DNA of 64,000 nt from Butyrivibrio sp. (lineage in GTDB: Bacteria; Bacillota; Clostridia; Lachnospirales; Lachnospiraceae). Positions 1-64,000 of this stretch are shown piece by piece. Both the position numbers and the translations under genes were made by a program. The notes under the pieces are model-generated. The model did no database searches. It had not been told where the DNA came from and saw only the letters and a program-made list of their open reading frames with translations. The stretch is taken from positions 62,001-126,000 of the forward strand of contig JAFSQI010000127.1 in NCBI GenBank assembly GCA_017446685.1. Reading direction: 5' to 3'. The first letter of the stretch is position 1. Each line of letters starts with the position of its first letter.

Positions 1-549
1 TTCAAAAGGCTCCAGTCTCGTCACTTCAGTTTGAAGCTTCTCTATTGTAGCTTCATAACTGCTGTTTTGCTCCATCTCTGATTGAAGAGCCTGCTCAAGT
101 CTTTTTATATAGGCATTAGCTTCTTCAAGTGATTCCATTCCTGAAGCAGAAGAATCTGTACTGCTGGCATCAGTAGTATATTCATCCTCCGCTGTCTGTT
201 TTACAGCGCTGTCAGGCAGAATCATGTTCAAATATGGAACATCTTTGATAATTGGAGCAAGGACATCTGAGCCAAATCCGCCTACATCAAGTTTGATAAG
301 TAAAGCCATGATAGCAAGCCATATCAAAACAATAAGAAAGGTTATTACAATCGTAGCAAAACCGCCTGCATTATCTCCATTAATTTCGGCAGTTCTATCC
401 GCAAATTCCTGCTCTTTTTCTTTTTGCTCCTTGCGCTGTTGCTTTAATTGTTTCTGATATTCCTTCTTATCTGCCTTTAACTTGGCTTTCGCAGCCTTTG
501 GATCATCGATATTATTTGGAAGAGTACCGTTTGTGCCTGTATTAGCCAT
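1..549 (-). CDS. ylxF: YlxF/MotE-like flagellar operon protein, N-terminal part (runs off the window)
   Basis: The first 183 codons are in the window; the rest lies to the left of base 1. Residues 1-55 are rich in Lys, Gln and Glu. A single membrane segment follows at about residues 63-86, then an acidic Ser/Thr-rich stretch and the start of a coiled coil (about 138-180). This layout, and the place directly after fliJ, match YlxF of the Bacillus fla/che operon, a MotE/MgtE-N-like protein linked to motility. The ATG is preceded by a GGAGGA-type ribosome binding site. The exact role in clostridia is not settled, so the name rests mostly on gene order. Confidence 0.7.
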   Translation of the reverse strand, partial: MANTGTNGTLPNNIDDPKAAKAKLKADKKEYQKQLKQQRKEQKEKEQEFADRTAEINGDNAGGFATIVITFLIVLIWLAIMALLIKLDVGGFGSDVLAPIIKDVPYLNMILPDSAVKQTAEDEYTTDASSTDSSASGMESLEEANAYIKRLEQALQSEMEQNSSYEATIEKLQTEVTRLEPFE

Positions 550-595
550 GAAAATCCTCCGGTAAATTTCGTGTTACTTTATTTTTTTATACCTC

Positions 596-1054
596 TTAGT
601 TTGTTACACGCTGTCTTTGTCCGTAGGTATAACTTATGCGCTGATCATTTTCTTTGGCTTCTTCCTGCTTTTCTTCTTCAATGAATTCAGCAAAAGCCCT
701 GTCTCTTAAAATCTCCTGCATTTTGCGTTCCTGAATAGCTCTCGTAAGCCTTACTCTTATTTTTTCGACAATTTCCTCATGCATCTTAACAACCTGGGCC
801 TGTGAAGCTATCATTACATCCATTTGCGCGGTCGCGTATTGATTATCGAGAATATCCTGCAAATTAAGTTTTTCCTCATTGCGAAGATTTTCTGCTTCCA
901 AAAGATAATTGTCTTTTCTTCGAAAATAATCATCCAGAATATCCTGCTGTCTGTTAAGCTCGCTTTGGGCAGCAGCATACTCCATTTTAATCTGGCCTTC
1001 AGTCTTTTGTTTGATGTTTAGAATGCTCTGCATTCTGTACACAAATTTAGCCAT
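596..1054 (-). CDS. fliJ: Flagellar export protein FliJ
   Basis: This 152-residue protein is almost wholly alpha-helical and charged, with heptad-like spacing throughout, as expected for FliJ, the coiled-coil stalk of the flagellar type III export ATPase. FliJ proteins are usually 140-155 residues. It begins MAKFVYRMQSILNIKQ, the usual FliJ opening (basic-aromatic followed by a helix containing LxxK). It lies 14 bases after fliI, its working partner, inside the flagellar operon. Primary sequence conservation of FliJ is low, so the call depends on both shape and position. Confidence 0.88.
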   Translation of the reverse strand: MAKFVYRMQSILNIKQKTEGQIKMEYAAAQSELNRQQDILDDYFRRKDNYLLEAENLRNEEKLNLQDILDNQYATAQMDVMIASQAQVVKMHEEIVEKIRVRLTRAIQERKMQEILRDRAFAEFIEEEKQEEAKENDQRISYTYGQRQRVTN

Positions 1055-1068
1055 TAAAACCTCTGTTA

Positions 1069-2424
1069 CTAATCTTTAAATATATCAAGAAGCATCCCTC
1101 TTATTTCCTCGAAGGTAAACTTCTCATCAGTTTCCTGCATCAAAAAAGCATTAACTTTTTCAATCTTAGAGACAGCATAATCAATATTTTTATTTGCTCC
1201 CGCCCTATATGCACCGATATTAATAAGATCTTCGGCATCATTGTATGTCGCAAGAACATTTTTAAGCTTACCTGCCGCTTTTTTGTGCTCAGGGTCAGCA
1301 ATTGCAGACATACATCTGGAAATACTGGCAAGAACATCAATTGCAGGATAGTGATTCTTTTGGGCAAGCTTTCTGTTAAGAACAATATGTCCGTCAAGAA
1401 TACCTCTTGCAGTATCGGTGATAGGTTCATTCATATCATCACCGTCCACAAGAACAGTGTAAAGACCTGTTATTGAACCATTTCTTGACCTGCCTGCCCT
1501 TTCAAGAAGCTTTGGCATCTCTGCATAAACGCTTGGTGGATACCCTCTTGATACAGGCGGTTCACCACTTGCAAGGCCAATTTCTCTTTGTGCCATGGAA
1601 AAACGTGTAAGAGAATCCATCATCAAAAGCACATCTTTTCCCTTATCACGAAAATACTCCGCAATAGAAGTAGCTGTCTTGGCTGCTTTCAGTCTTTCAA
1701 GAGCCGGTTTATCGGAGGTCGCACAGACAACGATTGAGCGCTTCATTCCCTCCTCGCCCAGATCTCTTTCTATAAATTCTCTGACTTCTCTGCCTCGCTC
1801 TCCTATAAGGGCGATAACATTTATATCAGCCTGGGTATTTCTGGCAAACATACCAAGCAGTGTACTTTTTCCAACGCCGGAGCCTGCAAATATTCCGATT
1901 CTCTGCCCCTTGCCAACTGTTAAAAGCCCATCCACCGCTTTAACTCCGAGAGATAAGACATCGGAAATCGGATCCCTTGTCATGGGGTCCGGTGGCTGAT
2001 TTTCAACTGAATAAGCTATGCCGCCTTCAAGCTTAAAGCCTTTTCCATAGCTGGTTCCGTCTATTCGCCCAAGACCGTCAAGTGTTTTGCCAAGAAGACC
2101 CTCGCCCACATTTACTCTCAGGGGAGAATCAGTATTTTCAACAATACTTCCGTTTCCTATGCCGCTGGTATTCTCATAGGGCATAAGCTGTACATGGTTA
2201 TCCTTAAAGCCCACAACCTCAGCCATTGCAGGGCGACCGGGCCCCGGTGAAGTATCGTTTTCCTTCTTTTTAGGATAAATAAGACAGATATCTCCAAGCT
2301 TGGCATCAGGTCCTGCGGACTCAATTGTAAGTCCAATGACATTTACAACCTTGCCGCTCATCCGGTAAAAAGGGGTGTTTTGCATCTTTTTGTACTTGTT
2401 AAAATCAATTGAACTTGTAAGCAA
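1069..2424 (-). CDS. fliI: Flagellum-specific export ATPase FliI
   Basis: FliI is the hexameric ATPase that feeds substrates to the flagellar export gate. The 451-residue protein has the F1-beta-like plan: an N-terminal beta-barrel (about 20-100), a P-loop at about residues 180-188 (AGSGVGKST), the GERGREVREF catalytic segment, a Walker B stretch (LLMMDSLTRF), and the SRGYPPSV motif typical of FliI/type III ATPases. The start is a TTG with GGAGGG six bases upstream; no ATG sits better. It is 15 bases downstream of fliH, whose product binds and restrains FliI. Confidence 0.97.
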   Translation of the reverse strand: MLTSSIDFNKYKKMQNTPFYRMSGKVVNVIGLTIESAGPDAKLGDICLIYPKKKENDTSPGPGRPAMAEVVGFKDNHVQLMPYENTSGIGNGSIVENTDSPLRVNVGEGLLGKTLDGLGRIDGTSYGKGFKLEGGIAYSVENQPPDPMTRDPISDVLSLGVKAVDGLLTVGKGQRIGIFAGSGVGKSTLLGMFARNTQADINVIALIGERGREVREFIERDLGEEGMKRSIVVCATSDKPALERLKAAKTATSIAEYFRDKGKDVLLMMDSLTRFSMAQREIGLASGEPPVSRGYPPSVYAEMPKLLERAGRSRNGSITGLYTVLVDGDDMNEPITDTARGILDGHIVLNRKLAQKNHYPAIDVLASISRCMSAIADPEHKKAAGKLKNVLATYNDAEDLINIGAYRAGANKNIDYAVSKIEKVNAFLMQETDEKFTFEEIRGMLLDIFKD

Positions 2425-2439
2425 AATTGCCCTCCATAA

Positions 2440-3315
2440 TCAGCGTTTTGTTCTGTCGAAGGATAAAAGCTTTAATTTCCTTGAAAGCTCTGAAAGCTCA
2501 ACACCCAAACTGCAATCAAACACTCCGCTGTCGGACTCTATCATACATTCATTTCCTTTAAGAAGCGGATCTTCAATAATTTCCATTGAAGTATTCGGAG
2601 ATGTCACACAGGCTTCAAGTGCCGGTCTTTCATCAAGAATATCGTCATAATCATCAGAAGAAACATGAACAATAAGGTTTTTCCCGGGTTCTATCCTCGA
2701 CAATGTCGATTTTAAAAGATGAAGGATAATTCCTTTGTCTTCTCTTAGCTCTATTCCAAATACATGCTCATAAATCTGAGTGAGTGTATCTACCATCTCA
2801 GGCTCAAGATCATCAACAAGCTGCTGGTATTCAGCTTCAAGTGCGTTTCTTTTTTGCTCTATTTCCTGTTTCAGAACCTCTGCTGCAGCCACACCTTCCT
2901 GATAACCTGCTTCATAGCCCTGGCTGTGTCCTTCTTCTTTGGCATTTTCAAGAATAGCTGAAGCCTGTTCATTGGCATTTTGAATAATCGCATCAGCCTG
3001 TTCCTGTGCCTGCTGAAGCTTCAGATCCATTTCAGCCTGCATTGCCTCCATATCAAATTGAGGATCAGGAAATGGTTCTATCTCACCTTGATCCTCAGTT
3101 ATCTGAGAAAGCTTTTCCATCCCGATTCCGGGGATGAAATCACCTGAATCCGAAAATTCTCCATCCCCTTCACCGTCTCCTGAAAGCTCTCTTTGCCTCC
3201 GAAGCTGATGCTCCTGAAAAGCTTCAATTTTTTTCTCTGCAAGTGCGTTGCTGTCGATAATAAACTTATCTGACGGGTCTACATTGACAAATCCCGCTTT
3301 AAACAAATTAGACAA
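2440..3315 (-). CDS. fliH: Flagellar assembly protein FliH
   Basis: This 291-residue protein should be the FliH stator/regulator of the FliI ATPase. It has an acidic, low-complexity N-terminal third, a long Gln/Ala/Glu-rich coiled coil (about 85-165) that includes glycine-spaced repeats of the AxxxG type common in FliH (EGHSQGYEAGYQEG), and a globular C-terminal part resembling the V-ATPase E subunit. The gene starts inside the last codons of fliG (8-base overlap), which points to translational coupling. The N-terminus is longer and more acidic than in Bacillus FliH. Confidence 0.92.
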   Translation of the reverse strand: MSNLFKAGFVNVDPSDKFIIDSNALAEKKIEAFQEHQLRRQRELSGDGEGDGEFSDSGDFIPGIGMEKLSQITEDQGEIEPFPDPQFDMEAMQAEMDLKLQQAQEQADAIIQNANEQASAILENAKEEGHSQGYEAGYQEGVAAAEVLKQEIEQKRNALEAEYQQLVDDLEPEMVDTLTQIYEHVFGIELREDKGIILHLLKSTLSRIEPGKNLIVHVSSDDYDDILDERPALEACVTSPNTSMEIIEDPLLKGNECMIESDSGVFDCSLGVELSELSRKLKLLSFDRTKR

Positions 3316-4348
3316 TTAATTCATCACCTCCGCCTCTGGAGATAATGATCTCACCAGCGTCTTCAAGTTTTCTGATAACATTAACAATCTTCTGCTGTGC
3401 CTCTTCAACATCCTTCATACGAACAGGTCCCATGAAATCCATATCTTCCTTGATCATGGCAGCAAGACGTTTGGACAGGTTATTGAAGATTGCATTCTGA
3501 ACATTCTCAGTAGCTCCCTTAAGTGCAAGACCAAGATCACTGTTTTCAACCTCACGCAGCACTCTCTGAATAGATCTGTCGTCCAGAAGGAGGACATCCT
3601 CGAATACGAACATCTTCTTTCTGATCTCGTCTGCAAGCTCGGGCTCTTCGATTTCCAGAGTTTCCATAATATGCTTTTCTGTTGCACGATCTACGGTATT
3701 GAGGATTTCTACAACAGCATCCACACCGCCGATAATCGTGTAATCCTGATTGACAAGAGACGATAGCTTTGATTCCAACACTTTTTCTACTTCCTTTATT
3801 GTATCAGGACTTGTTCTGTCCATAGAAGCAATACGCTTTGCAACATCAGCCTGTCTGTCGGGCGGCAGTGCCGATAGAATAAGCGCACTGTGAGCCGGTG
3901 ACATATATGACAAAATAAGTGCAATAGTCTGTGGATGCTCGTCCTGAATGAATGTAAGTATCTGCGACGGCTCCGTCTTACGTATAAATTCAAATGGCTT
4001 AACCTGAAGAGATGCAGTAAGCTTGCTGATAACATCAAGGGCTTTGTCTTCGCCGAGAGCTTTTTCAAGAAGCTCCTTGGCATAAGTAATACCACCCTCT
4101 GCAATGTACTGCTGAGCCAGAAGAACTCCGTAAAACTCAGAAAGTACCGCTTCCTTAACCTGAGATGTAACACTTCTTGTATTGGCAATCTCAAGTGTAA
4201 GCTCTTCAATCTCTTCATCTTTTAAATGTTTAAATATGGCAGATGACTTTTCCGGTCCAAGGGCAATCAAAAGAATAGCCGCCTTTTGTGTTCCGGACAA
4301 ATCAGCTATCACGGCATTTGAATTTCCGGTGGGCATTCCTGGATCCAT
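3308..4348 (-). CDS. fliG: Flagellar motor switch protein FliG
   Basis: FliG is the rotor protein that meets the stator and sets rotation direction. The 346-residue length is typical. Visible features: the N-terminal FliF-binding region (GTQKAAILLIALG), the middle domain with the EHPQTIALILSYM motif that contacts FliM, and the C-terminal charged helix (DDRSIQRVLREV) whose charges interact with the stator. It follows fliF by 54 bases and overlaps fliH. The ATG is preceded by an AGGAGA ribosome binding site. Confidence 0.97.
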   Translation of the reverse strand: MDPGMPTGNSNAVIADLSGTQKAAILLIALGPEKSSAIFKHLKDEEIEELTLEIANTRSVTSQVKEAVLSEFYGVLLAQQYIAEGGITYAKELLEKALGEDKALDVISKLTASLQVKPFEFIRKTEPSQILTFIQDEHPQTIALILSYMSPAHSALILSALPPDRQADVAKRIASMDRTSPDTIKEVEKVLESKLSSLVNQDYTIIGGVDAVVEILNTVDRATEKHIMETLEIEEPELADEIRKKMFVFEDVLLLDDRSIQRVLREVENSDLGLALKGATENVQNAIFNNLSKRLAAMIKEDMDFMGPVRMKDVEEAQQKIVNVIRKLEDAGEIIISRGGGDELIV

Positions 4349-4402
4349 ACCTTATTCTCCTCTAAATCGATAGTTTTTTATCAAAATAAATTTTCTTAAA
4401 AA

Positions 4403-6019
4403 TCAGGTATAATCTTCATTAAGCCAGTTTCTAAGTAATGTGGCTGCAGCTTCAGGATTTTCGTCAACAAACTTTTCAATAAGCTTCTTTGTCTCTGATC
4501 CTGTGTCCATCTCAATGTCTTCAAGAGCTTCTTCCGGAGTTGATTCAAGTAATGATTCAACAGACAAAGGCTCCGGTTCCGGCTCTTCTTTAACCTTCTT
4601 ATTTGTCCACATACTTCTGATGACAATGAATGCAAGAAGACCAAGAATAACAAGGATGGTAAGTATCTGTAAAATATCTGTAACAGTAATTGAAGTACCT
4701 GTTTTATCAAAAAATATATTCTGAGAATACGCAGCCATAGCAACGTTTTCGTTAGCAATGCCGGTAGCTTTTGATACTACATTTATCATTTCTTCCGGAA
4801 CATCTATTAAAATAGGGTTGGCATTTGCTGCTTTATATTCAGCCCATGTCATGTTGTTATTAGCTGCACTATCATAATCTTCTTCATTCATGACAACATA
4901 GTTTATTGCCGTTACTGAAATCGAAGATTCATCATACTTAATTGCACCGGGAACACTTGTTGTCGTTGTAATTGACTCATTTGGTAAATAATCTCTGCTT
5001 TCCTCGGTTATCGTAGAAGTAGAATTGGTATTATCCTGTGTTACATATGTTGTTTCATCATCTGCATTTGTATCAGTTCCGGGGATTCCACTGATTCCAT
5101 TTACATTTTCAGCGTTATAAGTATTTTCATGACTAAGCACACCCTGAGTCTGATCTTGAGCAGGTGTATAGTCATGCTGCACCTTCTCTTCTTTTGAAAA
5201 ATCAAGAACAAGATTACTAGCAACTTCTATGTTGTCATAAAGTCTTGTTCCAAGAAGGACTTTCTTAACCTCATTTTTTACAAGCTGTTCAGCTTTTGCC
5301 TTGAGTGTCAACTGAGATCCTGCGATACCTGAAGTGGTGGTCTCCTCAGAGCCGGAAAAAAGCATATTTCCCATATTATCAAGTATCACAATATTAGTTG
5401 TGTCTTTATTTCCAAGAGCCACAGCTATAGCCTTTGCAAGGAATGCTGCATTATCCTCGTCAAAGGTCATTCCTTCTTTTATTTCAAGAAGAATCCAGGC
5501 TGATGATTCCTCCTGATTCCCAATCAATGTTCCGTCATTGTCAGGAATATTAAGAGAAACCTTTGCACTTTTTATAGCTTCAAACTTATCAAGGAAATCC
5601 TGCTCAAGTCTGCTTTCGAGATAAAGCACATACTTTTTTTGTTTATCGGATTCTGTGGTTGAAAAGCTTCCGTCCGTGACATTATCAATACTGTACGCGT
5701 AAGATTGAATGTCATTTGCACCTAAAAGAAGGTTGGCGTTTGCCTGATCCTTTTTAAGCACCTTAAACTCCAAACCGTTATCCGACATCTTATAATTTAC
5801 TGAATTGGAATCAAGAAGCTCTTTTATTTCTGAAGCTTCTTTAGTAGAATTGGCTTGCGCCAAAAGAACGTACTGAGGCTGGTTTAAAACAGTGACTAGA
5901 ATAATTATGGTCAGCAAAATAACAGTTCCCGCACCGACAACAAGTGTCTTCTGCTTGGCAGTAAACTGATTCCACCAATCAAGAACTTTTTGCCACAAGG
6001 CTCTAAGTCTATCAGCCAT
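4403..6019 (-). CDS. fliF: Flagellar MS-ring protein FliF
   Basis: FliF forms the MS ring in the membrane, the base on which the flagellum is built. The 538-residue protein has a first membrane helix at about 24-45, YscJ/FliF-type ring-building domains (LLAQANSTKEASEIKELLDSNSVNYK opens RBM1), an Asn/Thr/Asp-rich low-complexity insert at about 290-350, a second membrane helix at about 445-465, and an acidic cytoplasmic tail ending in a FliG-binding helix (EAAATLLRNWLNED). This fits the family plan and the operon position between fliE and fliG. Confidence 0.97.
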   Translation of the reverse strand: MADRLRALWQKVLDWWNQFTAKQKTLVVGAGTVILLTIIILVTVLNQPQYVLLAQANSTKEASEIKELLDSNSVNYKMSDNGLEFKVLKKDQANANLLLGANDIQSYAYSIDNVTDGSFSTTESDKQKKYVLYLESRLEQDFLDKFEAIKSAKVSLNIPDNDGTLIGNQEESSAWILLEIKEGMTFDEDNAAFLAKAIAVALGNKDTTNIVILDNMGNMLFSGSEETTTSGIAGSQLTLKAKAEQLVKNEVKKVLLGTRLYDNIEVASNLVLDFSKEEKVQHDYTPAQDQTQGVLSHENTYNAENVNGISGIPGTDTNADDETTYVTQDNTNSTSTITEESRDYLPNESITTTTSVPGAIKYDESSISVTAINYVVMNEEDYDSAANNNMTWAEYKAANANPILIDVPEEMINVVSKATGIANENVAMAAYSQNIFFDKTGTSITVTDILQILTILVILGLLAFIVIRSMWTNKKVKEEPEPEPLSVESLLESTPEEALEDIEMDTGSETKKLIEKFVDENPEAAATLLRNWLNEDYT

Positions 6020-6049
6020 ATATTCTCCCTCCCCTCATAGTTTTGTGCC

Positions 6050-6388
6050 TTAAATCTGCATCTGAGTGATTTCTCTGTAAGCAGATAGTGCACGGTCTCT
6101 AACAGCTACTGTATACTGAAGAGCTGTTTGAGCCTTATTTATTGCAATAGTAAGATCGTGAGTATTGTCAGTCTGACCAAGTGCCCATTTGATTTCTTCA
6201 TTTTCCTGGTCTGACAAATAAGCATTTGTAGTATTTATATTCTCCATTGCCATCGAGAATATTTTGGAAAAAGAATCATCCTCATCTTGTGAACCAAGAA
6301 CGTTATAAACTGTGCTGTTTTTTAGTTCTGCACTTCTTATAACATCTGATGAAACATTGCGAAGCTGGGAAATATCAAGTGAAGCCAT
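6050..6388 (-). CDS. fliE: Flagellar hook-basal body complex protein FliE
   Basis: FliE is the small adaptor that joins the MS ring to the proximal rod. The 112-residue protein ends with the FliE signature: a run of INKAQTALQYTVAVRDRALSAYREITQMQI-type helix with conserved Lys/Ala-Glx, Arg and a terminal tail of bulky residues. Length is normal for the family (about 100-115). It sits 26 bases after flgC and 30 before fliF, exactly the conserved Firmicute order. Confidence 0.93.
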   Translation of the reverse strand: MASLDISQLRNVSSDVIRSAELKNSTVYNVLGSQDEDDSFSKIFSMAMENINTTNAYLSDQENEEIKWALGQTDNTHDLTIAINKAQTALQYTVAVRDRALSAYREITQMQI

Positions 6389-6414
6389 ATGCTTTCCTCC
6401 TATTCTTTACCTTA

Positions 6415-6861
6415 TCAGTTCTTGCCAAGTTCAAGTCCGCGTGTTGCTATGTTTTTGCTGGCATTAAAAGCAGTTGCATTGGCTTCATAGGACCTGCTGG
6501 CATCAATAAGATTGGTCATCTCAGTTACAGTATTGACGTTTGGATATGTAACATATCCGTTTTCGTCAGCATCCGGATGTGAAGGGTCATACACTACGTT
6601 CATCTGTGTCCAGGTATCATCCTGAACCTGTGTGACCTTAACTCCGCGTCCTGAGTAGTGATCCAGTCTCTCATTGAGAATTCTGGAAAAAGGAGTCTGC
6701 GTACCTTTCTCAGCAAACCTTACTACTTTTCTTACATAGGGTGTTCCATCTGCTGTTCTGGTAGTATTGGTATTCGCAATATTTTCAGAAATAATATCCA
6801 TTCTGAATCTCTGAGCTGTCATTCCCGAGGAGTTGATATTAAAAGAATCAAATATACTCAT
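6415..6861 (-). CDS. flgC: Flagellar basal-body rod protein FlgC
   Basis: FlgC is a proximal rod protein exported through the flagellar apparatus. The 148-residue protein opens with the rod/hook family N-terminal helix (SGMTAQRFRMDIISENIANTNTTRT, with the ANTxT motif) and closes with the matching C-terminal helix (LIDASRSYEANATAFNASKNIATRGLELG). The pattern MSIFDSFNINSSGM is typical of FlgC rather than FlgB or FlgG. It is second in the operon, 16 bases after flgB. Confidence 0.96.
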   Translation of the reverse strand: MSIFDSFNINSSGMTAQRFRMDIISENIANTNTTRTADGTPYVRKVVRFAEKGTQTPFSRILNERLDHYSGRGVKVTQVQDDTWTQMNVVYDPSHPDADENGYVTYPNVNTVTEMTNLIDASRSYEANATAFNASKNIATRGLELGKN

Positions 6862-6877
6862 ATATGCCCCCTAATTA

Positions 6878-7273
6878 TTATGATGACTTGCATACACTCT
6901 GCAGATTTGCAAATTCTGCTCCAAGCCCTGACATCAGTCCCTGGTATTTAATCTGATTGGCAGCCAGTGTTACGTTTTCAGTGTCAATATCCACGTTATT
7001 ATAGTCAGTCCTATATGAGAAATTTGAATAATCATTGATTACTCTTGGACGAAGCTCTTTTTCCTTAAGTGCTGTTACTTTGGCATCCATAGTAACATAT
7101 CTGGAATTGCCGAGTGCTCTCTCAAGTTCGTCCTCAAAATTCAGATCCTGCCTCTTATAGCCGGGTGTATCAACATTGGCTATGTTATTGGCAATAACCT
7201 CATTTCTAAGCCACGAAGCATCGGCGGCTTTGTCGAGGACATTGATATAGTCAAAAGCATTACTATTTATCAT
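6878..7273 (-). CDS. flgB: Flagellar basal-body rod protein FlgB
   Basis: FlgB is the innermost rod protein. The 131-residue sequence has the expected N-terminal motif NEVIANNIANVDTPGYKR and the internal DYNNVDIDTENVTLAANQIKYQ segment that distinguishes FlgB. The ATG follows an AGGAGG site at good spacing. It is the first gene of the leftward flagellar operon; two promoter candidates (sigma-A and sigma-28/D type) lie in the 329 bases between it and codY. Confidence 0.96.
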   Translation of the reverse strand: MINSNAFDYINVLDKAADASWLRNEVIANNIANVDTPGYKRQDLNFEDELERALGNSRYVTMDAKVTALKEKELRPRVINDYSNFSYRTDYNNVDIDTENVTLAANQIKYQGLMSGLGAEFANLQSVCKSS

Positions 7274-7381
7274 ATCGACCTCCTATCATACACTGAAAGA
7301 TGTCGAAAACTCATTGCAATCAAAGCGAAATTAGTTCTCATGTAATTAACGTAATATTGAGTACTTTTGTATATCATATTA

Positions 7382-7410
7382 ATAATAAGACTTTTTTACG
7401 TAAAAAACAA
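7382..7410 (-). promoter_or_regulatory. Sigma-A-type promoter of the flgB operon
   Basis: On the minus strand there is TTGTTT, a 17-base spacer and TATTAT, followed by an AT-rich start region and a leader of about 100 bases to flgB. The -35 matches the consensus at 4 of 6 bases and the -10 at 5 of 6. It is the best vegetative promoter in the interval. Confidence 0.5.
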
Positions 7411-7540
7411 GGAAAAATGCGCTTTATATGGTACTTTAGAGAAAAAGAAAATACAAGATGTGCTCAAATAAAAGGTTGACTAAATGTCGACAATTCCCTT
7501 TATCAATCATCCATCCTGTATTGTTCTCTATGCAAAAATC

Positions 7541-7555
7541 ATATGCTCCGCATAT
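7541..7555 (-). terminator. Weak hairpin after codY
   Basis: A 6-bp perfect stem with a 3-base loop (ATATGC-GGA-GCATAT) is followed on the minus strand by GATTTTTG, about 47 bases after the codY stop. The stem is short and AT-rich, so termination would be partial at best. Confidence 0.3.
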
Positions 7556-7591
7556 TCTTAGTTTTCGCATCTTTTATTTAGTTCTTAATAT

Positions 7592-7619
7592 ATATCGGCA
7601 GATTAAAGTTCCTGCTTTA
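7592..7619 (-). promoter_or_regulatory. Sigma-28/sigma-D (FliA/SigD)-type promoter upstream of flgB
   Basis: On the minus strand there is TAAA, 16 bases, then GCCGATAT. The -10 is a perfect match to the Bacillus sigma-D consensus, and the spacing is at the long end of the accepted 14-16. It overlaps the last codons and stop of codY and lies about 320 bases before flgB, with no other gene in between. Confidence 0.5.
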
Positions 7620-8382
7620 GCTTTTTAATTTCATTAAATACAACATCATTTGTAACTTTAATATATGTTCCCTTCATTCCTGAAGATCTTGATTCAATTA
7701 CTCCGGCACTTTCAAACTTTCTAAGAGCATTTACTATTACGCTACGGGTGATTCCAACTCTGTCAGCAATCTTACTGGCAACAAGAACGCCTTCCATGCC
7801 GTCAAGTTCATCAAATATATGTATGATAGCCTGCATCTCTGAAAAAGAAAGAGTTCCGATAGCTGATTTTACAACTGCAAGCTTTCTGCTTTCTTCGGCA
7901 TTTTCTTCATTTACAGCTCTAAGCATTTCAAGGCCTACAACTGTTGTTCCGTATTCACACAAAATAATATCGTCAATATCATATGGTGCTTCTGTCTTGT
8001 ATATAAATAGTGTTCCAAGCCTTTCACCAGCTATCTCAATAGGAGTAATAATTGCCTGGAACTTGGAAGAATCGATACCTTCAAAGCCAAGTGTCTCCAG
8101 ATTAACATTCTCCTTGGTTGATAAAATAGTCAGTAATCTTTCGTTTAGCATAGGATCAATAAATGAGCCGACATTATCTACCAGAAGATCACTAAGTGAT
8201 TCCACATTTGGACTTTCACCTATGCCGAGAACTTTGCCTTTTCTACTAATTACGAACATATTTGATGCAAGAATGTCGCAAAGCACTCTGCAAATATCGT
8301 TAAAAACAACTTTACCCGAATTGCTGTTGTGAAGTAATTTACCGATTTTACGGGTCTTATCCAGTAGCTGTACACTACTCAT
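7603..8382 (-). CDS. codY: GTP-sensing transcriptional pleiotropic repressor CodY
   Basis: CodY senses branched-chain amino acids and GTP and represses nutrient-acquisition and, in several Firmicutes, motility genes. The 259-residue length is exact for the family. The N-terminal GAF domain opens with LLDKTRKIGKLLHNS, and the C-terminal winged helix-turn-helix is plain at about 203-240 (ASKIADRVGITRSVIVNALRKFESAGVIESRS). It sits between topA and the flagellar operon, as codY does in Bacillus apart from the clpQY/xerC genes missing here. The branched-chain genes leuB-ilvD-ilvB in this window are plausible targets. Confidence 0.97.
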   Translation of the reverse strand: MSSVQLLDKTRKIGKLLHNSNSGKVVFNDICRVLCDILASNMFVISRKGKVLGIGESPNVESLSDLLVDNVGSFIDPMLNERLLTILSTKENVNLETLGFEGIDSSKFQAIITPIEIAGERLGTLFIYKTEAPYDIDDIILCEYGTTVVGLEMLRAVNEENAEESRKLAVVKSAIGTLSFSEMQAIIHIFDELDGMEGVLVASKIADRVGITRSVIVNALRKFESAGVIESRSSGMKGTYIKVTNDVVFNEIKKLKQEL

Positions 8383-8471
8383 TATTTTTCTCCTTTGCTA
8401 ATAATTTACCTTGTGCAAAGATTTTATCGTTTTAACGTAGATAAATATCATACACTATTGTTATCATAGCA

Positions 8472-8506
8472 TAAAAAAATAGGCGCTTCAAACCGTAAAG
8501 CGCCTA
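8472..8506 (-). terminator. Intrinsic terminator of topA
   Basis: Perfect 9-bp GC-rich stem (TAGGCGCTT / AAGCGCCTA) with a 9-base loop, followed on the minus strand by seven T. It lies about 36 bases past the topA stop and ends that transcript before codY. Confidence 0.85.
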
Positions 8507-8541
8507 CAATTATGAAAAAAGACTTAAATTTTCAGAAATCT

Positions 8542-10653
8542 CTATTTATATTTTTCAATTTCGTCCTTAGAGCATACAAAGCCGCACTCCTGATTGCTGC
8601 AAGCAAGCTTGCTGCTCTTTGCATACATAAGGCTTCCGCACTTAGGACATTTCTCCGCAACAGGCTTTTGCCATGACATAAAGTCACATTCAGGGTTGCC
8701 AATACATCCATAGTAAATTCTGCCCTTCTTTGTTCTTTTAAGGACAAGATCCTTGCCACACTGAGGACAGCTAACACCTATCTTTTCAAAATATGGCTTG
8801 GTATTTTTGCAATCAGGGAATCCAGGACAGGCAAGGAACTTACCATGAGGTCCATATTTTATTACCATGTTCCTGCCACATACATCACAGATTTCATCTG
8901 TAACTTCATCCTGCACCTGAACTTTCTCAAGCTCTTTTTCGGCAGCTTCTACAGCAACCTCAAGATCAGGATAGAAATTCTCAATTACCGTTTTCCACTT
9001 GACATCTCCTACAGCAATTCCATCGAGAAGTGCTTCCATGTTAGATGTAAAATTAACATCTACAATCTGAGGAAATGCCTCAACCATCATTTTATTTACA
9101 GCCTGGCCAAGTTCAGTAATAAAGATTGCTTTATTTTCTTTTGTAATGTAATGTCTTGCCAAAATCGTAGAAATGGTAGGTGCATACGTACTTGGTCTGC
9201 CAATTCCCAAAGCCTCAAGATCATGAACAAGAGATGCCTCTGTATAATGAGGTGCAGGTTGTGTAAAATGCTGATTTTCATCAAAAGAATCAAATTTAAG
9301 TTTTGTTGTCACATCAAGATTTTTCATGAGAACATTCTTCTCAATCTGGTCATCTTCATCTGTGTAAACATTTAAGAAACCGTCAAACACAGTCTTAGAT
9401 GCAGCAACAGTAAATCTATGCTCACCGGCATCTATTTTTACAGATGTGGTCTCATATTTTGCCGGAGCCATCCTGCTAGCCATAAATCTTCTCCAGATAA
9501 GCTGATATAATCTAAACTGATCTCTTGAAAGATAATCCTTAACAACAACAGGTGTATTCTCAATATAAGTAGGTCTTATTGCTTCGTGGGCATCCTGTAT
9601 CTTGACATCACTCTTTTTTACATTGCTTCCTTCAGCAAGATATTTATCTCCGAAGTTGCTCTTGATATATTCAGCAGCAGAAGCTATCGCTTCATCTGAA
9701 ATTCTGGTTGAGTCAGTACGAAGGTATGTAATAAGACCAACCGTCCCCTGTTTTCCAAGTTCAATTCCTTCATAAAGCTGCTGTGCTACACGCATGGTCT
9801 TTTGAGTTGAAAAATTAAGCGTTTTTGATGCTTCCTGTTGCAATGTGGAAGTTGTAAAAGGAAGCGGAGCTTTTTTGCTTCTCTCACCTTTCTTGACATC
9901 GCTTACAACATACTTCGCATTTTTAAGTGAACTGCATATCTCATCCAGTTCTTTTTTGGACTTGATTTCTTTTTTCTCATTGCCCTTTCCGTAGTAATGA
10001 GCAACAAGAGGTTTCTTTTCTCCATCAGCCTTAAGATTAACATCAAGTGTCCAATATTCACTTGGAATAAATGAATCAATTTCCTCTTCTCTGTCTGCAA
10101 TTATTCTAAGAGCAACAGATTGCACTCTTCCTGCGCTAAGGCCTCTTTTTATTTTTGACCACAATAAAGGCGAGATGCTATAACCAACCATTCTGTCAAG
10201 CACTCGTCTTGCCTGCTGAGCATCTACAAGATTCATATCTATATCTCTTGGATGCTTCATTGCCTCTTTTACGGCATTCTTTGTAATTTCATTAAAAGTT
10301 ACTCTCTGAACCTTTGCGTCTGCCTCATCGAGTTTAAGTGCAGACATAAGGTGCCATGAAATAGCTTCACCTTCACGGTCAGGGTCGGTTGCGAGATAAA
10401 CTTTATCTGCCTTTTTTACCTGCTTACGAAGTTCAGCAAGTACATCACCTTTTCCCCTTATAGTAATATATCTGGGTTCGTAATCATGCTCAACATCTAT
10501 TCCCATCTGACTCTTAGGAAGATCCCTTACATGTCCGTTACTAGCAGCCACCTCGTAGCCACTGCCCAAAAACTTCTTGATAGCTTTAACCTTAGTAGGT
10601 GACTCAACTATCAAAAGTGAATTTTTCTTTGTTCCGGTACTTTTTGTTGCCAT
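8542..10653 (-). CDS. topA: DNA topoisomerase I (type IA)
   Basis: Relaxes negative supercoils by cutting one strand. The 703-residue protein has the TOPRIM domain at the N-terminus (LLIVESPTKVKAIKKFLG; acidic triad D90-x-D92-x-E94), the catalytic tyrosine at Y310 in GLITYLRTDSTR, and three C-terminal zinc ribbons with paired Cys (CDVCGR..., CPQCGK..., CPKCGS...). Length and layout are standard for Firmicute TopA. It has its own promoter and terminator and precedes codY. Confidence 0.98.
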   Translation of the reverse strand: MATKSTGTKKNSLLIVESPTKVKAIKKFLGSGYEVAASNGHVRDLPKSQMGIDVEHDYEPRYITIRGKGDVLAELRKQVKKADKVYLATDPDREGEAISWHLMSALKLDEADAKVQRVTFNEITKNAVKEAMKHPRDIDMNLVDAQQARRVLDRMVGYSISPLLWSKIKRGLSAGRVQSVALRIIADREEEIDSFIPSEYWTLDVNLKADGEKKPLVAHYYGKGNEKKEIKSKKELDEICSSLKNAKYVVSDVKKGERSKKAPLPFTTSTLQQEASKTLNFSTQKTMRVAQQLYEGIELGKQGTVGLITYLRTDSTRISDEAIASAAEYIKSNFGDKYLAEGSNVKKSDVKIQDAHEAIRPTYIENTPVVVKDYLSRDQFRLYQLIWRRFMASRMAPAKYETTSVKIDAGEHRFTVAASKTVFDGFLNVYTDEDDQIEKNVLMKNLDVTTKLKFDSFDENQHFTQPAPHYTEASLVHDLEALGIGRPSTYAPTISTILARHYITKENKAIFITELGQAVNKMMVEAFPQIVDVNFTSNMEALLDGIAVGDVKWKTVIENFYPDLEVAVEAAEKELEKVQVQDEVTDEICDVCGRNMVIKYGPHGKFLACPGFPDCKNTKPYFEKIGVSCPQCGKDLVLKRTKKGRIYYGCIGNPECDFMSWQKPVAEKCPKCGSLMYAKSSKLACSNQECGFVCSKDEIEKYK

Positions 10654-10701
10654 TATAATTTATCATTGCCCCTTCATATGTTATAAAAGTTACAATTCTT
10701 A

Positions 10702-10730
10702 TTAATATACATTTTTTGAACTTAAGTCAA
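10702..10730 (-). promoter_or_regulatory. Promoter of topA
   Basis: Minus-strand TTGACT, 17-base spacer, TATTAA; 5/6 and 4/6 matches to the sigma-A boxes at ideal spacing, with a short leader of about 40 bases to the topA ATG. Confidence 0.6.
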
Positions 10731-10785
10731 GCATGGAATTATCAAGCAGTCTCAAAATAATCCATATTAACTGTAAAAAGATTTC

Positions 10786-11943
10786 CTATATACATCCCAA
10801 ATGACGACGATCAGAAAGATGATGTTCCATCTTTTCTTCATACATTCTTCTATCAATAGTTTCAAGAAAATCCTTTACTTTCATGCCGCTTCCATAATCG
10901 TACACGGCCACTCCGGCACTGATTGAAAGATCAATTTTCCCCTTGTTGCTCCAATCAATACATGCAACAGAATCTTTAATATTATCAATTTTTCTGTTTA
11001 ATTCATTTTCATCATTTGTCCGTGTGATGATACAGAACTCATCACCACCGAATCTACCGACAATATCATTTTTTTCAAAAGATGATCTAAGTACATCAGC
11101 AATGCATTCAAGCACTTCATCGCCCGCTTTATGGCCAAAATTGTCATTTATTGTCTTAAAATAATCAACGTCTATCATAATGGCTGCAAATTCTTTTTCT
11201 TTGCTCTCAAGGATTGCTCTTTTCATAGCCATATCAATTCCGCGCCTGTTTACTGTACCAGTAAGATAATCCAGATTTACATCCCTCCTCTGCACATAAA
11301 TGAGCAGAATAAGACACGCAAATACAGTTGCAGCATATTCAATATTTATATTAAACAAAGTAACCTGTAAAAGTCCACCGATACCTACAATTAACGGAAA
11401 TGCCATTATAGGCACCTTATAAGTGTCAATAATACATTCTTTGAACATAAATACAAATAAAAGTACAGAAACGCATAATACCACGTGAAAAAGCCCTCTG
11501 ACAATGTAAAATGCTCCCCTATGATACGTTCCGTCAACATAATAATAATACCAGTTAAGTCCAAAAATCTGAGAAACAGTTACAAGTACAAGATTTAAAA
11601 CAGCATATCCTCTGAATAACCAAACGAAAAATTCTCTTTTCTTTTTGTCTCCATATACTGTATATGAATCAATATAGCTTAGTGAAAAAAGAAAACCAAA
11701 AGGATCAAATGCAAATACAAAAAATGTACTTGCTTCAGCCAAAGCAATCCATTTTCCGCCTGCTTCATTTGCAAAATCACCAATTACAGAAACAAGCACA
11801 AGTGAAATCAATGCCAGAACCAGCTTGATAAAAGCTTTATTAGACTTGGATTTTCGATCATTTTCCTGAAAAACAAGCAATAGAAGTGCCAAGAATAAAG
11901 TGTAAATATTTAGCACTATGCCCCCGTTTAAAAAATTCGCCAT
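10786..11943 (-). CDS. Membrane-bound diguanylate cyclase (GGDEF protein)
   Basis: Makes cyclic di-GMP from two GTP. The N-terminal 210 or so residues form six to seven hydrophobic segments, likely a sensory membrane domain I cannot name. A complete GGDEF domain follows (YLTGTVNRRGIDMAM opening, DVDYFKTINDNFGHKAGDEVL metal and substrate region, GRFGGDEF active site). The product-inhibition I-site position reads ExxD (EKND) instead of RxxD, so feedback inhibition may be absent. I chose the ATG with GAGGGG seven bases upstream rather than a TTG seven codons earlier. It lies alone between topA and the hyp operon; c-di-GMP output would logically affect the nearby flagellar genes. Confidence 0.9.
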   Translation of the reverse strand: MANFLNGGIVLNIYTLFLALLLLVFQENDRKSKSNKAFIKLVLALISLVLVSVIGDFANEAGGKWIALAEASTFFVFAFDPFGFLFSLSYIDSYTVYGDKKKREFFVWLFRGYAVLNLVLVTVSQIFGLNWYYYYVDGTYHRGAFYIVRGLFHVVLCVSVLLFVFMFKECIIDTYKVPIMAFPLIVGIGGLLQVTLFNINIEYAATVFACLILLIYVQRRDVNLDYLTGTVNRRGIDMAMKRAILESKEKEFAAIMIDVDYFKTINDNFGHKAGDEVLECIADVLRSSFEKNDIVGRFGGDEFCIITRTNDENELNRKIDNIKDSVACIDWSNKGKIDLSISAGVAVYDYGSGMKVKDFLETIDRRMYEEKMEHHLSDRRHLGCI

Positions 11944-12069
11944 TAACAATCCCCTCTCTCCCAAGTAAATCAGACATTTATAAGCTAAATTTTCTTTTGT
12001 CTAAAATACTATAGATTACTTTTTACAATATTCTTTAGTTTTGGTCAAGAAGATAATTTACTTTAGTTT

Positions 12070-12111
12070 AATAAAGGAGTCAGTATCCATGCGGATATTG
12101 CCCCCTTTATA
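12070..12111. repeat. Long imperfect hairpin of unknown role
   Basis: About 18 base pairs with two mismatches around a 4-base loop (ATGC). The arms hold GGATATTG against CAGTATCC and are closed by AAAGG / CCTTT. It lies in the 261 bases between the diguanylate cyclase start and hypA. Neither strand is followed by a clean T-run. It could be a leader structure of the cyclase mRNA, a weak terminator for hypA or a decayed mobile element. Confidence 0.45.
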
Positions 12112-12155
12112 ATAAATTTATAAAATTTATATAAACTAAAACAGCTGATATTTAT

Positions 12156-12187
12156 AATTAATTTAGCCAAATGAACCTAAATTAATT
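12156..12187 (-). terminator. AT-rich inverted repeat after hypA, possible terminator
   Basis: A perfect 11-bp inverted repeat (AATTAATTTAG / CTAAATTAATT) with a 10-base loop begins about 18 bases after the hypA stop. A partial third copy of the arm (CTAAATTAAT) lies just beside it. All-AT stems are poor terminators, so this is tentative. Confidence 0.35.
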
Positions 12188-12204
12188 AGCTAAATTAATA
12201 TGCG

Positions 12205-12549
12205 TTATGTGGCTGAAATTTCTTTAATCATAAACTCATTTCCCTTAAGAAGATAAGTTTTTTTGCTACCACAATTAGGACAGGTACGACCATATTTAAC
12301 AGTTTCATACTCTGCCTTGCAATCTTCACAATATGTTGTTGCCGGAAGATTTTCTACAATAAGTTCAGAGTCCTTAAAAAGCTCAGTCCTGTTTGCAGCC
12401 CACTTCCATGCATCAGTGAGGTACCCAGGCACAACGCCTGAGACCTCACCAAGTTGTATAGTTACTGAATGTACTTTTTTTATTTCATTTTCCCTGCCAA
12501 CCTCAGTAAGATCGTCAATGATATGAAATACAACTCCAAGTTCATGCAT
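12205..12549 (-). CDS. hypA: Nickel metallochaperone HypA
   Basis: HypA hands nickel to [NiFe]-hydrogenase or urease. The 114-residue protein begins MHEL, keeping the His2-Glu3 nickel-binding pair, and has the structural zinc site CxxC-x(n)-CxxC (YCEDCKAEY ... TCPNCGSKK). Length is typical (about 113-118). It is the last gene of a four-gene operon, 3 bases after the large flavoprotein. No hydrogenase or urease structural gene is in the window, so its client is unknown. Confidence 0.93.
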   Translation of the reverse strand: MHELGVVFHIIDDLTEVGRENEIKKVHSVTIQLGEVSGVVPGYLTDAWKWAANRTELFKDSELIVENLPATTYCEDCKAEYETVKYGRTCPNCGSKKTYLLKGNEFMIKEISAT

Positions 12550-12552
12550 AGT

Positions 12553-15354
12553 TTATTCCTTATTACCATTAAACTTAATTTTAATTGCTTGTTTTAGTCC
12601 ATAAGGAAGAATATATTTAAGTTTATCTTCAGATTTTCTCATTGTTGAACATTCTGGTCTGTCTCTCAAAATATGAATTGCATCAAATTCACATCTTGTA
12701 GTGCAAAGTCCACAACCAATACACTTATTTTCATCGACAATAGTTGCACCACATGAAAGACATCTTGCTGTTTCCGCTTTAACCTGCTGTTCTGTAAATA
12801 CCGCTTTATTATCACGGAAGCTCTTGGATAAGCCTGACTTCTTACCGGGAATCTGTCGTGGAGAATTATCATATTCAGGGAACGAAAGGTCATCTTTATT
12901 GAGTTCAACATAGTGATTGGGGTTACGTCCAATTGTAAGAGATGAATGAGGCTGTACAAAACGATGAATAGAAATTGCAGCTTCTTTTCCTGCGGCAATT
13001 GCATCTATTACAAATTTAGGGCCTGTGTATACATCACCACCTACAAATATGTCAGGCTGAGCAGTCTGATATGTTACAGGATCAGCAACAGCTCCGTTTC
13101 CACGTCCAAGCTCAACTTTAGAGCCTTTAAGAAGATCTCCCCATACTATAGACTGACCAACAGCAAGAACTACGTGCTTACAAGGGATTGTCATAGTATC
13201 GTCTTCATCGTACTTAGGGTTAAATCTACCATCAACATCTTTGACCTGAGTACATTTCTTGAAAGTAACACTCTCAACATTTCCATCAGTATCAAGGTTG
13301 ATTTCCTTAGGTCCCCATCCACCGCAGAACTTAACTCCGTCTTCTTCTGCTTCTTCTATTTCTTCAACAGCAGCGGGCATAATTTCACGAGTTTCAAGTG
13401 AAACCTGTGTAACCTTGACATCACCGCAGCGAATTGCATCACGTGAACAGTCAATAGCAACATTACCGCCACCTACAACAACTACATCACCTGTAATATT
13501 ATATTTCTCATTAGCATTAACCTCTGCAAGGAAGTCAACCGCTGTAACAACTGAAGGAGCATTTTCTCCGGGTACTCCCACTTTTCTTCCGCCCTGGCAT
13601 CCTATAGCAATATAAAATGCCTTGTAGCCCTGGTTTCTGAGCTCATCAAGAGTTATATCTTTTCCAACTTCTACACCTGTTTTGATGTCAACGCCCATCT
13701 CTTTAATAATATCAATTTCAGCAGCAATAACATCTTTTTCAAGCTTATAAGAAGGAATACCGTACACAAGCATTCCGCCTGGTTTTTCATTTTTCTCAAA
13801 AATAGTAGGAGCATACCCTTTTTCTGCAAGATAAAATGCACAGGAAAGTCCGGCAGGACCTGCTCCTATAATAGCCACCTTGTCAGCAGAAAAATCCCCT
13901 ACAACCTTTGGAATAACTTTTTTAGGAATATATCTTGTGGAAGCATTAAGATCCTGCATTGCTATAAACTTCTTAACCTCATCAATAGCTATTGCCTGAT
14001 CAATTGTTCCTCTTGTACAAGCATCCTCGCATCGTCTGTTGCAAATATGTCCGCAAACAGCAGGTAAAGGATTGTTTTTCTTAATTAATGCAAGAGCCTC
14101 TGTATATTTTCCTTGTGCTGCAAGCTTTAAATATCCCTGAATTGCAATATGCGCAGGACATGCAGTTTTACAAGGAGCTGTTCCTGTTTCATGAGACTCA
14201 ATACGGTTAGTATCTCTATAATCCCAATTCCACTTATCCGGTCCCCATTTTGCTTCAGAAGGAAGAAGCTGCTTAGGATACTTAACTTCTGTTCCATCTT
14301 TTTTGCAGAGCTTCTGGCCAAGTGTAAGTGCACCTGCAGGACAAACTTCAACGCAGCGTCCGCAAGCAACACAATTCTTTTTATCAACATGTGCAACATA
14401 CGCTGAACGAGACATATTCGGAGTATTGAAAAGCTGAGAAGTACGAAGTGCATAACATACATTTACATTACAGTTACATATAGCAAAAATCTTGTCTTCA
14501 CCATCAATGTTTGTAATCTGATGTACAAATCCGTTTTCTTCTCCCTTTTTAAAGATTTCCAGAGCCTCCTGCTTGGTAATATATCTGCCGCCCTTGCCTG
14601 TTTCAACAACATAGTCAGCCATATCTCCCATTGCAATGCACCAGTCATTAAAGTCATCTGCACAGCCTTCATCGTAAGTTTTTCTAGATGCTCGACATGA
14701 ACATGGTGATGCAGCATACTTTCCATCATACTTATCAAGCCAGTGAGAAATATGCTCAATATCGATTGACTGATTACTCATGTTAACCTCTTTTTCTACA
14801 GGAATAACATGCATTCCTATGCCTGCTCCTCCCGGAGGTACCATATGAGTAATCTTCTCAAGTGGAAGTCTTGTCATGTGTTCAAAGAAATAGCCAAGTT
14901 CAGGATGCTCTTTTAACAAATCTGCATTCATATTAGAAAACTCACCTGAACCCGGAACGTACATCGGAAGAATCCAACGTTTTTCATGGTTCGGATTCTT
15001 ACCATCAAGATTCTCATAGTTCCACTCAATAAGTCCTGTATAGGAAAGTTTTTCAAGTCTTTCTGTCAGTTCTTCGTCAGAAAGACCTGAACTTGCCTTG
15101 AGCTGAGCAAAAGTTTTAGGTTGACGTATTGCTTTAAAATTGTCTACAACCCACTTTGCCAGCTCATCATCATCATAAACAAGTACCCTGACTGCCCAAT
15201 ACTCAGGGTCATCCTTTGTAACTTTTTTTAGTCCCAGCTTAATAGGAACACGGTCAGTAATTACTTTGCCAAGTAATGCAATATTTTCCTTCATTGGTCC
15301 ACTTACATCAACATAATCAGGGCGAAGTGGATAATTAGGATTATTTCCAGCCAT
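12553..15354 (-). CDS. Large Fe-S flavoprotein: winged-helix-like + ferredoxin + GltD-type NAD(P)H oxidoreductase + ferredoxin
   Basis: This 933-residue protein appears to be several modules in one chain. Residues about 50-120 look like a winged-helix domain. A Cys-rich region follows (C218-x-C220, C231, C239, C293-x-C295, C300) and then a ferredoxin motif (C328, C331, C334, C338). Residues 395-446 give the N-terminal Fe-S domain of the glutamate synthase small subunit family (C395, C399, C434, C438, C442, C446). The FAD-binding GAGPAG is near 497 and the NAD(P)H-binding GGGNVAID near 628. A C-terminal ferredoxin has C878, C881, C884 and C888. It should move electrons between NAD(P)H and Fe-S partners, but the true substrate is unknown. 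It is sandwiched between hypB and hypA. It is not glutamate synthase itself: no GltA or GltB is nearby. Confidence 0.85.
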   Translation of the reverse strand: MAGNNPNYPLRPDYVDVSGPMKENIALLGKVITDRVPIKLGLKKVTKDDPEYWAVRVLVYDDDELAKWVVDNFKAIRQPKTFAQLKASSGLSDEELTERLEKLSYTGLIEWNYENLDGKNPNHEKRWILPMYVPGSGEFSNMNADLLKEHPELGYFFEHMTRLPLEKITHMVPPGGAGIGMHVIPVEKEVNMSNQSIDIEHISHWLDKYDGKYAASPCSCRASRKTYDEGCADDFNDWCIAMGDMADYVVETGKGGRYITKQEALEIFKKGEENGFVHQITNIDGEDKIFAICNCNVNVCYALRTSQLFNTPNMSRSAYVAHVDKKNCVACGRCVEVCPAGALTLGQKLCKKDGTEVKYPKQLLPSEAKWGPDKWNWDYRDTNRIESHETGTAPCKTACPAHIAIQGYLKLAAQGKYTEALALIKKNNPLPAVCGHICNRRCEDACTRGTIDQAIAIDEVKKFIAMQDLNASTRYIPKKVIPKVVGDFSADKVAIIGAGPAGLSCAFYLAEKGYAPTIFEKNEKPGGMLVYGIPSYKLEKDVIAAEIDIIKEMGVDIKTGVEVGKDITLDELRNQGYKAFYIAIGCQGGRKVGVPGENAPSVVTAVDFLAEVNANEKYNITGDVVVVGGGNVAIDCSRDAIRCGDVKVTQVSLETREIMPAAVEEIEEAEEDGVKFCGGWGPKEINLDTDGNVESVTFKKCTQVKDVDGRFNPKYDEDDTMTIPCKHVVLAVGQSIVWGDLLKGSKVELGRGNGAVADPVTYQTAQPDIFVGGDVYTGPKFVIDAIAAGKEAAISIHRFVQPHSSLTIGRNPNHYVELNKDDLSFPEYDNSPRQIPGKKSGLSKSFRDNKAVFTEQQVKAETARCLSCGATIVDENKCIGCGLCTTRCEFDAIHILRDRPECSTMRKSEDKLKYILPYGLKQAIKIKFNGNKE

Positions 15355-15372
15355 AAAATCTCCTTAAAAAAT

Positions 15373-16041
15373 TCATTTAATACTTAGATCTATCTGAGCA
15401 GATAGCCAGTCTGCCCATTCTTTCATTCCTTCTCCTGTTTTTGCACAGATAGGTATTATCTTTGCATTAGGATTACGGAACAAAATGTTCTCTTTGCATT
15501 TTTCAAGATCAAAGTCAAAATAAGGCATAACATCAATCTTATTAATAAGTACAACATCGCAAATTGAGAACATAAGAGGATATTTAAGAGGTTTATCGTG
15601 TCCTTCAGGAACAGAAAGTATCATAGCATTCTTGGTACTGCCTGTATCAAACTCAGCAGGACAAACGAGATTACCAACATTTTCAAGCACTGCAAAATCT
15701 ACATCTTCTACGCCAAGCTCTTTTATTCCCTGTCTGGTCATATCTGCATCAAGATGGCACATTCCACCGGTATGAAGCTGGATTGACTTAACTCCGGTAG
15801 CAGCTATTGTCTTAGCATCTACATCAGAATCAATATCAGCTTCCATAACGCCTATTCTGTACTTATCCTTTAATAGTTCAATAGTTCTGGTAAGTGTTGT
15901 TGTTTTACCAGATCCAGGAGATGACATTAAATTCAAAAGAAATGTCTTGGACTCCTTAAGTTCCTTGCGCAGTTTATCAGCATCAAGGTCATTGCTTTCA
16001 AAAATACTTCTCTTTACTTCGATAACTCTAACATTATCCAT
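15373..16041 (-). CDS. hypB: Nickel-insertion GTPase HypB
   Basis: HypB is the SIMIBI-class GTPase that works with HypA to insert nickel. The 222-residue protein shows the P-loop SSPGSGKTT, the metal-site motif GGMCHLDADM, the family signature ENVGNLVCPAEFD, and the guanine motif NKIDVMPY. It lacks the N-terminal His-rich or CCxxC nickel-storage extension seen in some HypB proteins. It is 18 bases upstream of the flavoprotein gene and 2 bases after the membrane protein gene, so one mRNA is very likely. Confidence 0.95.
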   Translation of the reverse strand: MDNVRVIEVKRSIFESNDLDADKLRKELKESKTFLLNLMSSPGSGKTTTLTRTIELLKDKYRIGVMEADIDSDVDAKTIAATGVKSIQLHTGGMCHLDADMTRQGIKELGVEDVDFAVLENVGNLVCPAEFDTGSTKNAMILSVPEGHDKPLKYPLMFSICDVVLINKIDVMPYFDFDLEKCKENILFRNPNAKIIPICAKTGEGMKEWADWLSAQIDLSIK

Positions 16042-16043
16042 AA

Positions 16044-17162
16044 TTATTTTGCACGCTCCATTGCAAGTTTAAAGTCTTTAGTGTCTACGAATACCTCATT
16101 TGCATAAGGATTCTTTCCGGATTTAATTGATCTCTTAATAATTTCTGATATGCAGATTACATTAACAACAATTGAAAGAACAGCTACAAATCCCTGCATT
16201 CTTGGATCAGCTGTAATTCCGAGGCTCTCAATAATCTGACCTGCCTCAGCAGTCTTGCCGGCTCCCGAATTATAAAGAGCAATAGCTTTTTCATAGAGGT
16301 CCATTGTTGTAACACCATTTGCTGTAGCACCGCCGTATACAGAAGGAAGAGCTGCTGCAAATTTAGAGCTAAGCTGGAATGCCGGAACTACCTGAGCCCA
16401 CATGCACCAGATAGCAAGTGTATTTGCACGGTTCTGAATCCAAGCACCCTTGTTCCAAAATGCATTAGCAAATGTAGGAGCAAGAAGAAGTGCAACTCCA
16501 CAATACCAGGAATGTGTAGGAAGATTGAGATATGTATATTCAAAGTTCCATACATCATATGCTACGATGAACCAAACTGTCATATCAGGCCATAGCATGT
16601 CAGACTGGTTCTTATCCTTAGAAGTATATAGATGAACACAACCTGTCATACAGAAAATGTTGATCATACCTGCAATAGCATTAACAACATTCCACCATCC
16701 GCCATAAATAAATACACCTTCATTAGATGCCCACCATGCACCTGATAAATTACCTGTTATTGAATATGCTGCCAATGCAGATTCCATATCAGATACGTTA
16801 GCTATCATAATATTTGCTGCTACGATGATCCATGGGAACCATGCAAACCACTTCTCTTTGCCGATACCCCATTTGTACTTGATCATCATAAAACCTACGC
16901 AGCCGATATCAGCAGCGTACAATTTGAAATAATGGAACCAACCATCCATAAACGCAACGGTAGGATTCTCACTTCCACCAAACATACCAAGATGAGCAAG
17001 AATAAAATAAACAGTAAGAATACATGGAATAACAACAAATACTATTATTCCACCAACTTTGGTCCTACGACCAATCTCATTCATAAGAATAAGACCACAA
17101 AATACCAATACCCAACCAATCAGTTGCATAGCAGCATGATCACTATAAAGTTGGAATAACAT
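16044..17162 (-). CDS. Polytopic membrane protein, DUF5692-like, first gene of the hyp operon
   Basis: A 372-residue protein with about eight or nine membrane helices. It is rich in Trp, Tyr and Phe, with several conserved-looking polar or aromatic stretches inside the membrane region (DGWFHYFKLYAADIG, YDVWNFEYTYLNLPTHSWYCG). I recall this as the DUF5692 family but cannot confirm it. No transporter signature is recognised. The start is fixed by a perfect AAAGGAGG seven bases upstream; a longer reading frame to 17288 would run through that site and the promoter. Tight linkage to hypB, the Fe-S flavoprotein and hypA suggests a metal- or redox-linked membrane function; that is inference. Confidence 0.8.
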   Translation of the reverse strand: MLFQLYSDHAAMQLIGWVLVFCGLILMNEIGRRTKVGGIIVFVVIPCILTVYFILAHLGMFGGSENPTVAFMDGWFHYFKLYAADIGCVGFMMIKYKWGIGKEKWFAWFPWIIVAANIMIANVSDMESALAAYSITGNLSGAWWASNEGVFIYGGWWNVVNAIAGMINIFCMTGCVHLYTSKDKNQSDMLWPDMTVWFIVAYDVWNFEYTYLNLPTHSWYCGVALLLAPTFANAFWNKGAWIQNRANTLAIWCMWAQVVPAFQLSSKFAAALPSVYGGATANGVTTMDLYEKAIALYNSGAGKTAEAGQIIESLGITADPRMQGFVAVLSIVVNVICISEIIKRSIKSGKNPYANEVFVDTKDFKLAMERAK

Positions 17163-17177
17163 AATAAAACCTCCTTT

Positions 17178-17208
17178 GATGTTGTGAATTTTTGTTACAG
17201 ACAACATC
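17178..17208 (-). promoter_or_regulatory. Leader hairpin next to the ribosome binding site of the hyp operon
   Basis: Perfect 8-bp inverted repeat (GATGTTGT / ACAACATC) with a 15-base loop, directly before AAAGGAGG on the minus strand. It could be an mRNA structure that tunes translation or an operator between promoter and gene. Confidence 0.45.
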
Positions 17209-17225
17209 GTCATAATTTTGACAAT

Positions 17226-17254
17226 ATTATAGCATATTGCACAATATATAGCAA
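17226..17254 (-). promoter_or_regulatory. Promoter of the hyp/flavoprotein operon
   Basis: Minus-strand TTGCTA, 17-base spacer, TATAAT: perfect -10 and ideal spacing. The spacer contains the interrupted palindrome ATATTG-TG-CAATAT (17234-17247), a good place for a repressor. It lies about 60 bases before the membrane protein ATG. Confidence 0.65.
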
Positions 17255-17355
17255 TGTAATCCAGACGTAATAAGGCAAAATGGGGCACTGACTATTTGAA
17301 AAATAGTTTCCTGTTGTACAATCATTCTTATTATTTTGTTTAATTGTCAAACATT

Positions 17356-18999
17356 TTACAAAAAGAGCTCTCTTTTTCTGTCAATCATCTTATCAAGCTG
17401 CAGCATATATAAAGAAACATCCTTAACATTGTCACATCTCTCTATTCTTCCATCACCATATACTCTTTTTGTAACAGTTCCTGCCCCAAGAGCGACAATT
17501 GATTGAACTTCTTCATTAATTAATATATTATATATTCCGGCTTTTCCTTCAGCAGCGTAACCAGTGTTTTCAAAATTACCGCTGATATTTTTCTGTCTGT
17601 ACAAATAATATGGTGAAAGTCCCATATCTTCTGCACCCTTTGCAGCTATATCCATCATTTCGGCAGTATTATTAATAGATTCAAGAACAGAAACTTTAAG
17701 TTCTCCTCTTAACTCTTTTTCATGGAGAACTTCAGCAAGTCGCGATCCTCTCTTTATTGCAAGGGAATGAACAGTCAAATCATCCGGTCTAAGCTTTTTT
17801 ATTTCTTCCATTGTATAAGCAACATCTTCAGCTGTTTCTCCCGGAAGCCCCAGAATGATATCCATATTAATGTTATCAAATCCCTGCTCTCTAGCCATCA
17901 GGAATGAATCCTTAAGCTGTTGAACAGTATGCCTTCTGCCTATCAATCTAAGGGTTTCATCTCTCATTGTCTGTGGATTAACAGATATTCTGTTAACTCC
18001 CATTTCTTTCATAGCTTTAAGTTTTTCGCTGGTAATAGAATCAGGACGCCCTGATTCAACAGTAAATTCTTTTACTCTGCTAATATCGAGCTTCTGCGAA
18101 AGAAATCCCAAAAGTCTTCTTATTTGATCCGGCTCAAGTGTAGTCGGCGTACCACCACCTACATAAATTGTATCCAGAGTTCTTCCTTTGAAGTTATCCG
18201 CAACATAATCAATTTCTTTTTCCAGGCATGTAATATAATCATCCACGATGTTTTTATACGCGCCTATAGGATAAGATGTAAAAGAGCAATACAAGCAGGT
18301 GGTCGGACAAAAAGGAATTCCAATATACAGACTATAGCCATTTTCATAATCGATATCTCTGAGAATTCTTTTTTCTCTTCTGGCAATACGGCAGCTAAGA
18401 TCAGCTTTATTATCGCTGACAAAATAAGTATTCTTCATATAATCCATAATTTCAGCATCGCTCTTACCTTTATCAATTAAATTCATAGCAATTCTTGTAG
18501 GACGAATTCCGGTAAGATTTCCCCATGGAAGCTTCTTTCCGGTAAGTTCAGACAAAACAACATAAATCAGCTTCTTAATAGCATTTTTAGAAGTATCAAG
18601 CTCTCTTTTTTCTCCGTCAGTAGATTTATTTTCAAAGTTACCTGAAACTATATCCGCATAATCCATCTTTGCACTAAGCATATCGCCGGATAAAGTAAGT
18701 GTGCATTTTACGTTTTCATCAAAAGAGTTTTCAAATCCGTTTTTAGCTGTTTTTGCTTTTATTCTGACATAGCCTTTAATGCAGAAATCCATTCTTTCTT
18801 CATAAAAATCAATATATGTGGCATTTTCAATATCGTGAATATCCAAATGTTTAGCACTAGATATTTCAGCCAGTGAATCTTTATCTCCATCATTCTCATT
18901 AATAATAAGAAGCTTCACATCTTCTGATGGATAAAATGCTTTAAAAAGTGAATGAATATCGTACTGATATCTGTCCTCATTTAAAATAATAATCTTCAT
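17356..18999 (-). CDS. hemZ: HemZ-type coproporphyrinogen dehydrogenase (radical SAM)
   Basis: A 547-residue radical SAM protein of the HemN/HemZ group. The cluster-binding motif is CPTTCLYCSF (CxxxCxxC) at about residues 229-236, and TIYVGGGTPTTL and PQTMRDETLRLIGRRHT are typical of oxygen-independent coproporphyrinogen oxidase relatives. The extra N-terminal domain of about 165 residues marks HemZ rather than HemN/HemW. The order apt-relA-MBL hydrolase-hemZ is common in clostridia. No other haem gene is present, so the substrate is not proven; some HemN-like proteins are haem chaperones. Confidence 0.85.
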   Translation of the reverse strand: MKIIILNEDRYQYDIHSLFKAFYPSEDVKLLIINENDGDKDSLAEISSAKHLDIHDIENATYIDFYEERMDFCIKGYVRIKAKTAKNGFENSFDENVKCTLTLSGDMLSAKMDYADIVSGNFENKSTDGEKRELDTSKNAIKKLIYVVLSELTGKKLPWGNLTGIRPTRIAMNLIDKGKSDAEIMDYMKNTYFVSDNKADLSCRIARREKRILRDIDYENGYSLYIGIPFCPTTCLYCSFTSYPIGAYKNIVDDYITCLEKEIDYVADNFKGRTLDTIYVGGGTPTTLEPDQIRRLLGFLSQKLDISRVKEFTVESGRPDSITSEKLKAMKEMGVNRISVNPQTMRDETLRLIGRRHTVQQLKDSFLMAREQGFDNINMDIILGLPGETAEDVAYTMEEIKKLRPDDLTVHSLAIKRGSRLAEVLHEKELRGELKVSVLESINNTAEMMDIAAKGAEDMGLSPYYLYRQKNISGNFENTGYAAEGKAGIYNILINEEVQSIVALGAGTVTKRVYGDGRIERCDNVKDVSLYMLQLDKMIDRKRELFL

Positions 19000-19006
19000 A
19001 ATTACC

Positions 19007-19054
19007 TCAAAAAAATTCGCTGGACTGATGTAATCTATTCATCATACCAGCGAA
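19007..19054 (-). terminator. Intrinsic terminator after the MBL-fold hydrolase
   Basis: Stem TTCGCTGG / CCAGCGAA with an inner TGATG / CATCA helix, followed on the minus strand by seven T. It falls 19 bases after the upstream gene and directly before hemZ, so hemZ would depend on read-through or on its own promoter. Confidence 0.75.
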
Positions 19055-19072
19055 AAAAACTTTAGGGTTTAG

Positions 19073-19732
19073 TTATAATCTCACAAAAGGGTTATACACT
19101 TTCTCATGCTCAATTATCGTGCTTTCCCCATGGCCGGGATATACAACTGTATCATCCGGCAATTCAAAAAGCTTATCGTTTATTGATCTTACAAGCTCGC
19201 TTGTTGAACCAGTAGGAAAATCACTTCTCCCAACAGACTCTTCAAAAAGAGTATCACCACTAATGAGGATGTGTTCTTCTTCAAAATAATAACAGCAGCT
19301 ACCGGAAGTATGTCCCGGAGTAGAAATAAGTCTGCATGAAAGTCCTGCCGCTGTGATTATTTCTCCATCTTTGTAAAATATATCCGGAACAATAGATAGA
19401 TGCATTCCGTAATCATTGGATAAGTTAAGGTAAATATCCTTACACATTGCCATTTCTTTTTCGAAACAACCTATCTTAGCTCCGGATAAATCTCTAAGTT
19501 CCTTAGCACCGCCTATATGATCAAAATGCCCATGAGTAAGCAGGATAAGATCAATAATAAATCCTTTTTCCTTAAGCGTTTCATATATAAGCTTGCCTTT
19601 ATCGGCAGGATCAAAAAATATCCCATGCCTGCAGCCATTTTCATCGATTCTGTCTTCGTCATACACAAAATAACAGTTGGTGCCGATCATGCCAAGTGTC
19701 ATTGTTCCAACTTTAACATTATGAGTGCTCAT
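19073..19732 (-). CDS. Metallo-beta-lactamase-fold hydrolase (glyoxalase II-like)
   Basis: This 219-residue protein has the full binuclear metal set of the family: THGHFDHIGG, TPGHTSGSCCYY, SGDTLFEESVGRSDF and PGHGESTIIEHEK. It resembles the short hydroxyacylglutathione-hydrolase-like proteins (YqgX/GloB type). Since clostridia generally lack glutathione, the substrate is open. Its start codon overlaps the relA stop by one base (TGATG), so it is translationally coupled to relA, a conserved clostridial arrangement. Confidence 0.9.
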   Translation of the reverse strand: MSTHNVKVGTMTLGMIGTNCYFVYDEDRIDENGCRHGIFFDPADKGKLIYETLKEKGFIIDLILLTHGHFDHIGGAKELRDLSGAKIGCFEKEMAMCKDIYLNLSNDYGMHLSIVPDIFYKDGEIITAAGLSCRLISTPGHTSGSCCYYFEEEHILISGDTLFEESVGRSDFPTGSTSELVRSINDKLFELPDDTVVYPGHGESTIIEHEKVYNPFVRL

Positions 19733-22014
19733 CAGCCAGTAGTCCTCTCAATATCTATTACGCTGTCAATCTGCCTTATCTTATCAACTATCTCTCGAAG
19801 CTGATCTCTTGATGATACCTGGAAGGACGTTTCCATTGTAGCAAGCCCCTGCTTACTTGTTCTTGTATTCATTGAAATAATATCAATATTTTTCTCCGTA
19901 AGTGCTCTGGAAATATCTGCTAAAAGACCACTTCTGTTATTAGCAAATATCTTAATGGTAGCAGCATATTTACCACCACCTTCAGGAGAATCAGACTGCC
20001 ACTTGGCCTCTATAAGCCTTGTTCTGTCCTCTTCCTGCATCTTAATAACATTGACACAATCACGGCGATGAATAGATACACCTCGTCCTCTTGTTACAAA
20101 TCCGCAAATATCATCTCCAGGTACAGGATTACAGCATTTTGAAAATCTTACTGCAACATCATGAACGCCTTTTACAATAATAGCATTTTCAGAACCGGAA
20201 ACCTGCGGCGTAATATTTGACTCAGCAACAGCTGCAAGAACTTCCTCATCAGTTATATTTCGCTTATGCTCCTTGTCACCAAGCTCAAGCATTTTGTTGA
20301 TAATCTGACCTTCTCTTAAACCTCCATGCCCGACAGCAGCAAGGATTGCATTCCAGTCATGAAAACCATATTTTTTTATAACTATATTCTGAAATTCAGG
20401 TTTTGATATAGCAAAAAGGTCAATGCCCTTACTCTTGCAATATTCAATAAGTAATTCTCTGCCCTTTGCAATATTTTCTTCCTTAAGTTCATTTCTAAAC
20501 CACTGATTGATCTTATTTTTGGTAGAAGTAGCCTTTGCAATAGAAAGCCAGTCTCTACTTGGGCCTCTGGAATTCTGGCTGGTGATAATTTCGATTCTAT
20601 CACCATTTTGAATCTTGTAATCTATAGGTACAAGCTTTCCGTTAACCTTTGCACCAATCATTTTGTTACCTACAGCACTGTGAACACTGTAAGCAAAATC
20701 GATAGGTGTAGAACCGGCAGGGAGATTTTTTACCTCACCGGTTGGAGTAAAGCAATAAACATCTTCTGAGAAAAGATTAAGATCGCTCTTAAGAAGATTC
20801 ATAAACTCCTGATTGTCAGACATATCCTGTTGCCATTCCAAAATCTGACGAAGCCAGATAAGCTTCTCTTCCTCGCCCTTTTCTGGCTTCTTGCCATCAG
20901 ATGTCTCTTTATATTTCCAATGCGCAGCAATACCATATTCGGCAGCTCTGTGCATATCATAGGTACGAATCTGTATCTCAAAAGGCTGCCCCGTCTGACC
21001 AATCAAAGTGGTGTGCAGTGATTGATACATATTGGGTTTGGGCATAGCAATATAATCTTTAAATCTTCCAGGAATTGGTTTATACAATTCATGGATAACG
21101 CCTAAAGCCGCATAACAGTCTTTAACGGTTGCGACAATTATCCTGATTGCAAAAAGATCATAAATCTGATCCAAAGTCTTATTCTGGTTGCGCATCTTCT
21201 TGTATATACTAAAGAAATGCTTTACTCGTCCGTTTACTTCACCCTGAATACCTGCATCCTTTATGCTCTCACGAACATGATTACAGATATCTTCGACATA
21301 CTTTTCCCTCTCACTTTTTCTGGCAGCAACCTTATCTACAAGGTCATAATAAACATCGGGTTTGAGATATTTAAGGGACAGATCATCAAGTTCAACTTTG
21401 ATTCTGCTGATACCAAGTCTGCCGGCTATAGGTGAATATATATCAAGAGTCTCCTGGGCAATTCTCTGCTGCTTCTCAGGCGGCATATGTGCAAGAGTGC
21501 GCATATTATGTAATCTGTCGGCAAGTTTTATAAGAATAACTCTTATATCCTTTGCCATAGCCAAAAACATTTTTCGCAGGTTCTGTGCCTGCATATCAAT
21601 CTGTTCCTGGGTCTTATTGGAATTGTCAGTAGATAACTGCAAAGCAGTCAATTTAGTGACGCCATCAACTAAAAGAGCTACATCAGCGCCAAAATCCGCT
21701 TCAATTTCTTCCTTAGTTAAAATCGTATCTTCAACAACATCATGAAGAAGCCCCGCCGCTATAGTCTCCTTATCCATCTCTAAATCGGCAAGAATAATAG
21801 CCACACAAAGAGGGTGAATTATATAAGGTTCACCTGATTTGCGTAGCTGGTCTTTATGAGCTTCAGCCGCTTCCTGATAAGCTTTCTCAATAAGGGTGAT
21901 GTCATCAGACGGGTGATATTTTCTCACACGACTGATGAGTCCCTTATAAAGAGATTCCGGCGCCTGAAATTCTTTTATGGCTTCAATTTTTCCATCGTCG
22001 AAATTTTGTGGCAT
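19732..22014 (-). CDS. relA: Bifunctional (p)ppGpp synthetase/hydrolase RelA/SpoT
   Basis: Controls the stringent response. The 760-residue protein has, in order, the HD hydrolase domain (about 45-195, with LLHDVVEDT), the synthetase domain (about 235-350, RFKDYIAMPKPNMYQSLHTT), a TGS domain (about 400-460), a Cys-rich/zinc-finger region (FSKCCNPVPGD) and a C-terminal ACT domain (about 680-755). Both catalytic halves look intact, so it should both make and degrade (p)ppGpp. It lies 3 bases after apt, the usual partner. Confidence 0.97.
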   Translation of the reverse strand: MPQNFDDGKIEAIKEFQAPESLYKGLISRVRKYHPSDDITLIEKAYQEAAEAHKDQLRKSGEPYIIHPLCVAIILADLEMDKETIAAGLLHDVVEDTILTKEEIEADFGADVALLVDGVTKLTALQLSTDNSNKTQEQIDMQAQNLRKMFLAMAKDIRVILIKLADRLHNMRTLAHMPPEKQQRIAQETLDIYSPIAGRLGISRIKVELDDLSLKYLKPDVYYDLVDKVAARKSEREKYVEDICNHVRESIKDAGIQGEVNGRVKHFFSIYKKMRNQNKTLDQIYDLFAIRIIVATVKDCYAALGVIHELYKPIPGRFKDYIAMPKPNMYQSLHTTLIGQTGQPFEIQIRTYDMHRAAEYGIAAHWKYKETSDGKKPEKGEEEKLIWLRQILEWQQDMSDNQEFMNLLKSDLNLFSEDVYCFTPTGEVKNLPAGSTPIDFAYSVHSAVGNKMIGAKVNGKLVPIDYKIQNGDRIEIITSQNSRGPSRDWLSIAKATSTKNKINQWFRNELKEENIAKGRELLIEYCKSKGIDLFAISKPEFQNIVIKKYGFHDWNAILAAVGHGGLREGQIINKMLELGDKEHKRNITDEEVLAAVAESNITPQVSGSENAIIVKGVHDVAVRFSKCCNPVPGDDICGFVTRGRGVSIHRRDCVNVIKMQEEDRTRLIEAKWQSDSPEGGGKYAATIKIFANNRSGLLADISRALTEKNIDIISMNTRTSKQGLATMETSFQVSSRDQLREIVDKIRQIDSVIDIERTTG

Positions 22015-22017
22015 AAA

Positions 22018-22542
22018 TTACTTACCTTCGTAACTTATTGCAGCATCAAGTCTATAATTGCTGATTCTCTCTCTACCCTTAAGTCCCTTGAGTTCCATAA
22101 GTACAAGAACACCTGCAACTTCTCCGCCAAGCTTCTCAACAAGCTTGATCATAGCTTCGATAGTTCCACCTGTAGCCATGAGGTCATCAACCAAAAGAAC
22201 CTTCTGCCCCGGCTTAATTGCATCTTTATGAAGCTCAAGTACAGCCTTGCCATACTCAAGATCATATTCAACCTCTATAGTCTCGCAAGGGAGCTTGCCC
22301 TTCTTTCTTACAGGGACAAGTGCCTTCCCTCTGTTATATGCAATAGGTGCGCTAAAAATAAAACCTCTTGACTCAGCACCAAGTACAACATCGAAATCAA
22401 GGTCTTTTACCATATCCTGCATTTTATCAATAGCAAGATGGAAGCCATCAGGATCCTGTAAAACAGAAGTAATATCTCTGAACATGATTCCTTTTTCCGG
22501 GAAATCCGGTATTGTTCTTACATAATCTTGTAATTCTTTCAT
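22018..22542 (-). CDS. apt: Adenine phosphoribosyltransferase
   Basis: Salvages adenine with PRPP to give AMP. The 174-residue protein is the usual length and carries the PRPP-binding motif VLLVDDLMATGGT and the family opening DYVRTIPDFPEKGIMFRDITSVL. First gene of the apt-relA-MBL hydrolase group. The promoter upstream has an extended -10. Confidence 0.97.
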   Translation of the reverse strand: MKELQDYVRTIPDFPEKGIMFRDITSVLQDPDGFHLAIDKMQDMVKDLDFDVVLGAESRGFIFSAPIAYNRGKALVPVRKKGKLPCETIEVEYDLEYGKAVLELHKDAIKPGQKVLLVDDLMATGGTIEAMIKLVEKLGGEVAGVLVLMELKGLKGRERISNYRLDAAISYEGK

Positions 22543-22582
22543 TTTTAAAGATCCTCTCTTTGAAACAATTCTTCAATTTAAT

Positions 22583-22611
22583 ATTATATCATAAATATCG
22601 TACTTTTAAAC
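22583..22611 (-). promoter_or_regulatory. Promoter of apt-relA
   Basis: Minus-strand perfect TATAAT preceded by TGA (extended -10, TGnTATAAT) and a weak -35 GTTTAA at 17 bases. About 40 bases before the apt ATG. Divergent to the tRNA promoter. Confidence 0.6.
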
Positions 22612-22620
22612 AACTATTCC

Positions 22621-22649
22621 TTGTAAAATTATTAATATAAATGTATAAT
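22621..22649 (+). promoter_or_regulatory. Promoter of tRNA-Thr
   Basis: TTGTAA, 17-base spacer, TATAAT; 24 bases separate the -10 from the mature tRNA 5' end. Confidence 0.65.
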
Positions 22650-22673
22650 GAATATTGTGCTTTTCAAAAAGAT

Positions 22674-22746
22674 GCTGGAATAGCGCAGTTGGTAGCGCAA
22701 CTGATTCGTAATCAGTAGGTCGTGGGTTCAAGTCCCATTTCCAGCT
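22674..22746 (+). tRNA. tRNA-Thr, anticodon CGU
   Basis: A full cloverleaf can be folded: acceptor GCTGGAA / TTCCAGC, D stem GCGC / GCGC, anticodon stem ACTGA / TCAGT with loop TTCGTAA (anticodon CGT, reads ACG), T stem GTGGG / CCCAT with TTCAAGT loop, discriminator T. CCA is not encoded. A T-run follows directly. Confidence 0.97.
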
Positions 22747-22763
22747 TTTTTAATAAAACATTC

Positions 22764-22800
22764 AAAAATGTCGGTTCACTTATTCTGAATCGACATTTTT
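22764..22800. terminator. Bidirectional terminator between tRNA-Thr and the GlgB-like gene
   Basis: 15-bp stem (AAAAATGTCGGTTCA against TGAATCGACATTTTT, one G-T pair) with a 7-base loop, A-run on one side and T-run on the other, so it can serve both convergent units. Confidence 0.75.
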
Positions 22801-22807
22801 TATTTTG

Positions 22808-22842
22808 TAGAGCCACTGATTTATATTAAGTCAGTGGCTCTA
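22808..22842 (-). terminator. Second hairpin after the GlgB-like gene
   Basis: Perfect 12-bp stem (TAGAGCCACTGA / TCAGTGGCTCTA) around an 11-base loop, 35 bases past the GlgB-like stop codon. There is no T-run directly after it, so it may act with the next hairpin or protect the mRNA 3' end. Confidence 0.5.
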
Positions 22843-22876
22843 GTAAAAGTAAACAGACCAGCAGTCTTCTACCCGA

Positions 22877-25381
22877 TTATTTTGTTTCCTTCTTAATTGT
22901 CTTTTTTACCGATGTTTTCTTTACAGAACTGCCGTTTTTTCTTGATGAACTTTTCTTTGGCGCAGTCTTTTTCTCAGATGGCTTTGCAGAAGAAACGCTT
23001 CCCAGAACCTGTTCTGTAACTATGCTTGAGATTCTTTCTTCCTGAATCTTCTCATACTTTTCTTCTATTGCTTTTTCCTGCTCAACAATTTCTTTTTCAT
23101 ATTTGAGCTTAAGCTCTGCAAGAAGCTGCTGTTCTTCAAGATCCTGCTTTTCTTTTAATTCCTTTAATTTTTGTGCACGCTCATTTTCTTTTTTAATTTC
23201 TTCTTCTTCCCTGATGGCACGAATCTTCTTTTCCTGCTCAGTGTAAGGAATAAAGCTCAAAATTGAGACTGAACAAGGCGCAAGCTTAAGTGAGATGCTG
23301 TAGTCTCTGCCATCAACAAGTTTTCTGACAGATTCTCTCTTGCCTTCATTCAAAACTCCTGTTCCACCGTAGCTAAGATCATCACTGTTAAATATTTCTG
23401 TATATCTGCCATCAGCAGGAACACCTATTTCAAAATCTCTGCCAACACCTGCAAGATTTGCTACTACAAGCAGTCTTTCAACGTCATTGCTGCTCTTTCT
23501 TATAAATGAAATCATGCATTCGGAAGCTGCCATATTATTTATCCACTCATAACCACTGTCTGAGCTGTCAAGCTGATGAAGTGCATCATGCTTGTAATAT
23601 ATCTCATTAAGCTTCTTTAAAAGATTTTCTACAAATACTGCCTGGTCAATTGTAAGGGCATCCGGCTCCATATAAAGATGTTTTCTTCCCGGATGTGTAT
23701 ACATAAGTCCAAGTGCTAGTCTAAGATTTGCCATCTTCTGACCGGAATCACCTGGCATAAGATAATAAAGCCCCTCTAATCCTTTTTCAATATCTTCATG
23801 AGTAAATGCAAGAATAAATCTCTCTGTATAACTATAAATCAAACTAAACGTAAGCTCATCATGATGACCTGATCTGAAAAGAGGATCGTTCTGCATATAT
23901 GAAATAAAGTCTCTTGTCCAACCATTATTCCATTTATAATCAAAGCCCAGTCCGCCGTTGTCGACATCTTCTGTAAGCTGAGGCCAGCAGGCTGTTTCTT
24001 TTGTTATCATCATGATACCGGGATTATCCTTGTGAATAACCTGATTCATATGCTTAATAAACTCAAGTGCTTCCAGATTTTCATTGCCGCCATAGATATT
24101 AGGCATCCACTCTCCGGGATTTCTGTCATAATCAAGGTAAAGAATCCTTGAAATATCTGATGTTCTAAGTCCATCAATATGGAAATTCTCAATCCAGTAC
24201 AGAGCATTTGAAATAAGGAAATTAGATACTTCTTTTCTACCATAATCAAATACAAGGTCACCTGATTTAGGAGATACTCCAATTCGGGGGTCCGCATATT
24301 CATACAAAGTTTTGCCATCAAAATCACTAAGTCCGCATGATGACTTAGGGAAAAATGTAGGCACCCAATCAAGGATTACTCTGATATCGGCATTGTGCAT
24401 TGTATTTACGAAAGTCATAAATTCTTCAACACTTCCGCTTGAATCATCAAGTGCAAAGAAATCCAGAATATGATAAAAATGTCCGGGAAGATGTTTCATT
24501 ACCGGCATAAGTTCAACTGTGTTAAAGCCATGATTCTGAACATACTCAAGTACATCTGCTGTAACTTCAGCCATAGAGCTCTTTTGTCCGTGACGTCCAG
24601 CAAAAGCTTCAAGAGAAATCTCACAGATAGAAAGTGCATCCTCATCCTTTTCAAATTTTCTTCTCTTTGCAAGCCATTTCTCATCTGTCCAGGTAATCTG
24701 TCTGTTCTTTCTTATTACAGAAATAATTCCATTTTCACCCTTTGACTCAACTGCAAAAGGATCAGGTCTCTTATAAATAAGTCCGCTTCTTGTCTTAATC
24801 TCAAACTGATACCCATCCATTTCAGACGCACCTGGAACAAAAATCTCAAAAACTCCGATAGGGTCAAGTCTGTGCATCTGGCATAATCTTCCGTCCCAGT
24901 TATTAAAGTCACCAATTACACTGACTCTCGCTGCAGAAGGTGCCCAAACAGCAAATTCTGTACCATCAACACCATTTCTTGTCTTAGGATGTGCCCCCAG
25001 CTTTTCATAAATATGGTAATGAATTCCACTGCCAAACTTAATAAAATCTTCCCTATCCATAAGCGCTTCAAAAGCATAGGGATCATATACACTCTTACTG
25101 CTTCCTGCAGTATCGGTGATTATGAATTTATATCTTATTTTATCCACATACGGAACAATTGTAGCAAAAAAGCCTGCTTCATCAGCAAGTTCCATAGGGT
25201 ATTCCTTTTTGGTATTTTCAATATAAACACTGACATTATCCGCGTCTGGATAAAATGCCTGAATAAGATAGCTGTTTCCTACCTTATGCGCCCCAAGTAT
25301 CCTGTGAGGATTATCACCATCAGAATAGATGATTTCCTCAATCTCAGGCCAGTTCATCATTTTGTACAATTTGTTATTCAC
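22877..25381 (-). CDS. GlgB-like protein with substituted catalytic residues and a coiled-coil, lysine-rich tail (probable pseudoenzyme)
   Basis: The overall plan is glycogen branching enzyme: an N-terminal CBM48 region, a GH13 barrel (SDFDGKTLYEYADPRIG; NFHIDGLR; MPNIYGGNENLEALEFIKHMN) and a C-terminal beta domain. Numbering from the GTG start, the nucleophile position in DGLRxD is Ser408, the acid/base position is Lys461 (MMITKE for MMIAEE), and the third Asp is Glu529 (THED for SHDE). About 20 residues after HPGRK are also missing. Asp338 and Arg406 remain. Residues 712-791 are a Glu/Lys-rich coiled coil and 796-834 a Lys/Ser-rich tail, absent from ordinary GlgB (about 640-740). I chose the GTG with GAGGAGGGG upstream; an ATG 19 codons earlier is possible but has a poor site. 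Activity is doubtful; a glycogen-binding or scaffold role is inference. Confidence 0.8.
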   Translation of the reverse strand: MNNKLYKMMNWPEIEEIIYSDGDNPHRILGAHKVGNSYLIQAFYPDADNVSVYIENTKKEYPMELADEAGFFATIVPYVDKIRYKFIITDTAGSSKSVYDPYAFEALMDREDFIKFGSGIHYHIYEKLGAHPKTRNGVDGTEFAVWAPSAARVSVIGDFNNWDGRLCQMHRLDPIGVFEIFVPGASEMDGYQFEIKTRSGLIYKRPDPFAVESKGENGIISVIRKNRQITWTDEKWLAKRRKFEKDEDALSICEISLEAFAGRHGQKSSMAEVTADVLEYVQNHGFNTVELMPVMKHLPGHFYHILDFFALDDSSGSVEEFMTFVNTMHNADIRVILDWVPTFFPKSSCGLSDFDGKTLYEYADPRIGVSPKSGDLVFDYGRKEVSNFLISNALYWIENFHIDGLRTSDISRILYLDYDRNPGEWMPNIYGGNENLEALEFIKHMNQVIHKDNPGIMMITKETACWPQLTEDVDNGGLGFDYKWNNGWTRDFISYMQNDPLFRSGHHDELTFSLIYSYTERFILAFTHEDIEKGLEGLYYLMPGDSGQKMANLRLALGLMYTHPGRKHLYMEPDALTIDQAVFVENLLKKLNEIYYKHDALHQLDSSDSGYEWINNMAASECMISFIRKSSNDVERLLVVANLAGVGRDFEIGVPADGRYTEIFNSDDLSYGGTGVLNEGKRESVRKLVDGRDYSISLKLAPCSVSILSFIPYTEQEKKIRAIREEEEIKKENERAQKLKELKEKQDLEEQQLLAELKLKYEKEIVEQEKAIEEKYEKIQEERISSIVTEQVLGSVSSAKPSEKKTAPKKSSSRKNGSSVKKTSVKKTIKKETK

Positions 25382-25456
25382 AAAATTCCCCTCCTCTATG
25401 AACGGTAGTTTAGTTCTGAAAATACTGACTTTTTTCATATTATTCTCAATATTTCC

Positions 25457-26710
25457 TCAAATGATTGTACCATTAATTGTATGTATAAATAAACCACTTA
25501 GCAGCTTTGGTTCAAACCAGGTTGATTTTGGCGGCATCAAAAGACCTTTATCAGCCACCTCAAAAAGTTCAGAAATCGAAGTTGGATACATAGAAAAAGC
25601 AAGTTTCATATCAGTATTACATCTTTTCTCAAGTTCAGACAGTCCCCTTATGCCACCCACAAAATCTATTCGTTTATCTGTGCGCGGATCTCCTATTCCA
25701 AGGATCGGAGTAAGCACTTCATTCTGCAAAACAGACACATCAAGTCCCTCAACCGGATCACTATTCAGAATATCTTCATGGGCGTTGATCCTATACCACT
25801 TATTTTCAAGGAACATACCAAATTCACCCTTTTTTTCCGGCTTTACTGCTGTTTCTTCCTCTTTTACATCAAATTTCTCAGAAATTTTTTCAATAAACTC
25901 ATCAGGAGTATAACCATTTAAATCTTTTATGACTCTGTTATAATCCATTATCATAAGTTCATCATCAGAAAACAGCACTGAAAGAAAATAGTCAGATTCA
26001 AGCTTTCCCCTTACTTTTCCTTTATTTTCTTCACGCTTTTTTAATCCAACTTTTACCGCAGATGCACATCTATGATGACCATCAGCTATATAAATAGAAT
26101 TAATTGTAGTAAATATTCTGCAAATTGTTTCTGTTTCTTCAAGATCAGAAATAATAAAAATCCTATTTCTTACCCCGTCCTCCGAAGTAAAATCATAAAC
26201 AGGTTCATCAACCTCTTTTACTTTGGAAATAAGTTCAGTCAATAGACGATTATTTCTATAGCACAAAAAGATCGGCCCGGTCTGTGCTTCACAATAATAT
26301 ACATGTTTAATTCTGTCCTCTTCTTTTTCCTGTCTGGTATTTTCATGCTTTTTTATAACATTATTCAAATAATCATCTATGGAAGAAAGCGCCACGATTC
26401 CGGTCTGAGTTCTGCCATTCATTGTCTGTTCATAAATATAATAACAAGGCTTTTCATCCTGAACAAAAAGCCCATTATCAATCTGCTCCCAGAGCATATC
26501 ATGTGCTTTTTTATACACCTCATCAGAATACATATCGTAATCTTCTGCGAATTGTGTCTCCGGTCTGTCTATAGCAAGAAAAGTATGTGGATTTTTTTGC
26601 ACCTTCTCATAGGCTTCCTTCCTATTAAAAACGTCATAGGGAAGCGATGCTATTTCCGAAGCTTTATCCTCTACAGGTCTATATGCCTTAAATGGTTTAA
26701 TGTCTGCCAC
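25457..26710 (-). CDS. DUF1015 family protein
   Basis: A soluble protein of 417 residues in the DUF1015 family of unknown function. The family opening (DIKPFKAYRP ... SLPYDVFNRKEA), the middle motif ADGHHRCASAVKVG, and the internal DYNRVI region are all present. DUF1015 genes are often next to serC-serA, as here, but no function has been settled. I chose a GTG start with GGGAGG seven bases upstream over a TTG five codons earlier. Two hairpins separate it from serA, so linkage may be partial. Confidence 0.9.
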   Translation of the reverse strand: MADIKPFKAYRPVEDKASEIASLPYDVFNRKEAYEKVQKNPHTFLAIDRPETQFAEDYDMYSDEVYKKAHDMLWEQIDNGLFVQDEKPCYYIYEQTMNGRTQTGIVALSSIDDYLNNVIKKHENTRQEKEEDRIKHVYYCEAQTGPIFLCYRNNRLLTELISKVKEVDEPVYDFTSEDGVRNRIFIISDLEETETICRIFTTINSIYIADGHHRCASAVKVGLKKREENKGKVRGKLESDYFLSVLFSDDELMIMDYNRVIKDLNGYTPDEFIEKISEKFDVKEEETAVKPEKKGEFGMFLENKWYRINAHEDILNSDPVEGLDVSVLQNEVLTPILGIGDPRTDKRIDFVGGIRGLSELEKRCNTDMKLAFSMYPTSISELFEVADKGLLMPPKSTWFEPKLLSGLFIHTINGTII

Positions 26711-26747
26711 TTCAATTCCTCCCAAAAGTCTTTTTATAACATTTTAA

Positions 26748-26794
26748 CAGAAAAAATCGCAGGAATAACCTTTGATTTGTATTCCTACGATTTT
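26748..26794 (-). terminator. Second terminator-like hairpin after serA
   Basis: Minus-strand stem AAAATCGTAGGAATA / TATTCCTGCGATTTT with a 12-base loop and a T-run. The single non-Watson-Crick pair is T-G on the minus strand but a C-A mismatch on the plus strand, which favours leftward use. Confidence 0.7.
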
Positions 26795-26810
26795 TATTAT
26801 ATTAGAGTTT

Positions 26811-26854
26811 TAAAAAACTACAAACCTGAAATATCATTTTTATATTATTTCAGG
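26811..26854 (-). terminator. Terminator after serA
   Basis: Perfect 9-bp stem (CCTGAAATA / TATTTCAGG) with a 12-base loop, followed on the minus strand by TTTGTAGTTTTTT, just after the serA stop. Confidence 0.65.
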
Positions 26855-26865
26855 CACGATAAGTT

Positions 26866-28035
26866 TTATTTTTCCTTACGTACTACCCTTACTCGAACCA
26901 CGCCTTCAATTGACTGCATTTTTTCTTCAAGTTCATCTGTAATGGAATCTTCAAGGTCAATAAGTGTGTAAGCATAATCTCCTTTTGACTTATTGGTCAT
27001 ATCAGAAATATTATAACCTGAACCACCAAGTACAGTAGTAAACTGGCTGATCATATTTGCAACATTTTTATGGAAAATAGCAATTCTTGGACTGTCACAA
27101 ATTCCCATATCACAATTAGGGAAATTGACAGAGTTATTGATATTTCCGTTTTCAAGATAATCTTTCAGTTCAAGAACCGCTTTAACAGCACAGTTATCTT
27201 CAGATTCCTCTGTAGACGCGCCAAGATGAGGAATAACAATACAGCCGTCATGTCCAGCAATGGTAGGATTTGGGAAATCTGTAACATATTTGCGGATTTT
27301 TCCGGAATTGATACCTGCAAGGATATCAGCTTCATTGCAAAGTATATCTCTGGCAAGATTAAGGATGATAACGCCTTTTTTCATCTTTGAAATAGCGTCC
27401 GCATTTATCATTCCTTTAGTGGAATCAAGTGCCGGTACATGTATTGTGATAATATCGCACTTTGAATAAATATCATCAACATTTGTCACGTGCTTAACAT
27501 CTGAAGAAAGTCTCCATGCAGCATCAATTGAAAGATATGGATCATAACCATATACTTCCATTCCAAGCTGTCTTGCTGCATTCGCAACTCTTACTCCAAT
27601 AGCTCCAAGTCCGATAATTCCAAGCTTTTTCCCGAAAATCTCAGTTCCTGCAAATTTCTTTTTACTCTTCTCTGTAAGCTTTGCAATATCAGGATCACCT
27701 GCATTAGCCTTAACCCATTCAGTTCCGCCGATAATGTCTCTGGATGCAATAAGCATTGCAGCAAGAACCATCTCTTTTACACCATTTGCATTTGCTCCCG
27801 GTGTATTAAATACAACAATTCCTTTCTCAGCACATCTTTCAAGAGGAATGTTATTAACACCTGCTCCTGCTCTTGCAATAGCAAGAAGGTTAGAAGAAAA
27901 ATCCATTTCAAGCATATTGGCACTTCTGACAAGAATTCCATCTGCCTCATCGACGTTATCAACTGCCTGATATTCATCAGTAAAATTATTAAGACCGATC
28001 TTCGCAATCGGATTCATGCATTTATACTTGTACAT
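26866..28035 (-). CDS. serA: D-3-phosphoglycerate dehydrogenase
   Basis: First step of serine synthesis: 3-phosphoglycerate to 3-phosphohydroxypyruvate with NAD. The 389-residue protein is the short type, with the NAD-binding motif GIIGLGAIGVRVANAA, the catalytic Arg-Glu-His set (LNLARDILCNE; VIPHLGASTEE), and a C-terminal ACT domain (about 318-385) that would allow allosteric control. Its ATG overlaps the serC stop by one base, giving coupled translation of two successive pathway enzymes. Confidence 0.96.
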   Translation of the reverse strand: MYKYKCMNPIAKIGLNNFTDEYQAVDNVDEADGILVRSANMLEMDFSSNLLAIARAGAGVNNIPLERCAEKGIVVFNTPGANANGVKEMVLAAMLIASRDIIGGTEWVKANAGDPDIAKLTEKSKKKFAGTEIFGKKLGIIGLGAIGVRVANAARQLGMEVYGYDPYLSIDAAWRLSSDVKHVTNVDDIYSKCDIITIHVPALDSTKGMINADAISKMKKGVIILNLARDILCNEADILAGINSGKIRKYVTDFPNPTIAGHDGCIVIPHLGASTEESEDNCAVKAVLELKDYLENGNINNSVNFPNCDMGICDSPRIAIFHKNVANMISQFTTVLGGSGYNISDMTNKSKGDYAYTLIDLEDSITDELEEKMQSIEGVVRVRVVRKEK

Positions 28036-29117
28036 CAGCCGTTCTCCTTTTCAAATTTATCCATGAATTCCACAAGCTTCTGAACTCCTTCAATTGGCAT
28101 CGCATTGTAGATACTAGCTCTCATACCGCCAACTGTTCTATGACCTTTAAGAGAAACAAATCCTGCCTTGGTAGCTTCAGCAATAAATTTTGCATTAAGC
28201 TCATCACTGTCTGTAACAAAAGGAACATTCATAAGAGAACGATCATCTACTCTTACAGTTCCCTTAAACATCTTGCTGGAATCAAGATAATCATAAAGAA
28301 CTTTTGCCTTAGCCTCATTTCTCTTTTTCATCTCTTCAAGTCCGCCCTGAGCCTTAAGCCATTTGAATACAAGGCCGCACATATAAATGCTCCAGCAGTT
28401 TGGTGTGTTATATAAAGAACCATTATCTGCCTGTGTCTTCCATTTAAGCATTGTAGGCGTATAAGATGGAACATCATCAGTTATAAGATCCTCTCTTATA
28501 ATGCTGATAACAAGTCCTGCAGGTCCTACATTCTTTTGAACTCCGCCATAAATTACTCCATATTTTGTAACATCAACTGGTTCAGAAAGGAAACATGAAG
28601 ATACATCAGAAACAAGAATATGTCCTTTTGTATTTGGAAGTTTTTTGAACTTTGTTCCGTAAATTGTATTATTTTCGCAGATGTAAACATAATCTGCATC
28701 TTCAGGAATATCCAGATCAGAACAATCCGGAATATAAGAGAATGTCTTGTCTGCACTTGAAGCAACCTCAATTGCTTCGCCATATTTCTGCGCTTCCTGG
28801 TAAGCTTTTTTTGCCCACTGACCTGTGATAATATATGCAGCCTTCTTATTCTTCATAAGATTAAGAGGAACAGCAGCAAATTGCTGGCTGGCGCCGCCCT
28901 GTAAAAAGAGAACCTTATAGTTGTCAGGAATATTCATAAGATCTCTGATATCCTGCTCAGCAGTCTGTATAACATTATCAAATGTCTTGGATCTATGACT
29001 CATCTCATTAATGGACATACCACATCCATTATAATCAAGCATCTCTGCTGCAGCCTGTTTCAAAACTTCTTCCGGAAGTACTGCCGGACCAGCCGAAAAA
29101 TTATAAACTCTTGCCAC
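28035..29117 (-). CDS. serC: Phosphoserine aminotransferase
   Basis: Second enzyme of serine synthesis, PLP-dependent. The 360-residue protein shows the family opening NFSAGPAVLPEEVL, the GGASQQF phosphate-binding region, DVSSCFLSEP (PLP Asp), and the lysine motif YGGVQKNVGPAGL. The start is a GTG with GGAGG nine bases upstream. serC-serA is a classic pair; the downstream phosphatase serB is not present. Confidence 0.97.
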   Translation of the reverse strand: MARVYNFSAGPAVLPEEVLKQAAAEMLDYNGCGMSINEMSHRSKTFDNVIQTAEQDIRDLMNIPDNYKVLFLQGGASQQFAAVPLNLMKNKKAAYIITGQWAKKAYQEAQKYGEAIEVASSADKTFSYIPDCSDLDIPEDADYVYICENNTIYGTKFKKLPNTKGHILVSDVSSCFLSEPVDVTKYGVIYGGVQKNVGPAGLVISIIREDLITDDVPSYTPTMLKWKTQADNGSLYNTPNCWSIYMCGLVFKWLKAQGGLEEMKKRNEAKAKVLYDYLDSSKMFKGTVRVDDRSLMNVPFVTDSDELNAKFIAEATKAGFVSLKGHRTVGGMRASIYNAMPIEGVQKLVEFMDKFEKENG

Positions 29118-29169
29118 TTTGCTACTCCTCCTGAAAACAAATTATTATCGAATTAGCGAATAAACACTC

Positions 29170-29196
29170 TGTTGGTTTAAATCAATAAATCCAACA
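29170..29196 (-). promoter_or_regulatory. Leader hairpin upstream of serC
   Basis: TGTTGG / CCAACA 6-bp stem with a 15-base loop, starting about 10 bases after the serC promoter -10. Too small for a T-box; possibly an operator or mRNA 5' stabiliser. Confidence 0.3.
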
Positions 29197-29206
29197 CTTT
29201 AAAATC

Positions 29207-29234
29207 ATTCTAATCTATTTAAAAAAAATGTCAA
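29207..29234 (-). promoter_or_regulatory. Promoter of serC-serA
   Basis: Minus-strand perfect TTGACA, 16-base T-rich spacer, TAGAAT (5/6). Confidence 0.7.
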
Positions 29235-29292
29235 TATCGCAATTCCATAATTAATGTTATTTAATTTTTTTGTTCAGGATTTTTGTATTTTT

Positions 29293-30873
29293 TTAGTAGT
29301 ACAAAATCACAGGAGTACCTACATCTACAACCTCCCAAAGCATAGAAACTTTTTCTTCCGGACAATTAATACATCCATGAGAGCCTGAACTTTTATATAT
29401 TTCTCCACCAAATTCATCTCTCCAATTTGCGTCATGAATCCCCACACCTTTATTAACTCCAAGCCAATAATTCACATAAGAAACGTAATCGACGCCCCTC
29501 AAATATGTGTGATATCGTTTATTATAAACATTAAAAATGCCTGTAGGCGTTCCTCTGCTCCTATTTATATTTCCGGTTACAACAGGCATATCCATATTCA
29601 GCTGTCCGTCAACATAGTAGTACAGCATCTGTTTATTCATATTTACTTCAATATAGGTATTACCAAGAGAAGCCAAAGCATTATATTTATTCGCATTGTT
29701 TCCAAGCGATAACACAATGCTTTTTTCATCTATATAAGTTCCGTCGATATAGGCATTTTTTAGTTCTTCAAAGGCTTTTTCTATATCAAAAAGAGCTCCC
29801 TCACCTTTTTTACTGTTCACAACGATTTCATCCGCAATTCCCTGTCTGTAAAGTTCCATTAAATACTCAGTGTCATATTCGGAAGCGAGTTTTTCAAAAT
29901 AAGCATGCATTTTTGTCTGACTAAGGATAACATTTCCGTTTTCATTTAGAACAAAGCCATCATAAACTGTCCATGTACTATCTATTTCAGACAGTGATTT
30001 CTCATTTTCCATGTCTAATATTTCTGATACTTTTTTTGAAAAATCATCAGGCATAGCTATCTCAGCAGAATCAGAAATATACATTCCAAGCCATGGTTCT
30101 TTTTTAGAAGACTTCATTCCTACAGCATCAGGAAGATCTTCACCAGTCAATATAAAATCGCTAACAGCTTTTGCGTCAACAGGAATTGATATTCCTTCAA
30201 AATCATAAGTGATTTTACAATTCTGCAGCGCATCTATCTTTTTAAACAATTGAATTATCTTCTCGTCATCGGCCGTAAGATCATAATCTGTATAAGTATA
30301 GTCAAAACTGGTGAGATCAACTCCTATCTCCATTGATTTCATAGCACTTAGACTAGTAGCAACAATATTATCTCTATTAGGGACATTAGTAAGGCCGTTA
30401 TGTAATATGTAACCTTCCTCAGTTTTTTCGATACTAATTTTTTGCTCTTCATTTTCAGGAAATATATCCCATGAAAGCACTATTGCCTTAAATTTATCTT
30501 CGTTCAGCGTTATAGTTGGTTCAAATTCTTTGGAAATATCATTAAAAAGATTGAGTCCCCATGCATATGGATTGTTTTCACTCAAAAAAGAATTAAGAGA
30601 ATCTGTATAGTCAATCGAAAAATCGACTTCAGACGCGCCAATAAAAAGAGTATTACCATCCCTTCCATACAAAGTTATTCCGGGATATATACTTCTTTCA
30701 ACAAGTTCCTTATTAACTTCAGAAACACTTTTACCGGTACAATAGACACCGTTTATCCATGTAGAACAGGGAAAGCCGGTACTATAATACCTCCCCAGCA
30801 GTATATATACTACTGCCAGAGAGGCTACTATTATCAAAAATGCAACGCCAATAGCTCTAAATGTCTTTTTCAT
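29293..30873 (-). CDS. Membrane-anchored L,D-transpeptidase (YkuD domain)
   Basis: Cross-links peptidoglycan through 3-3 bonds. The 526-residue protein has an N-terminal signal/anchor helix (about 4-26), two putative peptidoglycan-binding/G5-like regions over about 40-380, and a C-terminal YkuD catalytic domain with the conserved histidine (VGIHDANWR) and catalytic cysteine motif SSGSHGCINCP. I chose the ATG with GGGGGATT directly upstream; a GTG eight codons earlier is less likely. It is convergent with no neighbour and separated from ilvB by 37 bases. Confidence 0.93.
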   Translation of the reverse strand: MKKTFRAIGVAFLIIVASLAVVYILLGRYYSTGFPCSTWINGVYCTGKSVSEVNKELVERSIYPGITLYGRDGNTLFIGASEVDFSIDYTDSLNSFLSENNPYAWGLNLFNDISKEFEPTITLNEDKFKAIVLSWDIFPENEEQKISIEKTEEGYILHNGLTNVPNRDNIVATSLSAMKSMEIGVDLTSFDYTYTDYDLTADDEKIIQLFKKIDALQNCKITYDFEGISIPVDAKAVSDFILTGEDLPDAVGMKSSKKEPWLGMYISDSAEIAMPDDFSKKVSEILDMENEKSLSEIDSTWTVYDGFVLNENGNVILSQTKMHAYFEKLASEYDTEYLMELYRQGIADEIVVNSKKGEGALFDIEKAFEELKNAYIDGTYIDEKSIVLSLGNNANKYNALASLGNTYIEVNMNKQMLYYYVDGQLNMDMPVVTGNINRSRGTPTGIFNVYNKRYHTYLRGVDYVSYVNYWLGVNKGVGIHDANWRDEFGGEIYKSSGSHGCINCPEEKVSMLWEVVDVGTPVILYY

Positions 30874-30910
30874 AATCCCCCAATTACAATAAAACACTAA
30901 AAATCAGCGC

Positions 30911-32599
30911 TTATTTAGACTTATTTTTTTCATTAAGGTCCTTTTCATCAAAAGCTTCGCTTATACTTGCTCCTGCAGGAACCATAGGAAATACTTTATC
31001 ATCTTCTTCAATTATACAATCAATTAGTACGGGTGTCTTTGAATTAATTGCTTTTTTTAACGCAGGAACAACTTCTGATTTCTTGGTTACACGAATTGCC
31101 ATGCAGCCAAGTCCCTCAGCAACCTTGCAATAGTCTACCTTATCTTTGAAAACTGTCTGTGAATAATGTTGTTCGTAAAAAAGTGTCTGCCACTGCCTAA
31201 CCATACCAAGAACAGAATTATTGATAACAATTTCAATAACAGGAAGATTGTATCTTGATGCTGTTGCAAGTTCGTTCATATTCATTCTAAAGCATCCGTC
31301 TCCTGCAATATTGATACATAGCTTATCAGGATTACCAACCTTTGCTCCAATGCAGGCACCAAGTCCATATCCCATTGTACCAAGTCCTCCTGATGTAAGA
31401 AGAGTTCTTGGATGTCTGTATTTATAATACTGAGCAGCCCACATCTGATGCTGTCCTACATCAGTTGAAATAATAGCTTCACCTTGGGTAAGCTTATCAA
31501 GTTCCTCAATTATATATGGGCAGGTAAGCTTATCAGTATCATAAGAAAGCGGGAATTTTTTCTTATAATCTTCTATTTTAGCAATCCAGTCGCTGTGATC
31601 CATTTTTTCAAGCTTTTCATTTATCTCTGAAAGGACTTTTTTAAGATCTCCAACTATAGCAAAATTTGACTTGATGTTCTTATTGATTTCAGCAGCATCA
31701 ATATCAATTTGAAGAATCTTGGCTTTGGACGCAAATGTTCTGGCATTACCTGTAACACGATCAGAGAATCTTGCACCAAGTGTAATAAGAAGGTCACATT
31801 CGCTTACACCAAAATTAGAAGTTTTTGTACCGTGCATACCTATCATACCGGTATAAAGTCTGTGAGTTCCGTCAAATGCACCCTTTCCCATAAGTGTATC
31901 ACATACAGGAGCATCAATAGTTTCAGCCAGATAAGTAAGTTCCTTTGAAGCACCTGAAATAACCGCACCGCCTCCAACATAGATAAACGGTCTTTTGGAC
32001 GCTTTTATCATCTTTACAGCAGTATTGATATCCTCGTGATGATATTTTTTTACTGGAGCTTCATCTGTGACTGTAACAGCTCTAAAATCGCAAGTCTTGG
32101 CAGTTACATCTTTTGTAATATCAACAAGTACCGGACCAGGACGACCGCTCTTTGCAATCTTAAAAGCCTTTCTGATAGTATCAGCAAGTTCTTTTACATC
32201 TTTGACGATATAACCATGTTTTGTAATAGGCATAGTTATTCCGGCAATATCCACCTCCTGAAAGGAATCCTTTCCCAAAAGAGGTAAATTAACATTACAA
32301 GTTATTGCAACCATAGGAACCGAATCCATATAAGCTGTCGCAATACCAGTAACAAGGTTTGTCGATCCGGGACCGCTTGTTGCAAAACATACACCTACTT
32401 TTCCGGTTGATCTGGCATAACCATCAGCAGCATGTGCTGCGCCTTGTTCATGGCTTGTCAAGATATGAAGAAAATTATCACTCTGTTTATATAATTCATC
32501 ATAGATATTAAGAATGGTTCCACCCGGATACCCAAAAATAGTATCCACTCCCTGTTCCTTTAAGCATTCAAGAACAATCTGTGCACCGGTAAGCTGCAT
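30911..32599 (-). CDS. ilvB: Acetolactate synthase, large (catalytic) subunit
   Basis: ThDP- and FAD-dependent first step of valine and leucine synthesis. The 562-residue protein has the catalytic glutamate in TSHEQGAAHAADGYAR, the FAD region (GARFSDRVTGN), and the ThDP metal motif GDGCFRMNMNELATASRYNLP. The biosynthetic rather than catabolic type is supported by its place after ilvD and leuB. No small regulatory subunit (ilvN/ilvH) follows. Confidence 0.95.
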   Translation of the reverse strand: MQLTGAQIVLECLKEQGVDTIFGYPGGTILNIYDELYKQSDNFLHILTSHEQGAAHAADGYARSTGKVGVCFATSGPGSTNLVTGIATAYMDSVPMVAITCNVNLPLLGKDSFQEVDIAGITMPITKHGYIVKDVKELADTIRKAFKIAKSGRPGPVLVDITKDVTAKTCDFRAVTVTDEAPVKKYHHEDINTAVKMIKASKRPFIYVGGGAVISGASKELTYLAETIDAPVCDTLMGKGAFDGTHRLYTGMIGMHGTKTSNFGVSECDLLITLGARFSDRVTGNARTFASKAKILQIDIDAAEINKNIKSNFAIVGDLKKVLSEINEKLEKMDHSDWIAKIEDYKKKFPLSYDTDKLTCPYIIEELDKLTQGEAIISTDVGQHQMWAAQYYKYRHPRTLLTSGGLGTMGYGLGACIGAKVGNPDKLCINIAGDGCFRMNMNELATASRYNLPVIEIVINNSVLGMVRQWQTLFYEQHYSQTVFKDKVDYCKVAEGLGCMAIRVTKKSEVVPALKKAINSKTPVLIDCIIEEDDKVFPMVPAGASISEAFDEKDLNEKNKSK

Positions 32600-32653
32600 T
32601 ATTTCATACTCCTCCTAAATAAAAACCTTAAAATTTCCTATACTATTTTATAA

Positions 32654-32681
32654 CAAAATGCGCAGCTTCGTGCGCATTTTG
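32654..32681 (-). terminator. Hairpin between ilvD and ilvB
   Basis: Perfect 11-bp GC-containing stem (CAAAATGCGCA / TGCGCATTTTG) with a 6-base loop, followed on the minus strand by TTATAAAATAG. It may be a partial terminator or processing site that lowers ilvB relative to ilvD. Confidence 0.55.
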
Positions 32682-32691
32682 CAAATGAACT

Positions 32692-34365
32692 TTAACGAGG
32701 AATTTCCAAAATAGCTCCTCTGTTTCCACTTGTCACAAGTTCCCTGTATCTTGCAAGATATCCTGTAGTAACCTTTGGCTCTCTAGGCTGCCATTTTTCT
32801 TTTCTCTTAGCAAGTTCCTCATCAGAAACCTTAACATTGAGAGAATTATTAGGAATATCTATAGAAATGATATCTCCTTCTTCAATAAGTGCAATTGGTC
32901 CGCCCACAGCAGCTTCCGGAGAAACATGTCCAATAGAAGCTCCTCTGCTGGCACCGGAAAATCTTCCATCAGTAATGAGAGCAACAGTAGAGCCAAGTCC
33001 CATTCCGGCTATAGCTGAAGTTGGATTTAACATTTCTCTCATACCAGGACCACCTTTAGGTCCTTCATATCTAATAACTACAACATCTCCTGCTACAATT
33101 TTGCCGCCCAAAATAGCCGCAATTGCATCCTCTTCACAATCAAATACTCTTGCAGGGCCTTCATGTACCATCATTTCAGGAACTACTGCTGATTTCTTGA
33201 CAACACCTGTATCCGGAGCAATATTTCCCTTAAGAACAGCAATGCCGCCTGACTGCATATATGGATTTTCTATTGGTCTAATCACTTCAGGATTAAGGTT
33301 TCTAACTCCTTCAAGGTTTTCTTTTATAGTCTTCCCTGTAACAGTAATAAGATCTGTATTTATAAGATTCTTTTTAACAAGCTCTGACATAATAGCAAGT
33401 ACGCCGCCAGCCTCGTTAAGATCTTCCATGTAAGTAGGGCCTGCAGGTGCAAGATGGCAAAGATTAGGAGTTCTTGCAGAAACTTCATTTGCAACTTCCA
33501 TATCCAGCTCTACTCCCGCTTCATGAGCAATGGCAGGAAGATGAAGCATGGTATTTGTAGAACAACCAAGTGCCATATCCATAGTCATAGCATTCATGAA
33601 AGCTTCTTTTGTCATAATATCCTTAGGTCTGATATTCTTTTTTACCAGATCCATTACAGCATATCCTGCATGCTTTGCAAGCCTGATACGAGCAGAATAA
33701 ACCGCAGGGATTGTTCCGTTGCCCGGAAGTCCCATTCCGATGGCCTCAGTTAAACAGTTCATGGAGTTGGCAGTATACATTCCTGAACATGAACCACAAG
33801 TAGGACAAGCCTTTTCCTCATATTCGCAAAGCTTTTCCTCAGTCATTTTTCCTGCTGAAACGCTTCCAACCGCTTCGAACATAGATGAAAGTGAAGTTTT
33901 GTGTCCATCAACTCTTCCAGCCATCATAGGACCACCGGAAACAAATACAGTTGGGATATTCACTCTTGCGGCAGCCATCAAAAGTCCCGGAACATTTTTA
34001 TCACAGTTTGGAATACACACCATTCCGTCAAATGCATGCGCCTTAGCAAGACATTCTGTGCTATCTGCAATAAGATCCCTGGTAACAAGGGAATACTTCA
34101 TTCCTATATGTCCCATAGCAATTCCGTCACAGACTGCAATGGCAGGAACAACAACAGGCATACCACCTGCTTCAGCTACTGCAAGCTTTACAGCATCTGT
34201 TATCTTATCAATATTCATATGTCCCGGAACTATTTCATTGTATGAGCTCACAATACCAATAAGTGGCTTTTTTCTCTCTTCTTCAGTAAAACCAAGTGCA
34301 TTGAACAAGCTTCTGTGAGGAGCCTGCTGAATGCCTTCCATAACTCTGTCACTATTCTTAGCCAT
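32692..34365 (-). CDS. ilvD: Dihydroxy-acid dehydratase
   Basis: Fe-S enzyme of branched-chain amino acid synthesis. The 557-residue protein has cluster Cys in PNCDKNVPG and [18 protein letters not shown], and the family C-terminal motif [23 protein letters not shown]. Length is standard. Lies between leuB (75-base gap) and ilvB. Confidence 0.97.
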
Positions 34366-34440
34366 AATATGTCTCTCCTTAGTTAATTTTTTAGCGATAT
34401 AGATCGCCTTTTTTCATTATTTATCGAAACAACCATATAA

Positions 34441-35541
34441 TCAGGCTGAAATTCTATCTGCCAGTAAATCGCCCATTTCACTACAGGATACAAGCTTAAA
34501 GTTACTTTCCTGTCCCTTTGGTAAAATATCAACAGTACGATATCCCTCTTTAAGAACCTGCCGAACAGCTGACTCAATTGAATCTGCTTCTTTATCAAGA
34601 TTAAAGCTATATCTCAACATCATAGCTGCAGAAAGCACTGTAGCTATTGGATTTGCAATATTCTTACCTGCAATATCAGGAGCACTTCCATGACTCGGCT
34701 CATAAAGACCAAAACTGGTATCATTTAATGATGCACTAGACAGCATACCGATTGATCCTGTTATCATACTTGCTTCATCCGACAAAATATCACCAAACAT
34801 ATTCTCAGTAAGAACAACATCGAACTGCGCCGGATCTTTTACAAGCTGCATCGCACAATTATCAACAAGCATATGTTCCAAAGTAACATCCGGATAATCT
34901 TTTGCAACTTCTTCAACAACTTTTCTCCAAAGTCTTGATGAATCAAGAACATTTGCCTTATCAACACTTATTACGCTTTTTCTGCGCTTCCTTGCAACAT
35001 CAAATGCTCTGACAGCAATTCTTCTTATTTCACTTTCTCTGTATACCAAAGTATCTGTAGCAACCATCTCACCATTATCAAGAACAGTACTTCTATCACC
35101 AAAATATAGTCCTCCGGTAAGCTCTCGCATGATAAGCATATCAAATCCCTTATCAGAAGTAGCCTCTTTTAACGGACAGGCATCCTTTAGCTCAGGATAC
35201 AGATAAGCAGGTCTTAAGTTAGCAAAAAGATTTAGAGATTTCCTGAGTTTTAGAAGTCCGGCTTCCGGGCGAAGCGATGGCTCAAGCTTATACCATGGCG
35301 ATGTTGATGTGTTTCCACCTATAGAACCCATAAGTACAGCATCTGCAGCTTTTGCGTCTGCAATAGCCTCATCTGTAAGTGGAACACCATAAGCATCTAT
35401 AGAACAGCCACCCATAAGAATATCTTTATAGGAAATATTATGAGAATAGACTTTACAAACTTTATCAAGTACTTTTTTTGCTTCAGTAACGATTTCCGGA
35501 CCTATACCATCCCCCGGAATACAAGTAATCTTAAGATTCAT
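34441..35541 (-). CDS. leuB: 3-isopropylmalate dehydrogenase
   Basis: Third step of leucine synthesis. The 366-residue protein carries the family signature [26 protein letters not shown], the substrate arginines ([13 protein letters not shown]), and [18 protein letters not shown]. The ATG follows GGAGGGG. Gene order leuB-ilvD-ilvB suggests a partial branched-chain operon; leuA, leuC, leuD and ilvC are not in the window. A CodY target by expectation, though no clear CodY box was seen in its leader. Confidence 0.97.
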
Positions 35542-35644
35542 TTTGCCCCTCCATTAAAAAGATAAAGACTGTCTGTTTACTATTGTAACTGTTATTTTGA
35601 TACTTCGCACGTCAACGTTTTAACGCACAACAGTGATTTTTTTG

Positions 35645-35677
35645 GAAAAAAGCCCGATTGGAATTCCAATCAGGCTT
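35645..35677 (-). terminator. Intrinsic terminator of tgt-yajC
   Basis: Minus-strand stem AAGCCTGATTGG / CCAATCGGGCTT with an AATT loop and a run of T, just after the yajC stop. Confidence 0.85.
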
Positions 35678-35681
35678 AAAA

Positions 35682-36050
35682 TCACTTTTTCTTAGAATCC
35701 TTAGTGTCCTTTGAATCAGTCGAACTTACGATTGCATCCTCAGGCTTTTCAACCTCTACGATTGCTTCCTTGTACATAGGAATACGGCAGTTTTTGTTAT
35801 TACCAAATTCTACAATAACCATATCATCACTAATATCAAGAATAACGCCAACAAAACCACCTGTAGTTCTGACGCTATCACCTACAGCAAGTGAAGCAAG
35901 TGTCTGTGCTTTTTGTTTCTGTTCCTTACGCTGAGGTCTGATCATTATAAAATACAGAAATCCAAAAAGTACAACATAAATAATGATGATCATAAAAGTG
36001 CTAGAAGTAGAAGCTACGCCTGCAGCATCTGTGGTCAATAGTAATCCCAT
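35682..36050 (-). CDS. yajC: Sec translocon accessory subunit YajC
   Basis: A small membrane protein of the SecDF-YajC complex. The 122-residue sequence has one membrane helix (about 18-40) followed at once by MIRPQRKEQKQ, the YajC hallmark, and the TTGGFVGVI motif. The tail is rich in Ser/Asp/Lys. The ATG with GGAGG upstream is preferred to a TTG four codons earlier that would cover the ribosome binding site. tgt-yajC is a widely conserved pair. Confidence 0.94.
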   Translation of the reverse strand: MGLLLTTDAAGVASTSSTFMIIIIYVVLFGFLYFIMIRPQRKEQKQKAQTLASLAVGDSVRTTGGFVGVILDISDDMVIVEFGNNKNCRIPMYKEAIVEVEKPEDAIVSSTDSKDTKDSKKK

Positions 36051-36140
36051 AACATCCTCCAATTACTTTAAAAATATATACCAATCCATATTACTAAAAA
36101 CGCTTTCTAAATTCAAGTATATAAAAATGAATTTATTGAA

Positions 36141-37322
36141 TTAACCTTTTCTCCAGTTTCGAGCAATATTGTATGAATCTTTTATTTCTTCACTGTCAAA
36201 TTCAAGCATACCATCAAGTTTTCTCTTTTTGTATGCCTGATATTCTCCTTTGTCTATGGCATCTCTTATCTCTTCCATCATGTGATTGTAGAAATACAGA
36301 TTATGAAGAACACAAAGTCTCATGCCGAGCATTTCACCGGACTTAAGAAGATGTCTGATATATGCCTTTGAATATCTGCGACATGCAGGACAATTACAGT
36401 TTTCTTCTATAGGTGTATCATCAAGCTCATACCTGGCATTTAAAATGTTAATATGACCTCTGTTCGTATAAAGATGTCCGTGGCGTCCGTTTCTGCTTGG
36501 ATAAACACAGTCAAAGAAATCGACACCTCTTTCAACTGCCTCAAGAATATTTGCAGGTGTGCCAACTCCCATAAGATATGTAGGCTTATTTTGAGGAAGA
36601 TACGGAACAACTGCCTCTAAAACATGATACATTTCCTCATGACTTTCTCCAACAGCAAGACCGCCAACAGCGTATCCATCAAGATCCATATCACTGATTC
36701 TCTTGGCATGCTCGATTCTGATGTCATCAAAAATTGCTCCCTGATTTATTCCAAAAAGAAGCTGATGAGGATTGACTGTATATTCCAGACCATTTAACCT
36801 ATTCATCTCTTTTTTGCATCGTTCAAGCCATCTTGTAGTTCTGTCAACAGACATCTGAACGTATTCTTTTTCAGCCTTGGCAGAAGGACATTCATCAAAA
36901 GCCATGGCAATAGTAGAGCCCAAATGAGACTGTATTCTCATACTTTCCTCAGGCCCCATAAAAATCTTATGGCCATCAATATGTGAATGGAAATAAACGC
37001 CTTCTTCCTTGATACGTCTGGATTTCGCAAGAGAAAAGACCTGAAATCCACCCGAATCTGTCAAAATAGGCTTGTTACAGGACATAAACTTATGAAGTCC
37101 GCCCATTCTGTAGACAACGTCGTCTCCCGGTCTCAAATGTAAATGATAAGTATTGGATAGCACAACCTGAGTTCCTATACCCTCAAGATCCTCAGTGGAT
37201 ACACCGCCTTTAATAGCTGCCACAGTCGCAACATTCATAAATACCGGAGTTTGAATTTTGCCATGAACTGTCTGAACCTCAGCTCTCTTTGCACTACCAT
37301 CAGTTTTTAAAATCTTGTACAT
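36141..37322 (-). CDS. tgt: Queuine tRNA-ribosyltransferase
   Basis: Exchanges guanine for preQ1 in tRNA anticodons. The 393-residue protein has the active-site segments DSGGFQVFSL and VDFFDCVYPSRNGRHG and the zinc site CNCPACRRYSKAYIRHLLKSGE with a distal His (LHNLYFY). Length typical. Starts at ATG 31 bases after the VanY-like gene. Confidence 0.97.
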   Translation of the reverse strand: MYKILKTDGSAKRAEVQTVHGKIQTPVFMNVATVAAIKGGVSTEDLEGIGTQVVLSNTYHLHLRPGDDVVYRMGGLHKFMSCNKPILTDSGGFQVFSLAKSRRIKEEGVYFHSHIDGHKIFMGPEESMRIQSHLGSTIAMAFDECPSAKAEKEYVQMSVDRTTRWLERCKKEMNRLNGLEYTVNPHQLLFGINQGAIFDDIRIEHAKRISDMDLDGYAVGGLAVGESHEEMYHVLEAVVPYLPQNKPTYLMGVGTPANILEAVERGVDFFDCVYPSRNGRHGHLYTNRGHINILNARYELDDTPIEENCNCPACRRYSKAYIRHLLKSGEMLGMRLCVLHNLYFYNHMMEEIRDAIDKGEYQAYKKRKLDGMLEFDSEEIKDSYNIARNWRKG

Positions 37323-37353
37323 AAAAATCCTCTAAAAAAATATTACCCGAAGA

Positions 37354-38466
37354 TCACTGTAAATAGTAACTCCATAGTTCCTCCAGGCATATGTCATTTT
37401 GCACCATAAATGTCGCCGCGTCAACACCAACATATCTGAAATGCCATGGCTCAAATTCTATACTTGTTATTTCCTCTTTTCCCTGAGGATATCTAAGTAT
37501 AAAACCATACTTGTAGCTGTTATTCGCAAGCCATTTTCCTGCTGCTGTCTTGCCAAAGCCCTCATCAAGGCTGGAGTAACCATCAGTTATAATATCAATA
37601 GCAAGTCCAATCTGATGCTCTGATGATCCGGGAACAGTAACTGCCTGACTGGCAAGTTTGTAAGAATCCATATAGGACATTCCGGCATCCATGTATCTGT
37701 TGATCTTATTATCAAAAAGCATTGTCTGTCTATCTTTGTCTCTATAAGGAGAACAAATTATAAGAGATACACCCTCCCTTTCGGCAGCCCTCATCATTTC
37801 AAGAAGCGGCGCAATTATTCTCTCATCACAGCGCATACTTCCTCTTATTGTTCCAAGCGGAAAAGTATAATCATCAGGTATTGGATGCTGCTTATTTACC
37901 AAAATAAGGCTCCAATCTTTTTTTGAAAAAGAAACTTCCTGCTCACTTGAAGAAGTTTTGGCAGAATCATCTTCCATAGAGATTTCTTCATCAGGAACTG
38001 TTTCTAAAATATCGGTAAGTGAAGCCTGCTTATCCGGATTTAAGTGCTCCGCCTCAGCGACATCAGGATTTTCGCTTTGAAGAGCCTCTTCTATAATTGC
38101 TGAATCTACATCTTTACTAACTGCAAGCTCAGCATCAGACTGCGCAATTTCAGTTTCTGATAAAGTAGTAACATCATCAGCAGAAATATTTTCTTCAATT
38201 ATATTAGATGCAAAACTTATATTGAGTGACATTGTCGGATGTGAAAAGCTACTGCTTGATACAAAGAACAATAATATACACGCCAAACATGTAAATCTCT
38301 TTACATTACTGTAGAAATAAAACAGAAAATTGTATATACAAATTGCCAAAACAGCATAGCCCATTCCAAAAACAGCTAAGGCTTTATGCTTTTTATTAAA
38401 TTTTCCAACTCTGGAAATTATTTTATTTTTATAGGAAATTTTTTTCATTGCACTACTGGCATTCAT
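37354..38466 (-). CDS. D-alanyl-D-alanine carboxypeptidase, VanY type (peptidase M15B)
   Basis: Trims the terminal D-Ala from peptidoglycan stems. From the chosen start the protein has 370 residues: two hydrophobic stretches (about 30-50 and 60-75), an acidic Ser/Asp/Glu-rich linker (about 95-180), and a C-terminal M15B domain with the zinc ligands SEHQIGLAID and EPWHFRYVG and the arginine motif SPYRDKDRQ. I chose the ATG after GAGGGG; an upstream ATG (38538) overlaps a likely -10 and has no site. No vanX/vanA-type resistance genes are nearby, so ordinary wall maturation is the likely role. Confidence 0.9.
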   Translation of the reverse strand: MNASSAMKKISYKNKIISRVGKFNKKHKALAVFGMGYAVLAICIYNFLFYFYSNVKRFTCLACILLFFVSSSSFSHPTMSLNISFASNIIEENISADDVTTLSETEIAQSDAELAVSKDVDSAIIEEALQSENPDVAEAEHLNPDKQASLTDILETVPDEEISMEDDSAKTSSSEQEVSFSKKDWSLILVNKQHPIPDDYTFPLGTIRGSMRCDERIIAPLLEMMRAAEREGVSLIICSPYRDKDRQTMLFDNKINRYMDAGMSYMDSYKLASQAVTVPGSSEHQIGLAIDIITDGYSSLDEGFGKTAAGKWLANNSYKYGFILRYPQGKEEITSIEFEPWHFRYVGVDAATFMVQNDICLEELWSYYLQ

Positions 38467-38607
38467 ATCAGAAATCCCCTCTATTTCAGATATAATCGCT
38501 AAAATAAAATTACACAGTTTAGTATATAACTTTTTCACAAAAAATTCATTATTTTTTTAAAGAATAGCCAATATTTGACAATTATGTACCTTTTAGATTT
38601 TTTTCTG

Positions 38608-38616
38608 TGATATACT
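38608..38616 (+). promoter_or_regulatory. Extended -10 promoter of aroC
   Basis: TGATATACT (TGn plus TATACT, 5/6) with no good -35; about 90 bases before the aroC ATG. Confidence 0.5.
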
Positions 38617-38712
38617 TATGAGCAAAAATAATAACAACCATACAAATACGGCGTATGTCTTTAGGCATATATGTGACATCTGCTATGATTCTGCATGGAG
38701 AAAGAGGTAAAA

Positions 38713-39813
38713 ATGTCAGGCTCTACACTTGGTAAAAATATTAGCATAACCACCTGGGGAGAATCCCACGGGAAAGCTTTGGGCGTCGTGATTGATGGTT
38801 TTCCCGCAGGAATGGAGCTTTGTGAAGAAGATATTCAAATTTTCCTTGATAGAAGGAAACCCGGAACCAGCAAAGCTACAACTCCAAGGAAAGAAGATGA
38901 TTTAGTTGAAATTCTTTCCGGTGTATTTGATGGCAAAACTACAGGTACCCCAATCTCGCTCATGGTAAAAAACACCTCACAAAAATCCTCTGATTATTCT
39001 GAAATTGCAAATTATTACAGACCGGGGCATGCAGATTTTGGTTTTGACCAAAAATATGGTTTTAGAGACTATAGAGGCGGTGGTAGATCCTCCGGCAGAG
39101 AAACAATCGGAAGAGTTGCTTCAGGTGCAATTTGTTCTAAACTGCTCTCCTCTATGGGTATCTCTGTATGCGCATATACAAAATCAATCGGTGATGTTGA
39201 AATAGATGAAAAAAATATTTCAATGCCTTTGCGGCTTAGCTCTCCTACTGCAATGCCTGACAAAGATGCTGATAAAAAGGCAATGCAGCTTATCGAGGAA
39301 GCCAGAAAAAACAACGATTCTCTAGGTGGAGTTATCGAATGCAGAATAAGCGGAATGCCGGTTGGAATAGGCGAGCCTGTATTTGATAAATTAGATGCCC
39401 TGCTATCTAAAGCTGTAATGAGCATCGGCGCTGTAAAAGCTGTCGAAATCGGTGATGGAATAAAAGTTTCATCATCAAAAGGATCCGAAAATAACGATGA
39501 ATTTATTTTAAAAGACGGAAAAGTTGTAAAAAGGACCAACCATTCAGGCGGAATACTTGGCGGAATGTCAGACGGAAGTGAAATAATCCTTAGAGCTTAT
39601 GTAAAGCCCACTCCCAGCATCTATAAGACTCAGTCAACAGTCAATAAAAACGGTGAAGAAATTGATATCAACATAAAAGGTCGACATGATCCTGTTGTTG
39701 TTCCAAGAGCTGTGGTTGTAGTTGAGTGCATGTGCGCTTTTACAATACTTGACCTTTTAATTTCCAACATGTCTTCCAAAGCGGAAAGCATTATAAATTT
39801 CTATAAAATTTAA
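38713..39813 (+). CDS. aroC: Chorismate synthase
   Basis: Last step of the shikimate pathway, using reduced FMN. The 366-residue protein has the family motifs TWGESHGKALGVVIDGFPAG, RPGHADFGFDQKYGFRDYRGGGRSSGRET and GRHDPVVVPRAVVVVE. I took the ATG with AGAGG upstream; an in-frame ATG six codons earlier would put that site inside the gene. Single gene, closed by a strong terminator. Confidence 0.97.
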   Translation: MSGSTLGKNISITTWGESHGKALGVVIDGFPAGMELCEEDIQIFLDRRKPGTSKATTPRKEDDLVEILSGVFDGKTTGTPISLMVKNTSQKSSDYSEIANYYRPGHADFGFDQKYGFRDYRGGGRSSGRETIGRVASGAICSKLLSSMGISVCAYTKSIGDVEIDEKNISMPLRLSSPTAMPDKDADKKAMQLIEEARKNNDSLGGVIECRISGMPVGIGEPVFDKLDALLSKAVMSIGAVKAVEIGDGIKVSSSKGSENNDEFILKDGKVVKRTNHSGGILGGMSDGSEIILRAYVKPTPSIYKTQSTVNKNGEEIDINIKGRHDPVVVPRAVVVVECMCAFTILDLLISNMSSKAESIINFYKI

Positions 39814-39862
39814 ATAAGAAAGAATGTCCTGATTATTCTTATAGATATTTCCTGAAATAATT

Positions 39863-39900
39863 AAGCTCCGATACTTCGCACACGCAAAATATCGGAGCTT
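39863..39900. terminator. Bidirectional terminator between aroC and the lactonase gene
   Basis: Perfect 11-bp stem AAGCTCCGATA / TATCGGAGCTT with a 16-base loop; T-run on the plus side and TTAATT on the minus side. Sits between two convergent genes. Confidence 0.8.
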
Positions 39901-39944
39901 TTAAATTTTTAGTTTAGCTTACATTAACAGTAAGTCAATAGTAT

Positions 39945-41009
39945 TTAGTCAGATAACTTATGGAAAACAATGCAGTTAGGGCGTGATACCGGCATTTCAG
40001 GTCCATTCATTACCATTGTTCCCTTGTCCATATCTACAGTAAAGAATGTAAGTGTATCAGATTCATGATTAAGTGATACCAAATGCTTGTTATCAGGGAA
40101 AAGAGCTGCATCCTTTGGATACTCTCCCGCTACAGGAAGCTGAATCTTCTTTGTCAGAAGTCCTGTCTCTTTATCTACTTTGTAAACAACAACATTGTTC
40201 TCACCTGCTGTAGAACTTACAAGATAATTGTAATCTTCAGAGAATGTTAATGCACTGCTTGCAACTCCGATAGAATCAGACTCATCAGAATTGGAAACAG
40301 ACTGAATCTTATTAAACTCCGGCTCACCGTCATTCTCGACATACTCGTAAACGTCAATTGCACATTTCTGTTCAAGGCAGACATAAAGGAATTTTCCTTC
40401 TTTGGAAAACTGCATATGTCTTGGAGAAGATTCCTGATCGCAATGTATAACATCGATATCCTTAATTTTGCCGGTCTCCATGTTAAGAGAATAAACATTA
40501 ACTCTGTCCATTCCAAGATCTGCCGCCAAAAGATATTTGTTATCCTTGGACACTTTTATACACTGAACATGCGGAACATGGTTACGTCCTGCAGCTGTTC
40601 CAAGTCCCTTATGATAACGCTCATCAGTAATTTCGCCGATGCTTCCATCTTTGTTAAGCTTCAGAATAGTTACTTTTCCGTCATGATATCCGGCTGTCAA
40701 AAGATAATTATCATTCTGATCCATATTCAGATAGCATCCACGCATACCATTGATAGAAGCCTCGTTCAAAAATTCAAGTCCTCCGTCAGGAAGAATATGA
40801 TACGCTTCTACTCCTGCATCTGTTATGGAATAAAGAGTTTTATTGTTATGCGAAATACCAATATAAGATGAATTGGTTATTTCAACCTTTTGTTTTTCGG
40901 TAAGTCTCCCGTTTTCTAAATCTACATCATATATTCTGATGCCATATTTTGTACCAAGTCCTGATGTATAACTGGACACGTATGCAACATATTTATCTTT
41001 CTCAGCCAT
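39945..41009 (-). CDS. Beta-propeller lactonase (YbhE/6-phosphogluconolactonase-like)
   Basis: The 354-residue protein consists of seven blade-like repeats of about 45 residues, with the lactonase-family histidine motif RNHVPHVQCIKVSKDNKYLLAADLG. These proteins hydrolyse 6-phosphogluconolactone or similar lactones; the true substrate here is unproven. The ATG lies ten bases after AAGGAGG; a TTG two codons earlier is possible. It stands alone, divergent from potABCD. Confidence 0.88.
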   Translation of the reverse strand: MAEKDKYVAYVSSYTSGLGTKYGIRIYDVDLENGRLTEKQKVEITNSSYIGISHNNKTLYSITDAGVEAYHILPDGGLEFLNEASINGMRGCYLNMDQNDNYLLTAGYHDGKVTILKLNKDGSIGEITDERYHKGLGTAAGRNHVPHVQCIKVSKDNKYLLAADLGMDRVNVYSLNMETGKIKDIDVIHCDQESSPRHMQFSKEGKFLYVCLEQKCAIDVYEYVENDGEPEFNKIQSVSNSDESDSIGVASSALTFSEDYNYLVSSTAGENNVVVYKVDKETGLLTKKIQLPVAGEYPKDAALFPDNKHLVSLNHESDTLTFFTVDMDKGTMVMNGPEMPVSRPNCIVFHKLSD

Positions 41010-41096
41010 TACCAATGTGCCTCCTTGGAAAAATCATATACTTATTAAACATTTTAACACAAGAAAACAAAACTTTAAAGTAATGCAAAAAAGTAA

Positions 41097-41124
41097 TTGA
41101 CAGTGGAACTTTCTAATTTAAAAT
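41097..41124 (+). promoter_or_regulatory. Promoter of potABCD
   Basis: Perfect TTGACA, 16-base spacer, TAAAAT (5/6), about 43 bases before the potA ATG. Confidence 0.7.
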
Positions 41125-41166
41125 AGAGTAGATGCATTATTATACATTTTTATAGGAGAAAAACTA

Positions 41167-42240
41167 ATGAGTAAAGATCTTATAACTCTTGAACATATAT
41201 CCAAATCATATGACAGTCAGCTAATACTGGATGACCTAAACCTCAGTATTTATGAAAATTCATTTGTCACATTACTTGGTCCCAGCGGCTGCGGCAAAAC
41301 TACAACTCTCCGTATAATAGGCGGTTTTGAGAAGCCTGACCAGGGAAAAGTCATATTTGACGGAAAAGATATAACAAATCTTGCACCAAATAAAAGGCAG
41401 CTAAATACTGTCTTTCAGAAGTATGCTCTTTTTACTCATATGACAATTGCAGAAAACATAGCCTTTGGACTAAAAATAAAAAACAAGTCCGACAGTTATA
41501 TTAAAGATAAAATAAAGTATGCTCTTAAGCTCGTAAACCTTGAGGGCTTTGAAAAGCGAATGCCCGACTCATTATCAGGCGGTCAACAGCAAAGAATTGC
41601 TATTGCCAGAGCTATCGTAAACGAGCCTAAGGTTCTTTTATTGGATGAGCCTTTAGGAGCTCTTGATTTAAAAATGCGTCAGGACATGCAATATGAACTA
41701 AAGCGTTTGAAAGAAGAGCTTGGTATTACATTTATATATGTAACTCATGATCAGGAAGAAGCTCTCACAATGTCTGATCACATAGTTGTAATGAATCAGG
41801 GCTATATCCAGCAGGAGGGATCACCTGAAAAAATCTACAATGAACCTGAAAACGCTTTTGTAGCGGACTTTATCGGTGACAGCAACATTATAAGAAGTAC
41901 TATGGTAAGAGATGAGCTGGTAGATATACTAGGTGCCAAATTTGCATGTGTAGATAAGGGATTTGGCGAAAACAAGCCTGTAGATGTAGTGATAAGACCT
42001 GAGGATGTTGAGCTCGTTTCTCCTAATGAGGGCACTCTTGAAGGTGTTGTGACAGATCTTACATTCAAGGGAGTCCACTATGAAATGGATGTCGAGGCAA
42101 ATGGCTACGAATGGCTTGTCCACTCAACAAAATTATCTGCTGTAGGAACAAAAGTCGGAATTAAAGTTGATCCGTTCAATATTCAAATAATGAATGTTCC
42201 TGCTTCTGAAGATGAGGAGGCAATAAGTGAAACTGTTTAA
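41167..42240 (+). CDS. potA: Spermidine/putrescine ABC transporter ATP-binding protein
   Basis: Energises polyamine uptake. The 357-residue protein has Walker [10 protein letters not shown], signature LSGGQQQR, Walker [13 protein letters not shown], the switch His in VTHDQEEA, and a C-terminal TOBE regulatory domain (about 285-345). Followed with a 14-base overlap by potB. Confidence 0.95.
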
Positions 42241-43051
42241 ATCAAGAAAAACTTCTGCCCTGATGTCCTCTCCTTATATTGCATGGGCAACTATTTTCAT
42301 CATCATACCGCTCTGCATGGTAATTTACTATGGAATAACTGACTCAAACGGTCAGCTGACTTTTGACAATATTACCACTATAGCAAAGCCCGGATATTTA
42401 AAAGCGCTGATAAGATCTGTTGAACTTGCACTTATTAGTACACTGGTCTGCTTCATACTGGCTTATCCGCTTGGTATGATTCTTGCCGGAATGAAGCTCA
42501 AAAACAATTCATATATTGTAACACTTTTCATTCTTCCCATGTGGATGAACTTTTTGTTACGTACTTTAACATGGATGACACTTTTGGAAGGTAAAGGCGT
42601 AATCAATACAATACTTGATTTTTTTCATCTTCCAACCATGAAAATAATAAATACTCCCGGAGCTATTGTACTTGGAATGGTATACAATTTTTTACCATTT
42701 ATGATTCTTCCTATCTATAATTCACTAAACAGTATAGATGAAAATGTCATAAATGCTGCAAAAGATCTTGGCGCTGATAATTTACAGACTTTTTTGCGTA
42801 TTACTCTCCCATTGTCTCTTCCGGGAATTTTAAGCGGAATCACAATGGTATTCATTCCGGCGCTTACCACCTTTGCTATATCTACTATGCTCGGCGGTTC
42901 AAAAATACTGTTAATCGGAAATATCATCGAACAGGAATTTACTCAGTTATACGACTGGAATCTTGGAAGTGGTCTGTCTATTGTACTGATGCTCTTTATC
43001 CTGCTTAATATGATAATAGAGTCCGTTTCATCCAAGAAGGGAGACAGATGA
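42227..43051 (+). CDS. potB: Spermidine/putrescine ABC transporter permease
   Basis: The 274-residue protein has six membrane helices and the EAA loop ([26 protein letters not shown]). The GTG start lies inside the 3' end of potA behind GAGGAGG, so translation is coupled. PotB rather than PotC by order and by the hydrophilic N-terminal region. Confidence 0.93.
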
Positions 43052-43055
43052 TATT

Positions 43056-43832
43056 ATGAAAAAAATATTTGAGAAAATCTATCTCGCCATAATTTTGATA
43101 TTTATGTACGCTCCGATTCTTACCTTGATTGTTCTTTCTTTTAATTCGAGTAAATCAAGAGCAAGATGGGGAGGCTTTACATTAAAATGGTATGTTAATC
43201 TTCTTGAAGATGAAGCAGTTTCAAGTGCCTTATTTAACACTCTTGCAATTGCGGTACTTGCCACCGTTTTTTCAACTATTATAGGAACATTTACCTGCAT
43301 CGCAATGATAGGCCTCTCAAAAAAACTACGCTCAATTATTATGGCAATTACCAATATTCCAATGATAAATGCAGATATCGTAACCGGAATTTCACTTATG
43401 CTGCTTTTCAGATTTCTGCATATAGGATCAGGATTTTTAACCATTCTTCTGGCACATATTACTTTTAACATTCCTTTTGTAATGTTGAGCGTTATGCCCA
43501 GAGTGAAAAATATGAATTTTTATGTATATGAAGCCGCACTTGACCTTGGTGCTTCCCCTTTATATGCTTTTTTCAAAACTATTCTTCCGGAGCTGATGCC
43601 CGGAATTATATCCGGAGCGCTTATGGCTTTTACTATGTCTCTGGATGACTTTATCATAACTTATTTTACAAAAGGATCCGGCTTTGAAACCCTTTCTACA
43701 CTAATCTACAATGAAGTAAAAAGAGGTATTCAGCCTGAAATATATGCTCTTTCCGCAATAATATTTGTAGTTGTTCTGGCACTTTTATTGCTTGTCTACA
43801 GAGCACCATCAGTAAAATCAAAGGAAAAATAA
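43056..43832 (+). CDS. potC: Spermidine/putrescine ABC transporter permease
   Basis: The 258-residue protein has six membrane helices and an EAA loop (EAALDLGASPLYAFFKTILPELMPGI). The motif MSLDDFIITYFTKG is a PotC hallmark. Sits 4 bases after potB and 2 before potD. Confidence 0.94.
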   Translation: MKKIFEKIYLAIILIFMYAPILTLIVLSFNSSKSRARWGGFTLKWYVNLLEDEAVSSALFNTLAIAVLATVFSTIIGTFTCIAMIGLSKKLRSIIMAITNIPMINADIVTGISLMLLFRFLHIGSGFLTILLAHITFNIPFVMLSVMPRVKNMNFYVYEAALDLGASPLYAFFKTILPELMPGIISGALMAFTMSLDDFIITYFTKGSGFETLSTLIYNEVKRGIQPEIYALSAIIFVVVLALLLLVYRAPSVKSKEK

Positions 43833-43834
43833 AG

Positions 43835-44899
43835 ATGAAAAATCATTTTATTTCTAAACTATTACTGACTTTCACTGCACTTGGCATTCTGACAGGCTGC
43901 GGTAATTCAAATGATTCAGCTTCAAACAAACTCTATGTATACAACTGGGGTGAATACATAGATGAAGAAGTAATTGAACAATTTGAAGAAGAAACCGGAA
44001 TAGATGTAATCTATGACATGTTTGAGACAAACGAAATCATGTATGCAAAACTAGCTCAGGATCCATCTGCCTATGATGTCATCTGCCCATCTGACTACAT
44101 GATACAAAAACTTATAGAAAATGACATGTTAAAAGAGCTTAATTTTGCTAACATTCCGAATTCTGTAAATATTGGTGAGCAGTATTTTGAGCAGTCCAGG
44201 GATTTTGATCCTGAAAACAAATACTCAGTTCCATACTGCTGGGGCACCGTAGGAATACTCTATAATAAAACAATGGTTGACGATGTAGTCGACAGTTGGG
44301 ATATTCTCTGGAATCCAAAATATAACGGACAGATTCTTATGCAGGATTCTGTAAGAGATGCCTTGATGGTTTCTCTTATCAGAAACGGGTATTCTTTAAA
44401 CACAACCAATCCTGATGAAATTGCTGTAGCCACGAAGGATCTTATAGATCAAAAGCCTCTTGTTCAGGCTTATGTTGTTGATCAGGTGAGAGATAAAATG
44501 ATTGGCGAAGAAGCAGCCCTTGGTGTTATTTTCTCCGGAGAGGCAATTTATACTGCAAGAGAAAATCCTGATCTTGTATATGTTGTACCAAAGGAAGGAA
44601 CTAACGTCTGGATAGACTCCTGGGTTATCACAAAAGAATCAAAGCATACAGAAAATGCCGAGAAATGGATAGATTTTATGTGCCGCCCTGACATAGCCCT
44701 CAAAAACTTTGAATACATTACCTACTCCACTCCCAACGTTGCTGCACAGGAACTTATAGAAGATGAGGAAATCAAAAATTCAAAGGTTGCATTTCCGGAT
44801 CTTTCAGCATTTCCTACAGAATCATACAAATACCTTGGAGAATCAGGTGACCGTCTTTACAACGATGCCTGGATGGAGGTTAAATCTGCCGACTATTAA
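43835..44899 (+). CDS. potD: Spermidine/putrescine-binding lipoprotein
   Basis: The substrate-binding partner of PotABC. The 354-residue protein has a lipoprotein signal with lipobox LTGC at about residues 19-22, then LYVYNWGEYIDEEVIEQFEEETG, the usual PotD/PotF opening, and the conserved SDYMIQKL and VPYCWGTVGILYNK segments. Ends the pot operon with a strong terminator. Confidence 0.95.
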   Translation: MKNHFISKLLLTFTALGILTGCGNSNDSASNKLYVYNWGEYIDEEVIEQFEEETGIDVIYDMFETNEIMYAKLAQDPSAYDVICPSDYMIQKLIENDMLKELNFANIPNSVNIGEQYFEQSRDFDPENKYSVPYCWGTVGILYNKTMVDDVVDSWDILWNPKYNGQILMQDSVRDALMVSLIRNGYSLNTTNPDEIAVATKDLIDQKPLVQAYVVDQVRDKMIGEEAALGVIFSGEAIYTARENPDLVYVVPKEGTNVWIDSWVITKESKHTENAEKWIDFMCRPDIALKNFEYITYSTPNVAAQELIEDEEIKNSKVAFPDLSAFPTESYKYLGESGDRLYNDAWMEVKSADY

Positions 44900-44913
44900 A
44901 AATCAACATCATA

Positions 44914-44957
44914 AAAAGAATCCCAAAACTTACTTTTTAAAGTTTTGGGATTCTTTT
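44914..44957. terminator. Strong terminator between potD and the GH43 gene
   Basis: Perfect 18-bp stem (AAAAGAATCCCAAAACTT and its complement) with an 8-base loop. A/T runs on both flanks make it usable by both convergent genes. Confidence 0.9.
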
Positions 44958-44990
44958 GTTATAGAAAAATTCTAAGCGGCTCTTTATTTA

Positions 44991-47900
44991 TCAATCTACC
45001 AGTACTCCGTTTTCATCAAATGTGTAGGAATGAGTCCAACGGGTTATGGTCGCATTCTTGACCATATGACCTTCCGAATCAAAATAATGTGTTCCGTCCT
45101 CGAAGTCAATGAAATCATTTTTTAACATTGCTCCGTTTGACTTAAAGTAATAGTCATAACCATCAACTGTAACCACTTTATTAACAGCCTGAATTCCATC
45201 TTCGCCGTAGTAATAGGTTGTCCCCCACTTCGTCATAAAACCGGTTACCATATGACCATTTCCATCAAAATAATATGTATTTCCATCTAATGTTACAGAA
45301 GTACTCTTCTTTATAGCACCATTCTCAGCTGCATAATATCTGTATCCATCAACCGCTGAAAAAATTTCATTTGATGCCATCTTACCATCTTCAAAGAAAT
45401 AGTATGATGTTCCCCATTTAGTCATAAATCCGGTTACCATATGACCATTCCCATCAAAATAGTACTTGTAACCATCAACTATTACAAAATCGCTCTTTAC
45501 AGCAGCTCCATTACTTTCCTTAAAATAATAAGTATAACCGTCAATATTATAAAAACCTGTAAGCTTACTTCCATCATCAGTCACATAATAAATAGCACCA
45601 TACTTGCTTGTAAGTGTTGCTTTAGGTTCTTCAGGTTTTTCTGGTTCAACCGGATCATTATTTTCAGAACCATTGTCGTCTCCTGTGTTTTCGCCGTCAT
45701 CACTTGTAGCTTTAGAAGAAGTAAATTCTACATTTGTAAGTGTACAAAGTTCAGTATACCAATAAGAAGACTGTGCAAGTCCAACACCAAAGGTGAGCTG
45801 ATCAGCTCCTGATATAGCATTTAGTATCTTGCTGTAATTTGTTGTAGAGCCATTAAAACTTGTAGCAAGCTCCTCACCGTCAACTGTCATTGTCACACCA
45901 TCTGCTGTAATAGTAACAACAACCGCATACTCTTTTCCGGGAGTCATTCTGGGCGCTCTGTTGTCAGCACTGCTTCCCGGCTGATTAATATCCATCCAGC
46001 CATCGGAATTATAACAAAGATAAGGATTTGTCTGCATTGAAACTCTTCCGCCTGTTGCGCTGTTATAAAAACTGAATATTCCATCCCAGCCATTCTGTGC
46101 AGTTCCGGAAGTCATATTTATAGTGTATTTAAGAGTTACTTTTTCAAGGTTCTTTCCATAAAATGGATTTTCAAGAACTTCAATATAGTCATTTGATGTG
46201 ATTTCTACAGAATCTCTTGTATAAGTAACTTCATCCGCTTCTTTTTCTGTTTCTTCTTCAGTTTCCTCTTCATCAGAAAGATTCACATTTTTATCAACAG
46301 GTCCAACTGTAATAACTACATTACTGATAGTGTTATTTGCAACATCTCCCCACCAGGAACCTGAACCAAATAAAAGAGTATCTGCAGAATTATAGAGCCA
46401 GTTAAGTACTTTGGTATACTTTCCGTCTATAGTTCCATCGCCATTATCTGTGTCAAGTATTGCCTCTGTATACGCCGTTTCTCCATTTACATCAACTTCA
46501 AAACCTGTCGCTGTAAGTTTAATATCAACATGTGCACTTTCGCCAATATAGTCTTTTACAAGAGAATAGCTGTTAAGATTGGCATCATACCAGTATCCAC
46601 CTGCGTTATATCCAAGGTATGAACCCGGAGTGAAGTACATTCTTCCGTTATCGCCACCATTACCCTGGAAAGCAAGTATTGTTCCAAGCACATTCACATT
46701 ACCGGTACTTTTTGTATCAAAAGAAATAGTAACACCGCCTGAAAGGTCAAGACCTGAAGCAGTACCCTTATATAAAGGATTTGATACTGAAATCTTATTT
46801 GTTAGCGCAGTACTTAAATCAACCTCTTCATCTGTAAAAAATCTTCCCACCACAATTGAATCAGTCTCATTCTGTACAAGTGGCTTAACGGTAACTGTAT
46901 ATTTCTTGTCATAGTAATAGTTACCTTTAGCAATTCTTGCAGTCAAAACAACGTCTGTATCTGCATTTGTAGCTGTAACCGTTCCGTCCGAAGCAAGAAC
47001 CTCCGGATTTGAAGAAGTCCAGCTTATGGTTGTGCCATGATCACCCTCAGAAGGAAGCGAAATACTTCCAAATGTTGAAGCAGGCGCATCATAAGCACTG
47101 TTAGCTGCAGTGATTGCAATTGCTGCCTGATCGGTTATTTCTCCGGAGCCCCAAATTGTAAGACCATCAGAGGAAACTGCTGTAAAGCACATTACAGGCA
47201 CATTTGTTCCACCAAGCATCTGCTCAGTGAAAACACCCTTATAAGTAATTCCATCCAGTGTAATCTGACAATATGGTGTACCAAGCTCAAGTTTAAAGCT
47301 TCCCTCTTTTGCCCCTGTAATTGTGCCGTCTGCATTTAGTACAATATTCTCTGCACTATTATATTCAAGATCTCCGTAATTCATTTGGAAATCATGTGTA
47401 ATAATGCCATAATTTCCTGCTATTTCAGACAAACTATAGCCAGTCTGAGAAATAGTCTCTCCGGCATATTCATAAGGAGCAGTGACAAGCCATCCATCTT
47501 CATTTACAAACATCTGATGAACTCTTACCTCATGTCCTGCTGTTCCATCATTGAATTTGGTGTGATAAACAAGATAAATCTTACCGTCATCCGCTGCAAT
47601 TGCTGAATTATGTCCCTGCGAAATTTCTGCCTTACTCATAGTATCCCACTGATATCCGCCCATAAGCTTTTCACCACGATTATTTGCAGTATCAGTAGCA
47701 CTGTAATTCATAATATACTTATCAAATATTGCACTTGTACCATTTTCATCAACATACGGTCCATCAGGATTTTCTGAGCGGAATACTCTCATATTATAAC
47801 CGCCCTCGGGAGAATAAAATCCATAAGATACAAACAGATAATAATAATTTCCTATATGTTCAATGTAAGGTCCTTCACCTGATACATAGTAACCACCCGC

Positions 47901-48848
47901 GATTTTTCTACCAAAGTAAGCATCCTCAGTTACCGATTTTCCTAAAGTATCATAATTACTCTCATACTTTACAGTATAATCACGTAGTCCTGTCTGCTCA
48001 TCAAGTTCAAGCATGTAGATACCGCCTGACCAAGAGCCATAGACCATCCAAAGATCACCCTCCTCGTCATAAAAAACTGCCGGATCTATTGTATGAGGCC
48101 AGAAATCTCCCCAGGACTTATTTGCAATTTTCTGGTATCTTTCAGGAAGTTCATCCTGTGAACCTATTACAAGCTCTAAATCTGTATCGTGGAAATTTTT
48201 GCTTGAATCAGAAGTGCTAAAACCTGAAAATACCACAGGTCCAACATAATCATAAGGGCCTTCGATATTGTCTGCAGTAAGCAAAACAATACTTGAATTC
48301 CAAGTCGCACCATTAAGACTTAAATACATGCACCATTTTCCAAGATTTTGATTGTAGATAACATCCGGTGCCCACATATTCCCGCTGACAGTATTATCGG
48401 AAATCCATTCAGCTATATCATAATTGCCAAAAGTGGCTGTAACAATGTTGCCATCTGCATCCAGAACATTTACCTCTGTCCCGGCATTCGTATTACTTTT
48501 AAACTCAGTGTTGTAACTTTCTGCAAAAATTCCACCAGTGGGATTATCGGTATACACTGATGTCCAGTTTTCAAGATCCGTGCTCTTTGATACCCCCATA
48601 TGAGATCCAAACACATAATAAGTTCCTGCATTGTCATAGACAATAGACGGATCATGGACACTGGTTCTCTTAAAAGATGAATTGGCTGTAAGCGCACTGA
48701 TTTCCTCGTCAGTAAGCGCCGACAGGTTTTCTTGTGCATTTACTGCCAACGTACATTCAGGAGTAAAAGACACACCGGAAAATACCATAAAGGCAGACAA
48801 AGCAAAAGAAACAGACTTTGCCCAAAGTTTTTTGTTATTTCTTTTCAT
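44991..48848 (-). CDS. Secreted multidomain GH43 arabinanase with CW-type wall-binding repeats
   Basis: A 1285-residue exoenzyme. A signal peptide (about 1-38) is followed by a five-bladed GH43 domain with base D66 (VHDPSIV), pKa-modulating D255 (TIDPAVFYD) and acid E325 (SGEGPY), most like endo-1,5-alpha-L-arabinanases. Then come a beta-sandwich, a Big-like immunoglobulin domain (about 610-690), two LamG/concanavalin-like modules (about 700-870 and 910-1085) and eight or so choline-binding-type repeats of about 20 residues (from about 1120) rich in YYF and G-H-M. These repeats should hold it on the cell wall. The ATG has AGGAGG upstream at somewhat long range. Confidence 0.88.
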   Translation of the reverse strand: MKRNNKKLWAKSVSFALSAFMVFSGVSFTPECTLAVNAQENLSALTDEEISALTANSSFKRTSVHDPSIVYDNAGTYYVFGSHMGVSKSTDLENWTSVYTDNPTGGIFAESYNTEFKSNTNAGTEVNVLDADGNIVTATFGNYDIAEWISDNTVSGNMWAPDVIYNQNLGKWCMYLSLNGATWNSSIVLLTADNIEGPYDYVGPVVFSGFSTSDSSKNFHDTDLELVIGSQDELPERYQKIANKSWGDFWPHTIDPAVFYDEEGDLWMVYGSWSGGIYMLELDEQTGLRDYTVKYESNYDTLGKSVTEDAYFGRKIAGGYYVSGEGPYIEHIGNYYYLFVSYGFYSPEGGYNMRVFRSENPDGPYVDENGTSAIFDKYIMNYSATDTANNRGEKLMGGYQWDTMSKAEISQGHNSAIAADDGKIYLVYHTKFNDGTAGHEVRVHQMFVNEDGWLVTAPYEYAGETISQTGYSLSEIAGNYGIITHDFQMNYGDLEYNSAENIVLNADGTITGAKEGSFKLELGTPYCQITLDGITYKGVFTEQMLGGTNVPVMCFTAVSSDGLTIWGSGEITDQAAIAITAANSAYDAPASTFGSISLPSEGDHGTTISWTSSNPEVLASDGTVTATNADTDVVLTARIAKGNYYYDKKYTVTVKPLVQNETDSIVVGRFFTDEEVDLSTALTNKISVSNPLYKGTASGLDLSGGVTISFDTKSTGNVNVLGTILAFQGNGGDNGRMYFTPGSYLGYNAGGYWYDANLNSYSLVKDYIGESAHVDIKLTATGFEVDVNGETAYTEAILDTDNGDGTIDGKYTKVLNWLYNSADTLLFGSGSWWGDVANNTISNVVITVGPVDKNVNLSDEEETEEETEKEADEVTYTRDSVEITSNDYIEVLENPFYGKNLEKVTLKYTINMTSGTAQNGWDGIFSFYNSATGGRVSMQTNPYLCYNSDGWMDINQPGSSADNRAPRMTPGKEYAVVVTITADGVTMTVDGEELATSFNGSTTNYSKILNAISGADQLTFGVGLAQSSYWYTELCTLTNVEFTSSKATSDDGENTGDDNGSENNDPVEPEKPEEPKATLTSKYGAIYYVTDDGSKLTGFYNIDGYTYYFKESNGAAVKSDFVIVDGYKYYFDGNGHMVTGFMTKWGTSYYFFEDGKMASNEIFSAVDGYRYYAAENGAIKKSTSVTLDGNTYYFDGNGHMVTGFMTKWGTTYYYGEDGIQAVNKVVTVDGYDYYFKSNGAMLKNDFIDFEDGTHYFDSEGHMVKNATITRWTHSYTFDENGVLVD
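45221..45480 (-). repeat. Tandem CW-repeat DNA with a 189-bp period
   Basis: The segment containing CCGGTTACCATATGACCATT occurs at 45240 and again at 45430 with few differences, so the coding repeats form a near-identical 63-codon unit (three 20-21 residue repeats). It is a likely site for repeat gain or loss by recombination. Confidence 0.75.
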
Positions 48849-48946
48849 ACCTTCTCAAATCCTCCTCGATTCATTTTGTGAATAATTACGAAATAATCTC
48901 TTCCCCTTTTTTGAGAAAACATCATAATTACCAATTGTTTAAATTG

Positions 48947-48975
48947 AATCTAACATATTTCAGGCAAAATGTCAT
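48947..48975 (-). promoter_or_regulatory. Promoter of the GH43 gene
   Basis: Minus-strand ATGACA, 17-base spacer, TAGATT with TGT just before the -10 (extended -10). The leader is about 95 bases. The rest of this 275-base gap shows nothing beyond the GH25 terminator. Confidence 0.5.
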
Positions 48976-49075
48976 TAATTATTTTAAATATCGTTAAAAT
49001 ACTTTAAAAATGTATAAATATTTTAGTTAATACTATACAACTTAATTCCTCATTCCTATCCGAAAATAAAAGTCT

Positions 49076-49118
49076 AAAAAAATGTCGCTCATATAATTAC
49101 AGAAAAATTATATGAGCG
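49076..49118 (-). terminator. Intrinsic terminator of the GH25 gene
   Basis: Perfect 13-bp stem (CGCTCATATAATT / AATTATATGAGCG), 7-base loop, then a T-run on the minus strand, just after the stop codon. Confidence 0.88.
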
Positions 49119-49123
49119 AAGTT

Positions 49124-50551
49124 TCAATTAATTACATTCATATCAACATTACCACTTATTCCACCTACGCTACCCTTCGAAGTATACTGCCACATATCAT
49201 AGCGCGTAGCTGAATATGTCGGAATATCGACATACTGCGCAAGCCAAATCTTATAATTTGTAAAAGAGGCTGTGTTTATCCTATTTTCAAACCAAAGTTT
49301 ATTTGAATATATTCCGCCTGTATATCCGGCGTTACTTATTGTTGTAAGAAATGCATGTGCAGCAGCACTTCTTTCCTCAACACTGATTGAATCAGCTCTT
49401 CCGTTACTCTTTTCAACATCGATATAAACAGGCATTTGAAGGCTGTACCCATTAAGGAGTTCAAGTACCATAGATGCCTCCTCCACAGCTTCTGTCTCAT
49501 TAATCGCCTGTGAAAAGAAATATACGCCAACATTTATACCTGCTGCCTGTGCACCGCTAATATTTGAATAATAATATGGGTCAACAATAAGTGCTCCTGA
49601 AGTTGAACCTCTGTATCCGCATCTGATAATTGCAAAATTAATCCCCGAAGCCTTAACCGCATTCCAGTCAATACTTCCATTATGTTTGGATACATCAATT
49701 CCCCTAGTTCCGGAGTGTGACGCCACATATTGAGGATCTGAAGCAATCGCAGGTGCCGATACAGTACCTGAACTAGCACCTGTAACAGCTTTCTTGGCAT
49801 TTTCTTCTGCCGCTGTATCCGCTTCTATCTGTGCCAAAAGATCTTCTGCATCCTCCGAAATATCCTCATCATAGGATTCTTCCACTTCTGAATCAGCTTC
49901 ACTTTGTGTCACATCTGTAGTTTCATCTACATCCTGAACCTTCGTATCTTCTTCATCTACATTTACCTCAGCCTCAGTCTTTATCTCGTCCTTAACATCT
50001 ATCTTTGTGTATTCTATCGAATCCGAAACAGTTATTATTTCAGATTTGCTGCATACATATGTTGTACCATCTACAGTAGCATCTGATAAAAAAACAGTAT
50101 AGTCACCCGCCTCAACATATGAAATATAAATAACACCATCTTTATCAGTATCCGTATATGTAAGAGTTTTATCATTTCCCTTAACTGTTACTTCAAACCC
50201 GACATTAGACACCAGCTCGCTATTTTCGCTGTTTAATATTTTTATTTTAATGTCATCCTGCACCGAGCGAAGTGTCATGACAACATTTACGCTCTTCACA
50301 GCTTCGTTTTCATTATCAATGTTTTCATCATCAATATCAGAAATGCCATTTTGTTCTCTTAGCTGCTGCCCATCAATGATTCCAAGTTCAAGGGCTTCCA
50401 AGTTGGATACTTCCTCAAAAATACTGCTGCTGGAAGTCTCAGCAGCAGCTTCAGAAGAATCTTTTGATGAATTAAATAAAAATCCTGCAATTAATAAAAT
50501 TATTAAAATCCCAATAACTGCTGTCAAAACTATAAATATCTTTTTAAACAT
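49124..50551 (-). CDS. Membrane-anchored GH25 lysozyme with a SpaA-like domain
   Basis: Cuts peptidoglycan between MurNAc and GlcNAc. The 475-residue protein has an N-terminal anchor helix (about 5-27), a prealbumin-like/SpaA-type beta domain (about 90-185; GFEVTVKGNDKTLTYTDTDKDG), a very acidic linker (about 190-250), and a GH25 domain over the last 195 residues with GIDVSKHNGSIDW, the D-x-E catalytic pair in YIDVEKSNG, and DMWQYTSKG. It starts 6 bases after the aldolase gene, an unusual partner. Confidence 0.92.
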   Translation of the reverse strand: MFKKIFIVLTAVIGILIILLIAGFLFNSSKDSSEAAAETSSSSIFEEVSNLEALELGIIDGQQLREQNGISDIDDENIDNENEAVKSVNVVMTLRSVQDDIKIKILNSENSELVSNVGFEVTVKGNDKTLTYTDTDKDGVIYISYVEAGDYTVFLSDATVDGTTYVCSKSEIITVSDSIEYTKIDVKDEIKTEAEVNVDEEDTKVQDVDETTDVTQSEADSEVEESYDEDISEDAEDLLAQIEADTAAEENAKKAVTGASSGTVSAPAIASDPQYVASHSGTRGIDVSKHNGSIDWNAVKASGINFAIIRCGYRGSTSGALIVDPYYYSNISGAQAAGINVGVYFFSQAINETEAVEEASMVLELLNGYSLQMPVYIDVEKSNGRADSISVEERSAAAHAFLTTISNAGYTGGIYSNKLWFENRINTASFTNYKIWLAQYVDIPTYSATRYDMWQYTSKGSVGGISGNVDMNVIN

Positions 50552-50557
50552 ATAATC

Positions 50558-51658
50558 TTATCTGACCTTATCCGCAAGCTTTCCATAGGACTTTCTGTAA
50601 TGGCGGTTCATAAGATAACATTCCCAAAGTGAAAGATAATGTCCTTCGCCATGTCTCATTACAGCCGTATGTGCAATGCACCCTTTATCAAGTACTATTG
50701 CAACAGCCATAGCATCTTCCTCATCCTTGCCTACACAATATGCACCATCATTAAGGCTGAATATAGCATTCACATTTCTCTTTATATTGTGATAATTCTG
50801 ACCATCCTTGCCATGCTCATTACTCGGAACCCTTATACTGTAACCTATAAGCTGTGCAAAATCATCAAGAAGAGGTCTCATATGATTAGCCCTTCTTGAA
50901 ACCATCATTACAGCCTCTGACTTGTTGTGAACAATGTATTTTACATCGGGCCGCTTTGCATAGATGGCTGAATGGATGTCTTTTACCCTCTGAGGCGTAT
51001 CCTTGATGTCATAAACTATCTCACCATTTTCAAGGTGACTGTTATAGCCAACTTCTACACCGTGATTCATATCAGTCTTACAGACATCCACGAGGAAATT
51101 ATGGCATGAAACTTCGAGCTTTTCTGCTTCAAAAACAGCTTCTTTGGAATTTCTGCCAAGACATACAGTACCGTGATTTGCCATAATAAGCGCATTTGAA
51201 TCAGGATATTTTTTTAATGTTGCCAAAACATTATCCGCAAGTTTCTTCGTTCCGGGAAGAGCATAAGGCGCAACCGGTATGATCACATCTTCATCATCAA
51301 AATAAGTAGAAATCTTTTTTAAGCCAAGAGTACCTGCACAGGAAGCATATACCTGGTGGGTATGCACAATAAATTCAACATTTTTTCTTGCTTTATAACA
51401 CACTGCATGAACAGCTTTCTCACTGGATGGAGTTACATCACCCTCATGAGATAGATCATCTATATTAACCTTAACAATCATATCCGGTGTAAGGTCTTCG
51501 TATTTTATTCCGCTTGGAGTAATGATAAAACTCTTTTCATCAACTCTCTGACTAATATTTCCCCAGGTTCTGACTAGTAGTCCAACCTCATGAAGTTCTC
51601 TCGCAACTTCAATAATATGCTTTTTTGCTGCCAATAATTCTTCACTGCCGGTAATCAT
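50558..51658 (-). CDS. Tandem class II aldolase/adducin-domain protein with a degenerate second copy
   Basis: The 366-residue protein is about twice the usual length. The first half has the metal and acid set of class II aldolases (fuculose/ribulose-phosphate aldolase type): Glu80 in [10 protein letters not shown], His99-x-His101 in VHTHQVYA, and His162 in ANHGTVCLG. The second half repeats the fold, but the HTH equivalent reads HNK (244-246) and the NHG equivalent reads NDG (303-305), so it should not bind metal. Its start overlaps the proA stop (ATGA), giving coupled translation with a proline-synthesis enzyme. Substrate unknown. Confidence 0.85.
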
Positions 51659-52899
51659 TCCCTGATCTGTCCCTCTCCAACTATCTTATATTTATAGGAT
51701 GTAAGTTCCCTAAGTCCCATAGGGCCTCTTGCATGGAGCTTTTGCGTGCTTATTCCAATTTCTGCTCCAAATCCAAACTCAAATCCATCTGTAAAACGTG
51801 TAGATGCATTTACATAAACACATGCAGCATCTACTTCATTTAAGAACTTTTCCGCTGTTTCTTTGTTCTCTGTAATTATTGATTCTGAATGGCCGGTATT
51901 GTACTTATTAATATGGTCTATTGCCTCCTGAACATCAGAAACCGTCTTTACGGAGATAATATAGTCAAGATATTCTTTTCCAAAATCTTCTTCTGTAGCA
52001 TCAACAGAATCTGTAAGTACACTTTTTGCTGCCTCATCGGATCTTATTTCTACAGAATGCTCTTTCATGGCTTTTGCAAAAAGAGGCAAAAAACTGTCTT
52101 TGATGTCTTTGTGCACAACAAGAGATTCGGCAGCGTTACATACGCCGATTCGCTGAGTTTTGGCATTTATGATAATAGGAATCGCCTTTTCAAAATCAGC
52201 ATCCTTGTCTACATAAATATGGCAGTTACCGGTTCCTGTCTCAATGACCGGAATAGTCGAATTTTCTACAACTGCTCTTATAAGTCCTGCGCTTCCCCTT
52301 GGAATCAGTACATCCACATATTCTTTCATCTGCATGAACTGAGTAGTCACACTTCTGTCAGTAGCTTCTATGAGCTGAACAGCATCTGCACTCACTCCTT
52401 CAGCAACAAGAGCATCTCTAAGTACCTTTGTTATTGCTTTATTACTGTTTATTGCATCACTTCCGCCTTTTAAAATAACAGCATTTCCTGATTTGAAGGT
52501 AAGACTAAAGGCATCAGCAGTTACATTAGGACGAGATTCGTATATTATTCCAACAACACCGAACGGAACCCTTACCTTTGAAATCTTAAGCCCATTTGGT
52601 CTTTCAAAACTTTCTATTGTTGTTCCTATAGGATCTTCAAGGTTCGCAACCTGCCTCAATCCCTCCGCCATAGCTTCTATTCTTTTTTCATCAAGCTTAA
52701 GTCTGTCAAGCATTCCCTGATGCATGCCGTTTTTTTGACCGTTATCATAATCTTCTTTATTAGCCTTTAAAATGTAATCCTTCTCTTCCAGCAATTTACC
52801 GGCAGCAGCAAGTAACGCTCTGTTCTTTACCCCGGTAGAAAGCTTCTGAATATCATACTTTGCAGCTTTTGCTCTTTTACAAATCTCTATTAGCTCCAT
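51655..52899 (-). CDS. proA: Gamma-glutamyl phosphate reductase
   Basis: NADPH-dependent second step of proline synthesis. The protein of 414 residues from the chosen start has the aldehyde-dehydrogenase-like fold with catalytic cysteine motif [15 protein letters not shown] and the family stretches [20 protein letters not shown] and [24 protein letters not shown]. The ATG with GGAGGGTGGT directly upstream is preferred to an upstream start four codons earlier. proB (glutamate 5-kinase) is not next to it. Confidence 0.96.
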
Positions 52900-52966
52900 A
52901 CCACCCTCCATTCAAACCACTATTAACGAAAAACTTATTAAATTATACATTTCTCTAAGGGTATTA

Positions 52967-54574
52967 TCAATTTATTTCATGCTCATTTTTGTCTGTGCTA
53001 TAGCCTGTCATACCCCTTGGTGAAATTCCATAAAATTTTTTGAACACATTGGAAAAATAGCTGACATCACTATAGCCCACTTTTCCTGCTATAGAAGACA
53101 GTTTTTCATCTGTTTCAGTAATTAGTTTTTTTGCCTCCTGCATTCTGAACTGAGTAATATATTCAGACAGCGTCATATCCATTTCACTCTTAAACATTTT
53201 TCTTAAATAAGTCTGATTAACACATAGCTTTTCAGAAATATCAGATATAGAAAGAGCACTGTCCGAATAATTTGATTCTATGTACTGCTTTGCCGCCTGT
53301 GCAACATCATGGTTTTTAGATGTTTTTTTACTTTTCTCAAATTCAATTCTCTTTTGATAAAGAAAAATAACACTATTCTTTAGCTCTTCCGAAGATTTGG
53401 CTTCTGCCATATATTTTTCGGGCGAAAAGCCCTCTCCGTACACTTTTTCAATTGAACGCCCCGAGCTTATAATATTTGTCATCAAAATGCTAACTGCACT
53501 GGTCAAAAGGTTCATAGCAGAAACATTTCCGCCCAAATCGCTGTTTCTATAAAGCCTGTCCCACAGAGTATTTATTACAAGAGCCGCATCCTCTGACTGA
53601 AGAGTCTCCAGGTCTTTATTAAGCCTTATTACTGCATCCAGAGAATAGTAATTATCTGAAAGGTTCTCATCTTCCACCTTCCTTAAATCCCACATCTGGC
53701 CAAAGCCCTTACGTGAAAGAAAACCAAGCGCTTTCTCATAGGCATTTTTAACATCACTGATTCCGGAAGCTTTTGACAGGGCAATTGCGCTTCCGATATT
53801 AAGCTGGCTTTTTACAACCTGAATAATATCACTAAACTCATATCCCTTATAACTATCCAAAAGTTCATTGGAATCGAAGCTCATCAGCACAACTATATTG
53901 TTTTCAAAATCATGAAAAATCTTGAATTCGCCGTCAATATCAAGCTTATCAGCAAGGAGTCTGGCAATCAGCCCTTCCCAGTTCATGAGCTTTTCTCTGG
54001 AATCAAAGGAGTCATCCTTTGAAAATGCTTCTGAATCAAACCTCAATAACGCAAGCAGATATGACGAAGCTGCTTTGTGCTCAGTAAAAAGATTTACATT
54101 GCTTCCCTCTGGCACTCCCGCGTAAATAATTGCCCTGAGCTCATCATAAGTGGTATCACTGGCTGCACCTTTCCTTGCTGTAGCAGCATTTTCCAGCATT
54201 TTATCTATGTTATCCTGTAGTTTTGATAGACTAAGTATCAGCTCTTCTTTTTCAAAAGGTTTCACGATATAATCACATACACCTATTTTCACGGCTTTTC
54301 TTGCATATTCAAATTCATTGTTGCCTGTTATGAGTATCACGGAAATATCAGGATATTCTCTTGTTATAGTTTCTGCAAGTTCAAGGCCGTTTATGTAAGG
54401 CATGGTAATATCCGTAAGAACCACGTCAGGATAATATTCATCAAGCTTTTCCAGGGCTTCTTTGCCATCATGTGCCTCACAGCATATTTCAAAACCGTAG
54501 CTCTCCCAGTCTATACATCCTCTTAAATATTCCAAAAAAATCGGCATGTCATCTACTATCATTATACGAATCAA
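52967..54574 (-). CDS. AraC-type response regulator (YesN family)
   Basis: A two-component response regulator of 535 residues. The N-terminal receiver has the acidic pocket IVDDMP, phospho-acceptor D55 (VVLTDITMPY), and the switch lysine in IVKPFEKEE. The C-terminal AraC/XylS domain (about 435-530) has two helix-turn-helix units (LSISDISEKLCVNQTYLRKMFKSE and GYSDVSYFSNVFKKFYGISP). The middle is uncharacterised. The start is a TTG with AGAGG nine bases upstream. Likely partner of the YesM-type kinase 21 bases upstream and regulator of the sugar transporter beyond it. Confidence 0.93.
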   Translation of the reverse strand: MIRIMIVDDMPIFLEYLRGCIDWESYGFEICCEAHDGKEALEKLDEYYPDVVLTDITMPYINGLELAETITREYPDISVILITGNNEFEYARKAVKIGVCDYIVKPFEKEELILSLSKLQDNIDKMLENAATARKGAASDTTYDELRAIIYAGVPEGSNVNLFTEHKAASSYLLALLRFDSEAFSKDDSFDSREKLMNWEGLIARLLADKLDIDGEFKIFHDFENNIVVLMSFDSNELLDSYKGYEFSDIIQVVKSQLNIGSAIALSKASGISDVKNAYEKALGFLSRKGFGQMWDLRKVEDENLSDNYYSLDAVIRLNKDLETLQSEDAALVINTLWDRLYRNSDLGGNVSAMNLLTSAVSILMTNIISSGRSIEKVYGEGFSPEKYMAEAKSSEELKNSVIFLYQKRIEFEKSKKTSKNHDVAQAAKQYIESNYSDSALSISDISEKLCVNQTYLRKMFKSEMDMTLSEYITQFRMQEAKKLITETDEKLSSIAGKVGYSDVSYFSNVFKKFYGISPRGMTGYSTDKNEHEIN

Positions 54575-54595
54575 TGTATTTTACCTCTGAAAATA

Positions 54596-56446
54596 TTATG
54601 ATTTAAGCGGTATTTTAACTGTCACACTAGTCCCGGCGCCGGGGCTGCTTTTTATGACAGTTCCATACTCTTTTCCAAAATATAGCTTTATCCTTGAAGC
54701 AACAGAGTACATTCCAAAATGACTTCCACCCCTTGTACTGTCGTGGTTTGTTATTGCAGATTCTTCAAGCTGCCGCTCCTTATTATCTTCATCACTTTCC
54801 AAAAGATGCCTTATTTTTTCAAGTTCCTCCTTAGGCATACCTATTCCGTCATCAATTACCTTAAGCTCAACACTGTCCCCATCCACAATATATCCTGTAA
54901 TGGTGATTTTCCCCCAGTCAGCTTTGTTCTTCAAGCCGTGATAAATGGCATTTTCAACAAGTGGCTGCAATGTCATTTTGGGAATCTCAGATTTTTTAAT
55001 TTCCTCCGGGATATCAATTATGTAGCTGAATTTATCACCATAGCGCATTGTCTGAAGATCCAGATAATCCTGAATTATCTGAATTTCTCTGTCAACTGTC
55101 ACGATTTCTTCACTTCCGGAAAGAGAATTTTTGTAATAATTTGCAAGCTTTTTTGTAACTCTCGATGCTTCTTTACTTCGCCCCATCTCAATCAGCATCA
55201 CTATTATATCAAGAGTATTATATAAAAAGTGTGGTTTTACCTGTTCCTGTATAAGTGCAAGCTCATATTCTCTTTTCTTTTTAGCTTCTTCATCCACCTG
55301 CCTTAAAAGCTCAAGGTTTCTCTGTGTCATATAATTAAAAATTCTTCCAAGTCTTCCTATCTCATCCTTGGTCTTGAATCTGAATCTCACAGACATATCT
55401 CCTTCAGCAATCTGTTCAGCTCCATCATGAAGTATTTTAAGGGGTCTTGTGACAAAATTTGCTGACAACAACACGAATATCAGAAGAAGAAGCATTGTAA
55501 TACCAAAAACAACCAAAAGAATAAACTCCAGATCTTTGCCTGTAACATTAAATCTGTTAAGATTTGTTATCCCGACAATTATCCAGTGAAAGCTCTTTAT
55601 TTCATCCCTGGCAATAAAATATTTTTCTTTATTATAGCTGATAATATCCTCATCTGTATCAAAAAGTGTATGTATAAACTCTTTATCATTAAAAACTGCG
55701 TCCTTTAATTTTTTTCCTGTAATTACATTGGATGATGTATCATAAAGAAAATAGTAACTGATCTCACTTTGAGAAGATTCTATGAGATAATCCTTGTCCA
55801 TATTTATAAAAATATATCCAAAGGAAGATCCTGTAACAATATTAAGACAATGCTTTCCCATAGTCACAATTTCTTTATCTTCCCTGTTCATAGGATTCGA
55901 TACAGGATCCATCATCACTGTCTTGCCACCATGTTCGGAGAGATAAGCCACATATTCAGAATAAATAATATTCATCTTATGCTCATAAAAAGCCGGATCT
56001 GTGGAATACATCCTTCCGTCTGCCGTCACAAAAACTATTGATGAAATCCCGTTATATATCAACAGTGACTGGGATAACTGGCTGATAATCCTGTTATCTC
56101 TTGTAACCTGCTTCATTGACTTATCATTATAAAGGTCACTGAACTCTATAGTCAGATTATTGGAACACAGTTCCCCGTTTTGAAGAACAGAGTATATCCT
56201 GTCAGACATTATTCTGATATTCTCTTCTATCTGCTTATCCGCTCTTTCATAGATAGCTCTGTTATAAAAAAACAGCATAAGAAACATCAGTACCGTCATG
56301 GGAATCAGCGCAACAAATATTGTCAAAAATGCCAGCTTATACTTTATTGAAATATTTCCGGCATTCTTTTTCCTGTCGTGCCTTTTGGCTGTCTTTAATT
56401 GTTCCATATCCCTGAGGGACATGCTTTTTATATCGTTTTTTTCCAT
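54596..56446 (-). CDS. YesM-type sensor histidine kinase
   Basis: A 616-residue membrane kinase: helix one (about 36-61), an extracellular sensor domain of about 245 residues, helix two (about 307-329), HAMP (about 330-380), a His_kinase domain with phospho-acceptor His406 (VKPHFLYNTLD), and an ATPase domain (VENAIYHGLKNKADWG; DDGIGMPKEEL). The acidic 'RQLEESAITNHDS' insert sits before the G2 box. I chose the ATG with AGGA upstream; a longer start at 56497 lacks a site and overlaps a probable -10. Typical YesMN kinases sense extracellular oligosaccharides. Confidence 0.93.
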   Translation of the reverse strand: MEKNDIKSMSLRDMEQLKTAKRHDRKKNAGNISIKYKLAFLTIFVALIPMTVLMFLMLFFYNRAIYERADKQIEENIRIMSDRIYSVLQNGELCSNNLTIEFSDLYNDKSMKQVTRDNRIISQLSQSLLIYNGISSIVFVTADGRMYSTDPAFYEHKMNIIYSEYVAYLSEHGGKTVMMDPVSNPMNREDKEIVTMGKHCLNIVTGSSFGYIFINMDKDYLIESSQSEISYYFLYDTSSNVITGKKLKDAVFNDKEFIHTLFDTDEDIISYNKEKYFIARDEIKSFHWIIVGITNLNRFNVTGKDLEFILLVVFGITMLLLLIFVLLSANFVTRPLKILHDGAEQIAEGDMSVRFRFKTKDEIGRLGRIFNYMTQRNLELLRQVDEEAKKKREYELALIQEQVKPHFLYNTLDIIVMLIEMGRSKEASRVTKKLANYYKNSLSGSEEIVTVDREIQIIQDYLDLQTMRYGDKFSYIIDIPEEIKKSEIPKMTLQPLVENAIYHGLKNKADWGKITITGYIVDGDSVELKVIDDGIGMPKEELEKIRHLLESDEDNKERQLEESAITNHDSTRGGSHFGMYSVASRIKLYFGKEYGTVIKSSPGAGTSVTVKIPLKS

Positions 56447-56492
56447 ATTGTTTCCTGTTTCATCCACCATGAATTCATGAATCTGTTTCATA

Positions 56493-56501
56493 ATCATATC
56501 A
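56493..56501 (-). promoter_or_regulatory. Possible extended -10 promoter of the kinase-regulator pair
   Basis: Minus-strand TGATATGAT lies between the transporter terminator and the kinase ATG. No clear -35. Confidence 0.35.
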
Positions 56502-56518
56502 TATTAAGCTTATTACAC

Positions 56519-56558
56519 ACAAAAATCAGACTGATATTTATAAATCAGTCTGATTTTT
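56519..56558 (-). terminator. Terminator of the sugar ABC transporter operon
   Basis: Perfect 14-bp stem AAAAATCAGACTGA / TCAGTCTGATTTTT with a 10-base loop, 29 bases after the last permease. It separates the transporter mRNA from the kinase and regulator genes. Confidence 0.88.
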
Positions 56559-56586
56559 CGTTTTTTGTTCAGTCTACACTGCGCTT

Positions 56587-57432
56587 TCAGCCTTTTACTG
56601 CGCCTCCGATTGTCATAGCACTTTCAACCTGTTCTGAGAAAATAGAATATACGATGATCGCCGGAAAACTTGCAATTACCATTGTTGCGCCCATTCCTCC
56701 CCAGTCAGTTGTGAATTCACCCTGAAAGAACAAAACACCAAGAGGAAGGGTCTTTAAAGAGGGAATGCTTCCCACCACCACATTAGCCAGAATAAATTCG
56801 TTCCACGCGTTTAAGAAAATATATATTACAAGCGTGACTGTCGCCGGTCTTACAAGAGGCTCAATTATCAAAAAGAACGTCTGATAGATATTTGCCCCAT
56901 CCATGCATGCCGCTTCTTCTAATTCCATTGGTATTCCCTTGAAGAATCCGTAATAAACCATGCATGCAAAAGCAAGATTAATTGCAATATAAGGAAAAAT
57001 CAGAGACCATCTTGTGCCCATAAGCCCGAATCTTTGGACAACCTTAACTACAGGAATCATGATTGCCTGTACAGGAATGAACATTCCCAGTCCGAGAAAA
57101 AGTCTTGTAAATGTCTTTAATTTCCAGACCATCCTGCTTGTGGCATATGAAAAAAGTAATGCACAGATTATAGTTATAACAACTGTTCCTACTGAAACGA
57201 GTAAGCTGTTCAAAAAATACAGAGGAACATCATACTTGGTCCAGGCAGTAATATAATTTTCATAATGAAGCGGCCATGGAAAGCCAAAGGGATTAGTTAC
57301 AAATATTTCCTGATTGGTTTTGAAAGAATAAAAGAGCATCCAGATCAGAGGATAAAGTGAAAATGCAGCATAGATCCAACAAAATGCCACAAATATATAG
57401 TGCAGTGCTGTTTTTTTGCCCTCGTTATGCAT
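56587..57432 (-). CDS. CUT1 sugar ABC transporter permease (MalG/LplC type)
   Basis: A 281-residue permease with six membrane helices and the EAA loop EEAACMDGANIYQTFFLIIEPLVRP. The motif GGAVKG at the very C-terminus is typical of MalG-type permeases. The ATG with AGGAGG upstream gives the normal length and overlaps the previous permease by 8 bases; a start 23 codons earlier would be too long. Confidence 0.94.
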   Translation of the reverse strand: MHNEGKKTALHYIFVAFCWIYAAFSLYPLIWMLFYSFKTNQEIFVTNPFGFPWPLHYENYITAWTKYDVPLYFLNSLLVSVGTVVITIICALLFSYATSRMVWKLKTFTRLFLGLGMFIPVQAIMIPVVKVVQRFGLMGTRWSLIFPYIAINLAFACMVYYGFFKGIPMELEEAACMDGANIYQTFFLIIEPLVRPATVTLVIYIFLNAWNEFILANVVVGSIPSLKTLPLGVLFFQGEFTTDWGGMGATMVIASFPAIIVYSIFSEQVESAMTIGGAVKG

Positions 57433-58336
57433 TTCTTTTCCTCCTGGATTTTTCTTCTTCCTTGAGCTGGTTCTTTTCTCTGAAAATAAAATTGATGACA
57501 AGCATTACCAGCATGCATTCAATTACCATGATAGATGCGGCAGCAAGACCATAACCATAATCAGACTTCTTGAAGGCTGCATTATACATCATGTAGGTAA
57601 GCGTAAAGGTTGATTTGTTAGGTCCGCCCCCAGTTAATATATTCATTTCGGTAAATGCCTTGATACCGCCTGTAAGTGAAATGATCAAGCAGAACTTGTA
57701 GGTTTCAGCAAGAAGCGGGATCGTTATCTTCAAATGAGCTTTTACATTCGAACAGCCATCTATTCTTGCAGCCTCGTAATAGTCCGAAGGAATGGATTTG
57801 ATGCCTGCAACAATAAGTGCAAACTGATATCCCATCCACTGCCAGGCATTAACAAAAGCAATTACATAAATTGCCTTGTATCTGTCACCAAGCCAATTCT
57901 GTGAAAAATCTAAACCGCCTGCCTCAAAGAGTTTGTTTAACAGACCTTCTCCACTAAGGATTGCGCTCCAGAGCTGACAAACAACGGTAACTGAGAGAAT
58001 AACAGGGATAAAATACGCAACTCTCAGGAACTTTCTTCCCTTCATCTTTTTGTCAGAAATTGTGATAGCAAATATTGTGGCAAAAAGCATCTGATAAATC
58101 GTAATTACAACCGCAAATATAATCTGATTGCGGTTAGATGTATAAAATACTCTATCGCTGAACAGTTCTATATAGTTTTTCAGACCTGTAAAATTCGGAA
58201 TCGTAAGACCGTTCCAATCAGTAAAACTATAAGCAAATACCTGAAGGATCGGTATAAAATCAAATATTATAAAAATAGCCAGCGCCGGCAGTACAAACAA
58301 AAAAACTGCCAGCTTATTTCCCATATATTTTTTCAT
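57425..58336 (-). CDS. CUT1 sugar ABC transporter permease (MalF/LplB type)
   Basis: A 303-residue permease with six membrane helices, the early motif FIIFDFIPILQVFAYSFTDWNG, and an EAA loop (YEAARIDGCSNVKAHLKITIPLLAE). The C-terminal tail is basic. Works with the next permease; the ATPase subunit is not encoded here and is probably the shared MsmX-type protein elsewhere. Confidence 0.94.
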   Translation of the reverse strand: MKKYMGNKLAVFLFVLPALAIFIIFDFIPILQVFAYSFTDWNGLTIPNFTGLKNYIELFSDRVFYTSNRNQIIFAVVITIYQMLFATIFAITISDKKMKGRKFLRVAYFIPVILSVTVVCQLWSAILSGEGLLNKLFEAGGLDFSQNWLGDRYKAIYVIAFVNAWQWMGYQFALIVAGIKSIPSDYYEAARIDGCSNVKAHLKITIPLLAETYKFCLIISLTGGIKAFTEMNILTGGGPNKSTFTLTYMMYNAAFKKSDYGYGLAAASIMVIECMLVMLVINFIFREKNQLKEEEKSRRKRNA

Positions 58337-58382
58337 AGGGTTCTCCAGTTAAATGATACTTAGTTAAAAACTATTCCCCTGC

Positions 58383-58422
58383 ACCGGATTAGAGCCGCCT
58401 TTAAGCGGCTCATCTTACCGGT
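58383..58422 (-). repeat. Hairpin between the binding-protein and permease genes
   Basis: A perfect GAGCCGC / GCGGCTC stem with a 6-base loop sits inside a second helix ACCGG / CCGGT. There is no T-run. Such structures after a binding-protein gene usually stabilise its mRNA and lower downstream permease levels. Confidence 0.6.
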
Positions 58423-58439
58423 TCGTGTGCTTTAATATG

Positions 58440-59813
58440 TTATTCCATAATATCTTCAAGATCCTGTATGAACTCATCAGCAGTGAACTGTCCTGAAACA
58501 AGCCCCTGTGATTCTGACTGGATTCCATCGTTAAATGTTGAATTTGTAAGTCCCCATGTAAACTTTGTTGTAGAAGTGATTGAAGGAAGTGTGTCGGAAA
58601 GCTTCTGCATCATTGCAGGATATTCAGAATCAGGCTCTTTTCCGGTATCAATTGCTACAAGTGGATTATGTCTGTACATAACCTTCGCTTCACAATATTT
58701 TTCAGTGATGAATTCAGCTACTTCTGCAGCAAGCTCTGCATTCTCGGAATCAGGATTTACAGCAAATCCTGATGCGCTTCCGCCGCCGGAAAATACTGCT
58801 TTACCTGCTTCGTAAGCTGCTTCATCTTCTGCCGGATAAAACATCCAGTCTACATCATCACCAAGTGCCTTTGTAGCATCCTCGATATACCACTGACCAT
58901 TTATGAACATTGCAGCTTCTCCTGAAAGGAATTTTTCTGAAGCCTGATCATAGTTGGTTGTTGTGGCATCTTTCTGGAAAAGACCTGCTGCTACCAGCTC
59001 TTCAAGTTTCTTTGCAGCACTTACATATCCGTCATCTGTGATACTTGCACTTCCCTCATCAAGAGCCTTGATGCCGCCGGCAACATATCTTGTAGCTATA
59101 ACATCATAAGCTGCCGCAGTATTCCAGCCTTCCTGTCCAAAAAGTGCAAGAGGAATAATTCCGCTTTGTGTAAATGTTTCCACGCAATTTAAAAGATCTT
59201 CATAAGTCTTTGGAACTTCAAGATTATTTTCCTCGAAAAGTGCTTTGTTGTAATACCAAAGAACATACTCCTGACCCGAAAACGGGAATGCATAAATATT
59301 TCCGTCTTCTGCATAAGCAAGATCCTTGTTGGCATCATAAAGCTTGTCAATAAAGCCTGTCTTTTCTGCAACGTCGTTGAGAACCATTATCTGGTTGGAT
59401 TCTCTGAATGTATTAATAAGATCTGTACTTGCCTGATAAATATCGGGAAGCTGACCTGTTGCAGCCAATGTCTTAAGTGTCTGCCCATCGTCCTGAGCCT
59501 GTACAATAAGATTGAGTTCGACGTTCGGATATGCCTCGGCAAGCTGCTCTACGGCATAGTCATATGGAACCTTTGTGTCATCATCAGCATACTGTGTATA
59601 GATGCTAAGTGTTATCTTGTCGTCTGAAGAAGTCTCTTGTTTTGTCTCTTCTTTCACTTCTTCACTTGAAGTTTTCGCTTCAACTGCCTTTTCTGTTGTC
59701 TGTGCATCAGCATCTGCGGCAGTTTCTGTCCCGGCAGCAGTACTTCCACAACCAACGATTGATGCAGTTGCAACTGTAAGACATACAAGAGTACTGAGAA
59801 TTTTCTTTTTCAT
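58440..59813 (-). CDS. Sugar-binding lipoprotein of a CUT1 ABC transporter
   Basis: A 457-residue extracellular solute-binding protein. It has a signal peptide with lipobox SIVGC (Cys near 22), an acidic Thr/Glu/Ala linker (about 28-65), and a family 1 binding domain (LAATGQLPDIYQAS; FLSGEAAMFINGQWY). It resembles YtcQ/MsmE-like proteins for oligosaccharides. First gene of the transporter operon; a kinase-regulator pair lies downstream. The ligand cannot be read from the sequence. Confidence 0.92.
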   Translation of the reverse strand: MKKKILSTLVCLTVATASIVGCGSTAAGTETAADADAQTTEKAVEAKTSSEEVKEETKQETSSDDKITLSIYTQYADDDTKVPYDYAVEQLAEAYPNVELNLIVQAQDDGQTLKTLAATGQLPDIYQASTDLINTFRESNQIMVLNDVAEKTGFIDKLYDANKDLAYAEDGNIYAFPFSGQEYVLWYYNKALFEENNLEVPKTYEDLLNCVETFTQSGIIPLALFGQEGWNTAAAYDVIATRYVAGGIKALDEGSASITDDGYVSAAKKLEELVAAGLFQKDATTTNYDQASEKFLSGEAAMFINGQWYIEDATKALGDDVDWMFYPAEDEAAYEAGKAVFSGGGSASGFAVNPDSENAELAAEVAEFITEKYCEAKVMYRHNPLVAIDTGKEPDSEYPAMMQKLSDTLPSITSTTKFTWGLTNSTFNDGIQSESQGLVSGQFTADEFIQDLEDIME

Positions 59814-59887
59814 AATAAAATACCCTTCCCTTCTCTAAATGAATTTAAACAACGCGTATGGAACCCCGTCATTTGATTACAGTACCC

Positions 59888-59893
59888 ATTATA
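59888..59893 (-). promoter_or_regulatory. -10 box of the sugar transporter operon, activator-type promoter
   Basis: A perfect TATAAT on the minus strand has only a T-tract where a -35 should be. About 55-70 bases upstream are two copies of TTATATC in direct repeat, eight bases apart (59948-59962). A weak -35 with upstream repeats suits control by the nearby AraC-type regulator. Confidence 0.45.
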
Positions 59894-60011
59894 GAAAAGA
59901 AAAGAGTTAAAAAAAATGTGATATTCAAAATTGTTTTTGTAATTTTCGATATAATGATATAACGTCAAAAGGTATGTAAATATTGCACAACTGCTTAAGT
60001 TACGCTTTCGC

Positions 60012-60605
60012 TTAATCGCTTAGAACAAATTCCGGTTTCACGTCATGTGCCTCAGAAGGAATTATCTTGTCTGAATGCTGGACTTTAAAGGCAAGCGCTA
60101 TAGTCTTAAGATTATCAAAACGCTTCAAAAATCTGTCGTAATAGCCGCCTTTATACCCGATACGGTTATTTTCATCATCATAAGCAACTAAAGGCATTAC
60201 CATCAAAGTAGCCTCAGCAATTTCCCGGTTGGAAAATGAGGTTCCATATATCACAGAATCACTTCCAATCATAGGTTCTCTTATACCAAAATATCCTTTT
60301 TCAAGATCACTTAAGCTCCCGATTTTTACAAACTCCATAATTCCGTTTTTCGTATCTGTGCATTTCGGGCAAAAGACATTTTTTTCTGCTGCTAAAGCAT
60401 TCTCGATAATATCATCAGTTCTGACTTCGCTTCCCATAGAGGCATAAATTAAAATATTTCGGGCATCTTGGTATTCAGGACTTTTGATAAGAGTTTCAAA
60501 AATTCTCCTGCTTTTTTTTAATATTTCTTCTTTAGTCAAACTGTTTCTTTTACTTAAAATATTTTTCCTTATGTCATCCTTTGTCATTATGTCCATTGTC
60601 TGCAC
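60012..60605 (-). CDS. 5-formyltetrahydrofolate cyclo-ligase
   Basis: Makes 5,10-methenyl-THF from 5-formyl-THF with ATP. The 197-residue protein has the family plan: DIRKNILSKRNSL at the N-terminus, YASMGSEVRTD in the middle, and the ATP-binding NRIGYKGGYYDRFLKR near the C-terminus. The GTG start has AGGA just upstream. Neighbours are unrelated flavoproteins. Confidence 0.93.
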   Translation of the reverse strand: MQTMDIMTKDDIRKNILSKRNSLTKEEILKKSRRIFETLIKSPEYQDARNILIYASMGSEVRTDDIIENALAAEKNVFCPKCTDTKNGIMEFVKIGSLSDLEKGYFGIREPMIGSDSVIYGTSFSNREIAEATLMVMPLVAYDDENNRIGYKGGYYDRFLKRFDNLKTIALAFKVQHSDKIIPSEAHDVKPEFVLSD

Positions 60606-60709
60606 ATATTCCTGTATATACTTTTTTATATAAACTTAGTTACTATTAAACTTATCCTCTTAATGCTGTATTAAATGATAAATATAGTAAACTCCAAAAG
60701 TTTTGCTGT

Positions 60710-62422
60710 TTACTGTAGATTTGCCGCAATATATTCTGCGATTTTCATCCCGTCCATGGCTGCAGACATAATTCCTCCGGCATACCCGGCTCCTTCGCCG
60801 CAGGGATAGAGACCTGAAATATTGACTGATTCTCCGCCGTTTCCTCTTACAATCCTTACAGGAGATGAGGTTCTTGATTCCACACCCGAAACAACTGCTT
60901 TTGGAGAATTATACCCTTTAATCATCTTTCCAAACTTCTCCATGCCTTCTACAAAGCATTTATTAAGCTCCTCCGGAAGAATTTCATGAACCTTGGAAAA
61001 GGTATATTCGCCCTTCATCTGAGGCATAAAATCTTCATCTATATTTACTAAAGATTCCTCCATGCTGCCCTCAGAAGCCCTTTCAGAAATACTCCTCTCA
61101 CCTTCTAAAGCTTTACTTGTCACAGCTTCCTTAAAATCGCCGTAATATTCAACAGGAATCCTGCCACCTCCGACTTTATAAGCTTTCTCCTCAAGCCCTC
61201 TTTGAAACTCTACACCTGAAAGAACATCCTCAGAGCCAAAATCCTTGGGGTCAACCGTAATAATAATGGCGGAATTGGCATTTTTTCCATCACGCTTTGA
61301 ATAGCTCATGCCGTTTACAGCAAGCCTTCCCTCCTCAGAGGACGCATTTACAACATATCCTCCCGGACACATGCAAAAAGAATAAACTCCTCTGCCTGAA
61401 TCTGTGGTAGTTGTAAGCTTGTAGGGTGCAGGCGGAAGAGATACGGGCATTTCCATTCCATATTGGGAATAATTTATAAGTGTTTGCGGGTGCTCCACTC
61501 TAAAGCCCACTGCAAACGGCTTCTTTTCCATGGATACATTTTTTTCCTTTAAAAGATAAAAAGTATCCCTTGCACTGTGTCCTATTGCAAGTACTGCCGC
61601 ATCACATGGAAAAATCTCATCTCCAGCCTTTACCTTTGTGACCTTCCCATCGTCTATGATAATATCAGTAACTTTAGTATTAAATCTGACTTCGCCACCC
61701 TGCTCTATTATCCAGTTTCTCATGTTTTTTACTACATCGCACAAAATATCTGTTCCGATATGCGGCTTAGCGTCATATAAAATATCTTCAAAGGCTCCGT
61801 TTTTTACAAAAATCGAAAGAGCCTCCCTGCCTCTGCCATCCTTGTCTTTTACCATTGTATTGAGCTTTCCGTCAGAAAACGTCCCTGCACCGCCCTCGCC
61901 AAACTGGACATTTGTGCCTGTATCAAGCTCTCCGCTTTTCCAGAAATGCTCTACCTTGGCAGTTCTTGTGTCCACATCTGCGCCTCTTTCAAGAATAATG
62001 GGCTTAAAGCCGTTTTGTGCAAGCATATAACCGCAAAATAGTCCTGCAGGACCTTCGCCTATAATCACAATCCTTTTTTGAGCTCTTTTTGCTTTATCGC
62101 TGATACAACCGCCTTTTAACAGAACCTGCTGCTCAAAATCATATTTTACAGGCTCTATTACCTGTACATTTTTATCATGACATTTCTTTATGACTTTATT
62201 CTCATCAAGCTTTTTAAGTTTTACATCTATCATGTAAATATCGTATATTTCCGGCTTTTTTCTGGCATCTATAGAGTGCCTTATTATCTCTGTTTCGGCT
62301 ATTTCACCCACGTCTATTCTAAGAAGCTTTGCAGCCTGACTTCTTAATATTTCAAGGATTTTGTCCTTTGAAATAATATTTTTGCCGTCATTTTTTATCT
62401 TTATCTGATTTATTCTTATCAT
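60710..62422 (-). CDS. FAD-dependent dehydrogenase of the COG2509 type
   Basis: A 570-residue flavoprotein with FAD-binding GEGPAGLFCGYMLAQNGFKPIILERG at about 125-150, a family motif FGEGGAGTFSDGKLNT, and a C-terminal GxG(E)GAGYAGGIMSAAMDGMKIAEYI segment that completes the FAD site. The first 110 residues form a separate small domain (RIDVGEIAETEIIRHSIDARKKPEIYDIYMI). Such proteins are widespread and poorly characterised. No partner is obvious. Confidence 0.88.
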   Translation of the reverse strand: MIRINQIKIKNDGKNIISKDKILEILRSQAAKLLRIDVGEIAETEIIRHSIDARKKPEIYDIYMIDVKLKKLDENKVIKKCHDKNVQVIEPVKYDFEQQVLLKGGCISDKAKRAQKRIVIIGEGPAGLFCGYMLAQNGFKPIILERGADVDTRTAKVEHFWKSGELDTGTNVQFGEGGAGTFSDGKLNTMVKDKDGRGREALSIFVKNGAFEDILYDAKPHIGTDILCDVVKNMRNWIIEQGGEVRFNTKVTDIIIDDGKVTKVKAGDEIFPCDAAVLAIGHSARDTFYLLKEKNVSMEKKPFAVGFRVEHPQTLINYSQYGMEMPVSLPPAPYKLTTTTDSGRGVYSFCMCPGGYVVNASSEEGRLAVNGMSYSKRDGKNANSAIIITVDPKDFGSEDVLSGVEFQRGLEEKAYKVGGGRIPVEYYGDFKEAVTSKALEGERSISERASEGSMEESLVNIDEDFMPQMKGEYTFSKVHEILPEELNKCFVEGMEKFGKMIKGYNSPKAVVSGVESRTSSPVRIVRGNGGESVNISGLYPCGEGAGYAGGIMSAAMDGMKIAEYIAANLQ

Positions 62423-62476
62423 ACTTACCCTTTTTACTGATTAAAAAACTGCTTCGTTTCTCTATAATTTATCACA

Positions 62477-63700
62477 TCACAGGGAAGCAACAGTCCCTGC
62501 AATGCTGCCGCTTGTAAATGCCCACTGAAGATTGTATCCTCCGCATCTTCCGTCGACATCAAGAAGCTCTCCCACTACAAATATTCCGTTATATGAAACA
62601 CAGGTCATATCATCTCTTATGCTGCCAAGGCTTACTCCACCTGAAGTCACCTGGGAAGCCTGATAACCATATGTATCAGCAAGACGTATTTTAAGATTTC
62701 GATAATAATCAAAAATACTAAGGACCATACTTTCTGAGATATTCTTCATTTTCATGGTTCTGCTCATCTTGAGGCGGCTCATGATCATATCGTTTATTGC
62801 TTTATTGTTAAAGCCATTTAAAAACTCTTCCAGCGTCCTGCCATCTCTAAGCTGAAGCATTTCTTTTTCAAGCGAAAGAAAATCTTCATCCGAATAATCA
62901 GGAAAAAGATTTATACATGCCAAAACAGGCTTTCCCTCTGATATAAGCTTAACCACCTTACCACTAGCCTGCATAACAGGAAATCCAGAAATTCCATCTT
63001 TATTAAATTGAAGTTCTCCATATTCCTTGGCAAGAATTTCACTTCCAAGCATGAATGATACTTCTGCAACACTTCTCACACCGCTCTGCGGCATAATTTC
63101 ATCTCCGGCACATTTAAATCCAACTAGCGCTGGAAAAGTGTCCTTGATATCCATACCAAGCTGCTTACAGATATAATAGCCATCACCAGTTGACATAGTG
63201 CTCTTTGCACCTGATAATCCGCCTGTTGCCAAAATTATCCGGTCAGCCTCGTACTCTCCTTTATTGGTCAAAAGAATGTATTTATCATTGCCGGGAGCCT
63301 TTACAGCTTTAACCTGCTCGTTAGTTATGACTTTAACTCCCAGTCTTTTCAGCTCATTTTCAAAGGCTGTTACAACCGTAAGTGCCTGCCCCGACAAAGG
63401 ATAAAGGTATCCGTTTTCACTTCTTATAACAATTCCCAGAGACTTAAAAAAATTAATTACATCAAGAACGCCATAGACGGAAAGCCATTGCTTCATTCTC
63501 TTTTCCGCAGATACATTATATTTTTTCTCGTCCATATCGAGATTTGACAGATTACATCTGCCATTTCCTGTCATAGACAATTTTTTTCCAAGCTGATTAT
63601 TTTTTTCTATAATAGTGACATCAGCACCATTTCTTGCGGCATATATTGCCGCACACATTCCTGATGCTCCGCCACCTGCCACAATAATCTTCTTACTCAA
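62477..63700 (-). CDS. BaiN/HI0933-like flavoprotein
   Basis: A 407-residue NAD(P)/FAD-dependent oxidoreductase. It has the dinucleotide motif AGGGASGMCAAIYAARNG near the start, the family segments MTGNGRCNLSN and QVTSGGVSLGSI, and the C-terminal GELLDVDGRCGGYNLQWAFTSGSIAG. The name BaiN comes from bile-acid studies in related bacteria; the general role of the family is not known. The start is TTG with GAGG eight bases upstream, with no ATG near. Confidence 0.9.
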   Translation of the reverse strand: MSKKIIVAGGGASGMCAAIYAARNGADVTIIEKNNQLGKKLSMTGNGRCNLSNLDMDEKKYNVSAEKRMKQWLSVYGVLDVINFFKSLGIVIRSENGYLYPLSGQALTVVTAFENELKRLGVKVITNEQVKAVKAPGNDKYILLTNKGEYEADRIILATGGLSGAKSTMSTGDGYYICKQLGMDIKDTFPALVGFKCAGDEIMPQSGVRSVAEVSFMLGSEILAKEYGELQFNKDGISGFPVMQASGKVVKLISEGKPVLACINLFPDYSDEDFLSLEKEMLQLRDGRTLEEFLNGFNNKAINDMIMSRLKMSRTMKMKNISESMVLSIFDYYRNLKIRLADTYGYQASQVTSGGVSLGSIRDDMTCVSYNGIFVVGELLDVDGRCGGYNLQWAFTSGSIAGTVASL

Positions 63701-63712
63701 TCTAATACCTCA

Positions 63713-64000
63713 TCACTCTCTGTCATGCTGTACCATTGCAGAAAATCCCATGAAATATTTGCCGAAAGGAATCGAAGAAAGCTCATGTGTCTTGACTCCT
63801 TTAAGCACAATCAATATCAGCATATAAATAATACTGTAGAGTACCACTTCAATAATCAGTGTCAATACTTCACCAATCAAATTCACAAAAATTCTGTCAA
63901 TAAAATAAGCTACAAGGCCCGAAACCGCTGATGCCATAAGTGGAATTCCTACATTAAGAAGTAAATTACTTTTGTATTTAAGCATCTTAAAAATCATAAA
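63713..64000 (-). CDS. C-terminal end of a polysaccharide flippase-like (Wzx/SpoVB/MATE) membrane protein, truncated by the window
   Basis: About 96 codons remain in frame up to the right edge, with no stop, so the gene continues outside. Two to three membrane helices are visible (GIPLMASAVSGLVAYFIDRIF; LIIEVVLYSIIYMLILIVL) followed by a short polar tail. The look is that of the end of a flippase or SpoVB-type protein, but the family is tentative because most of the gene is missing. It ends 12 bases before the BaiN-like gene. Confidence 0.5.
   Translation of the reverse strand, partial: FMIFKMLKYKSNLLLNVGIPLMASAVSGLVAYFIDRIFVNLIGEVLTLIIEVVLYSIIYMLILIVLKGVKTHELSSIPFGKYFMGFSAMVQHDRE

Follow-up and report, generated by a model that had tools for sequence, protein, structure and literature searches.

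Why would a genus keep a homologue of the branching enzyme GlgB in which the catalytic residues are replaced? The question is raised by one gene in the 64,000-nucleotide stretch of Butyrivibrio DNA analysed here (the window; Table 1). By Pfam, the domain order of its product was GlgB_N, CBM48, GH13 and C domain, that of a long GlgB, and the cut-offs of NCBIfam TIGR01515 and PRK12313 were passed. As a side observation, the GH13 model (PF00128) scored 44.5 bits in the window protein versus 62–72 bits in three catalytic long GlgBs. N1-containing (Type 1) GH13 GlgBs such as 3k1d have the same domain order (phmmer 1.2e-147 over residues 33–724); compared with these, the window protein has its nucleophile, acid/base residue, third Asp and region-I His replaced, its acceptor loop deleted, and a coil and basic tail present. 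The longest open reading frame starts at an ATG at 25438 and encodes 853 aa. The GTG at 25381 and its numbering, also used in the original prediction, were preferred over this ATG because GAGGAGGGG is found a short way 5' of the GTG and a start codon stands in that column in 75 of 75 genus orthologues (GTG in 42, ATG in 28 and TTG in 5).

Table 1. Features of the long GlgB gene and its surroundings (residue numbers from the GTG unless stated)
Feature	Position	Strand	Remark
glgB2-type gene, apparently catalytically dead long GlgB	22877..25381	(-)	834 aa from GTG
N-terminal segment, residues 26-52 from ATG	25283..25363	(-)	best-conserved stretch in genus
GlgB_N (N1) domain	25076..25351	(-)	PF22019 3.5e-29
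CBM48 (N2) domain	24752..25003	(-)	PF02922 3.9e-29
GH13 barrel, apparently dead active site	23579..24637	(-)	PF00128 44.5 bits
F343 replacing region-I His	24353..24355	(-)	coordinate computed from ORF
S408 replacing nucleophile Asp	24158..24160	(-)	motif + alignment
D409, invariant in genus	24155..24157	(-)	Ala in 99% of catalytic relatives
K461 replacing acid/base Glu	23999..24001	(-)	motif + alignment
E529 replacing third (SHD) Asp	23795..23797	(-)	motif + alignment
MEPD codons, immediately 5' of 16-residue acceptor-loop deletion	23657..23668	(-)	
C-terminal all-beta domain	23255..23545	(-)	PF02806 1e-16
Coiled-coil-like segment (conserved; by eye), then Lys/Ser/Thr-rich tail (variable)	22880..23245	(-)	
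Upstream genes, same strand as glgB2	25457..29117	(-)	Pfam: serC, serA, DUF1015
serC	28035-29117	(-)	named from domains + order
serA	26866-28035	(-)	named from domains + order
DUF1015 gene	25457-26725	(-)	Pfam
Sigma-70-like site before serC	29234-29207		promoter-like site number within 1.3 sd of shuffles
Symmetric stem-loop 3' of glgB2	22764-22800		

In phmmer alignments against solved GlgBs, the window motifs DGLRTSD (S408, D409), MITKE (K461) and THED (H528, E529) were matched with DGLRVDA, IAEES and SHDEV, respectively. Where a GlgB requires the nucleophile Asp, the acid/base Glu and the third Asp, the window protein has S408, K461 and E529; with Phe (F343) at the region-I His, four of seven conserved active-site residues are changed. 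Counted from the region-I Asp, the nucleophile column follows after 71 residues and the acid column after another 54, in the window protein as in 125 of 125 catalytic relatives of the long type; the third carboxylate lies 192 residues from that Asp in the window protein, in 120 of the 125 and in 66 of 75 genus orthologues (191 in the other nine). Since the spacing equals that of catalytic relatives, with no indel, D409 aligns with Ala and not with the nucleophile. The original prediction had named all three GH13 catalytic residues as replaced, with D409 in the nucleophile position as the observation that would speak against it; its claim is upheld by the alignment, the spacing and the 75 orthologues. 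The acceptor loop is indeed shortened, but by 16 residues (23 aligned residues versus 39, the length in 114 of 125 catalytic members) and not by the predicted 20 or so. On these residues, the window protein is apparently a GlgB homologue unable to use the GH13 mechanism.

Such a dead long GlgB was present in 75 of 79 Butyrivibrio genomes. Across the 75 orthologues, the nucleophile column always held S, A, P or T and never Asp, the acid/base column K (69) or R (6), and the third-carboxylate column E (70) or D (5); the region-I His was absent and the acceptor loop short in every one. Replacement of both nucleophile and acid in 75 of 75 excludes chance. No interrupted frame was found among the 75 members, one of which reaches a contig end. 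Over one set of 55 genome pairs, the median dN/dS was 0.081 for the long GlgB and 0.036 for the short one, and the five closest pairs gave 0.03–0.07; by part of the long GlgB, it was 0.058 in CBM48 (the lowest domain), 0.066 in the GH13 barrel, 0.067 in the coil and 0.26 in the basic end. The long GlgB of Butyrivibrio is under purifying selection, and the predicted selection on the fold but not on catalysis agrees with these values (0.08 overall and 0.066 in the barrel). A one-off mutation, sequencing error or pseudogene was ruled out by the 75 orthologues and the low dN/dS. A decaying relic, without a role and freed from selection, might account for a dN/dS roughly double the value of the short GlgB, for substitutions that vary among lineages, and for the barrel dN/dS of 0.455 in one very divergent pair (L135/L136); but within the genus dN/dS stayed well under 1, six of seven informative pairs from other lineages gave 0.036–0.166, no frame was interrupted, and genus members share 95% identity over the N-terminal segment. 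We consider this reading very unlikely, and by the dN/dS values it is largely refuted.

D409 is fixed in all 75 genus members, against Ala in catalytic relatives, and E462 (E481 from the ATG) was invariant in 58 aligned rows, a pattern that might suggest a GH13 enzyme still at work with these two residues moved into the nucleophile and acid roles. Against this stand the lack of any indel among the region-I Asp, nucleophile and acid columns, the alignment of D409 with Ala, the basic residue at the acid position and the lost region-I His in 75 of 75, and the short acceptor loop; to our knowledge, the residue following the acid/base Glu does not act as the acid in active enzymes. A nucleophile shifted to D409 was ruled out by the absence of an indel and the basic acid position, and we give the moved-residue enzyme almost no credence. 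The same holds for new chemistry in the old pocket through re-fixed D409, K461 and E529: position 409 is fixed, 461 basic and 529 acidic, each in 75 of 75, but a charge-swapped salt-bridge network that stabilises a dead pocket would explain this set just as well, and other dead lineages carry other residues.

Whether the genome holds a second, intact glgB had been left to be checked; it does, in the form of a short GlgB (L002) elsewhere with its catalytic residues intact. Short GlgBs were intact in all 16 fetched from the genus, L002 among them, and, among the matches listed, an intact short GlgB accompanied the dead long GlgB in 26 of 26 genomes outside the genus. Of the 118 genomes with a catalytic long GlgB, 80 were searched for a second GlgB, and 14 were without an intact-type short GlgB (11 with no second GlgB and 3 with a diverged one; p 0.020); when only the 11 without any second GlgB were counted, the association stood at p 0.06, and both tests ignore relatedness among genomes. 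glgA and glgC are also present in the window genome, where a weaker glgC-like gene adjoins glgC. The features by which a pseudoenzyme is recognised were all found, namely lineage-wide loss of the catalytic residues (75/75), purifying selection and an active-looking homologue in the same genome.

The original prediction had also left for a survey how widely the substituted version occurs. Outside Butyrivibrio, 122 of 148 long GlgBs among the matches listed were intact and 26 were not; these 148 are the listed matches most like the window protein, 153 further family genomes stand outside the count, and 26/148 is not an unbiased frequency. Judged by these residues, most sampled Lachnospiraceae genera keep the long (N1-CBM48-GH13-C) GlgB in catalytic form. 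None of 20 members sampled from other families of the order was dead. On the best tree (mixture model), 13 changes between the catalytic and dead forms were placed, at least 10 of them forced by well-supported branches, and a larger FastTree phylogeny forced 9, which suggests at least about 10 separate changes elsewhere in Lachnospiraceae. A single ancient loss was considered, as FastTree grouped 32 dead rows, and rejected, as the mixture-model tree splits this group; the long branches L134 and L237 are uncertain. Six dead proteins, drawn from five lineages, gave 53–112 bits for GlgB_N, CBM48 and the C domain, and either 22–44 bits or no match for GH13. Of the 58 non-catalytic rows, 34 had lost the acceptor loop (18 of these from Butyrivibrio), against 1 of 126 catalytic rows; a tie between this loss and loss of catalysis was not significant in an independent-pair test (median p 0.25).

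The serC-serA-DUF1015 site upstream of the window gene is common to dead and intact long GlgBs: DUF1015 lies upstream in 48 of 59 Butyrivibrio loci, 34 of 99 catalytic loci and 17 of 38 other dead loci. At 50 of the 99 catalytic loci and 16 of the 38 dead ones, none of ten tested neighbours was present, so the shared position is shown for part of the loci only. Since catalytic long GlgBs occupy the same ser-gene site, the window gene appears to be an orthologue that lost catalysis without changing its locus, which gives no support to the separately domesticated protein first proposed. The newly added tail of that proposal fares no better, with tails of at least 60 residues in 62 of 125 catalytic relatives, basic ones included; these also rule out the tail as a hallmark of dead copies. 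No other match to the coil and tail region was found in the window genome.

The recurrence of this neighbourhood, the absence of glg genes among the window neighbours in 15000–35000 and the loss of the CBM48 Lys and of barrel residues could point to a conserved role outside glycogen, either with the serine or DUF1015 genes or as a structural or polyanion-binding role of the N-terminal segment, coil and tail. No function for DUF1015 was found in the accessible portions of the open-licence literature. The occurrence of fully catalytic GlgBs at the same neighbourhood means that the site implies no serine role, CBM48 has the lowest dN/dS among the domains, and glgA and glgC are in the genome. A role outside glycogen is, in our view, a less likely explanation, though one to be taken seriously.

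Within the genus, residues 26–52 (ATG numbering) had a mean pairwise identity of 0.947 versus 0.647 for residues 20–730 (75 proteins), whereas in three catalytic clades this segment exceeded the overall identity by no more than 0.02–0.03. Constraint has moved to the N-terminal segment in Butyrivibrio. The segment is recognisable in both catalytic and dead forms, including nearly all other dead proteins. Same-amino-acid codon differences (0.575 in the segment versus 0.46–0.54 elsewhere) show synonymous codons varying as they do elsewhere, so the constraint is on the protein, and an RNA or DNA element beneath the segment was ruled out. Of 165 sites nearly invariant in catalytic relatives, 38 were lost in the genus, mostly in the barrel. 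A separate list of sites fixed in the genus sets one genus against the whole family and is unfair alone; the catalytic clades compared above were added as controls. Lost sites were modestly enriched within 6 residues of the catalytic positions (p 0.027).

The retention of the dead copy genus-wide and the many separate losses without the gene being discarded suggest a second, non-enzymatic job, and an accessory or regulatory role is the most economical reading. The granule scaffold or regulator of true GlgB suggested in the original prediction is a candidate for such a role, although some residues that would be expected to touch glucan are lost. We put at roughly one in two the probability that a non-catalytic contribution to glycogen synthesis is what preserves the long GlgB, the partner model included. 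The Butyrivibrio protein would be the orthologue of a long branching enzyme whose active site has been dismantled, with branching probably left to the short GlgB. The long GlgB would have a second role in glycogen synthesis for which an active site is dispensable: most likely it would act as a non-catalytic partner with glycogen or with active GlgB/GlgA, using its N-terminal segment, CBM48 and coil to set activity, chain length or the organisation of granules. If this role predates the catalytic losses, repeated death in place with the other domains and the N-terminal segment kept would follow. The window protein may bind glycogen through its retained CBM48, but the CBM48 Lys K211 (ATG numbering) is Gln in 74 of 75 genus members. 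This change and the barrel-site losses argue against glucan binding in the former cleft or at the canonical CBM48 site. They also count against a further reading, a sensor or competitor that would bind linear or branched glucan uncut and limit the access of GlgB1 or GlgP; it draws on the kept CBM48, N1 and C domains and on the added glucan sites of plant ISA2 (accessible text of PMC12510319), and we regard it as improbable. As for the family as a whole, we propose only tentatively that the long GlgB of Lachnospiraceae moonlights. Its non-catalytic job (N-terminal segment, N1, CBM48 and C domains) would be the more widely retained function; catalysis would have disappeared on some ten or more separate occasions, often demonstrably at one shared locus, and every dead-long genome tested has an intact short GlgB.

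Comparable cases, taken here from the accessible parts of the cited papers, exist in other systems, and two of them, ISA2 and GlgD, are the precedents on which the non-catalytic reading is modelled. Plant ISA2 is a non-catalytic GH13_11 paralogue binding active ISA1 (PMC12510319); it is likewise an alpha-glucan GH13 homologue with catalytic residues lost lineage-wide and kept beside an active paralogue, but it belongs to a debranching family of plants with one ancestral loss and a demonstrated ISA1 complex (PMC12510319), whereas the window-type GlgB, known from sequence, would be an orthologue inactivated many times independently without leaving its locus. GlgD is an inactive partner of GlgC in Firmicutes with a modulatory role (PMC9093745), and resembles the present case as an inactive homologue beside an active enzyme of the same pathway and phylum, but it is a nucleotidyltransferase with a demonstrated heterotetramer (PMC9093745). 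In Criblamydiaceae/Waddliaceae, the GlgB domain of a GlgA-GlgB fusion is described as inactive, with GlgB2 also present (PMC11046441); this too is a bacterial inactive GlgB domain with another GlgB in the genome, but it was inactivated by rearrangement and fusion to GlgA and lies in another phylum, and the accessible text carries no statement on a retained non-catalytic function (PMC11046441).

The function of the branching-enzyme N-terminus has been called controversial (accessible text of PMC6339891), and the reason for continued selection on a non-catalytic plant isoamylase not understood (accessible text of PMC12510319). With this orthologue catalytic in certain genera and dead in others, the function of N1/CBM48 apart from catalysis can be tested directly, and, if the moonlighting reading is true, the family provides a natural series of separation-of-function branching-enzyme versions. 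In Butyrivibrio hungatei MB2003, glgB2 (bhn_I1458, 824 aa) is listed as a 1,4-alpha-glucan branching enzyme beside a glgB1 of 663 aa, and the accessible text makes no remark on its catalytic residues (PMC5716241). By length, genus and GH13/CBM48 content, bhn_I1458 is probably the same gene. Because the NCBI models pass the window protein and a published genome table lists bhn_I1458 as an enzyme, counts of branching capacity in Lachnospiraceae of the rumen and gut are likely too high.

The gene under study, glgB2, encodes a long GlgB with its longest open reading frame opening at 25438, upstream of the GTG start. The sequence GAGGAGGGG sits ahead of that GTG, and a start codon occupies the same column in all 75 Butyrivibrio orthologues (GTG 42, ATG 28, and TTG 5), in agreement with the GTG start originally assigned. 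Residues 408 to 529 are numbered from this GTG, following the original prediction, while our ATG-based script numbering is 19 higher. Pfam recognized GlgB_N (N1), CBM48, and the C-terminal domain, plus a weakly scoring GH13 domain (44.5 bits), and the protein lay above the cut-offs of two NCBIfam branching-enzyme models (TIGR01515 and PRK12313).

The best match among solved branching enzymes was 3k1d (1.2e-147). Against the solved enzymes, the window protein reads DGLRTSD for DGLRVDA at the nucleophile, ITKET for IAEES at the acid/base, and THED for SHDE at the third carboxylate (codons checked), which bears out the predicted replacement of three residues that we take to be catalytic and equivalent to D405, E458, and D526 of E. 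coli GlgB. Phe replaces the region-I His, and the remaining three of the seven conserved active-site positions (Asp, Arg, and His) are unchanged. Since the motif-to-motif spacing equals that of catalytic relatives, D409 pairs with their Ala and is not shifted into the nucleophile position. The acceptor loop is shortened as predicted, by 16 residues rather than about 20. On sequence grounds, classical GH13 catalysis is predicted to be absent from this protein; the invariant D409, the basic residue 461, and the acidic residue 529 may form a charge-swapped bridge.

Positions of the features discussed (G000, the window genome; C and L numbers, contigs and fetched loci)
Feature	Location	Strand	Remark
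glgB2, dead long GlgB	window 22877-25381	-	GTG start at 25381
N-terminal segment (residues 26-52 from ATG)	window 25283-25363	-	near-invariant in Butyrivibrio dead GlgBs
Low-complexity tail of glgB2	window 22880-23245
DUF1015 gene, between serA and glgB2	window 25457-26725	-	often adjoins serC-serA in Lachnospiraceae
Symmetric stem-loop carrying runs of A and T	window 22764-22800		between glgB2 and apt; consensus match
glgC-type pair, strong and weaker match	G000:C30:383-2690		search match
glgC-type pair, strong and weaker match	G000:C118:254-2442		search match
L138, long GlgB locus	G221:C21:103795-122014		acceptor loop 16 residues vs 39

A long GlgB match of at least 893 bits was found in 75 of 79 Butyrivibrio genomes; the other four (G340, G355, G369, and G371) are 60–72% complete. 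Nucleophile Asp and acid Glu were replaced in every one of the 75 orthologues (L001, L004, L033-L060, and L297-L341), the substituted version thus being genus-wide in this survey. The nucleophile column held S 47, A 11, P 10, and T 7; the acid column K 69 and R 6; the third-carboxylate column E 70 and D 5; and the region-I His column F 62, Y 7, T 4, L 1, and S 1. The short acceptor loop and the Arg were present in 75/75, the region-I Asp in 73/75, and the His that precedes the third carboxylate in 71/75.

A second, intact glgB, the presence of which had been raised as a check, does exist in the window genome: it is of the short type and has all seven residues, as do the 15 fetched short GlgBs of the genus (16/16 in total). 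Among the matches listed, at least 72 of the 75 long-GlgB Butyrivibrio genomes had a short-type match, the 72 being those other than G324, G345, and G353. With the window genome's short GlgB as query, an intact short GlgB was also found in 26/26 dead-long genomes outside Butyrivibrio. Of 118 catalytic-long genomes, 80 were searched, and 14 had no short-type match; 11 of these were without any other GlgB, and three (G242, G198, and G044) had only a diverged GlgB (415–489 bits). The association of dead long GlgB with a second GlgB gave Fisher p values, uncorrected for relatedness, of 0.020 counting 14 and 0.062 counting 11, a pattern that fits, without proving, catalysis being lost only in genomes with another GlgB to cover branching. 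The window genome also contains glgA and, on two contigs, glgC-type genes, each beside a weaker glgC-like gene that is probably glgD. The weak member of the C118 pair is far more divergent (180 vs 320 bits).

The family search covered 299 Lachnospiraceae genomes of 298 genera. Outside Butyrivibrio, the matches listed comprised 148 proteins from 144 genomes (28, L005-L032, plus 120), and by alignment 122 had all seven residues and 26 did not (2/28 and 24/120). Among these 26, 19 were without the nucleophile Asp, three more without the acid Glu, and three had kept both but lost the third Asp; in L235 only a His was changed. Further relatives outside the genus included 14 with residues missing (L121 and L124-L136), at least one of which duplicates a listed protein (L129 = L226), and three intact ones (L120, L122, and L123). 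No dead long GlgB was found in other families of the order (20/20 intact). The substitutions vary between dead lineages. Six dead proteins, drawn from five lineages, scored 53–112 bits for GlgB_N, CBM48, and the C domain (cut-offs 21–27) and 22–44 bits for the GH13 model, which had no match in L135; the GH13 range was 62–72 bits in the short GlgB and three catalytic long ones. L138 has all seven residues together with its short acceptor loop and is possibly an intermediate toward a dead form.

Trees were built from an alignment with the catalytic segments taken out. FastTree on 184 rows gave 10 changes between catalytic and dead states, 9 forced by starred branches, and IQ-TREE (quick; LG+C20 by PMSF) on 79 of these rows needed 13, 10 of them forced. 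Some branches (L134 and L237) are long, and support stars from quick runs and from FastTree carry less weight for such rows. Parsimony gives no direction; the changes were taken as losses because it is implausible that a complete active site would be regained; the long GlgB type is accordingly predicted from its residues to have become catalytically dead repeatedly.

On the minus strand of the window, the order is serC, serA, DUF1015, glgB2, and then apt and relA, with a promoter-like site ahead of serC (consensus match); the stem-loop after glgB2 may end transcription both ways. The DUF1015 gene is a candidate step or regulator of serine synthesis. Across loci L061-L256, DUF1015 lay upstream in the same direction at 48/59 Butyrivibrio, 34/99 catalytic, and 17/38 other dead loci, and serA, serC, and ilv genes lay further upstream in catalytic and dead classes alike. 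None of ten tested neighbours was present at 50/99 catalytic and 16/38 dead loci, in some cases owing to the end of the contig. At loci that share this site, the best reading of the dead gene is an orthologue whose catalysis was lost where it stands rather than an additional copy.

Selection was estimated by the Nei-Gojobori method (own script) over 55 genome pairs from 11 genomes. Median dN/dS, with one and three saturated-dS pairs excluded, was 0.081 for the dead long GlgB against 0.036 for its short counterpart. The domains of the dead GlgB gave 0.105 for N1, 0.058 for CBM48, 0.066 for the barrel, 0.108 for the C domain, 0.067 for the coil, and 0.26 for the basic tail. dS was near saturation (1.7) over the 55 pairs, and the five closest pairs (dS 0.21–0.32) gave 0.03–0.07. 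Given these low values, closest pairs included, the fold is held, as originally claimed, at about twice the active enzyme's dN/dS. Among pairs of dead proteins from other lineages, several with saturated dS, six of seven informative pairs gave 0.036–0.166, and the seventh (L135/L136) gave 0.278 overall, 0.455 in the barrel, and 0.13 in the other domains; the identical pair L129/L226 gave no value. L135 and L136 belong to Candidatus Colinaster, and their N-terminal segment, N1, CBM48, and C domain are still recognizable.

Among 125 catalytic relatives, 165 sites were at least 97% invariant, of which the genus keeps 93 (≥90%) and has lost 38 (<10%), 34 of the latter in the barrel (four catalytic sites counted in). 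In CBM48, K211 (from ATG), presumably the counterpart of a Lys that contacts glucan in other CBM48 modules, is replaced by Q in 74/75 genus orthologues. Both the barrel losses and this replacement argue against glucan still being held at the canonical CBM48 site or in the former cleft.

Constraint in the genus has moved toward the N-terminus and the coil. Mean pairwise identity of the 75 proteins was 0.947 at residues 26-52 (from ATG) vs 0.647 over 20-730 (0.928 vs 0.543 in 12 diverse members), with corresponding values of 0.701/0.759, 0.678/0.733, and 0.728/0.706 in three catalytic clades and 0.504/0.610 in 40 random catalytic proteins. Coil identity was 0.664 in the genus and 0.26–0.37 in catalytic sets, and the barrel was reversed (0.653 and 0.71–0.83). 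Same-amino-acid codons differed at 0.575 in the segment vs 0.46–0.54 elsewhere; with codon variation this high, the constraint acts on the protein. The segment pattern, LYxxM[DN]WxxIExIxYS...P..ILGxH, lies near the catalytic long-GlgB consensus and was discernible in nearly all of 40 other dead or altered proteins, including L135 and L136 despite their wrecked barrels; it was weak in L130, whose contig begins inside the gene, and L245. This distribution fits a shared non-catalytic interface predating the losses, and the segment is likely an interface with a partner.

Judged from alignments and substitution rates, the dead long GlgB is an intact, conserved gene under selection beside an active-looking GlgB in the same genome. 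Its non-catalytic function would be older than the losses, and we favour, at about even odds (roughly 0.5), a role for the dead protein as a partner or organizer in glycogen synthesis. Two worked examples come nearest: the isoamylase paralogue ISA2, which lacks catalysis, binds ISA1, and alters the polymer (PMC12510319), and GlgD, which in Firmicutes is inactive and partners GlgC (PMC9093745); ISA1 binding and pairing with GlgC are their own features. N1 domains have been tied to transferred-chain length, with a function termed controversial (PMC6339891). In Chlamydiae, GlgA is reported fused to a GlgB whose branching domain is inactive (PMC11046441), Blautia and Dorea have several glgB homologues per genome (gut glycogen review, PMC10395257), and B. 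fibrisolvens has an active glgB characterized in 1991 (cited in PMC9960391); glgB2 of B. hungatei MB2003, at 824 aa, was entered as a branching enzyme (PMC5716241). Among the open-licence papers searched, we found no report of a dead GlgB that is retained and stands alone. Catalytic and dead long GlgBs alike often end in low-complexity tails rich in Lys, Ala, and Thr (for example L149, L188, L213, and the window protein), and a tail of at least 60 residues was present in 62 of 125 catalytic long GlgBs.
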